From Candidatus Poribacteria bacterium (lineage in GTDB: Bacteria; Poribacteria; WGA-4E; WGA-3G): a DNA stretch of 32,533 nucleotides. Below are positions 1-32,533 of the stretch, piece by piece. The notes beneath the pieces were generated by a model. The model was not told the DNA's origin and ran no database searches. It was given only the letters and a program-made list of their open reading frames with translations. Where the stretch lies: NCBI GenBank assembly GCA_022822275.1, contig JAJEBZ010000074.1, forward strand, positions 1 to 32,533. The letters are read 5' to 3'. Within the stretch, counting starts at the first letter, position 1; each line of letters begins with the position of its first letter. Both the position numbers and the translations under genes were made by a program.

Positions 1-48
1 TAATAGCGTATAATGCCAAATTAACATGATTAGTCTTGTTTTCGTGGA

Positions 49-70
49 CGAGGAAACCTCGCCCCTACGG
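49..70. repeat. GC-rich dispersed palindromic repeat, copy 1
   Basis: A 13-nt perfect hairpin (CGAGG-aaa-CCTCG) is followed by CCCCTACGGA. A related unit, GGGCGGGGAAACCCTGCCCCTACAG-like, occurs at about 13324-13350 between other genes. The shared core is a GC-rich arm, GAAACC and a CCCCTAC tail. It lies in the gene-free left edge downstream of the binding-protein gene. This is a dispersed intergenic repeat by inspection; function unknown. Confidence 0.55.
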
Positions 71-87
71 ACAGTTCCTTAGTTCAT

Positions 88-136
88 CAGAATACGCGTA
101 TGGTATTCTGAATTGGTTAGGAAACCGCACCTACCG
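88..136. repeat. inverted repeat and ACCGCACCTAC-type repeat
   Basis: Positions 88-95 (CAGAATAC) and 103-110 (GTATTCTG) are a perfect 8-bp inverted repeat with a 7-nt loop. It is followed at 115-136 by GGTTAGGAAACCGCACCTACCG, a variant of the unit seen inverted near 9915-9939 (GGTGCGGTTAGC...GCGCCTAC). No gene is visible in bases 1-256, which hold only these repeats and the next pair of hairpins. Confidence 0.45.
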
Positions 137-182
137 AGACAGATCGCGTTAATTTAGTATAATACAGTTTTCGCGAGTTTTT

Positions 183-240
183 GTAGCACAAACTGTCAGT
201 TTGTGTGCTTAAGATGCACAATCTAACAGATTGTGCTACA
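183..240. repeat. tandem pair of GCACAAACT-type palindromes
   Basis: Two hairpins stand side by side: GCACAAACT-gtc-AGTTTGTGTGC (about 187-208) and GCACAATCT-aac-AGATTGTGC (216-236). Each is flanked by GTAGC or GCTACA. The same palindrome occurs once more at 11626-11646. The pair sits 17-70 nt past the stop of the upstream minus-strand gene, so it may also work as a transcript end or mRNA-stabilising element. That role is inference. Confidence 0.6.
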
Positions 241-256
241 AAGGTGGTAACTTAGA

Positions 257-1447
257 TTATTCTAACATCTGTTGTTCAGCGGTATCAAATTTACCATCTT
301 TGACGATTTTGACATAAGCAGGTTTATTGACGGTATCACCATTTATGTCAAAATAGGTTAGTCCGGTAATTCCGGTATAACCTTCCTCAGGTGTATCTAT
401 ATCAGCCAAATGGTCTCGGATAGCTTTTCGTTTGTCTTCAATAGAATTTTCTGTATTGTATGTCTTTTCAATTGCTTCGGCAATCATACCTACAGCATCA
501 TAGGACAAGGCAGCCCATGTATCTGGGTCAACCCCGTATTCTGTCTTGAATGCGTCTGCGACTTTTAATGCTTGGTCTCCCCCCGCGCCAAATGTAAAGG
601 GTGTAGTAAGAAGGGTGCCTTCAGCTGCATCTCCGGCAATTTCTAAGAAATCAGGAGAATCAACACCGTCTGCTCCAAAGAATCTTGCAGTAATTCCGGA
701 CTCCCGTGCTTGTTTGACAATCAACCCAGCTTGACTATATAAACCAGATATGAAAATGATGTCTGGGTTTTTGGCTTTAATACTGGTAAGCTGAGCTTTA
801 AAGTCTGTGTTATCTCGGTCATAGGATTCTTTAGCCACAATGCTTAGTCCAAGTACTTCTGCTTCAGCTAGGAATGCGTCTGCTAATCCTTTACCGTAGG
901 CATCATTATCGTAGAATACTGCCACTGAAGTCAGGTCGGTTAATTTGTTTTTTATGTATTTTGCGATAAATGCAGCTTGAAAATCATCACGATACAGATT
1001 CCTAAACATCCAGTCGCTACCTTCACAAACTGTGACGTTCGTAGAACCGGGAGACAGTGCTACGATGCCTTTCCTTCCATAGATTGTTTTACCTCTTAAA
1101 GAACAAGCACTGTTAAAATGACCGATAACAGCAAGAATACGTGGGTTTGTAGAGATACGAGTTGCAACCGCGATTGCTTCTTTCTCTTTCCCTGTATCAT
1201 TCTCAAAGTCAAGGACTAATTCCTTTTTAATGAATTCACCAGCCTCATCCTTTTCATCTGTTTTGATTCCGCCAGCATCATTAATTTCTTTTGCCTTAAG
1301 GCTTGCTCCGCGTTTAATCATCTCACCAAACGCAGCATTGCTGCCTGTAAATGGTCCTGCAACAGCGACTCTGACTTCGTTTCCAGCGTCACAACCGTAA
1401 ACAGATGCAAATGCCAATAACAACAATCCTATCAACCAATTTTTCAT
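257..1447 (-). CDS. branched-chain amino-acid-type ABC substrate-binding lipoprotein
   Basis: This 396-aa protein is a periplasmic solute-binding component of the Leu/Ile/Val (Peripla_BP_6, LivJ-like) class. It starts with a lipoprotein signal peptide (hydrophobic residues 4-15, then SVYGC with C19 as the lipidated Cys). The mature part has the family features AVAGPFTG, GHFNSACS, SPGSTN, FYDNDAYGKGLADAF and LSYDAVGMIAEAI. No LivHMGF permease or ATPase genes are next to it, so the actual substrate and transporter partners are unknown. It is an orphan in this window. It follows the 264-aa lipoprotein gene by only 4 nt and probably shares its promoter at 2287-2315. An upstream GGGAG lies within the end of that gene. 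Family assignment is strong, ligand unknown. Confidence 0.92.
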   Translation of the reverse strand: MKNWLIGLLLLAFASVYGCDAGNEVRVAVAGPFTGSNAAFGEMIKRGASLKAKEINDAGGIKTDEKDEAGEFIKKELVLDFENDTGKEKEAIAVATRISTNPRILAVIGHFNSACSLRGKTIYGRKGIVALSPGSTNVTVCEGSDWMFRNLYRDDFQAAFIAKYIKNKLTDLTSVAVFYDNDAYGKGLADAFLAEAEVLGLSIVAKESYDRDNTDFKAQLTSIKAKNPDIIFISGLYSQAGLIVKQARESGITARFFGADGVDSPDFLEIAGDAAEGTLLTTPFTFGAGGDQALKVADAFKTEYGVDPDTWAALSYDAVGMIAEAIEKTYNTENSIEDKRKAIRDHLADIDTPEEGYTGITGLTYFDINGDTVNKPAYVKIVKDGKFDTAEQQMLE

Positions 1448-1451
1448 TTTA

Positions 1452-2246
1452 TTAGTACTCCCTTTTTTCTACAGCAGGTTTTTCAGCAATAACCTGCCTA
1501 AAGTCAAAGTTAAATTTTAATTTTTTTTGTTTACCGTCTGAGTTGACTATAACAACTTCGGGTATAACAATTCTCATATCTGTAGTATCCCGGTGTAGGC
1601 GATCAAAAACGATAAGACCGCGACGTTTAGCACCTTTGAACAGTTTACCACTTTCAAACAGACTTTGTGCTAAGATCTCTTGTCCTTCCTTCAATGCTGC
1701 CACATCCACATAAGTTTGATAATATGGATAGTATCTATGATAAGGGATATGGTATTGGGGATAAGGAACTGTTTGAGGAGCGTCTTGTCTTGGGTTTTCT
1801 ATGTTTCCATATAGGTCTTCAAAGTAATCGAAATGCAGGTTTGCGTATTGTGCACCGTTTTTATCAATGAGCATTGCACTCTCTTCTACCAAAACACGTG
1901 ATGTTTTCAAATTGTGAACTGTTAGTTCAAAGACCGTATAAATAGGTTCAACGTTTCCGTTTTTGGTAACAAATTGATACGGATTGATATATGGGTCATC
2001 TGTTAACGCAAAAATCTCTGCTTCATCAAGTGGTTCAATTGTTACTGCTACACCTTCTTGTTGAATGGTGACAGCACCCGTTTCGGGATGGATTTTAGTG
2101 TTTGTTTGCCCTTGAATTGGTTCAATGTATATGTCAACAGAGGGTTGTGGTGCCACAGCACAACTTACGTACATTCCACAAACTAAAACAAGGATGACTA
2201 CATGTGCAATCTTTGTTTGATTTTTTCTCAAGAATTGGTACGTCAT
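1452..2246 (-). CDS. hypothetical lipoprotein-like secreted protein
   Basis: No family was recognised. The ATG at 2246 (264 aa) is preferred over an in-frame ATG at 2315. It has a GGAGGA Shine-Dalgarno 8 nt upstream, whereas the longer start would lie inside the -35 box of the promoter at 2287-2315. Residues 13-28 are hydrophobic and end in YVSC, so C29 is a possible lipidation site, although Y at -3 is atypical. The rest is predicted to be soluble and beta-rich, with a Tyr/Pro-rich stretch (PYPQYHIPYHRYYPYYQTY, about residues 160-178). It is the first gene of a two-gene unit with the downstream binding lipoprotein (4-nt gap). An accessory envelope role is inference only. Confidence 0.75.
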   Translation of the reverse strand: MTYQFLRKNQTKIAHVVILVLVCGMYVSCAVAPQPSVDIYIEPIQGQTNTKIHPETGAVTIQQEGVAVTIEPLDEAEIFALTDDPYINPYQFVTKNGNVEPIYTVFELTVHNLKTSRVLVEESAMLIDKNGAQYANLHFDYFEDLYGNIENPRQDAPQTVPYPQYHIPYHRYYPYYQTYVDVAALKEGQEILAQSLFESGKLFKGAKRRGLIVFDRLHRDTTDMRIVIPEVVIVNSDGKQKKLKFNFDFRQVIAEKPAVEKREY

Positions 2247-2286
2247 GGGTTGTCCTCCATATACTTTGGATATACAATATATATAT

Positions 2287-2315
2287 ATTTTACACATTGG
2301 GTGTTTGAATGTCAA
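2287..2315 (-). promoter_or_regulatory. sigma70-type promoter for the lipoprotein pair
   Basis: On the minus strand a -35 TTGACA (2310-2315) and a -10 TAAAAT (2287-2292) are separated by exactly 17 nt. Transcription would start near 2280, about 35 nt before the ATG at 2246. The -10 overlaps the stop region of the upstream membrane-protein gene. This shows that the 264-aa gene and the binding protein can be expressed independently of it. Confidence 0.75.
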
Positions 2316-3546
2316 CGTTTTTATTAGTTGTTTCTAATTTCTGGTATTGTGAGGACAAGTTTTGAACAATTACACCCCAAATACATGATGCTACCATTGC
2401 AGTAATAGAGAAGGCTTTACCGGGGATTGTTTTCACAAAAAGGCGAATTAATTCGATGACTCCTGCGCTGCCTCCTTTGGCAGAACGGTACAGAAATGAA
2501 TCGATAATTTGCTTAGCACGATACCTTCCGTCATAAGAAAGCGGCATGTAGAATAGTTCTTTACCAGCGCGAAAGAGCGAGTAGTCAAGTGCTTTAAACG
2601 TTATATAAGAAATTGCTCCTGTTCGAAGCGATGGTCTTAGTGTGAGGAAAAACCCGTTAATGAGATGCACAAGTGGAATGAATATGTGTATAATGCGAAC
2701 AGAAACTAATCGGAGTGCTAAGGGAACAACTATCAATTGCAGGACTGCGGAAATAGCACCGAGCCCAGCATAAAAATTACCGTAATACGCAGTCATTTCA
2801 TCCTCATGGGTTATCTCTGTTTCAACTAATCCATTGAATCGAAGGTCAAGTACTGTAGAAATAAGTTGTGTCGTTAGGATCAGTAGTCCAATGAAAACAA
2901 GGTATTTTGAACTAAAAAATGTCTTAACACCTAAGTGGCCACGTCTTCCTCCTTCTTCAGCAACAGTCGGTTTTGGTTCGCCTGCAAATACATAAGCAAT
3001 TATTCCAAAGATTGCAGTAGGAATTAAAGATGCAGCAGTGAAAACGAGAAAGATTTCTGAACCTAATGATATTGCCCATCTCCCTACAAGCAATCCTCCT
3101 ACGACCGAACCGACTGAAGCAATTGCACAAAAGGGTCCATTTATGGTCTTTGCTTGCTTTGAGGAAAGGACGCTATTGACAAAAGACCAGAACTGCTCAA
3201 TGATGACCACAATGTATGCTTCACGAAAAACATAGATTATGGCAGCAGCGAAACGGTAACCTCTTATAAGAGCAAAGTAACTCCCTAAAATCAATGCACC
3301 AGATAGAATAGAGGTTATTGCCAATGTGCGTGTTGCACCACACCAAGAAAGCAAACGTCCATAAAAGTAAAGCAGCAGGATGAGACTGGGTGGAACTGCC
3401 ATCATTACACGGGGAAGGTTCTCGGCTGTGTATGCAGCAATGAATAGTGAATTTGATACAGCACGTATAAATTCATATCCACATAAGAGAAAACTTGCAG
3501 CGGCAGAAATTGCAACAGCAGCAAAAAGGACACGTTTTGGAAACAT
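2290..3546 (-). CDS. multi-pass membrane transporter, NTT (ATP/ADP translocase-like)/MFS type
   Basis: This 418-aa protein has about 10-12 hydrophobic segments over residues 5-205, 210-320 and 370-400, with a basic inter-segment loop near 190-210. The segment around residues 108-158 (REAYIVVIIEQFWSFVNSVL, then SKQAKTINGPFCAIASVGSVVGG) resembles the conserved ELW..FWxxxN...EAKRFYxxFxxxxxxG region of nucleotide transporter (NTT/TlcC) proteins. Those belong to the MFS superfamily. Exchange of ATP/ADP is not implied, because free-living bacteria carry divergent members of unknown substrate. Start: a TTG at 3549 precedes an ATG at 3546 and I chose the ATG. No strong Shine-Dalgarno is visible for either. 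It is followed by the promoter of the next unit inside its own 3' end. Confidence 0.6.
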   Translation of the reverse strand: MFPKRVLFAAVAISAAASFLLCGYEFIRAVSNSLFIAAYTAENLPRVMMAVPPSLILLLYFYGRLLSWCGATRTLAITSILSGALILGSYFALIRGYRFAAAIIYVFREAYIVVIIEQFWSFVNSVLSSKQAKTINGPFCAIASVGSVVGGLLVGRWAISLGSEIFLVFTAASLIPTAIFGIIAYVFAGEPKPTVAEEGGRRGHLGVKTFFSSKYLVFIGLLILTTQLISTVLDLRFNGLVETEITHEDEMTAYYGNFYAGLGAISAVLQLIVVPLALRLVSVRIIHIFIPLVHLINGFFLTLRPSLRTGAISYITFKALDYSLFRAGKELFYMPLSYDGRYRAKQIIDSFLYRSAKGGSAGVIELIRLFVKTIPGKAFSITAMVASCIWGVIVQNLSSQYQKLETTNKNVDIQTPNV

Positions 3547-3628
3547 CAACGAACTCTATGAAGTAGTAGAAACACCTATCAAGGTATATTTCAATAGCGG
3601 CACAAGAATGAATTTGTGGTAATTTTAT

Positions 3629-4450
3629 TTATGAGAAGGCATCATCAACGGGGCGCGGGTTGTGTACCCAATGCCCACTCGGGTCGCTTCCTCTTGCGAT
3701 TATAGCCCGTTGATTCCAATTGTTTGCAGCGTGTACATCTGGTGGAACAAATCGCATTGTCAGTCCACATCGCCGCCTATCTGATGTATTCGGTTCTGAA
3801 CCGTGTAAGAGCAGGTCAGAGTGCAGTGACATCTGTCCCGCTTTCATCTCAAAATGCACAGGTGTCTCGCCATACTGTGCAGGTTCAAGCACTGTCTGAC
3901 TCAACACGTTCTTTTCTTCAGCGGTACTGTGTTCAAATGCTATCTGTCCGTGAAGGTGTGATTTGGGAATAACAGTCATTGCACCGTTTTCAATAGATGC
4001 GTCATCAATCGCTAACCACACGGTGACTGTCTTGCTCGGTGAAAGGGGCCAATAAGATGCGTCTTGATGCCAACTTACCTGTTTTTCCTCACCCGGCAGT
4101 TTACAGAAATAATGCGTTCCCCAACAGATAAGGTGCTCACCCAGTAGGTCTTGGACGTAATCCAGTATTCTGTCTTCTGTAATGAGGTCGTGAATGCCCG
4201 CACAACGTGTATGCCAACCGTTTATGGAGTAACTGTTTCCGCCATCTGCTAATACTTTTTTCATCAGTCTGTTGAAATACTCTCGGTGTTGTGCGATTTC
4301 CGACTCAGAAAAAACATCTAACGGGCAGATATACCCTTTTTGATTAAACTGCTGGATGTGGGTTGGTGTTAATGTTGATGGGTTTTCGTTTTCAACGGGA
4401 AAGAATTGCAGTTTCCGTTTGAGTTCAGGTAGTGCATCGGTTATTGGCAT
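3629..4450 (-). CDS. phytanoyl-CoA dioxygenase family protein (Fe(II)/2-oxoglutarate oxygenase)
   Basis: This 273-aa protein is a PhyH-family non-haem iron oxygenase. The 2-His-1-Asp facial triad is visible: H128 and D130 in SWHQDASYWPL, and H216 in LLLHGSEPN. R226 or R227 in SDRRRCGLTMRF is the expected 2-oxoglutarate carboxylate ligand. VWLAIDDASIENGAMTVIPKSH is the typical core strand region. Substrates for this family are varied (lipids, osmolytes, sugars, natural products), so the reaction is hydroxylation by family and the substrate is unknown. The start has AAAGGA about 9 nt upstream. It lies downstream of the DUF6807 gene, 139 nt away, with a C/G-rich hairpin between. A shared role in breakdown of host-derived organic matter is inference. 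Confidence 0.92.
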   Translation of the reverse strand: MPITDALPELKRKLQFFPVENENPSTLTPTHIQQFNQKGYICPLDVFSESEIAQHREYFNRLMKKVLADGGNSYSINGWHTRCAGIHDLITEDRILDYVQDLLGEHLICWGTHYFCKLPGEEKQVSWHQDASYWPLSPSKTVTVWLAIDDASIENGAMTVIPKSHLHGQIAFEHSTAEEKNVLSQTVLEPAQYGETPVHFEMKAGQMSLHSDLLLHGSEPNTSDRRRCGLTMRFVPPDVHAANNWNQRAIIARGSDPSGHWVHNPRPVDDAFS

Positions 4451-4526
4451 TGAGAAATCCTTTCTATGTTGTCATTTTATAGTAAAAGTTTGAATTAATT
4501 GTGCACTAAAAGTTTTTAACACCCCC

Positions 4527-4546
4527 TAACCCCCGCAAGCGAGGGG
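4527..4546. repeat. C-rich intergenic hairpin
   Basis: CCCCCTAACCCCCGC then AAGCGAGGGG can fold with CCCC (4531-4534) against GGGG (4543-4546). It separates the DUF6807 gene from the phytanoyl-CoA dioxygenase gene. There is no proper T-run on the minus strand, so it is a weak terminator candidate at best, or another dispersed repeat. Confidence 0.3.
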
Positions 4547-4589
4547 AATGCGTAAGTCTTATTGCTATAAAAAATGTATTGAATTTGTC

Positions 4590-5747
4590 TTAGGATATAT
4601 CAACAGTCGGTGGGTTGATGAAATCGTGATATTTCTGTGGGACCTTGCCGACAGTGGCATCTCCTGCATGAATAAGCACGCGGAATCGGAAGTGCATCTC
4701 CTCACCCTCTTTGAGCGTGTAGGAGCCATCTTTGGATTTGTCACGTTCAAAGGTGCCGCTCCCGAAAATGTTGCTTCCCATTAAGCCGTAGTTGCGGACG
4801 TGCCAATAGGTTGGGTATCGCGGATTACCGATATGATCATAGACAACGATTCCGACATGTGTGCCATCAACGACACCTGAATAATCGCACCAATGTGCAC
4901 GTTTTCCCCATGTTTCGCCTTCGTTGATACCACCGAAAGCGTTCTCAATTTTTCCACCCTCAGAAGCGTTCATTGAGGGATTCACACGGATGCACATGAT
5001 GCCCCCCTCTTTTGTGTCACCGAAGTGGACATCCCCAGCAGATGCGATGAAACTTAAATCAAGGTCAACAATTGCCCTATCTTCAGGTAGGTTGTAGATG
5101 CGGAATTTCTGGGAGTCTGTCATCAGCACTTCCCCATCTTTCGTTTCCCAATTGTTCTCAAGATAGATTCTACTGAGGACAGCCCCGCCGTGTTTTTGCG
5201 TGAAACCTTGAATGACAACTCGTCCACAATTGCTGCCTTCACCCCACAAGTCAACATCGTTGACTTCACCATAAGCGACGTAAAGTGATCGGTGATGTAC
5301 GTGGTCTTTTGAGATGTCGCTGGTTTCACCGCGCGTGACTTCACAACCGTTTGGACCTAACACTGGAAAGAAATAGGGGCGTTGCTGGGTTTTCCCATAA
5401 CGAAATGTCGTAAAAGGTCTTCCGTTGAGGGTGACATCAATGGCTTCTGTCCCATATTCTAATTCAACGCCCGCTTCTTTGTTGATATTTCCCTCTGAAA
5501 GTGTATAGGTGCGTGTGGTACCGGCGGCGAGTCCATCAAGTATCCATGCTAAGGTTGTAGACTTTTTATCGTCACTCTTGTAGCATTGTGCTGGGATTAC
5601 TTTTCCGGTTTCTGAATCCGTTAGTATGACATCTTGTCCAGAAAACTCGTGAATGCCCGGATGGTCAACATTAACGAGAACAGGACATCCATCTCTGTCG
5701 TGGAATCCTGCGTTGACAGTGAGTTTTATGTCGTTCTGACTTGCCAT
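4590..5747 (-). CDS. DUF6807 (PmoA-like) family protein
   Basis: This 385-aa protein matches DUF6807. The family is often labelled 'PmoA' in databases although it is not a methane mono-oxygenase subunit. Recognisable parts are RPYFFPVLGPNGCEVTRG, the DHVHHRSLYVAYGEVNDVDLWGE region (about 145-170), GKRAHWCDYSG and VGIVVYDHIGNPRYPTYWHVRNYGLMGSNIFG. The conserved His/Asp/Trp residues suggest a beta-sandwich with a polar or metal-binding pocket. Genomic neighbours in other bacteria are carbohydrate-catabolism genes, but activity is unproven. The ATG at 5747 has GAGGAG 4 nt upstream, which is better than an in-frame TTG at 5759. No signal peptide is visible, so it is probably cytoplasmic. Confidence 0.85.
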   Translation of the reverse strand: MASQNDIKLTVNAGFHDRDGCPVLVNVDHPGIHEFSGQDVILTDSETGKVIPAQCYKSDDKKSTTLAWILDGLAAGTTRTYTLSEGNINKEAGVELEYGTEAIDVTLNGRPFTTFRYGKTQQRPYFFPVLGPNGCEVTRGETSDISKDHVHHRSLYVAYGEVNDVDLWGEGSNCGRVVIQGFTQKHGGAVLSRIYLENNWETKDGEVLMTDSQKFRIYNLPEDRAIVDLDLSFIASAGDVHFGDTKEGGIMCIRVNPSMNASEGGKIENAFGGINEGETWGKRAHWCDYSGVVDGTHVGIVVYDHIGNPRYPTYWHVRNYGLMGSNIFGSGTFERDKSKDGSYTLKEGEEMHFRFRVLIHAGDATVGKVPQKYHDFINPPTVDIS

Positions 5748-5849
5748 GTGTCTCCTCAATTTTCTTCAATATATATAAATTTTGGATGTGTACAAATTAA
5801 GCCACTCAGTCTTGGTTTCGCTTATAGGTAGCGTATCAATACTGTGTTA

Positions 5850-6200
5850 TTACTTATCTGCGTTTAACTCAAGGATAGCTTCCTCTTCGGTGTCGTAACT
5901 TTCGAAAACGGATGCTAATCGTCCCAAAACGAGTAAGTTTCTAATATGTGCGCCTGCTTTGACGAGTGCTGTGCGTCCCCCTTTCCGTGTGATAGTGACG
6001 TGCACAGAAACGAGTGTGCCTAAACCACTACTATCCATACGGGTGACCTCCTCAAGGTTAAAGATGACCTTGGGTGAATCGAAGTATTCTTCAAGTTCTT
6101 CATGGATTTGTTGTCTAAGTTCAACATTTGCTGCGCCGATCATACGGCCGGTAGGACGGATAACGATGACACCTTCTCTGTTGCGAATTTCTGCTAACAT
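5850..6200 (-). CDS. STAS-domain anti-sigma factor antagonist
   Basis: This 116-aa protein is a single STAS domain of the SpoIIAA/RsbV type. The phospho-acceptor motif is MDSSGLGTL with S57/S58, and the N-terminal strand IVIRPTGRM is also typical. In the family, phosphorylation by an anti-sigma kinase switches partner binding. No kinase, phosphatase or sigma factor gene is adjacent, so partners lie elsewhere. Start: the ATG at 6200 is preferred because AGGA lies 7 nt upstream, while an in-frame ATG at 6227 has no Shine-Dalgarno. A good promoter (6255-6283) lies upstream, so it appears to be monocistronic and not part of the defence pair to its right. Confidence 0.9.
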   Translation of the reverse strand: MLAEIRNREGVIVIRPTGRMIGAANVELRQQIHEELEEYFDSPKVIFNLEEVTRMDSSGLGTLVSVHVTITRKGGRTALVKAGAHIRNLLVLGRLASVFESYDTEEEAILELNADK

Positions 6201-6254
6201 ATTTTTTTCCTCATGGTTATTTCGCATTTATATGCGGAGTTATTTTATAATATA

Positions 6255-6283
6255 AGTGTAACGAATTCTTTTGATTTTGTCAA
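6255..6283 (-). promoter_or_regulatory. promoter for the STAS gene
   Basis: Minus strand: -35 TTGACA (6278-6283), 17-nt spacer, -10 TACACT (6255-6260). Transcription would begin near 6248, about 48 nt before the chosen ATG at 6200. It lies just downstream of the DUF4276 stop codon and so separates the two units. Confidence 0.6.
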
Positions 6284-6325
6284 GGATGTAGAACTTCGTA
6301 TGAAAAGGTTTTAAATTGGCAAAGA

Positions 6326-6970
6326 TCAGGATTTTACTTGATTTATCAAGTTATCCTCTCCAATACATGCTCTGAGTCCTTCAACAAACACTTGAAAACT
6401 TTTCGACCTGTTCTTACTTGGATCCATATATTGTGCGATGTTTTGGGCAACTGTAGGTTTGTGTATTCTTTCATCCTTCCTATAATAATTATTCTGTCTC
6501 AGCAATCGATCTAGTACTTCATAAGTGCCACCTGTGATTGCATCTGGATTACGGTATTTCGCCTTAGTATGTAGATTCCTTGATATTTTGGGATAAGCCA
6601 TGTGTAAAGCCTCAACATCTCCAAAAAACCATGCCTCTAATTCTTCAATTGCTATTCTATTGATAACTTGAAATTCTTCGTTTAGAGCTTCGCTGGATTT
6701 TGTCACAAAACCCGCTTCGTGTGCGACTTTTTCTAAATATGTTTTCAGTTCGTGGCAGTCTTTACGATCTTCATCAATAAGCACGATAATTCTCCAGTCG
6801 TTAGGTATCCATTGGTGCCCTTTCATAAGCTTTGGCAATTCTTTGAGCATATCATCCTTTCCTTCAAATGCATGGAAGAAACAAATGACATCTGATGAAA
6901 GAATCTTGGGCAATATGTACTTTAATGCTGCCTCAGCAGAAGGTTCTTCTAAGAAGAATTTAATGTGCAT
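6326..6970 (-). CDS. DUF4276 family protein, TOPRIM-like putative nuclease partner
   Basis: This 214-aa protein matches DUF4276. It has an N-terminal strand ending in acidic residues (FFLEEPSAE, E8/E9), a DxD strand (VLIDEDRKDC, D66 and D68) and the hallmark IEELEAWFFGD (108-118). E-then-DxD is the acidic pattern of TOPRIM folds, as in OLD nucleases. The family often sits beside AAA_21-type ATPases, and here its ATG overlaps the ATPase gene by 11 nt with GAGG 5 nt upstream, so translation is probably coupled. An in-frame ATG at 6997 would add 9 residues but lies deeper in the ATPase gene. I infer it is the effector or nuclease partner of the SEFIR-ATPase. The nuclease activity is not shown by sequence alone. 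Confidence 0.85.
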   Translation of the reverse strand: MHIKFFLEEPSAEAALKYILPKILSSDVICFFHAFEGKDDMLKELPKLMKGHQWIPNDWRIIVLIDEDRKDCHELKTYLEKVAHEAGFVTKSSEALNEEFQVINRIAIEELEAWFFGDVEALHMAYPKISRNLHTKAKYRNPDAITGGTYEVLDRLLRQNNYYRKDERIHKPTVAQNIAQYMDPSKNRSKSFQVFVEGLRACIGEDNLINQVKS

Positions 6971-8630
6971 GCAGACCTCGCTTTGGGCCTCCTGCATTAG
7001 TCAACGGATCACCGAATTCAAAGTAACCTTCCATCCAGAGCTTCCCTAACTTCGCACCTGCATCCATCAATTCATTGATTCCTAACATCTCCGAAGCGCG
7101 TTTGCACGCTGTGAAACCTTGCTCATCCCGATACAAAACCCACACATCCTCAGGATGAAGTTCATTAACAAAATGAGGTGAATGGGTGGTAACCATAAGT
7201 TGAGACGAAGCTGATGCCTTAAAACAGTCTCCGACTAAACCTGTCAATAGGCGCGGGTGTAGGTAATTCTCAGGTTCCTCAATACCGATCAATTGTGGCG
7301 GTTGTCTATCATGAAACAGTGTGAGATAAGATAGCAGTTTTAATGTGCCATCGGAGGTAAATTTTGCCAAAATAGGTTGTTCAAAAGGTGCATCTTTAAT
7401 GTGTAGGAGGAGGCGACCATCTATCATGGATTTCGTGTCTATGTTTTCTAAGCGCGGCACCCGCTCCGACAGAACCGAGATAATTTTTTCCAAACGTTCT
7501 GGATATTTCTCTTGCAGATGCTGGATAACGTTGGGCAGATTGTTTCCTGTTTCAGACAACCTTTTTTGTGGGACATTGTCGGTAGCTTGGCGTGTAGCAT
7601 CGGTAGAAAGGATAGAGAGATGCCAATCTGTTATAAATCTGCGAAGGGCACTTACTCGGGGATAGTGGGTTGACTGGCCAAACATACTTGCGGCGATCAT
7701 TGATGGATCGTCGAGTTGTCCATCAATTGGTTTATCTGTTATATCAGGTGTTTCATTTGGAATAACACTTCCTGTTCCGCCATAAAAATCAAGAAAACGA
7801 ATATGTTTTCCACGACTACCACGGCGCCACCGCAGCCATTCGGTTTCAACAATGGGACCATCCGCATTTTCATTGATAGAAAGATGGTAGGTGATAATTG
7901 GTGTTTTAGGTTTCTCGCGATATTTCAACTCTAACTCAATCGGTCCATCACAGCCACGTGTTCGTAACTCCTTAATTCCTCCTCTGTTGTTCCATGCTTG
8001 ACGTAACCCGAATGTAAAACATTCAGAGAGAAAAGCGAACACATCAAAAATTGTTGATTTACCGCTACCGTTTGCGCCTAAAAAGACAGTTAACGGTTTA
8101 AGCTGCTTCAATTCTATATCTCGTAGCGCGCGGTAGTTTTTAATACGCAATGATTCAATGTGTAGCACCGATGGTCTTTGTGCGGTTGGTACTAACAAAC
8201 GTTCATGAAGCAGTTCCTCAAATTTCTCCTCAAACTTATCGTCATCCGTAAAGTCAATATAAGCTCGGTCTTTCAGAAATTCTGGTGTTTTCTCTTCTGT
8301 TAACGTCTGACGAATTATAGGGATGAATTTATTAGTTTCCAAACCTTCAAAAATTCTCCTTGTTATAATTGTTGGTTCGTATCCGACTCCACCTTCACCT
8401 TCGTTTGCTTTGCTTATGTAACTGTCCGTGCAAATGACCAGGATCCTATCAGCATCTCTAACGCCAGAATCTATAGATTGCATCATCTCCTGGTTCTGGG
8501 TAAGTTTCTCTTGAACAAGAATAATATTAACTTCATTACTACGGAGTTTGGCACCGAGGTCAATTATCCATTGCATGTGTTCCGGAGAATCGTGAGAATA
8601 TGAAATAAACACCTTAAGGTTTTCTGCCAT
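6960..8630 (-). CDS. SEFIR/TIR-like domain fused to OLD/AAA_21-type ATPase (putative anti-phage defence)
   Basis: This 556-aa fusion has two parts. Residues 5-145 are a SEFIR/TIR-like domain: KVFISYSHDSPEHMQWI, ADRILVICTDSYISKAN, then GEGGVGYEP. Residues 155-545 are an SMC/OLD-like ATPase of the COG4637 kind: LRIKNYRALRDIEL, Walker A GANGSGKST (185-193), signature-like SDGT (426-429), Walker B LIGIEEPENYLHP (447-459) and switch TTHSPHF (481-487). SEFIR and TIR domains in bacteria commonly act in immunity, several by NAD+ cleavage. The usual DQWDL-like stretch after the second strand reads VQEKL here, so catalysis is uncertain; E48 could correspond to the catalytic Glu of TIR enzymes. It has no C-terminal TOPRIM domain of its own; the overlapping DUF4276 gene may supply that function. 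AGGTGA precedes the ATG. Confidence 0.9.
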   Translation of the reverse strand: MAENLKVFISYSHDSPEHMQWIIDLGAKLRSNEVNIILVQEKLTQNQEMMQSIDSGVRDADRILVICTDSYISKANEGEGGVGYEPTIITRRIFEGLETNKFIPIIRQTLTEEKTPEFLKDRAYIDFTDDDKFEEKFEELLHERLLVPTAQRPSVLHIESLRIKNYRALRDIELKQLKPLTVFLGANGSGKSTIFDVFAFLSECFTFGLRQAWNNRGGIKELRTRGCDGPIELELKYREKPKTPIITYHLSINENADGPIVETEWLRWRRGSRGKHIRFLDFYGGTGSVIPNETPDITDKPIDGQLDDPSMIAASMFGQSTHYPRVSALRRFITDWHLSILSTDATRQATDNVPQKRLSETGNNLPNVIQHLQEKYPERLEKIISVLSERVPRLENIDTKSMIDGRLLLHIKDAPFEQPILAKFTSDGTLKLLSYLTLFHDRQPPQLIGIEEPENYLHPRLLTGLVGDCFKASASSQLMVTTHSPHFVNELHPEDVWVLYRDEQGFTACKRASEMLGINELMDAGAKLGKLWMEGYFEFGDPLTNAGGPKRGLHAH

Positions 8631-8721
8631 TTTTCACCTATTTACTTACATCAATTACTTTACTATCTTTTTTGTCATGAACACGGATCAGTTTCAGCAA
8701 TGATAGAATTATCCAAAAAGT

Positions 8722-9771
8722 TTACAACGTTTCAAATACGTCCTGATGATAAAGAAAGTTCGGATAACAAGTTTGCCAACTACCAGCCGAGGCTTTGTCA
8801 GCTGAAGCTCTATAAACATTCTTTAACCAACTTTCATATAAGCTCACCCAATTTCTCCATGAATTCTCCATCTGTTCATGTGTAACACCTAATCTTGTCC
8901 ATAGCTCTGGCACTGTATCAGGATTACGACGTAACAGAAAAACCGCACGTTGATATATATCCTGGTGTTCAGACATAAAAGTCAATGGAATGTTAAAATC
9001 AAATGGAAATGATGTATCGTAATTTTTGTTTAATTTTTCTTGTTGGCCAGAGGCAATTATTGCCGCTAATTCATGAATATTCAGTGCCATGTAATAGGCA
9101 ACCAACGAAGTTCTATATTCTTTAGGGTCATTCCCGAATATGAGCTGCAACCATTTCCATCTTTCAAAAGCATTCGCTAAATATTCCCAACATTCTATGC
9201 AATCTGGACCAATGTAGTCTACCCACCCCACGAGATCATGTATTTTCCATATCTGAATACGTTCTTTTGTATTATATTTATCAGAAATTTTAACCCGTGC
9301 AAGATTTAGAGCAAGGTCTATCTGATTTGTGTTCAAACAGAGTCCTCCGTGCAAACTATGATAAACATATCCGAGAGCATTAGGAATGTTTACCCATGTT
9401 GTGTAACGGGCAGCATTCCATCTCGTAATGTTTAGCAGGTCATCAAGGAAAGATTTTTGATTTCTAAATTGTTCTCTACCAGATTCAACTCCCACTAATG
9501 CAACAGCCATTAAGGGTGAAATAATCTCAATCGCTTTGTCTACAACTTGGGGTATTTGTTCTTTGCTTTCCTGCTTTCGTCCCTCTAATTCGTTTTGCCA
9601 CCATTGGACCAAAGATTCGAATACATTTGGTCGGATTTTTTTGACAAGTTGTCGCCATCCAAGTCCATCTCCCACACGCGCGATCGAAAATGCTATCTCG
9701 TAAGCTTGAGAGGCAGATTCAACTTCGTCGGGAATGTCAGGTAATTGAATGAATGTTTTTGGATATTCCAC
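8722..9771 (-). CDS. unrecognised 349-aa helical protein, defence-island neighbour
   Basis: I do not recognise a family. The protein starts at a GTG with GGAGG 9 nt upstream, and an in-frame TAA lies 9 nt before the GTG, so no longer start exists. It is soluble and probably all-helical, with many Trp residues (for example GLGWRQL, LVQWWQNEL, ITRWNAARYTTW, FERWKWLQLIF, SWRNWVSLYESW). There is no signal peptide, P-loop or obvious nuclease motif. It overlaps the 3' end of the hsdS remnant by 35 nt and ends 91 nt before the SEFIR-ATPase gene. The overlap with a good Shine-Dalgarno looks like a former coupled gene after hsdS. A role in a restriction or abortive-infection module is inferred from context only. 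Confidence 0.75.
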   Translation of the reverse strand: MEYPKTFIQLPDIPDEVESASQAYEIAFSIARVGDGLGWRQLVKKIRPNVFESLVQWWQNELEGRKQESKEQIPQVVDKAIEIISPLMAVALVGVESGREQFRNQKSFLDDLLNITRWNAARYTTWVNIPNALGYVYHSLHGGLCLNTNQIDLALNLARVKISDKYNTKERIQIWKIHDLVGWVDYIGPDCIECWEYLANAFERWKWLQLIFGNDPKEYRTSLVAYYMALNIHELAAIIASGQQEKLNKNYDTSFPFDFNIPLTFMSEHQDIYQRAVFLLRRNPDTVPELWTRLGVTHEQMENSWRNWVSLYESWLKNVYRASADKASAGSWQTCYPNFLYHQDVFETL

Positions 9772-9901
9772 TATTTTTTACCTCCAATATCTCAGCTGCA
9801 TCGTCTACGCGAATTTCACCAGATAGTAACTTTGGCAATAGCGTGTCTCGAGTTTTGGCAAGCGTGCGGGATTCATTTTCATTAGATTCAATTTCGGTAT
9901 T
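9737..9901 (-). pseudogene. hsdS: 3' remnant of type I restriction specificity subunit (hsdS)
   Basis: A reading frame without a start codon opens after a TGA at 9902-9904. It runs 54 codons to a TGA at 9737-9739. It encodes ESNENESRTLAKTRDTLLPK followed by LLSGEIRVDDAAEILEV, the very typical C-terminal end of HsdS (distal coiled coil plus LLPKLLSGEIRV). The rest of HsdS (normally about 400 aa) and HsdM/HsdR are missing. The upstream side is occupied by a GC-rich dispersed repeat and then the sulfatase gene. Its 3' end overlaps the start of the 349-aa gene in another frame. A type I restriction operon was probably here and was cut back by deletion. Confidence 0.82.
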
Positions 9902-9914
9902 TCATAAGATGCTC

Positions 9915-9939
9915 GGTGCGGTTAGCAGCCGCGCCTACA
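9915..9939. repeat. GGTGCGGTT...GCGCCTAC dispersed repeat
   Basis: GGTGCGG (9915-9921) pairs with CCGCGCC (9929-9935) with one wobble, and the CCTACA tail matches the unit at 115-136. It lies immediately beyond the truncated end of the hsdS remnant, so it marks a possible deletion or recombination junction. Confidence 0.5.
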
Positions 9940-9990
9940 AGGAAATTGCACAAGTCCTATTAAAATTATACCACATTATAATCAGAATAT

Positions 9991-11448
9991 TCAACGTCCC
10001 GTAGATGGAGCTTGTGGCCAGTGGAGGCCGCGCTGTCCAGATAAACTACGGTTTGCAGAGGGACGATACGGTTTGTCTGGTAGTCCAACAAGTTCACCAT
10101 CTTGCACCCACTTTTCATCGCCACCATAGAGTTCACCGATGAGTAGGTTGGTTAATCGCTTAAGGATTTCAGCATGCGCGGGTGAATCGGATAGGTTGTT
10201 CAACTCTCTGGAGTCCTCCTCCAGATCAAAGAGTTGTCGGTAGTTTCCCATAGCGTAATAGATGAGTTTATAACGACCTTCATGGATCATGCGTGTGGCA
10301 CTGCTACCACTACCGACTTCTCCGTATAACCATTCACGTTTTTTGTCACCTACCATGGGCATGCCGTCAACTGTATCGGGTATATCAATGCCAGCAAGGT
10401 GGAGTAGCGTTGGCATAACGTCTTGCCATCCGACGAGGCGGTTGTCAACTCTGTTGTGTCCCACTCTTTCATCGCCTGCGGTGCCGACGAGAAGCATTGG
10501 CACGTTAGTGGAGTCTTCATAGTAGAGACGTTTTGCCCAAAGTCTATGGTTACCGAGCATGTCGCCATGGTCGGATGTAAACAGTATGATTGTGTTGTTC
10601 AACAATCCTTCTTCGCGGAGTGTACCGACAACGACACGCAATTGATGGTCAATGTGCGTGCAGAGTGCATAGAATGCTTGTCGTGCTGATCGGATTAGGT
10701 TTTCGCTGTATTGTGCATTCTGCATCTGTTTGGATTTGAGAGGTAAAGGCAGTTTATCGGAGTCTTTAGACCATTCTCCGTGATATGGCATCTCTATGTC
10801 AATATTGCGATACATATCCATGTAGCATTGAAGTGGTGCTAAGGGCGGATGTGGGTGGCAATAGGAGAGGAACCAGAAACCGGGTCTGGTTGGGTCGCGG
10901 CGTTTTATCTGCCGAACCATCTGTTGTGTGCTCCAGTTGGTGACGTGGCAGTCTTCGGGGAGGTGCCAAGGACGGTTGAGATAGTCGTTGTTGCACATGC
11001 CGTGTGCAAACTGCTGCCCCGCATAGCCTCTGTCTCCGAGGAAGAGTTCATAGTCGTCAATTACGCCATATTGTAATCTGCCTTCTTCACCTAAAATCAC
11101 ATCGTCAAATCCGATGCGGTCACGTTGTGGATAGACGTGGAGTTTGCCGACAGCGTGAGCCTGATATCCTGCATCGCGAAACGTCTGTGCGATGGTTGGC
11201 AGTCCATCTATTCCTTTTTTGTCGTTGAAAGTCCTGTCTTTGTGGGTGCGTGTTGTTGTGCCTGTCATCAAGGTCTTGCGTGCAGGGACACAAACAGGGC
11301 ATTCGCTGTATCCGTTGGTAAATCGGGTGCCTGCGCGGGCAAGTGAATCAAGGGTCGGGGTTTGGATATCTGGATGTCCATTGACTCCGAGCAGTGAGTT
11401 GGGCCAATGGTCTGTGCTAATTAGTAGGACATGGGGTTTGTCTGCCAT
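9991..11448 (-). CDS. sulfatase (arylsulfatase/alkaline phosphatase superfamily)
   Basis: This 485-aa type I sulfatase hydrolyses sulfate esters by family. The formylglycine site is C53-V-P-A-R57 (CxPxR) within ECPVCVPARKTLMTG, so activation needs a formylglycine-generating enzyme encoded elsewhere. The N-terminal metal-site strand VLLISTDHWPN (D13) and the second metal motif FTSDHGDMLGNH are present, followed by LWAKRLYYEDSTNVPMLL. No convincing signal peptide is seen, so a cytoplasmic location is likely unless the start is wrong. A GGAAGG sequence lies about 10 nt before the ATG. A promoter (11489-11517) lies upstream, so it is probably transcribed alone. The substrate, perhaps a sulfated polysaccharide or lipid, cannot be told from sequence. 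Confidence 0.93.
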   Translation of the reverse strand: MADKPHVLLISTDHWPNSLLGVNGHPDIQTPTLDSLARAGTRFTNGYSECPVCVPARKTLMTGTTTRTHKDRTFNDKKGIDGLPTIAQTFRDAGYQAHAVGKLHVYPQRDRIGFDDVILGEEGRLQYGVIDDYELFLGDRGYAGQQFAHGMCNNDYLNRPWHLPEDCHVTNWSTQQMVRQIKRRDPTRPGFWFLSYCHPHPPLAPLQCYMDMYRNIDIEMPYHGEWSKDSDKLPLPLKSKQMQNAQYSENLIRSARQAFYALCTHIDHQLRVVVGTLREEGLLNNTIILFTSDHGDMLGNHRLWAKRLYYEDSTNVPMLLVGTAGDERVGHNRVDNRLVGWQDVMPTLLHLAGIDIPDTVDGMPMVGDKKREWLYGEVGSGSSATRMIHEGRYKLIYYAMGNYRQLFDLEEDSRELNNLSDSPAHAEILKRLTNLLIGELYGGDEKWVQDGELVGLPDKPYRPSANRSLSGQRGLHWPQAPSTGR

Positions 11449-11488
11449 TGGGATGTTTCCTTCCTGTTACAGCAATATGTTTTTCATC

Positions 11489-11517
11489 ATCTTATCAAAT
11501 GCTGTGGGAATTGGCAA
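11489..11517 (-). promoter_or_regulatory. putative promoter for the sulfatase gene
   Basis: Minus strand: TTGCCA (11512-11517), 17-nt spacer, TAAGAT (11489-11494). The expected start is about 35 nt before the ATG at 11448. Two mismatches in the -10 and one in the -35 make it a moderate match. Confidence 0.5.
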
Positions 11518-11567
11518 GGAAAAAAGGAAGGGGCAAATATTTTCGCAAAATATGTTTTCAACTTGTT

Positions 11568-11681
11568 ATACCATTTCTATTAATTTTTGTCGCATTACCG
11601 GTTGTTAGAAATAAAACGGAATATGGCACAAACTAACAGTTTGTGCTACAGAAAAGGGACATTTATTATTAGAAATGGTAT
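11568..11681. repeat. 114-bp inverted-repeat element (MITE-like) carrying a GCACAAACT palindrome
   Basis: Terminal arms ATACCATTTCTA (11568-11579) and TAGAAATGGTAT (11670-11681) are perfect 12-bp inverted repeats, with further similarity outside and inside (TTATA, TTAAT). Within it lies GCACAAACT-aac-AGTTTGTGC (11626-11646), the same palindrome as at 187-236. The 12-mer ATACCATTTCTA appears again at 26904-26915 next to another palindromic block. The element carries no ORF. Its right end supplies the stop codon of the 41-aa ORF. Together with the sulfatase promoter it accounts for most of the 11449-11680 gap. Confidence 0.6.
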
Positions 11682-11806
11682 TATAATGCAGCCTCAGCAG
11701 GCATATTGGGAGAGGTTGCAGATGCATCAAGTTTCCAGAATAACCGTACTCCTCCGTAAATACACACTATGGAAACAATAAAGGTAAATATCAGGATGGA
11801 CTTCAT
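11681..11806 (-). CDS. small single-pass membrane protein, 41 aa
   Basis: A short ORF begins with an ATG that overlaps the TGA of the preceding 454-aa gene (ATGA, 4 nt), the classic arrangement for coupled translation. The peptide begins MKSILIFTFIVSIVCIYGGV, a hydrophobic segment (about residues 3-22). It continues RLFWKLDASATSPNMPAEAAL and then stops. It could be a small membrane protein or a short signal-peptide fragment. The stop lies exactly at the right arm of the 114-bp repeat element, so the 3' end may have been truncated by that insertion. No Shine-Dalgarno is seen, which is acceptable for a coupled gene. Function unknown. Confidence 0.5.
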   Translation of the reverse strand: MKSILIFTFIVSIVCIYGGVRLFWKLDASATSPNMPAEAAL

Positions 11807-13167
11807 TTTTCTGATGGTGTTCTGGGAGGAGTTGAACGTTTCGGTGGTCCCGATCTTTCCGGTGGACGCGGTGGCTGCGGCATCATCTCTCTACCTATTT
11901 TGCGTATCGCTTCCAGTTCTTTGATAACCTCTTGTAATTCTTTTAGGTCATTTGGTAATTCACCACCGTGGATTATTTGAAGTATTTCAAACCACTGTTG
12001 GATATTATGAGGGCCAGGGGGTTCAGGTGGCAGAATTTCAGGAGGAAATTGCCTCTTTGGCTCGGAATCTTTGGGACTTTTTACAGTTTCTTGCGTGTTT
12101 AACTGATCATCCGGATGTGTATGCGTGGGCGGCTGTTTATCCTGCTGTTGAACTGGTGCGATCTTGTCCGGGACAACTTGCTGTGTCTGTTGAGGTAACG
12201 AGTTTAGGAACGTCTCATGGTCTGCAATCAATTTTTGAACATTTGCTTGTGCTTCTTCTAAAGATTTCATTCTCCTTTCATAAAATCGAGGAGGCGGATT
12301 ACTCATAGGCAGGGGATTCCCTTTTTCGTCAGTATAGACAACTGTCATCCCCTTAGGAGCAACGCCGTACATTGTCAAATTCTTCTCCTGCTTTCGGGTT
12401 AGCTGCACACCAGTAAACCTTGAAATTGGTTTATCCTCTGAAATATAGACATATACAGTGTTCTCTGAAAACGGGGTGAACACACCATCTTGGTTCGTGA
12501 CACCGCCATCTATAGATGGATTCGCATCGCGCGCTCGTTGGTTGTAGTTTCCGGCAACAATATAATACTTGGTAATTACCTCTTCAAGTTCTTCCCAGGT
12601 TGCATCTGAAGGTAATCTATAACCACTAAGCACATCTGCTCTATCTTCCGGATTGTCAAAATCTCTTTTTGCCCACAGCATTCCATATCGTTTACTTACT
12701 GCCATTTTGTAGTCCCCAAAATCAAGGAAGGGGTTTCCCCAATTTCTCAAGTGTTCAAGCCATTCTTTCTTTGGATAGAGACTTTCAACAGATGCCTCAA
12801 GTGCACCGCCTCCTTCGTAAAACTCATACTTTTCATCCCATTTTTCTATCATTTCTGAGACGGTGAAGGGTTGATAATTCTTTCTAATAGCTGCAAGGTC
12901 AAGGTCTTTCCACTGTCGGAGCATAGGATGCTTCTCCGATATGATGTCGGGACGGAGAGGCTTAGATACATCTTCATCTGAGGACAGATGATATGTATGT
13001 GTATGCTCAACTATGTTACCTCCAGGTCCTTCATGTTGATGTGGTTCAGATGTAGAGATCTTTAGAACTGACTTTGCTTCTTTCTTTTGCGGAATTACAA
13101 AATAGATAGCAATTGCGATAACGATGACAAAGATTGATATCGAAATCAAAACGATCTGTTTTTTCAT
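11803..13167 (-). CDS. membrane-anchored His/Pro-rich hypothetical protein
   Basis: No family was recognised for this 454-aa protein. Residues 5-25 form one transmembrane segment or uncleaved signal (IVLISISIFVIVIAIAIYFVI). Next comes a His-rich linker (EPHQHEGPGGNIVEHTHTYH, about 41-60). A central Trp/Tyr-rich domain of about 250 residues follows (SEKHPMLRQWKDLDLAAI, LRNWGNPFLDFGDY). A low-complexity Gln/Pro region (about 330-400) contains a second His stretch (PPTHTHPDD), then a short helix (LPNDLKELQEVIKELEAIRKIG) and a Pro/Arg-rich tail. The topology suggests an extracytoplasmic protein tethered to the inner membrane. Metal binding is possible from the His clusters but unproven. GGGAG lies 11 nt before the ATG. 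It is followed by the coupled 41-aa ORF. Confidence 0.8.
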   Translation of the reverse strand: MKKQIVLISISIFVIVIAIAIYFVIPQKKEAKSVLKISTSEPHQHEGPGGNIVEHTHTYHLSSDEDVSKPLRPDIISEKHPMLRQWKDLDLAAIRKNYQPFTVSEMIEKWDEKYEFYEGGGALEASVESLYPKKEWLEHLRNWGNPFLDFGDYKMAVSKRYGMLWAKRDFDNPEDRADVLSGYRLPSDATWEELEEVITKYYIVAGNYNQRARDANPSIDGGVTNQDGVFTPFSENTVYVYISEDKPISRFTGVQLTRKQEKNLTMYGVAPKGMTVVYTDEKGNPLPMSNPPPRFYERRMKSLEEAQANVQKLIADHETFLNSLPQQTQQVVPDKIAPVQQQDKQPPTHTHPDDQLNTQETVKSPKDSEPKRQFPPEILPPEPPGPHNIQQWFEILQIIHGGELPNDLKELQEVIKELEAIRKIGREMMPQPPRPPERSGPPKRSTPPRTPSEK

Positions 13168-13310
13168 AATTATTTTTCTCCCTGTTTTTCCTTATTTAGA
13201 GTTTGATCCGACATTATTACTCGTGTAGGTATACATGGCTTGTGCTATGTCAATCAAAATTTTGTGGGACTGGAATCGGAGATTTTTCTTAATGAAGATT
13301 AAGTTATTAA

Positions 13311-13373
13311 TTCGGTAATGTTCGGGCGGGGAAACCCTGCCCCTACAGACGTTTTTCTCTACTGATTACCGAA
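13311..13373. repeat. 63-bp inverted-repeat unit containing GC-rich repeat copy 2
   Basis: TTCGGTAAT (13311-13319) and ATTACCGAA (13365-13373) are perfect 9-bp inverted arms. They enclose GGGCGGGGAAACCCTGCCCC then TACAGA, which is related to bases 49-70. A further 5-bp hairpin GGGAA-cttcga-TTCCC lies at 13418-13433. The 13168-13497 gap holds only these and a weak TTGACA (13248-13253) lacking a clear -10 upstream of the 454-aa gene. Confidence 0.55.
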
Positions 13374-13497
13374 ATATTTATTTAAACTGCATATAGAAAA
13401 AACTATGTACGATAGAAGGGAACTTCGATTCCCGCCTATTGTCGCAACTCACAATTTGATGAAGGTGGATGCAACAATCTTTTGTGGACATCAACGC

Positions 13498-14364
13498 TTA
13501 TTTCTTCCCCGTATACGACGCGTTAATTTTAACTGCCTCTATTTTACCTAAATATCCATGTGATAATGCAGTTTTACTTTGTTTAGCAGACAAATTCACT
13601 GCGAAGTCAGCTATAGGATTACCACTCAGACTAGCTTTAATTCCATAGGAGTATGAATGGACGACGCCTACTCTTTTAACATCCGTACCGGTAGCGTAGG
13701 TAGCTGAAAAACTCACAGGGCCTTCATGTATTCCTGCAGTAAATTCCCCTGATTTCTTATCGGTAATTTCTGTGTCCGAAACCTCAATTCGAATATCTGT
13801 ATAGCCGGTATCGTATGTTGTACCATTTAAATCGCGTTTAACAGGTAAAGGAAAAATGGGAAGCGTAAACCATACACCTTTCCTTTCCAAAAATTCAAGT
13901 TTTATCTTTGCCTGTCCTGCCCAACCATCAAAGGCCGTAGTTAGTCCCATGTCATCAGTTAGCTTAGGAATTGCCGATGCACTACAAGAACATTCAACTG
14001 CAGAAGCTTTAGCATCAACTCTCGCTCCAAAAACCATATTGGGTTCATCTTCTCCACCATCGCCATTTAACAACGGCGATGCGTAGTATCTGAGTCCCCA
14101 TGATGAGGCATTTCTGGTGCCGTCACCATCGCTATCAGAATAATTGCGATGATCTTCTAATCTTGGATCTACAGCTTTTGGATTATCTTTGTCATTACCG
14201 AGTGAATCTCCCGTATCATCATGAACCCAAAATTCAGGATCGTGATCCATGTTCGTGTGATTTTCCCCAGCTTCATGCCCAAATCCATTTGGTGACTGTG
14301 CCATAAAAACAATAGACACGACAAAAACCAACAAAATTGCTAATTGAAACATTTTGAATTTCAT
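13498..14364 (-). CDS. secreted His/Asp-rich hypothetical protein
   Basis: This 288-aa protein has no recognised family. The ATG at 14364 has AGGAG 5 nt upstream and is preferred over a GTG at 14382. A signal peptide is clear (KMFQLAILLVFVVSIVFMAQS, ending near residue 24-29). The mature N-terminus is His/Asp-rich (HEAGENHTNMDHDPEFWVHDD, then NYSDSDGDGTRNASSWG). The DSDGDG stretch is like a calcium-binding loop. The rest is beta-rich with alternating polar strands (VDAKASAVECSCSASAI, SFSATYATGTDVKRVGVVHS), consistent with a periplasmic or surface protein. A near-consensus promoter and a two-hairpin leader precede it, so strong regulated expression is plausible. A separate transcript from the 454-aa gene is likely given the 330-nt gap. 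Confidence 0.8.
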   Translation of the reverse strand: MKFKMFQLAILLVFVVSIVFMAQSPNGFGHEAGENHTNMDHDPEFWVHDDTGDSLGNDKDNPKAVDPRLEDHRNYSDSDGDGTRNASSWGLRYYASPLLNGDGGEDEPNMVFGARVDAKASAVECSCSASAIPKLTDDMGLTTAFDGWAGQAKIKLEFLERKGVWFTLPIFPLPVKRDLNGTTYDTGYTDIRIEVSDTEITDKKSGEFTAGIHEGPVSFSATYATGTDVKRVGVVHSYSYGIKASLSGNPIADFAVNLSAKQSKTALSHGYLGKIEAVKINASYTGKK

Positions 14365-14377
14365 TTTATCTCCTTGT

Positions 14378-14419
14378 GCCACTCAGTCGTGGCGTTGGAT
14401 GTAGTTTACACATACATCC
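14378..14419 (-). promoter_or_regulatory. 5' leader with two hairpins
   Basis: In the transcript from the 14428-14457 promoter, GGATGTA/TACATCC (14413-14419 with 14397-14403) forms a 7-bp stem. GCCAC/GTGGC (14389-14393 with 14378-14382) forms a second 5-bp stem. The second ends 8 nt before the AGGAG of the 288-aa gene. It may protect the mRNA or control ribosome access; no known riboswitch was recognised. Confidence 0.45.
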
Positions 14420-14427
14420 TATTGTTA

Positions 14428-14457
14428 ATTATATTTCCAAACTATTAAAATTGTCAA
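14428..14457 (-). promoter_or_regulatory. consensus sigma70-type promoter for the 288-aa secreted protein
   Basis: Minus strand: perfect TTGACA (14452-14457) and perfect TATAAT (14428-14433) with an 18-nt spacer. Transcription would start near 14421, about 57 nt upstream of the ATG at 14364. This is the best promoter match in the window. Confidence 0.8.
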
Positions 14458-14940
14458 ACAAAAAGTTAACATTATGAGCTGCTACCTGACGCGCAGCACA
14501 TAAGACACGCATTGAAGCACGTTCCAATGCAACAACAAAAAACCCACAGCGGGACACCTTGGACAAAGCAGGGTGTGCATGCAGGCACGAAAATATTGCA
14601 GATGCTAAAACCTGCAATATGACTTTTTAATAAAAATATTAACGAATGTGAATCTGGAGGGGGGGGGTAACTTATAGTTAATATAAGGACGACAAATATT
14701 ATGTATGAAAACACCCTGATCAGATAATAGGTATCTAAGACGTACATTTCTGATTTGTGATTTTGTTTGTCGGTTTCTCATCAGGTAAACCCCAAGTGTA
14801 AAAAAACGAAATAGCAAAAACAAACATAGTATACCTTAAAATTTCAATGAGTGTCAAATCTTTTTTAATAAATTATACTTATAAATCGGATTTTTTGTTT
14901 TTTGGCAGAAAATTTATGAGTTTCATGTTGGATTTCTTGT
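14458..14940. other. 483-nt gene-free stretch with several hairpins and a G9 run
   Basis: No convincing gene is present. It contains small inverted repeats (GCATTG with CAATGC around 14510-14535, GCTGC with GCAGC around 14479-14497, and CCC with GGG near 14550). It also has a strong hairpin with a T-run at 14593-14628 and a homopolymer of nine G at 14659-14667. The minus strand has one reading frame with an odd Cys cluster (CCCIGTCFNACLMCC) but no start or Shine-Dalgarno. A structured RNA is possible but unassigned. Confidence 0.4.
14593..14628 (+). terminator. hairpin plus T-run, terminator-like on the plus strand
   Basis: ATATTGCAG (14593-14601) and CTGCAATAT (14612-14620) form a perfect 9-bp stem with a 10-nt loop, followed by gacTTTTT (14621-14628). 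No plus-strand gene is known upstream. Read on the minus strand it is followed only by TTTT, so it could also act as a weak terminator for the DUF711 transcript. Confidence 0.45.
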
Positions 14941-16071
14941 CTATATCTGCATCACTGCAGTGTTCGTGAGATAGGGCGACTGAAATTGGGTTATATCGCC
15001 TGCCTTGAGCCCGGGGACAGGGAAAAGACGGACAGATAGGGGTTTTTTGAGCTGCATTGAGAGGGTTGCAACATCAGATAATATAGCAGTGATCTGTTCT
15101 GTAGAAGCATCGCCGGGGATTGGAATTGTGTCCAACCCTGTTCCACAGACGGTGGAATAGAGGAGGAGACTGTCTAAATTGAAATAGCATTCTTCACTAC
15201 GTTTGCCGAGTCCGATGTCTTCCAGCACTGGTAGCATCAATCCAGAGTATCCACACAGTGGCAAGGAGAGTGACTTAAGGGTTCGCGTGATACCTGCGGA
15301 GGCTGTCAAGGTGCCGCTATCACCGAAGCAACCTGGGAGGAGTTGTTCCATTGCATAAGCGATGCTGTCATCACCCATCGGTGCAAGAGACACGTCAATA
15401 CCGACAAACTTGATACCCCAGTCTTTTGCGATGGTTTCTGCAAGTGCGACAACTTTCTGTCCTTCCGCTTCCATTATTGTTTTCATATTTTGCAAACCGG
15501 CTTCTAAATTCGGAGCATCAGCGAAAGCATCTTGGACGAGGTCAATCGCTTGCCATCCGATGCTGAAATTAGTTCTGGTGTCGCGCCAGTATGCTGCTGG
15601 GAAGAAGGGGGTGTTTGGTGGGCAGTTCATCAGCGCAGCAAAGCGGAGGTTTCCGTAGCCTGCTTTGGTATGGTGTGCTATCTGCCGGATGATGTCGGCA
15701 GTGGTTTCTGCAATGCCTGGCACGACCTGTCCGGCATCTGACGTTAGGGTTACGGTTGCAAAGAGTATTTCGCTTCTTATTATTACATCTGCGACCTGTG
15801 CAAGGTGTGTTGCTGTGCATCGTTTCTCTGGTGGAATTGTGCCTAAGCTCAGAAACTCAATCCCTAATGCTTGCGCATCGTTCTCTAACGCAAGGATTGT
15901 TTCAATATCTCTGTGTTCATCCCAGATTTGGCAGCTAACACGTGTCGTTTGAACTTCGTAACCGTTCGCTTCAATGTTCGTTTTGCAGGCGGTATTAAAT
16001 TTTGCGGCACGTTGGAGTTGGTAAGAGGAAAATGGGAACGGGATGCCTGTGGTAATTGTACGTATTTTCAT
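14941..16071 (-). CDS. DUF711 family protein
   Basis: This 376-aa protein belongs to DUF711 (UPF0210-related, COG2848-like). It shows the N-terminal IRTITTGI, the central GIKFVGIDVSLAPMGDDSIAYAME and the conserved CGTGLDTIPIPGD near the C-terminus (about 310-322). The family fold resembles glycyl-radical enzymes of the pyruvate-formate-lyase type, but no radical Gly motif is obvious and no activity is established. Cytoplasmic, no signal peptide. No Shine-Dalgarno precedes the ATG. The start-codon context AAAACACATGAAAAT is duplicated out of frame 40 nt upstream. It lies 75 nt downstream of accA and may share its transcript. Confidence 0.85.
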   Translation of the reverse strand: MKIRTITTGIPFPFSSYQLQRAAKFNTACKTNIEANGYEVQTTRVSCQIWDEHRDIETILALENDAQALGIEFLSLGTIPPEKRCTATHLAQVADVIIRSEILFATVTLTSDAGQVVPGIAETTADIIRQIAHHTKAGYGNLRFAALMNCPPNTPFFPAAYWRDTRTNFSIGWQAIDLVQDAFADAPNLEAGLQNMKTIMEAEGQKVVALAETIAKDWGIKFVGIDVSLAPMGDDSIAYAMEQLLPGCFGDSGTLTASAGITRTLKSLSLPLCGYSGLMLPVLEDIGLGKRSEECYFNLDSLLLYSTVCGTGLDTIPIPGDASTEQITAILSDVATLSMQLKKPLSVRLFPVPGLKAGDITQFQSPYLTNTAVMQI

Positions 16072-16146
16072 GTGTTTTTGTATGTTGTTTTTGTGAAAGT
16101 AGGATTTTCATGTGTTTTGTGTATTTTAGAGTTATATATTGTGGTA

Positions 16147-17118
16147 TTAATTTTCATCTTCTCCGTAAAGTCCGAGATTTCTATAACGTTCATGCCGTTG
16201 TTGGACGAGTTGTTTTTCTGTCATCTGTAGCAATTCATTGAGATGTTTTCGCATTGCGCGTTTGACGCTGCGAACAGCTGCCTCAGGGTCTCTATGTGCG
16301 CCTCCGAGGGGTTCGCGAATAACTTGGTCAATGACACCAAACTTTAGCAGGTCTGGTGCGGTGGGTTTATAGCCTTCAGTGGCTTCAGGTGCGTGTTCGC
16401 CTTTGTCTTTCCATACGATTCCACTGCATGCTTCGGGTGGTGCCACGCAGTAGACGGCATATTCCATCATCAGCACGCGATTACCGACAGCAATTGCCAA
16501 CGCGCCTCCGCTGCCACCTTCACCAATGATAATGACAAGAATCGGGACACGCATCTGTATCATTTCAGCGAGATTGTCAGCGATGGCTGCCGCTTGTCCG
16601 TATTCTTCGGAACGGAGGTCAAAATGCGCGCCTGGCGTATCAACAAAACAGATTAAGGGGCGGTTATATTTGTTTGCCAACTGCATCAAACGTCTCGCTT
16701 TTCGGTATCCCTCTGGGTGTGTGTATCCGAAGTTCATCTCCTGCCGTTCTTCAAGGTTCGTTCCTTTTTGTTGTGCCAGGTAGACGATAGAGTGTTCATC
16801 AAACCACGCTAAGCCGCCGATGAGTGCGCGGTCATCCCCGTATAACTTATCGCTTCGGAGTTCAACAGGATCGTCAAGAAGTTCGTTGATATAGAGGGAA
16901 GATTGTGGTCGTTGTGGGTGTCGCGCTAACCGTACTTTATCCCACCGACTCAGTTTTTGAAACGTTTGTTTTGTGAGTGTGTCTGCATTCTGTTTCAATG
17001 CAGCAATGCCTTCTGAAAGGTCTAACTCTGGATGTTCTTCTGTAAAAGCGTCCAGTTGTATCAGGTGGCGTTCCAACTCTATAAGCGGTTTTTCAAAATC
17101 TAATTCTGTTGAATTCAC
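16147..17118 (-). CDS. accA: acetyl-CoA carboxylase carboxyltransferase subunit alpha
   Basis: AccA, with AccD, transfers the carboxyl group from biotin to acetyl-CoA in the first step of fatty-acid synthesis. The 323-aa form starts at a GTG (17118) with AGAGG 7 nt upstream. A TTG at 17133 would overlap the dprA stop and is less likely. It shows LDFEKPLIELERHL at the N-terminus, then GYTHPEGYRKARRLMQLA, the PLICFVDTPGAHFDLRSEE core and GEGGSGGALAIAVGNRVLMM. AVYCVAPPEACSGIVWKD and a C-terminal coiled helix follow. No accD is in the window. It follows dprA by 11 nt, so both are probably transcribed together. Confidence 0.96.
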   Translation of the reverse strand: MNSTELDFEKPLIELERHLIQLDAFTEEHPELDLSEGIAALKQNADTLTKQTFQKLSRWDKVRLARHPQRPQSSLYINELLDDPVELRSDKLYGDDRALIGGLAWFDEHSIVYLAQQKGTNLEERQEMNFGYTHPEGYRKARRLMQLANKYNRPLICFVDTPGAHFDLRSEEYGQAAAIADNLAEMIQMRVPILVIIIGEGGSGGALAIAVGNRVLMMEYAVYCVAPPEACSGIVWKDKGEHAPEATEGYKPTAPDLLKFGVIDQVIREPLGGAHRDPEAAVRSVKRAMRKHLNELLQMTEKQLVQQRHERYRNLGLYGEDEN

Positions 17119-17129
17119 AATTATACCTC

Positions 17130-18344
17130 TCAAATAGTTTTAGCAAACTGTTTACCAGGCAGCTGTTCAATAGCACCTTTGAGTTCTAACATCAGCAAGG
17201 CACTTGATACTTGACTAATTGACAGCTGCGTTGTTCGGACAATAGCATCAATATGTGTTGAAGGGACTTCAATTGCATCAAACACCGTTTTTTCATCGGC
17301 TGTTAAATCTGGCGGTGGTGGTTTAGGTAAAGGCTTTTTCTTATCAGTTTCGGTTGATTTTGGTAAGGTGCTGCTTGTGCCTTCAAGATTGCCCCTGTTT
17401 ACGAGCGGTGTTTCCGTCCCTCTATCTGCTTCTGAAGTTGGTGTAATAGTGGATATTTGGTTTATGATGTGATGTGGCAGTGCTTCTATTAGATCGTCTA
17501 CTGTGCTGATGAGTTTTGCCCCGTTATCAATTAACTTGTGTGTGCCGGTTGATAATTCAGAGAAGATTTCCCCTGGTACAGCGAATACTTCTCTACCTTG
17601 TTCACTTGCGAGACGTGCGGTGATAAGTGCACCACTTCTATTTGAAGCTTCAACCACAACGGTTCCGAGTGTTAATCCGCTAATGATTCGGTTGCGTCTT
17701 GGAAAGTTCTCTGCTCTCGGTTTCATCCCCATCGGAAATTCAGATATCAATGCCCCAGATTCAACGACTTTCTCCACCAATTCACTATTTCCTGCTGGGT
17801 ATATGAGACTGAGTCCGTTTCCCATCACAGCGATTGTTCTACCCCCAGCTTCCAATGAGCCTCTGTGTGCACAGGTGTCTATACCTTTTGCGAACCCACT
17901 GACAACTGTCAAACCACGGTTCGCGAGTTGGTGTGCTAATTGATAACTGACACGTCGTCCATAATCTTTTGCTTCTCTGGAACCGACAATAGCGATGCTA
18001 AGTGCGTCTTCTGGTTTCAATTCACCTCTGACGTAAAGTAACAGGGGTGGTGGGTTAACTTCCTTCAACAGGGATGGATACGATGTGTCGTAGTAGGTTA
18101 TTATTTGACACCCATATTCCTGTATCAAATCCAATTCGCGTTCTAATGGACATCCGAGTTTTCTTTGGGTTAAACGATTTCGTGCGTTTGCAGAAAGTTC
18201 TCCGACTTTTTCCAATTCCTCTGGCGTGGCGTTGAGTACTTTTTCTGCACTACCCAATATATTGACTAAGAATAGGACAGTTTTCGGTCCAACTCCTTGA
18301 ATCAGGCTAAGATGTAGAAGATTTTTTGTTTCCTGAGATAGCAT
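17130..18344 (-). CDS. dprA: DNA-processing protein DprA (Smf)
   Basis: DprA loads RecA onto incoming single-stranded DNA during transformation and is widespread also in non-competent bacteria. The 404-aa protein has the usual order. An N-terminal SAM/HhH-like region covers about residues 5-65 (LIQGVGPKTVLFLVNILGS). The Rossmann core follows with AIVGSREAKDYGRR, VSGFAKGIDTCAHRGSLEAGG, IYPAGN, SEFPMGMKPRAENFPRRNRI and SGLTLGTVVVEAS. A low-complexity Thr/Pro/Lys linker (about 305-345) leads to the C-terminal winged helix (IDAIVRTTQLSISQVSSALLMLELKG). The chosen ATG (18344) follows an in-frame GTG by one codon; the Shine-Dalgarno is weak. It is the first gene of a dprA-accA unit. Confidence 0.96.
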   Translation of the reverse strand: MLSQETKNLLHLSLIQGVGPKTVLFLVNILGSAEKVLNATPEELEKVGELSANARNRLTQRKLGCPLERELDLIQEYGCQIITYYDTSYPSLLKEVNPPPLLLYVRGELKPEDALSIAIVGSREAKDYGRRVSYQLAHQLANRGLTVVSGFAKGIDTCAHRGSLEAGGRTIAVMGNGLSLIYPAGNSELVEKVVESGALISEFPMGMKPRAENFPRRNRIISGLTLGTVVVEASNRSGALITARLASEQGREVFAVPGEIFSELSTGTHKLIDNGAKLISTVDDLIEALPHHIINQISTITPTSEADRGTETPLVNRGNLEGTSSTLPKSTETDKKKPLPKPPPPDLTADEKTVFDAIEVPSTHIDAIVRTTQLSISQVSSALLMLELKGAIEQLPGKQFAKTI

Positions 18345-18412
18345 CACCTAAATTATTATGCTCCTGAAAACCATTGAAGATTTGGACTGCCTATGATATT
18401 GGTTCATTATTA

Positions 18413-18985
18413 TTACATTGAGGTAGTTTCGGGTGTTGGGAGCGCGTAATAGAGTTCGATCTCCTGAATATTCCTGTATTCAGCGGCAGATGGTGCACCT
18501 GTTTCTGATCGTTTTGACCGACTCTGTCCGCCGATGCGTCGGGATTCCCATCTACGTGGAACTTTGAGTCGAAACTTCTTTGTCACAATAGGGTCTCTCA
18601 GTGTGTATTTATAGACAGGACGCATGTTGTCGCGCACATCTTTTATTGTTACCCACTTTCCCTCTTCATCCATATATTGCATAAGAAAGAATTCCAATTG
18701 TCCTTCTTTTGCTTTGACAACAATTTGTTGGATTGTCTGGGGGACGTTCCAGCTTAACACAGCCTCGGTGAATTTATCTGATTCTTCTTGTGCTGCTTGG
18801 CTTCGATCCGCTTCAACTATCGTTGAAGTTCTTCCTTCCGTATATAAGTTGTCATCATGAAACTTTGAATCTTTGCTGGCGGCTCTTATTGCAACGTTCT
18901 CGCTCCAGTTTAGCGACGGACTTGAGGAGAGAACACATCCAGATATCCCAACAAGCATACATAAGAATAATGTACCGAAACGCAT
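18413..18985 (-). CDS. lipoprotein with discoidin-like (F5/8 type C) fold
   Basis: This 190-aa protein has a clear lipoprotein signal (VGISGC, C17). The mature part looks like a carbohydrate-binding-type jelly roll: NWSENVAIRAASKDSKFHDD, then EAVLSWNVPQTIQQIVVKA, LMQYMDEEGKWVTIKDVRDN and KKFRLKVPR with the terminal YRNIQEIELYYAL strand. The order resembles F5/8 type C domains. It is similar in layout to the next gene (WSE..., strand with ...RRIVIHSE, KIKEIELYGY), so the two are probably diverged paralogues. AAGGAGG lies 5 nt before the ATG. Ligand unknown; it may bind cell-surface or extracellular glycans. Confidence 0.75.
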   Translation of the reverse strand: MRFGTLFLCMLVGISGCVLSSSPSLNWSENVAIRAASKDSKFHDDNLYTEGRTSTIVEADRSQAAQEESDKFTEAVLSWNVPQTIQQIVVKAKEGQLEFFLMQYMDEEGKWVTIKDVRDNMRPVYKYTLRDPIVTKKFRLKVPRRWESRRIGGQSRSKRSETGAPSAAEYRNIQEIELYYALPTPETTSM

Positions 18986-19066
18986 TTATTCCTCCTTATT
19001 GTGTAGTTATATTTGTACAACATTCTACCAATGTTTTGTTGGTAAAATGTCCGTACCGATATTGTT

Positions 19067-19711
19067 TTATTCTGTATTCAATAAATCATCAAGTTCTTTC
19101 TCACGGTTTTCAGCTGCGGTGTTTTCCTTTGTTTGTTCAACAGTTTTATATCCGTAAAGTTCGATTTCCTTGATTTTCCCTTGTGCGCGACGATTTTGAC
19201 CGAATCCTCTGAAACCACCGCCACCACTCCGTGCGCGCTGACTTCGTTTCAGGTTTGCATCGTCTGTAGTTGATAAAACTCTAAGCCGAATGCGGTTTGT
19301 AGGGTGGGAGATTAAGACAGGGATCTCAATCGGGTTAGTTTTGACAGTTTTTATCTCTTTGATTAATTTCCAGTCCGTATCCTTGACAATTCCCCCTTGA
19401 TCAGCGAAGATATCAAATGTTTTTAGGTTTTCGGAATGTATAACGATTCTACGGATGACCTTTTCTGCTGGTAACGTAATAATAACTTCAGGGGCAGGAT
19501 TTGATCCCATCGCGGAACTTGCAGTTGCGGGGAGTGTCGTTTCACCGATTGTGTTAATATCTCCATCAATCATTGATGGACTGGTTGATGTAGTTCCTTC
19601 AAGAAGCGAGTAGTTTTCACTCCATTCTTGTTGGGAAAGCAACGCACTACAACCTACCAGAACAACAGCAAAACAGATAAATGAAAAATGAATAACATTT
19701 TTAATAAGCAT
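19067..19711 (-). CDS. lipoprotein with discoidin-like fold, paralogue of the neighbour
   Basis: This 214-aa protein has a lipoprotein signal (VVLVGC, C21). It has a discoidin-like layout: EWSENYSLLEGTTSTSPSMI, DGDINTIGETTLPA, PEVIITLPAEKVIRRIVIHS, DWKLIKEIKTVK, NRIRLRVLSTTD and KIKEIELYGYK. A Gly/Arg insertion (RSGGGGFRGFGQNRRAQG) lies before the last strand, where the neighbour has RWESRRIGGQSRSKRS. Shared architecture and the shared terminal IEIELY-like strand support paralogy. AAGGAG lies 8 nt before the ATG. The 81-nt gap between the two genes suggests one transcript. Confidence 0.75.
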   Translation of the reverse strand: MLIKNVIHFSFICFAVVLVGCSALLSQQEWSENYSLLEGTTSTSPSMIDGDINTIGETTLPATASSAMGSNPAPEVIITLPAEKVIRRIVIHSENLKTFDIFADQGGIVKDTDWKLIKEIKTVKTNPIEIPVLISHPTNRIRLRVLSTTDDANLKRSQRARSGGGGFRGFGQNRRAQGKIKEIELYGYKTVEQTKENTAAENREKELDDLLNTE

Positions 19712-19886
19712 GATTTTTACTCCTTATTGCACACAGTTTTTGCGTGCGTAAATATTGCAGTTAATACTGCTGAACCCACCACTATGCCTTTATTATGCTG
19801 TGTGGGTTTTAACTCAAAATAATTTACCTAAGTGAATAACTACTTTTTTAGACACGGATTAAACCTAAGATGTTCAATGTTTGTGT

Positions 19887-21344
19887 TTAAGATATAAATT
19901 TCCAAGTTGATCCTTCATGAGTGTCCTGAATTTCAATATTCAGTTGTTTCAGTCTATCACGGATTTTATCTGATGTATCCCAATCTTTTTGGTTTCGTGC
20001 GTCTTGTCTAATCTCTAATAGGAGTTCAAGCAGTGGATTGAGATATTCCGCGGTGTTGCTGGTATCCTCCTCGTTTTCTGTATAGATGCCAAGAACTTGA
20101 CAGGTTTCGTATAGGGTTTTACGGGCTTTTGCTAAAGTGTTTGAGGAAACACCGTTAGAATTTGCTATAGACTTATTAACGTGGCTGACAAGAGAGAAAA
20201 TTGCCCCCATTGCTTGTGCTGTATTGAAATCGGTATTCATAGCATCAGTAAATTGTGCCTGCATGTTCTCTATTGCCGAAAGAAGTGAGATGTCAGCTTT
20301 GGAAACATCTAACGTTTGCGTGGTTTTATCATCTGAGGTTTCGTTTGTATCTTCGTCATATTTTTTCAGTGTTTCTAAACAGTTGTTCAAACGTTTTAGT
20401 GCGGATTCAGATTTTTGCAGGCTTTCCAAACTGTAATCAAGTGGATGTCGGTATTGTGCAGAAATGAGAAAATGACGGATTGCTTCTGCGGGGTATCTGT
20501 CCAATGCGTCTCGTAAGAAGATAAAGTTTCTTTCAGATTTACCCATCCGTCTACCGTCTATTTTCAGGAACGCGACGTGGACCCAGTAACGCGCAAAGGG
20601 TTTGCCTGTTGCCAATTCGCTCTGTGCGATTTCGTTTTCGTGATGTGGGAACAGTAAGTCTTCACCTCCCGCATGGATATCAATCGTTTCACCCAGATGT
20701 TTCATCGCCATAGACGAACATTCTATATGCCATCCGGGTCTTCCGGGTCCCCATGGGCTCTCCCAATATGGTTCTCCCGGTTTTGCTGCCTTCCACATGT
20801 CAAAATCGCGCGGGTCTTCCTTACGTTTATCCACTTCAACGCGTGCACCTGCTAACAAATCCTCCGGTTTACGTCTGGATAGTTTGCCGTATTCACTGAA
20901 TTTATTGACGCGATAATAGACGCTACCATCAACGACATAAGCTGCGTCTTTATCAATAAGTGTTTGGATCAGGTCAATCATCTCTGAAATGTGTTCAGTC
21001 GCTTTCGGGTGTACATCTGCGGATTGGATTCCGAGTCTTTGTGTATCCTCAAAGTATGCTTCACAGTTCGACTGAGCAAGCTGGCTGGAACTGATACCGA
21101 GGGTTTGTGCCCGTGCAATAATCTTATCATCAATATCAGTTACATTTTGAACTAATTTGACAGTATATCCGCTGTATTCAAGATACCTTCTTATAATATC
21201 TGTAACGAGTGCTGTTCGAGCATTACCGATGTGTATATAATCATAGACGGTGGGACCGCAACTGTACATTGACACTTGTCCCTCCCTTAACGGTGTAAAA
21301 TCCTCAAGTTGTCGGCTAAGGGAATTATATATTTTCAATCCCAT
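19887..21344 (-). CDS. cysS: cysteinyl-tRNA synthetase
   Basis: Class I synthetase charging tRNA-Cys, 485 aa, the usual length. Zinc ligands C29, C209, H234 and E238 are all present (SCGPTVYDYIHIGN, WHIECSSMAM, FPHHENE). The HIGH motif is HIGN (38-41). The KMSKS loop reads RMGKS (266-270) in GRRMGKSERNF, an unusual form, though the key Lys is kept. The C-terminal anticodon-binding part ends with LLLEIRQDARNQKDWDTSDK and IRDRLKQLNIEIQDT. AAGGA lies 9 nt upstream of the ATG. It comes after ispF by 61 nt, in a conserved radA-yacL-ispD-ispF-cysS order. Confidence 0.97.
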   Translation of the reverse strand: MGLKIYNSLSRQLEDFTPLREGQVSMYSCGPTVYDYIHIGNARTALVTDIIRRYLEYSGYTVKLVQNVTDIDDKIIARAQTLGISSSQLAQSNCEAYFEDTQRLGIQSADVHPKATEHISEMIDLIQTLIDKDAAYVVDGSVYYRVNKFSEYGKLSRRKPEDLLAGARVEVDKRKEDPRDFDMWKAAKPGEPYWESPWGPGRPGWHIECSSMAMKHLGETIDIHAGGEDLLFPHHENEIAQSELATGKPFARYWVHVAFLKIDGRRMGKSERNFIFLRDALDRYPAEAIRHFLISAQYRHPLDYSLESLQKSESALKRLNNCLETLKKYDEDTNETSDDKTTQTLDVSKADISLLSAIENMQAQFTDAMNTDFNTAQAMGAIFSLVSHVNKSIANSNGVSSNTLAKARKTLYETCQVLGIYTENEEDTSNTAEYLNPLLELLLEIRQDARNQKDWDTSDKIRDRLKQLNIEIQDTHEGSTWKFIS

Positions 21345-21405
21345 TCAATTTTCCTTCATATATTGATGAACGCACATAAATTGTACAACAACGAAGCACA
21401 AAGAT

Positions 21406-21885
21406 TTATGATTGAGTTTTGGAAAGGCATACAACTGCTTGTGCTACGATTGCTTTTCCTTCACCTACAATTCCTAATCCTTCTGCGGTAGTTGCTTTCA
21501 CACTTACCTGTGTCTCTGTTATACCTAATGTTCTTGCGAGAACACGCCGCATTTGCGAGATATAGGGTGCCAATTTCGGTTTTTGTGCAATTACTGTGCT
21601 GTCAACGTTTTCAATTACATATTCTTGTTCTTTAATCTTCGCTGTGATAGTGCGAAGAAAAACTTGACTGTCCATTCCAGCGTAACTTTTGTCTGTATCT
21701 GGAAAATGTGTTCCGATGTCTCCTAACGCTGCTGCGCCTAAGATAGCATCACAGATGGCATGTGTCAACACATCCGCATCTGAATGTCCGAACAATCCTA
21801 AATGATAAGGAATTTCTACGCCGCCCAAAATTAGTTTTCTATTCTCAACAAGTTGATGAACGTCGTATCCGATTCCTATCCGCAT
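21406..21885 (-). CDS. ispF: 2-C-methyl-D-erythritol 2,4-cyclodiphosphate synthase
   Basis: IspF cyclises the CDP-ME2P intermediate of the MEP isoprenoid pathway. The 159-aa protein is full length. Metal ligands D8 and H10 lie in GYDVHQ and H42 in [11 protein letters not shown]. Other motifs are [18 protein letters not shown] and the C-terminal [22 protein letters not shown]. It starts 22 nt after ispD, so the two are co-transcribed and catalyse consecutive parts of the same pathway (IspE lies elsewhere). Confidence 0.97.
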
Positions 21886-21907
21886 CTTATGTCCAATATA
21901 TTATACC

Positions 21908-22651
21908 TTATGTTCTATCATTTAGCAAAGTTTCGGCGATCTGCAAATCTTCTGTTGTGGTTATTTTTATATTTTTATAGCTGCCCATTACCAATTTTAC
22001 AGGTATCCCGAGTATTTCAACTAATGCAGCGTCATCAGTTGCACATATTCCATCCTGAATTGCCTTTCTGTGTGCTTCTACCAGTAAAGATTTTCGAAAG
22101 ACTTGTGGTGTCTGTACTCGCCACAACCGATCTCTATCTGGTGTCCGATCAATGAAATTGTCAGCGTTTGCGATTTTAATAGTTTCTTTTACAGGCACAG
22201 CAGAAACACTGGCACCGTATTTTGCTGCTGCATTGAGACATGCGAATATTATGTCGTCCTTGATAAAGGGACGTACGCCATCATGGACAGCAACATAATC
22301 TACATCATTTGAGATCGAACGAAGTCCGTTGAATACAGAATCTTGACGTGTTTTTCCGCCCGGTACCAATTCACGGACCTTCTTATATTGATAAGGCATA
22401 AGTACGTTTTTTCTGCAAGTATCAAGATCGGCTGCATTTACAATTACAAGGATTTCATCAATGACACTGTTCTGTTCAAACTGATCTATTGTATGGGACA
22501 AAATTGGTTTATCACCTAACATTAGATAGGGTTTTCTGATGGACGATTCCATGCGGCTGCCTTGTCCTGCAGCAGCGATGAGTACGGATATTTTGGAGTT
22601 CGTTAAAGTCCAACCGAGTGATTTATCCGTATCCGACTTTGTTTCAATCAT
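21908..22651 (-). CDS. ispD: 2-C-methyl-D-erythritol 4-phosphate cytidylyltransferase
   Basis: IspD attaches CMP to methylerythritol phosphate in the MEP pathway. The 247-aa protein has the nucleotide-binding signature LIAAAGQGSRMESSIRKPYL (about 24-43), then VPGGKTRQDSVFNGL, VAVHDGVRPF, WRVQTPQVFR and TDDAALVE. About 18 residues precede the core, a slightly longer N-terminus than usual. The ATG overlaps the TGA of the YacL-like gene by 4 nt (ATGA), which indicates coupling. A later start is possible but the overlap supports this one. Confidence 0.96.
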   Translation of the reverse strand: MIETKSDTDKSLGWTLTNSKISVLIAAAGQGSRMESSIRKPYLMLGDKPILSHTIDQFEQNSVIDEILVIVNAADLDTCRKNVLMPYQYKKVRELVPGGKTRQDSVFNGLRSISNDVDYVAVHDGVRPFIKDDIIFACLNAAAKYGASVSAVPVKETIKIANADNFIDRTPDRDRLWRVQTPQVFRKSLLVEAHRKAIQDGICATDDAALVEILGIPVKLVMGSYKNIKITTTEDLQIAETLLNDRT

Positions 22652-23652
22652 CGAATTCCCTTCTGTGGAAAAGGTTCATCTGCATTCCTTGCGAAAATCA
22701 TCTGTCCGGTGCTGGTTCGCAACATCTGTGTAACCACAACATCAAGTGTTTGTCCGATAAGCGTTTTACCGTCTTCAACGATCACCATGGTTCCATCATC
22801 AAGATAACCTACACCCTGATTTGGTTCTTTACCGATTTTCTGTAAATGTACTTGGATGATTTCTCCTGCAATAACAATCGGACGGATTGCATTTGCTAAT
22901 TCGTTGATATTTAGCACTGTGACACCCTGCAATTCAGCGACTTTGTTTAGGTTTAGATCGTTTGTAATGATTTTAGCGAAATGTTTTTTTGCAAGGTGAA
23001 CGAGTTTCGCATCTACTTCATCAAGGTGTGGAACATCTTCTTCAATAATTTCAACAGCGATAGATGGACTGTTTTGGAGTGAACGTAAAATATCAAACCC
23101 CCGACGTCCCTTATTTCTTCGCAATAAATCGTTTGAATCAGCAATATGTTGTAACTCATTTAGAACAAAACGTGGAATCATAAGTGTCCCATCAATAAAT
23201 TGTGTTTCACAGATTTCAAGTATACGTCCATCAATAATCACACTTGTATCTAAGATTTTAAAACCATTGGAATCATTTGTAGCATAAGACGATCCCATCT
23301 GTGTATAACGGTGTGAATTGAATAACCTGACGATGGGTAGACTTTCAGATAGATAGTAGCCACAAATCATTCCAATATAACCACACCCGATCATAAGGAT
23401 GTTTCTCAATAAGATAGAGTCCGGTTGATTTATGAGTTGGAGCAATCCTTGAGAGATCAATAAACCGAATGCGAGTCCTACGATGCCTGCTACAAATCTA
23501 CGTGTAGTAGGTATACGCAGATAATATTCAAACACAACAAGGATTATTGCAACACCAAACCCAATACCAGCATGAAAGAAGTTAGTATCTGGTAAATAGC
23601 ACAAGACACCGCTTATGATTACAAAAGCGAAACGAATAATCTTAATTTGCAT
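22648..23652 (-). CDS. YacL-like PIN and TRAM domain membrane protein
   Basis: This 334-aa protein resembles B. subtilis YacL. Four hydrophobic segments lie at about residues 5-22, 27-45, 52-72 and 85-102. A PIN-type ribonuclease domain follows with the acidic residues D135 (KILDTSVIIDGRIL), E166 (RFVLNELQHIAD), D214 (LDEVDAKLVHLA) and D232 (IITNDLNLNKVA). A TRAM domain (about 262-320) ends the protein. Known members are membrane-attached putative nucleases; the target RNA is unknown. In Firmicutes it sits between disA or radA and ispD, and here it directly precedes ispD with a 4-nt overlap. The Shine-Dalgarno is weak. A 262-nt gap with no gene separates it from radA. Confidence 0.88.
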   Translation of the reverse strand: MQIKIIRFAFVIISGVLCYLPDTNFFHAGIGFGVAIILVVFEYYLRIPTTRRFVAGIVGLAFGLLISQGLLQLINQPDSILLRNILMIGCGYIGMICGYYLSESLPIVRLFNSHRYTQMGSSYATNDSNGFKILDTSVIIDGRILEICETQFIDGTLMIPRFVLNELQHIADSNDLLRRNKGRRGFDILRSLQNSPSIAVEIIEEDVPHLDEVDAKLVHLAKKHFAKIITNDLNLNKVAELQGVTVLNINELANAIRPIVIAGEIIQVHLQKIGKEPNQGVGYLDDGTMVIVEDGKTLIGQTLDVVVTQMLRTSTGQMIFARNADEPFPQKGIR

Positions 23653-23914
23653 AGTTCTTTTCTGCGACCGGTTGTAGCGATGAAATTCTTATCATCACTA
23701 ATTTGAGATTTGTTCCGTAGTTCGTTATCAGCATTATATCATGATGGTGTTGTTACTTTCTAACGAATTACCTATTTCTACGAGAACTCTATGAATTTTC
23801 GATCATTAGTTACAGAACCTTGCAGTCCTTGTTTGGGCGAACATTTGATATGTTAAAAGAACTTTTTGAATGTTAACTTGTATGCAGCAAGAATTTATCG
23901 TTTATTTTAAGATT

Positions 23915-25276
23915 TTACACTAATATTTTTAGACTGTCATAAATATTCTTTACGCTTATGAGTTCAATTGTCTCTGTTACATCTATACTTTTCTGATTGT
24001 ATTCTGGAAAAACAGCTCTTGAGAATCCGAGTTTTGCTGCTTCATTTATCCGTCTTTCAATGTGGGGTACGGGGCGAATTTCACCTCCTAACCCGACTTC
24101 TCCAATTATGACAGTCCGGGGATCAATTGGTTTGTTTTGATAGTTTGATATAATAGCCATTAACACACCGAGATCAATACCTGGTTCATCAATCCGTATT
24201 CCACCGGTAATGTTGACAAAGACATCGGAGTCACCAATATCCAGTCCGACACGTTTATTTAAGACTGCGATCAGCAGTGCGACGCGGTTGCGGTCAATCC
24301 CTGTTGCTGTGTTGCGCGGTGTGCCGTAGTGTGTTTGAACGACTAATGCTTGCACCTCTAACAGCAACGGACGAGTGCCTTCCATGCTTGAAACGACTAC
24401 GGAACCAGAAATATTCTCTTCTCTATCGCTCAAAAAGAGTTGTGATGGATTTTTGACATCTACTAACCCTTTGTTTTGCATCTCAAAAATACCGAGTTCA
24501 TTTGTTGACCCGAATCGATTTTTTGTCGCACGTAGCACGCGATATATGTGGTGTCGTTCTCCTTCAAAATAGAGTACTGTATCTACTATATGTTCTAAAA
24601 CCCGTGGTCCTGCTAAATTTCCCTCTTTTGTCACATGTCCAACGAGAAAAATTGGTATGTTCTGTTTTTTGGCACAAATTAGGAGTTGTGCAGCACATTC
24701 TCGAATCTGTGTGATGCTTCCTGGTGCCGATTGGAAGTCCGTTAGGTAGACTGATTGTATTGAGTCAATCACAACTGCTTGTGGTTGTAGTTTTTCAATC
24801 TGTGTTTCAATCTGTTCTAAATTATTTTCGCACAGGACATAGAGCGTATCGGAATTCACACCGAGTCGGTTTGAGCGTATCTTCGTCTGGTTTACGGATT
24901 CTTCACCGGAAACATAAAGCACATTGCCATATTTGCGGCTGAGTGCGTCGCTTGCTTGTAGCAATAGTGTGGATTTACCTATACCTGGATCGCCACCGAT
25001 TAGGATTACGGACCCGGGTACAATTCCACCGCCTAAGACCCTATCAAATTCGGGCATCCCAGTAAATTGTCGCTCTACATCTGTCGCTGTTACGTGAGCA
25101 ATAATTTCTGGTGTGTTAGATTGGTGGCTAATAACACGATGCAAAGGAGATGTAGGAACGACTTCAGTTTCTTCGGTAAAACTGTTCCATGCCTGACAGC
25201 TCGGGCATTTTCCGAGGCCTCTCGGTGTTGTGTAGCCACATTCTTGACAGACAAATTTGTGCTTTGCTTGAGCCAT
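23915..25276 (-). CDS. radA: DNA repair protein RadA (Sms)
   Basis: RadA is a RecA-like ATPase that drives branch migration at recombination intermediates. The 453-aa form begins with the conserved MAQAKHKFVCQECG zinc finger (C10, C13, C24, C27). It continues with Walker A GGDPGIGKST (94-103), the RadA-specific KNRFG (252-256) and the C-terminal Lon-protease-like domain (NITGGIRIDEPGIDLGVLMA). The upstream in-frame ATG at 25345 would overlap mlaD by 40 nt and add 23 unusual residues, so I prefer 25276. Only a weak GGA precedes it. It follows mlaD by 29 nt, so it could be read from the Mla unit. Confidence 0.96.
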   Translation of the reverse strand: MAQAKHKFVCQECGYTTPRGLGKCPSCQAWNSFTEETEVVPTSPLHRVISHQSNTPEIIAHVTATDVERQFTGMPEFDRVLGGGIVPGSVILIGGDPGIGKSTLLLQASDALSRKYGNVLYVSGEESVNQTKIRSNRLGVNSDTLYVLCENNLEQIETQIEKLQPQAVVIDSIQSVYLTDFQSAPGSITQIRECAAQLLICAKKQNIPIFLVGHVTKEGNLAGPRVLEHIVDTVLYFEGERHHIYRVLRATKNRFGSTNELGIFEMQNKGLVDVKNPSQLFLSDREENISGSVVVSSMEGTRPLLLEVQALVVQTHYGTPRNTATGIDRNRVALLIAVLNKRVGLDIGDSDVFVNITGGIRIDEPGIDLGVLMAIISNYQNKPIDPRTVIIGEVGLGGEIRPVPHIERRINEAAKLGFSRAVFPEYNQKSIDVTETIELISVKNIYDSLKILV

Positions 25277-25305
25277 ATCTATCCGCTTTTTTGCTGTAGA
25301 CCTTT

Positions 25306-26877
25306 CTACCAATCGCTTGTAATTAATTTGAATCCTGTTATCCAACGTCTATCATCACTCCACCAGTTTTCAACCCCTACGAGAAAATGTCCTCCTCCGA
25401 AGAAACGTAAACTCATTTCTGCGTTCAGTTCTGGTTTGTCACTTGTGAGTCCAATGCTTTCAATACTGATGCCTAACCGGCGTGCCAATAACCAAAGGTC
25501 AGCACCGACCCCAAAATTGGAGCGCATGAAACCGAACCTACCTTGAAGATAGTTTGTGAAATTATGTGCATATTGGATTTCAACTCCGATGTTCTCTTCT
25601 CTAATACCGAGACCAAAGCGATAGAGGTTTTTTGAAGGGGGTAATGGTATTAGCGAGAAGCCAAATTCCGTGTGTAAATTCTCCTCAAGACTTAGATAGC
25701 GCAATTCGGCATCCAATGAAAAATCGGGTAGTTTTAAGCCTTTTATTTGTTCGTCTGTTTGTCTATAATACCTTTTTAAGCCAGTAATCACCTCATTCAG
25801 GCTATCAAAAGTTTCTTGGACATGTGTAAAAGGTTCTGGATTATTGAGAAGTTGTGCAACGGTACCCTCCCCATGTTTTATGGTATTCAACAGTTCGCTG
25901 ATGTTAGCTTCTAAAGTCGTGATAGCCTCTGTTGCCGTTTGAAGATTGTCTAAGATAGGTTGAACATTTGTACTGCCCTTTTCAATAAACGTACTGCCCT
26001 TTGCAACCAACTCAGAAACATCGGTTGTCAAAGTGCTGAAGTCTTTTCGGAATTGTGTTGCTAAACGTTGAAACTCGGTGGTACCTTGCTGCATATCTGA
26101 GAGTATTTTGTCTACTTTGGGAAAATTCTGGTCAACAAGGACTAACATTGAGCGGCTTAAGTCACTGATTTGGCTACTGAGAATTAAGGAGTCATCACCA
26201 AGTTGCCTTATCAGTTCGTTCACATTATCCAATGTTTCTGCAAAACGTTTGTCGTTTTTCGCTGCCAGCTCCATCACAGTGCCGACTGTCGTATCCATGT
26301 TTTGGTTGAATTTTTTCAACGTTTCTCCTGTTAATGCAACTAATGCTCTTGTTTCTTTGATGCCTTGTTGAATTTCTTCCTGATTAGCTTGAAGTAATTC
26401 GTTTGCTGCGGAAGTCAAGTCAATAGCTTTACTCAGTCCGGAGCTTGTTTGCTCAAGCAGTTCCAATGGATTTACGGGGTCTATTCCGACAATCGGCAGA
26501 TCCGATGGTTGCAGCGTTGGGTTATCGATAGCCCCGTTGTGTAATGCGATATATGTTTCACCTACAAAACCACTCATTGATATTCGTGCGTCACAACCTT
26601 GTCTAAGCCACTTAAAAGCGTTCCTTACGCGCGCACGGATTTCCACTGTATTTGTTTCTGGTTGCAGTTCAATACTTGTTACCTTACCGATTGAGACACC
26701 AGAAAGATAAACCCCAGAACCGACATATAGTCCATTTACAGCCTGAAATTCGAACTTTATGTTATCCCCGGGAGTTCCCCAAGGTAAGTTGCCAGAATTG
26801 ATAAGGAGAATAGCAAGTAGGGTTATGGCAATAAAAAGCATCAGTCCTACTTTTACTGACGGAGTCCAGAATTTCAT
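25306..26877 (-). CDS. mlaD: MlaD/MCE-domain lipid transport protein with C-terminal beta-rich domain
   Basis: The 523-aa protein carries lipid between membranes together with MlaE and MlaF. It has an N-terminal inner-membrane anchor (about 8-27) and an MCE domain (about 38-118: GLYVGSGVYLSGVSIGKVTSI, then MSGFVGETYIALHNG). A long helical stretch follows (about 130-385: ELLEQTSSGLSKAIDL, MDTTVGTVMELAAK and more). The C-terminal ~130 residues have alternating hydrophobic and polar strands (LYRFGLGI, VGVEIQYAHNF, YLQGRFGFM, FGVGADLWLL) and end in an aromatic. This is longer than the classic E. coli MlaD (about 183 aa). The C-terminus resembles an outer-membrane beta-barrel, as described for some diderm Firmicutes MlaD proteins, which would let one protein span the envelope. 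AAAGGG precedes the ATG. Confidence 0.88.
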   Translation of the reverse strand: MKFWTPSVKVGLMLFIAITLLAILLINSGNLPWGTPGDNIKFEFQAVNGLYVGSGVYLSGVSIGKVTSIELQPETNTVEIRARVRNAFKWLRQGCDARISMSGFVGETYIALHNGAIDNPTLQPSDLPIVGIDPVNPLELLEQTSSGLSKAIDLTSAANELLQANQEEIQQGIKETRALVALTGETLKKFNQNMDTTVGTVMELAAKNDKRFAETLDNVNELIRQLGDDSLILSSQISDLSRSMLVLVDQNFPKVDKILSDMQQGTTEFQRLATQFRKDFSTLTTDVSELVAKGSTFIEKGSTNVQPILDNLQTATEAITTLEANISELLNTIKHGEGTVAQLLNNPEPFTHVQETFDSLNEVITGLKRYYRQTDEQIKGLKLPDFSLDAELRYLSLEENLHTEFGFSLIPLPPSKNLYRFGLGIREENIGVEIQYAHNFTNYLQGRFGFMRSNFGVGADLWLLARRLGISIESIGLTSDKPELNAEMSLRFFGGGHFLVGVENWWSDDRRWITGFKLITSDW

Positions 26878-26903
26878 TGTTTTTCCCTTTAGTATAGTAG
26901 ATT

Positions 26904-27012
26904 ATACCATTTCTATATGATAAAATTACATTATTCGTAGGTCGGGTTGAAGCGGTAGCGAAACCCAGCTTTTTATAGCGTTATGTCGGGTTTCGTTCCT
27001 CAACCCGACATA
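26904..27012. repeat. palindromic repeat element between mlaF and mlaD
   Basis: ATACCATTTCTA (26904-26915, also seen at 11568) is followed by arms GTCGGGTTGA (26941-26950) and TCAACCCGAC (27000-27009). Internal GCGAAACCC and GGGTTTCG can also pair. The ~110-bp block splits the Mla genes by 259 nt. There is no ORF in it. It fits a dispersed non-coding element, perhaps with a role in differential expression of mlaD versus mlaF. Confidence 0.55.
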
Positions 27013-27136
27013 CAGTATATAGTAAATTATGTAAATAAGTTTACATATATTCTGTAGAAGCGATCTCCGAATCATAACGTGGACACTATGAGAATAGAAA
27101 ATAATCTGCTGTTTTCAAATTCAGGAGTCAAAAATA

Positions 27137-27925
27137 TCATTCAGTCTGTCTACCTGTAAATTCTTTCAATGTCGGGTTGTCAATGTTTAGTATCTGGTCT
27201 GGTGCACCAAAAAGGATAAACTGTTGCAGTATTGGGTTTTCTTCGTTAATCAAATCCTCTGGTTTTCCATAGGCAATTTGCTTCCCTTCGTGCAGCATCA
27301 CCATCAACGTTCCTACGCTAAATGCACTGTGCATATCATGTGTGACGACCACAGAGGTTACTTGTAATTGCTGATTTAGGTCGCGAATCAGTTCGTTAAT
27401 TTCAGTACAGGTAACCGGATCCAACCCTGTTGTAGGTTCGTCGTATAAGATGATTTCAGGGTTGAAAGCGAGTGCCCGTGCAAGCCCGACCCGTTTCCGC
27501 ATTCCTCCACTGAGTTGAGCTGGACGTAAATCCTGAACACCATCTAAATCCACTAAATTCAATTTTTCATCTACAACCTTACGCATCTCCTGTTCAGTTA
27601 AATCGGTATGTTGGTCAAGCATAAATGCGATATTTTCAGCGACGCTCATTGAATCGAATAGGGCTGCAGACTGAAATAGCATCCCGATTTTTCGCCGTAT
27701 CTGATTCAAAGGTTTTCTCTTAAGCTGGGTGATTTCTGTGCCGTCAATCCAAACTTCACCTGCATCTACAGAAAGTAGCCCAGCAATTATCTTGAGTAGG
27801 ACACTTTTTCCACAACCGCTTCGTCCCATAATTACGAGGGATTCACCCCGCGGTATTTCAAGGTCAAAGCCGTTTAAGACTATTTTTTCATCAAATGCTT
27901 TTCGGACGTTTTTTACTGAAATCAT
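27137..27925 (-). CDS. mlaF: Mla-type ABC transporter ATP-binding protein
   Basis: This 262-aa protein is the ATPase of the MlaFEDB-type phospholipid transporter. Motifs are Walker A GRSGCGKSV, Q-loop in GMLFQSAALFDSMSVAEN, signature LSGGMRKRVGLARAL, Walker B IILYDEPTTGLDP and the switch VVTHD. The family-typical C-terminus is present. It lies between mlaE (44-nt gap) and mlaD (gap holding a repeat element). No Shine-Dalgarno is obvious at the ATG. No MlaB (STAS) gene is adjacent, and whether the STAS protein at 5850-6200 serves that role is unknown. Confidence 0.94.
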   Translation of the reverse strand: MISVKNVRKAFDEKIVLNGFDLEIPRGESLVIMGRSGCGKSVLLKIIAGLLSVDAGEVWIDGTEITQLKRKPLNQIRRKIGMLFQSAALFDSMSVAENIAFMLDQHTDLTEQEMRKVVDEKLNLVDLDGVQDLRPAQLSGGMRKRVGLARALAFNPEIILYDEPTTGLDPVTCTEINELIRDLNQQLQVTSVVVTHDMHSAFSVGTLMVMLHEGKQIAYGKPEDLINEENPILQQFILFGAPDQILNIDNPTLKEFTGRQTE

Positions 27926-27969
27926 AAGGACAAACTTCTAATATTCTGAATCTGAAATATCGCACTTTC

Positions 27970-28794
27970 CTATACCAAACCCAGAATGTTGAAAAGTATA
28001 TGGTTTAGTACAAAATCTAAGACTAAGATAGTAACCAGTGAGATAACAGCAGAACCAGTAGTGGCAGTACCGACACCTTCTGCACCGCCAGCGGTTGAAA
28101 TACTGAAACCCTTATAGCAACCGATTGCAGCTATTGCCATACCGAATGAAGTGGCTTTGATTAAACTAATCAACACACTTCCAACATATAGGTATTTCTG
28201 TACCTGCAATATGTAAAAATCACCATTGAAACCAAATAGTGAAACCACTGCCACATAACCGCCGAAAATTCCAGCAAATGTTGAAAAGATTGTCAGGGTT
28301 GGGAGCATAATTGAACAAGCAAGAAACCTTGGAACAACAAGGTGTTTTACAGGATTTGTTCCCATCACTTCCAGTGCATCTATCTGTTCGGTGACCTTCA
28401 TCGTTGAAAGTTCCGCAGTAATTGAGGCTCCGATTCGTCCCGAAAGCACAAACGCTGTTATCATAGGTCCCAGTTCTTTGACAACAGAAACACTGACAAA
28501 CTTGGCAACTGATCCCTCAACTGCATACGGTTTCAACTGAACATATCCCTGAATACCCAATACCATTCCAGTGAAGAAACCGGAGACTAAAACGACCGAC
28601 AACGAATTAAAACCGATGAGCAACAGCTGTTTCATTAACAGGTTAAATTGTAACGGTGGTCTAAAAATTTGGAAAATAGTTTCGGCAAGTAGACGAAATG
28701 CATCACCCGTTTCTGAAAGGGAATGGTAAAGGCGTTTTTTGATGATGGTTGCGAATTCGTTTGAAGGAGCAGGATCAGAAGGCGGATTGCTCAT
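27970..28794 (-). CDS. mlaE: MlaE-type phospholipid transport permease
   Basis: This 274-aa integral membrane protein has the MlaE domain, with about five membrane segments after an amphipathic N-terminal helix (residues 20-45). Recognisable stretches are SGFFTGMVLGIQGYVQL, VVKELGPMITAFVLSGRIGA, the DALEVMGTNPVKHLVVPRFL loop and KATSFGMAIAAIGCYKGF. The ATG at 28794 is preferred over a TTG at 28809. It is the first gene of the mlaE-mlaF-mlaD set, 94 nt after dnaB, so transcription may continue from the ribosomal-protein operon. Confidence 0.94.
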   Translation of the reverse strand: MSNPPSDPAPSNEFATIIKKRLYHSLSETGDAFRLLAETIFQIFRPPLQFNLLMKQLLLIGFNSLSVVLVSGFFTGMVLGIQGYVQLKPYAVEGSVAKFVSVSVVKELGPMITAFVLSGRIGASITAELSTMKVTEQIDALEVMGTNPVKHLVVPRFLACSIMLPTLTIFSTFAGIFGGYVAVVSLFGFNGDFYILQVQKYLYVGSVLISLIKATSFGMAIAAIGCYKGFSISTAGGAEGVGTATTGSAVISLVTILVLDFVLNHILFNILGLV

Positions 28795-28888
28795 AGCAAA
28801 ATGTTCCAATCAAAGTTCATAAAATCAATTTCATGAAATTACGAGATACACATATTTTGAATCTGTCGCATCTGAGTTGAAATAATTC

Positions 28889-30229
28889 TTATTGGCTGAC
28901 ATTATCAAAACGCATCTGTTTTTTGTAAAAATGTAGAACAATTGTTCCTGTAGGACCGTTCCGCTGTTTTTTTATCAATATATTTGCTTCAACATTTTCG
29001 TCCGTGTAATCACTCTCTTCGTCGTAATAGTCTTCCCTGTATAGGAAAGCGACCAGGTCGGCATCTTGTTCTATTGCACCGGATTCCCGCAGATCAGAGA
29101 GTTGTGGTTGTTTGTTCGGTCGGCGTTCAACTTCTCTACTGAGCTGGGAACAGGCAATGACAGGAACGTTCAATTCCCAAGCAAGTATTTTTAGTGCCCG
29201 TGAAATTTCAGAAATCTCCTGTTCACGTGCATGATAACGGCTTGTGCCTCGCAGCAGCTGTAGGTAGTCAACGATAATCAGCGACAAGTTTTCATGTTCG
29301 CTCTTTAATCGTCTCCCTTCAGCAAGTAAGCCTTGCACGGTCAAAGCGCGATTGTCATTGATTAAGATAGGGGCATTACCGAGACGACTAACGCCTTGTC
29401 CCAATGGTCTCCATCTTTCCTCACCAAAATTGCCTGCCCGTAGTTTTCCGAAATCAATTCTTGTTTCAGCGGATAGCATGCGTAGCGCGATATCTTGGGC
29501 AGGCATTTCAAGACTAAAGATTGCTACCGGACGATCCTGTTCAAGCGCGATATTTTGCGCCATATTTAACACAAGCGTTGTTTTGCCCATGCTTGGACGG
29601 GCAGCAATAATAATCAGGTTGCCCGCTTGCAAACCAGAGGTCATGTAGTCAAAATCTATAAAACCTGTTGGAACTCCTAAAAATCTTTCTTTTTTATGAT
29701 AGAGTTTTTCTACTGCCTGAATACCCTCTTTGAGCAGTGTTTTGATATGTGCAAACCCGCGTTTTGCGTCGCTCTTACCTAATTCAAAAACTTCCTCTTG
29801 TGACAAATTGAGGACATCACCGATCTCAATACTTTCATCCTGAGCATAATCACGAATTTGGTCAGTAGCTCGGATTAACCTACGACGTGTCGCTTTTTCT
29901 CGTACAATTTCTGCATAGAACTCAGCACTTTCCGTTTCAACAATTGGGGCTTGCAGTTCATATAGGTAGTCTGCACCACCGACTCTGTTCAGTTGTTGAG
30001 TTCGATTTAATTCGTTAGCGACAAGTATCGGATCAGCTTTATTAACACGGCCAAACACAGAAAGAATCGCATTATAGATCAACTGGTGGTCAGTTGTGAA
30101 AAACGCATCGGACGTAGGTCCTAACAGTGCCTCAATCTGTGGGATAATGGACTTTTCTGTCATCATTGACCCAAGCACTGCCTGTTCAGCTTCTTTGTCC
30201 ATAAGGGAATCGAATGCTGATGTTTGCAT
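28889..30229 (-). CDS. dnaB: replicative DNA helicase DnaB
   Basis: DnaB unwinds DNA at the replication fork. The 446-aa protein has the N-terminal domain (about 10-110: EAEQAVLGSMM, RVGGADYLYEL), a linker, and the RecA-like C-terminal domain. Walker A is ARPSMGKTT (210-218), the SLEMPAQDIALRML helix follows, Walker B is LIIVDYLQLL (317-326), and DLRESGAIEQDAD leads to the C-terminal ILIKKQRNGPTGTI. No intein or insertion is present. It ends the rpsF-ssb-rpsR-rplI-dnaB group. GGAAGAG lies 3 nt upstream of the ATG. Confidence 0.97.
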   Translation of the reverse strand: MQTSAFDSLMDKEAEQAVLGSMMTEKSIIPQIEALLGPTSDAFFTTDHQLIYNAILSVFGRVNKADPILVANELNRTQQLNRVGGADYLYELQAPIVETESAEFYAEIVREKATRRRLIRATDQIRDYAQDESIEIGDVLNLSQEEVFELGKSDAKRGFAHIKTLLKEGIQAVEKLYHKKERFLGVPTGFIDFDYMTSGLQAGNLIIIAARPSMGKTTLVLNMAQNIALEQDRPVAIFSLEMPAQDIALRMLSAETRIDFGKLRAGNFGEERWRPLGQGVSRLGNAPILINDNRALTVQGLLAEGRRLKSEHENLSLIIVDYLQLLRGTSRYHAREQEISEISRALKILAWELNVPVIACSQLSREVERRPNKQPQLSDLRESGAIEQDADLVAFLYREDYYDEESDYTDENVEANILIKKQRNGPTGTIVLHFYKKQMRFDNVSQ

Positions 30230-30300
30230 GACTCTTCCACCTCCGACGACTGAACACCCGAATTGTCCAATGATAGAATAATATCCTTATAGGAAAGGTC

Positions 30301-30753
30301 TTATGATTCTTCCCTTTCAACTACCACGCGTAGTTCCGTTGTCACATCTGTGTGTAGTTTGACGGTGACTGTAAACGCACCGAGTTCGCGAATCGGTTCA
30401 GAGAGTTCAATGTAACGTCTATCTATTTCAATGTTAGCCGCTGCCCGTAACGACTCAACGATATCCGCGGGCGTAACGGAACCGAACAGCCTGTCATTTT
30501 CCCCCGCACGTCTTGTGAGATGACAAGTGACATCAACGATTTGCGCGGCAATTTCGCGAGCGTGTTCTCTATCTTTTGATTCTTGCCGGTCAATTTCGCG
30601 TTTTTGATGTTCAAGGAATTTGCGATTTCGCTCCGTTGCATGTACCGCTAACTGTTTCGGTAGCAGGTAGTTACGTGCATAACCATCTGCGACATTTAGC
30701 ACATCTCCCGGGGAACCCAGTCCTTCAATGTTCTTTTTTAGTATGATTTCCAT
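30301..30753 (-). CDS. rplI: 50S ribosomal protein L9
   Basis: L9 binds domain V of 23S rRNA. The 150-aa form starts MEIILKKNIEGLGSPGDVLN, matching the family N-terminus, so ATG 30753 is chosen over ATG 30762 (three residues longer). VADGYARNYLLPKQLA is the signature. The N-domain and C-domain are joined by the usual long helix rich in Lys/Arg/Glu (RKFLEHQKREIDRQESKDRE). It sits between rpsR and dnaB, as in many bacteria. Confidence 0.96.
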   Translation of the reverse strand: MEIILKKNIEGLGSPGDVLNVADGYARNYLLPKQLAVHATERNRKFLEHQKREIDRQESKDREHAREIAAQIVDVTCHLTRRAGENDRLFGSVTPADIVESLRAAANIEIDRRYIELSEPIRELGAFTVTVKLHTDVTTELRVVVEREES

Positions 30754-30834
30754 GTTTTCCATCCAAGTAGTGCAGAACTCGTTGAGATGGTTATCTCAGA
30801 TAGAGCACTACATTCTCATTTGTATGTGCAAGAT

Positions 30835-31035
30835 TTAAGTCGTAAATGGTAATAAAGCCATATTTCGTGCACGTTTGATAGCACGTGTGATCATCCTTTG
30901 TTGTTTCGCTGAGAGCCCAAAAACACGACGGCTTACAATCTTGCCACGTTCGTTGATAAACTTCTCCAGTGTATTAACATCTTTGTAGTCTACGGATTCT
31001 AACTTACTGTAACGATTTCTCCGACGATATTGCAT
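30835..31035 (-). CDS. rpsR: 30S ribosomal protein S18
   Basis: This short (66-aa) S18 has the family core [20 protein letters not shown] then [20 protein letters not shown] and ends [10 protein letters not shown]18 pairs with S6 on the 30S platform; their genes lie in the same operon here. AAGGAG lies 10 nt upstream of the ATG, within the 20-nt gap after ssb. Confidence 0.96.
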
Positions 31036-31055
31036 AATTCAGTATCTCCTTCCGA

Positions 31056-31520
31056 TTAGAACGGAATATCATCCGATGTTGATGTATCATCACTCTCAGT
31101 TGTTGAAGGTGTAGAAGTTTGATCGGTTGGTGGGACATTTGAAGGTGTGGCTTGTGTGTATCCACCGCCGCCTTCATCTCCATCTCGTCTACCGCCAATT
31201 AACTGAAGTCTGAACACCCTAACTTTTAGTTTATTTCGTTTTTCACCTTCGGGTGTTTCCCATGAATCAAACCTGAGAGATCCTTCAATAAAGACTGGAC
31301 TCCCTTTACTCAGATATTCGTTTACAATTTCTGCTTGCCTGTCCCACGCCTCTACATCAACAAAGCAGACATTTTCTCTCTGTTCACCAGTTTGCCGGTC
31401 AGTGTAACGCTCACTCATAGCCATCCCAAAATTTGCTACTGCTGTTCCACTCGGTAGATATTTCATTTCAGGATCTCGTGTAAGATTCCCCAATAATATG
31501 ACTCTGTTATAACTTGCCAT
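31056..31520 (-). CDS. ssb: single-stranded DNA-binding protein
   Basis: This 154-aa protein has the OB fold: MASYNRVILLGNLTRDPEMK at the N-terminus, then GTAVANFGMAMSE, CFVDVEAWDRQAEIVNEYL and LKVRVFRLQLIGG. A flexible Gly/Thr/Pro linker ends in the acidic tip DDIPF that binds partner proteins. It protects ssDNA and recruits repair and replication proteins. The upstream GAGGA lies 8 nt before the ATG. Placement between rpsF and rpsR is standard. Confidence 0.97.
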   Translation of the reverse strand: MASYNRVILLGNLTRDPEMKYLPSGTAVANFGMAMSERYTDRQTGEQRENVCFVDVEAWDRQAEIVNEYLSKGSPVFIEGSLRFDSWETPEGEKRNKLKVRVFRLQLIGGRRDGDEGGGGYTQATPSNVPPTDQTSTPSTTESDDTSTSDDIPF

Positions 31521-31590
31521 GATTATGTTCCTCTATCTATAGATGTCCCGATTTAAGACTAATGGGACACCTGTTTGTGATGATGTATAT

Positions 31591-32007
31591 TTATTCAGAT
31601 TCTGCAGCGGTTACATCAGTCTCCATTGAATCTTCTACAGTTTCTGTTGTGTCTTCGGTAGTATCATCGTCTTTTACTTCAGGTGCTTCCTCTTCTGTTT
31701 GTGCTGTTTTCAACTTTTCAACATCGTCTTCATATAGCACAATCATGTGTCGTAAAATTGCTTCAATAACTCGGAGTGCTTGGTTCAACTGTGCAACGAA
31801 ACTGGGGTCACACTCAAATACATAGACTACGTAGTAACCTTCGCTGCGTTTCCGTATCGGGTAGGCGAGCCGCCTCTTTCCCCAAACATCAATATTGATG
31901 ATATTTCCGCTACCTTCAATTATACCCTTGACATTTTCAATGAGGGCATCTGCTTCATTTTCCTCATGGTCAGGGGTAATGATCAGCATAAGTTCGTAAG
32001 GTTTCAA
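31591..32007 (-). CDS. rpsF: 30S ribosomal protein S6
   Basis: S6 forms a pair with S18 on the 30S subunit. The 138-aa protein has MKPYELMLIITPDHEENEAD, then WGKRRLAYPIRKRSEGYYVVY and LRVIEAILRHMIVLYED. The final ~35 residues form an acidic Thr/Glu/Asp-rich tail, a common variable extension. The start codon is TTG (32007) with AGAGAGGA about 7 nt upstream. A promoter (32128-32156) and a hairpin leader precede it. It is the first gene of the rpsF-ssb-rpsR-rplI-dnaB operon. Confidence 0.96.
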   Translation of the reverse strand: MKPYELMLIITPDHEENEADALIENVKGIIEGSGNIINIDVWGKRRLAYPIRKRSEGYYVVYVFECDPSFVAQLNQALRVIEAILRHMIVLYEDDVEKLKTAQTEEEAPEVKDDDTTEDTTETVEDSMETDVTAAESE

Positions 32008-32025
32008 TAGTATATCCTCTCTTTG

Positions 32026-32050
32026 GACTCACGGCTCCACTGTGTGAATC
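32026..32050 (-). promoter_or_regulatory. hairpin in the rpsF leader, candidate S6:S18 autoregulatory site
   Basis: In the minus-strand transcript GATTCAC pairs with GTGAGTC (7 bp, one wobble) around an 11-nt loop containing GTGGAGCC. A CCG triplet sits at the 3' side of the loop. Known rpsF leaders bind the S6:S18 pair through a CCG-containing structure. I see the hairpin and triplet but have not shown the full consensus. The stem ends about 8 nt from the Shine-Dalgarno of rpsF. Confidence 0.4.
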
Positions 32051-32127
32051 AGGGAGCAGAGAATTGATTTTATATAACGTCCTATCTCTCAGATAGAAAT
32101 TGTTTCTAAATTGTTTAACGTCACATA

Positions 32128-32156
32128 ATTATAACACATTTCAATATGTATATCAA
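32128..32156 (-). promoter_or_regulatory. sigma70-type promoter of the rpsF-dnaB operon
   Basis: Minus strand: -35 TTGATA (32151-32156) and perfect -10 TATAAT (32128-32133) with a 17-nt spacer. Transcription would start near 32121, giving a leader of about 113 nt before rpsF. Confidence 0.78.
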
Positions 32157-32312
32157 ATTTTAAGACTTAATTGTTGCATAAGTGTAACAATTAGGGATGT
32201 GTTAGTATGAGTTTAACATGTTTGCTGTTCTCTTTTCGTTAACCGTTCTGATTTTCAATTATGCTATTGATTACCTTCCTTCCATTCTGCTAACCTAAAA
32301 CACCCTCATCGG

Positions 32313-32533
32313 GTGTGTAAAGTTTTTGTCCCCTCTTTTGTCAGAATCACGGATTTCGCGGATTTCACGGATTTCGCGGATAAGATACCAGCCTGAGATC
32401 GTAATGGCAGCGAATAAGTGTTCTCTAAGCAATACGATTAGATGCAGAGGTCTTCTCCGCGTACTCCGTGTAATCCGCGATTCCGGACACACGCCGCGTA
32501 ATCCGCGATTCTGGGTGATAAAACTTTACACAC
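32313..32533. repeat. MITE-like element with GTGTGTAAAGTTTT ends and tandem CGGATTTC units
   Basis: GTGTGTAAAGTTTT (32313-32326) and AAAACTTTACACAC (32520-32533) are a perfect 14-bp inverted pair at the ends of a ~221-bp block. Inside, CGGATTTCG/CGGATTTCA units repeat about three times (about 32350-32380). Opposite-strand forms TAATCCGCGATTC occur twice (about 32470-32508). No protein gene is evident. The remaining bases 32157-32312 hold no gene; a small CACCC/GGGTG palindrome lies at 32301-32315. The right end touches the window edge, so the full extent is unknown. Confidence 0.55.

What the first reader, a model, noticed from the sequence alone, without database searches (positions are those of the whole stretch)
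25306..26877. MlaD with long helical stalk and C-terminal beta-barrel-like domain
The protein is much longer than the classic MlaD. After the MCE domain and ~250 helical residues come ~130 residues with alternating strands ending in an aromatic residue. No mlaA, mlaB or mlaC is nearby. Known: an MlaD that spans the envelope with its own outer-membrane barrel was described in the diderm Firmicute Veillonella. The same minimal MlaEFD design here, in a probably unrelated phylum, supports an ancestral trans-envelope bridge.
Basis: partly seen in the sequence, partly recalled or inferred. Interest (0 to 1): 0.6.

Follow-up and report, generated by a model that had tools for sequence, protein, structure and literature searches.

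The report
Poribacterial lipid bridge with barrel anchor

Summary
ORF 25306-26877 (minus strand, 523 aa) is a long MlaD: TM helix 6-27, MCE domain 38-132, helical stalk 137-377 and a C-terminal domain whose AlphaFold2 model has exactly ten strands (385-519; pLDDT 88.9). That domain's best PDB fold matches are transmembrane beta-barrels, including a designed ten-strand barrel. Its strands alternate strongly between hydrophobic and polar residues, it is under purifying selection, and it is retained in the most divergent members of the phylum searched. The genome is Candidatus Poribacteria. MlaE and MlaF are adjacent. No MlaA or MlaC was found in 85 Poribacteria genomes, while MCE and LpxC genes occur in 82 of 85. 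The mlaEFD genes sit between dnaB and radA across the phylum, so the system looks vertically inherited. Their main text does not name Poribacteria. The ancestry claim is only consistent with this case; I could not compare the two barrels by sequence. Some Poribacteria also carry a second, barrel-less MlaEFD.

The parts
25306..26877 (-). mlaD, long (trans-envelope type), 523 aa
   Evidence: Pfam PF02470 E 3e-16; only MCE-domain gene in the genome; relatives in 57 of 60 related genomes
26797..26862 (-). N-terminal transmembrane helix, residues 6-27 (inner-membrane anchor)
   Evidence: AF2 full-length model, helix 6-27; hydrophobic sequence
26482..26766 (-). MCE domain, residues 38-132
   Evidence: Pfam match 37-113; AF2 strands mostly at pLDDT 80-90; sequence match to solved MlaD 7ch8 and 6zy2
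25747..26469 (-). helical stalk, residues 137-377, with conserved GxGT motif at 336-339
   Evidence: AF2 secondary structure, low pLDDT as a monomer; one coherent 3.55-residue hydrophobic period over 137-335; G336 invariant in A1
25309..25725 (-). C-terminal ten-strand beta-barrel, residues 385-523 (strands 385-519)
   Evidence: AF2 pLDDT 88.9, pTM 0.78, 10 strands; best Foldseek hits are transmembrane barrels; in/out alternation; pN/pS about 0.2
27137..27925 (-). mlaF, ABC ATPase, 262 aa
   Evidence: PF00005; best NCBIfam match is MlaF PRK11831, below its cut-off
27970..28809 (-). mlaE, permease, 279 aa
   Evidence: PF02405 E 8e-70; TIGR00056 above cut-off; only MlaE in the genome

Best explanation
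This is a three-component MlaEFD lipid ABC transporter whose MlaD is a homo-oligomeric, presumably hexameric, trans-envelope bridge. The TM helix and MCE ring sit on MlaE in the inner membrane. The roughly 200-residue amphipathic helices (137-335) would assemble into a tube with a hydrophobic lumen, and each subunit would end in a ten-strand barrel inserted in the outer membrane. Powered by MlaF, it would carry glycerophospholipids through the tube, most likely retrograde (OM to IM), removing them from the LPS leaflet without MlaA or MlaC. The barrels probably anchor and dock the tube rather than conduct lipid, since one face of their strands, the inner one if it is an OM barrel, is lined by charged and polar side chains. 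Shown by computation: gene content, domain layout, barrel fold, conservation. Inferred from relatives: hexamer, tube, substrate, direction.
For: Domain layout matches V. parvula MlaD as published (TM, MCE, stalk, ten-strand barrel; PMC10665443). Barrel model and fold matches; dyad alternation 2.00 against 0.83 +/- 0.18 in shuffles, none of 10,000 reaching it. No MlaA or MlaC in 85 genomes. LpxC in 82 of 85, so lipid A is probably made and there is an LPS leaflet to police. Omp85 genes that could insert barrels, and a TamB next to one of them. Conserved mlaEFD synteny. Purifying selection on the barrel.
Against: The stalk has pLDDT below 50 in the monomer model and no oligomer could be modelled. 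A straight 137-335 helix would be about 30 nm, longer than a typical 20-25 nm periplasm (general knowledge), so it must bend, or the periplasm is wide. About 90% of MlaDs lack a barrel (PMC10665443), so the barrel is not generally needed for transport. Direction and substrate are untested in any poribacterium; to my knowledge none is in culture.
Confidence: 0.75

Rival explanations
1. The barrels are the conduit: several subunits' C-terminal strands fuse into one larger barrel (TolC-like) that opens a lipid path through the outer membrane.
For: Raised by Grasekamp et al. for V. parvula. In M. smegmatis Mce1 the six chains share one small barrel (same paper). Those authors note that a hexameric ring of barrels has not been described.
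Against: The monomer forms a confident ten-strand barrel on its own that matches closed monomeric barrels. A shared barrel would usually leave isolated strands with poor confidence.
Confidence: 0.12
2. The C-terminal domain is a soluble periplasmic beta-barrel or sandwich, for example a lipid-binding or peptidoglycan-docking cap, and MlaD ends short of the outer membrane.
For: Hydrophobic/polar alternation by itself also occurs in soluble barrels. One soluble barrel (4tq2, a phycobiliprotein lyase) is among the fold matches at E 0.011. No Pfam or NCBIfam model covers the domain.
Against: The four matches with E below 0.001 are all transmembrane barrels (6x9z, 8uzl, 4fqe, 4pr7). Most of the proteins end in an aromatic residue, and several divergent members end GVRLNY, GLRTDY or similar, which fits the OM beta-signal. 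The V. parvula domain fractionates with the OM (PMC10665443).
Confidence: 0.08
3. The transporter works anterograde (IM to OM), or carries a lipid other than phospholipid such as a hopanoid or sponge-derived sterol.
For: Direction of Mla has been debated (PMC10212509, title), and Mce relatives are implicated in fatty acid and cholesterol transport (PMC9882608, abstract).
Against: V. parvula mla phenotypes and their suppression by tamB fit retrograde transport (PMC10665443). A TamB is present here for the opposite direction.
Confidence: 0.15

Closest known systems
MlaD of the MlaEFD system of Veillonella parvula (Grasekamp et al. 2023, PMC10665443)
   Same: TM helix, one MCE domain, long helical stalk, C-terminal ten-strand barrel; mlaEFD together; no MlaA or MlaC; a TamB in the genome
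   Different: 523 against 419 residues, with a stalk of about 240 against 150 residues; gene neighbourhood is dnaB/radA/isp instead of tolC/tamB; phylum Poribacteria; no experimental localisation
E. coli MlaD / MlaFEDB
   Same: MCE domain, MlaE permease and MlaF ATPase homologous
   Different: E. coli MlaD is 183 residues, has no stalk or barrel, and works with MlaA, MlaB and MlaC; TIGR04430 (MlaD equivalog) score 69 is under its 135 cut-off
Mycobacterial Mce1 (8fed)
   Same: MCE domain plus long helices forming a periplasm-spanning needle; sequence match over TM, MCE and part of the stalk
   Different: heterohexamer of Mce1A-F; no full barrel per subunit
Barrel-less long MlaD paralogue of some Poribacteria (loci L115-L122)
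   Same: MCE domain and long helices, with own mlaE and mlaF
   Different: about 443-486 aa, several GEGT-like repeats, ends NPKKYVxFSLF or close to it; no hit to the barrel profile

Membership tests
Long, barrel-bearing trans-envelope MlaD (V. parvula type) | Single MCE domain after one N-terminal TM helix | tested here: met
   Pfam PF02470 at 37-113; helix 6-27 and MCE strands 38-132
Long, barrel-bearing trans-envelope MlaD (V. parvula type) | Extended helical region between MCE and C-terminus | tested here: met
   Helices 137-377; coherent 3.55 period
Long, barrel-bearing trans-envelope MlaD (V. parvula type) | C-terminal ten-strand transmembrane barrel | tested here: met
   By prediction: ten strands, pLDDT 88.9; TM barrels as best fold matches, 8uzl TM-score 0.62/0.65
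Long, barrel-bearing trans-envelope MlaD (V. parvula type) | Operon with mlaE and mlaF, no mlaA or mlaC | tested here: met
Long, barrel-bearing trans-envelope MlaD (V. parvula type) | Barrel homologous in sequence to the V. parvula barrel | not tested
Long, barrel-bearing trans-envelope MlaD (V. parvula type) | Hexamer spanning both membranes | not testable with these tools
   Only monomer prediction was available
Canonical six-component Mla system (E. coli) | MlaA and MlaC present | tested here: not met
   0 of 85 genomes each, with E. coli and Caulobacter ringing as controls
Canonical six-component Mla system (E. coli) | MlaB (STAS) partner | tested here: inconclusive
   None beside mlaEFD in the window and no STAS fusion on MlaE; not searched genome-wide

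The most novel reading that the evidence does not exclude
The barrel-bearing MlaD was present in the last common ancestor of Poribacteria and is homologous to the Terrabacterial one, so a barrel-tipped bridge existed before the split of the Poribacteria/PVC/FCB part of the tree. The barrel-less MlaDs of PVC and FCB would then be losses, and the Poribacteria that carry both types would record the replacement.
Probability: 0.3. Interest if true: 0.5.

Novelty: new member of a known kind. Interest (0 to 1): 0.3.

Why it matters
It extends the minimal MlaEFD bridge with an OM barrel to a phylum not named in the published main text. Poribacteria have been placed close to PVC, one of the two groups (PVC, FCB) in which the published survey found no barrel at all. 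Genomes holding both a barrel-bearing and a barrel-less MlaEFD offer a natural test of what the barrel is for. It does not change the known picture of how the system works.

Tried and rejected
Soluble C-terminal fold: rejected on fold matches. Complete mlaABC elsewhere in the genome or phylum: MlaA and MlaC not found. Known domain family for the barrel: no significant Pfam, NCBIfam or PDB sequence match. Search for barrel-type MlaD outside Poribacteria in plasmid and viral collections: nothing usable. LptD Pfam model found nothing in the genome, but the same model also missed the Bacteroides control, so it says nothing. Full-length AF2 model: the stalk is not interpretable. A strict beta-signal pattern matched only 8 of 64 rows; by eye the window's clade has a short tail after the last strand, so the signal is only supporting evidence in divergent members. 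One search used a mis-spaced pattern and is void; one search is the valid version.

Full report
What is there. On the minus strand, 25306-26877 encodes a 523-residue protein with an ATG start and an AAAGGG Shine-Dalgarno-like stretch upstream. Pfam places an MlaD/MCE domain at residues 37-113. Upstream in the same direction lie mlaF (27137-27925) and mlaE (27970-28809, PF02405 E 8e-70, TIGR00056 above cut-off). This is the only MCE-domain gene and the only MlaE found in the 4.5-Mb, 96%-complete genome.

Which organism. A scan of named genomes gave 55 loci, all Candidatus Poribacteria, the closest 97% identical in protein sequence. The phylum was once placed in PVC; single-cell genomics put it outside but near PVC (PMC3909097), and NCBI lists it as incertae sedis.

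Domain anatomy. The full-length AF2 model has a TM helix at 6-27, MCE strands 38-132, helices 137-377 and ten strands from 385 to 519. The stalk has pLDDT below 50; the V. parvula authors also could not model theirs confidently. Hydrophobicity over 137-335 shows one coherent period of 3.55 residues, as expected of a single amphipathic helix facing a tube lumen or bundle core. If straight it would be about 30 nm, which is long for a periplasm. The GxGT motif at 336-339 marks a break before a last helix (347-377).

The C-terminal domain. Modelled alone with an alignment of 54 poribacterial sequences it reaches pLDDT 88.9 and pTM 0.78, with exactly ten strands. Foldseek against the PDB gives four matches with E below 0.001, all transmembrane barrels (two KdgM porin entries, two de novo designs). 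The best structural overlap is the designed ten-strand barrel 8uzl, TM-score 0.62/0.65. Averaged over the alignment, alternate residues of the strands differ in hydrophobicity by 2.00 against 0.83 +/- 0.18 after within-strand shuffling, none of 10,000 shuffles reaching it. One face is mostly hydrophobic and the other rich in D, E, R, S, Q and G. Which face is outward follows from the fold matches, not from the alternation. 57 of 64 alignment rows end in W, Y or F. pN/pS of the barrel against same-genus relatives is about 0.14-0.20, against 0.11-0.16 for the MCE domain, so it is maintained. No Pfam, NCBIfam or PDB sequence family describes it.

Distribution. MCE domains are found in 82 of 85 Poribacteria genomes, MlaA in 0 of 85, MlaC in 0 of 85 and LpxC in 82 of 85. 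The E. coli and Caulobacter controls rang for MlaA and MlaC. The order rpsF-ssb-rplI-dnaB-mlaE-mlaF-mlaD-radA-PIN/TRAM-ispD-ispF-cysS is kept across the 55 loci almost without exception, as far as contigs reach (ispF and cysS named by reading their sequences). The two most distant members of the phylum searched (L123, L124) have full-length MlaD that match a barrel profile at E 2e-34 and 6e-30, and their mlaEFD genes also lie beside radA (L124) or between dnaB and radA (L123) (gene identities there read from the sequences). This is what vertical descent from the phylum's ancestor predicts.

A contrast within the phylum. Seven genomes of one family (G038, G043, G044, G046-G049) and G052 carry an MlaD of about 443-486 residues with its own mlaE and mlaF where the contig reaches. 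The two sequences read in full have several GEGT-like repeats; all eight end in a variant of NP(K/E)(K/R)YV.(F/L)SLF, and none hits the barrel profile. From memory this ending resembles Bacteroidetes MlaD; that was not tested.

How it likely works. By analogy with V. parvula, where the isolated barrel fractionates with the OM and the TM-MCE part with the IM (PMC10665443), the protein would bridge the envelope and return phospholipid to the IM using MlaEF. This would replace MlaA and MlaC. Supporting context here: Omp85 genes that could insert the barrel and a TamB next to one of them, the proposed opposing pathway. Oligomer, lumen, substrate and direction are inferred, not shown.

Novelty. The architecture, its breadth (about 10% of MlaDs, across diderm Terrabacteria and some Proteobacteria and relatives, none in PVC or FCB) and the ancestral-bridge proposal are published (PMC10665443). 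No paper in the library holds both 'Poribacteria' and 'MlaD', and that paper's main text does not name Poribacteria, though its supplement may; supplements could not be read. This is a new member of a known kind in a further phylum. Whether it strengthens the ancestral claim depends on barrel homology, which I could not test for want of a reference sequence.

Noticed in passing
L115-L122 (second MCE genes in genomes G038, G043, G044, G046-G049, G052): A barrel-less MlaD of about 443-486 aa with its own mlaE and mlaF, several GEGT-like repeats and an NPKKYVxFSLF-like end. In G047 (88% complete) it is the only MCE gene found.
   Followed up: partly
window 26937-27013: Imperfect palindromic element (14-nt arms, 93% complementary, 49 nt apart) in the 259-bp mlaF-mlaD gap. 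Its core motif is absent from the 97%-identical relative (L003/L053), so it looks like a recent REP-like insertion.
   Followed up: partly
window 19887-32007: mlaEFD is embedded in a housekeeping block (rpsF, ssb, rplI, dnaB, radA, PIN/TRAM, ispD, ispF, cysS) conserved across the phylum.
   Followed up: yes
L126 (G000:C296) 4575-13000: Omp85 protein (1046 aa frame) next to a TamB (at least 1765 aa), a TamAB-like pair, away from mla.
   Followed up: no
L125 (G048:C590) 747-2654: A different MCE protein (410 aa, ends NPSALIFGK) beside a 225-aa protein that may be an auxiliary lipoprotein; a third system or contamination of that MAG.
   Followed up: no
window 23915-25345: The mechanical radA ORF starts at a TTG inside the 3' end of mlaD; the likely true start is the internal Met at about 25276 (MAQAKHKFVCQECGY).
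   Followed up: no
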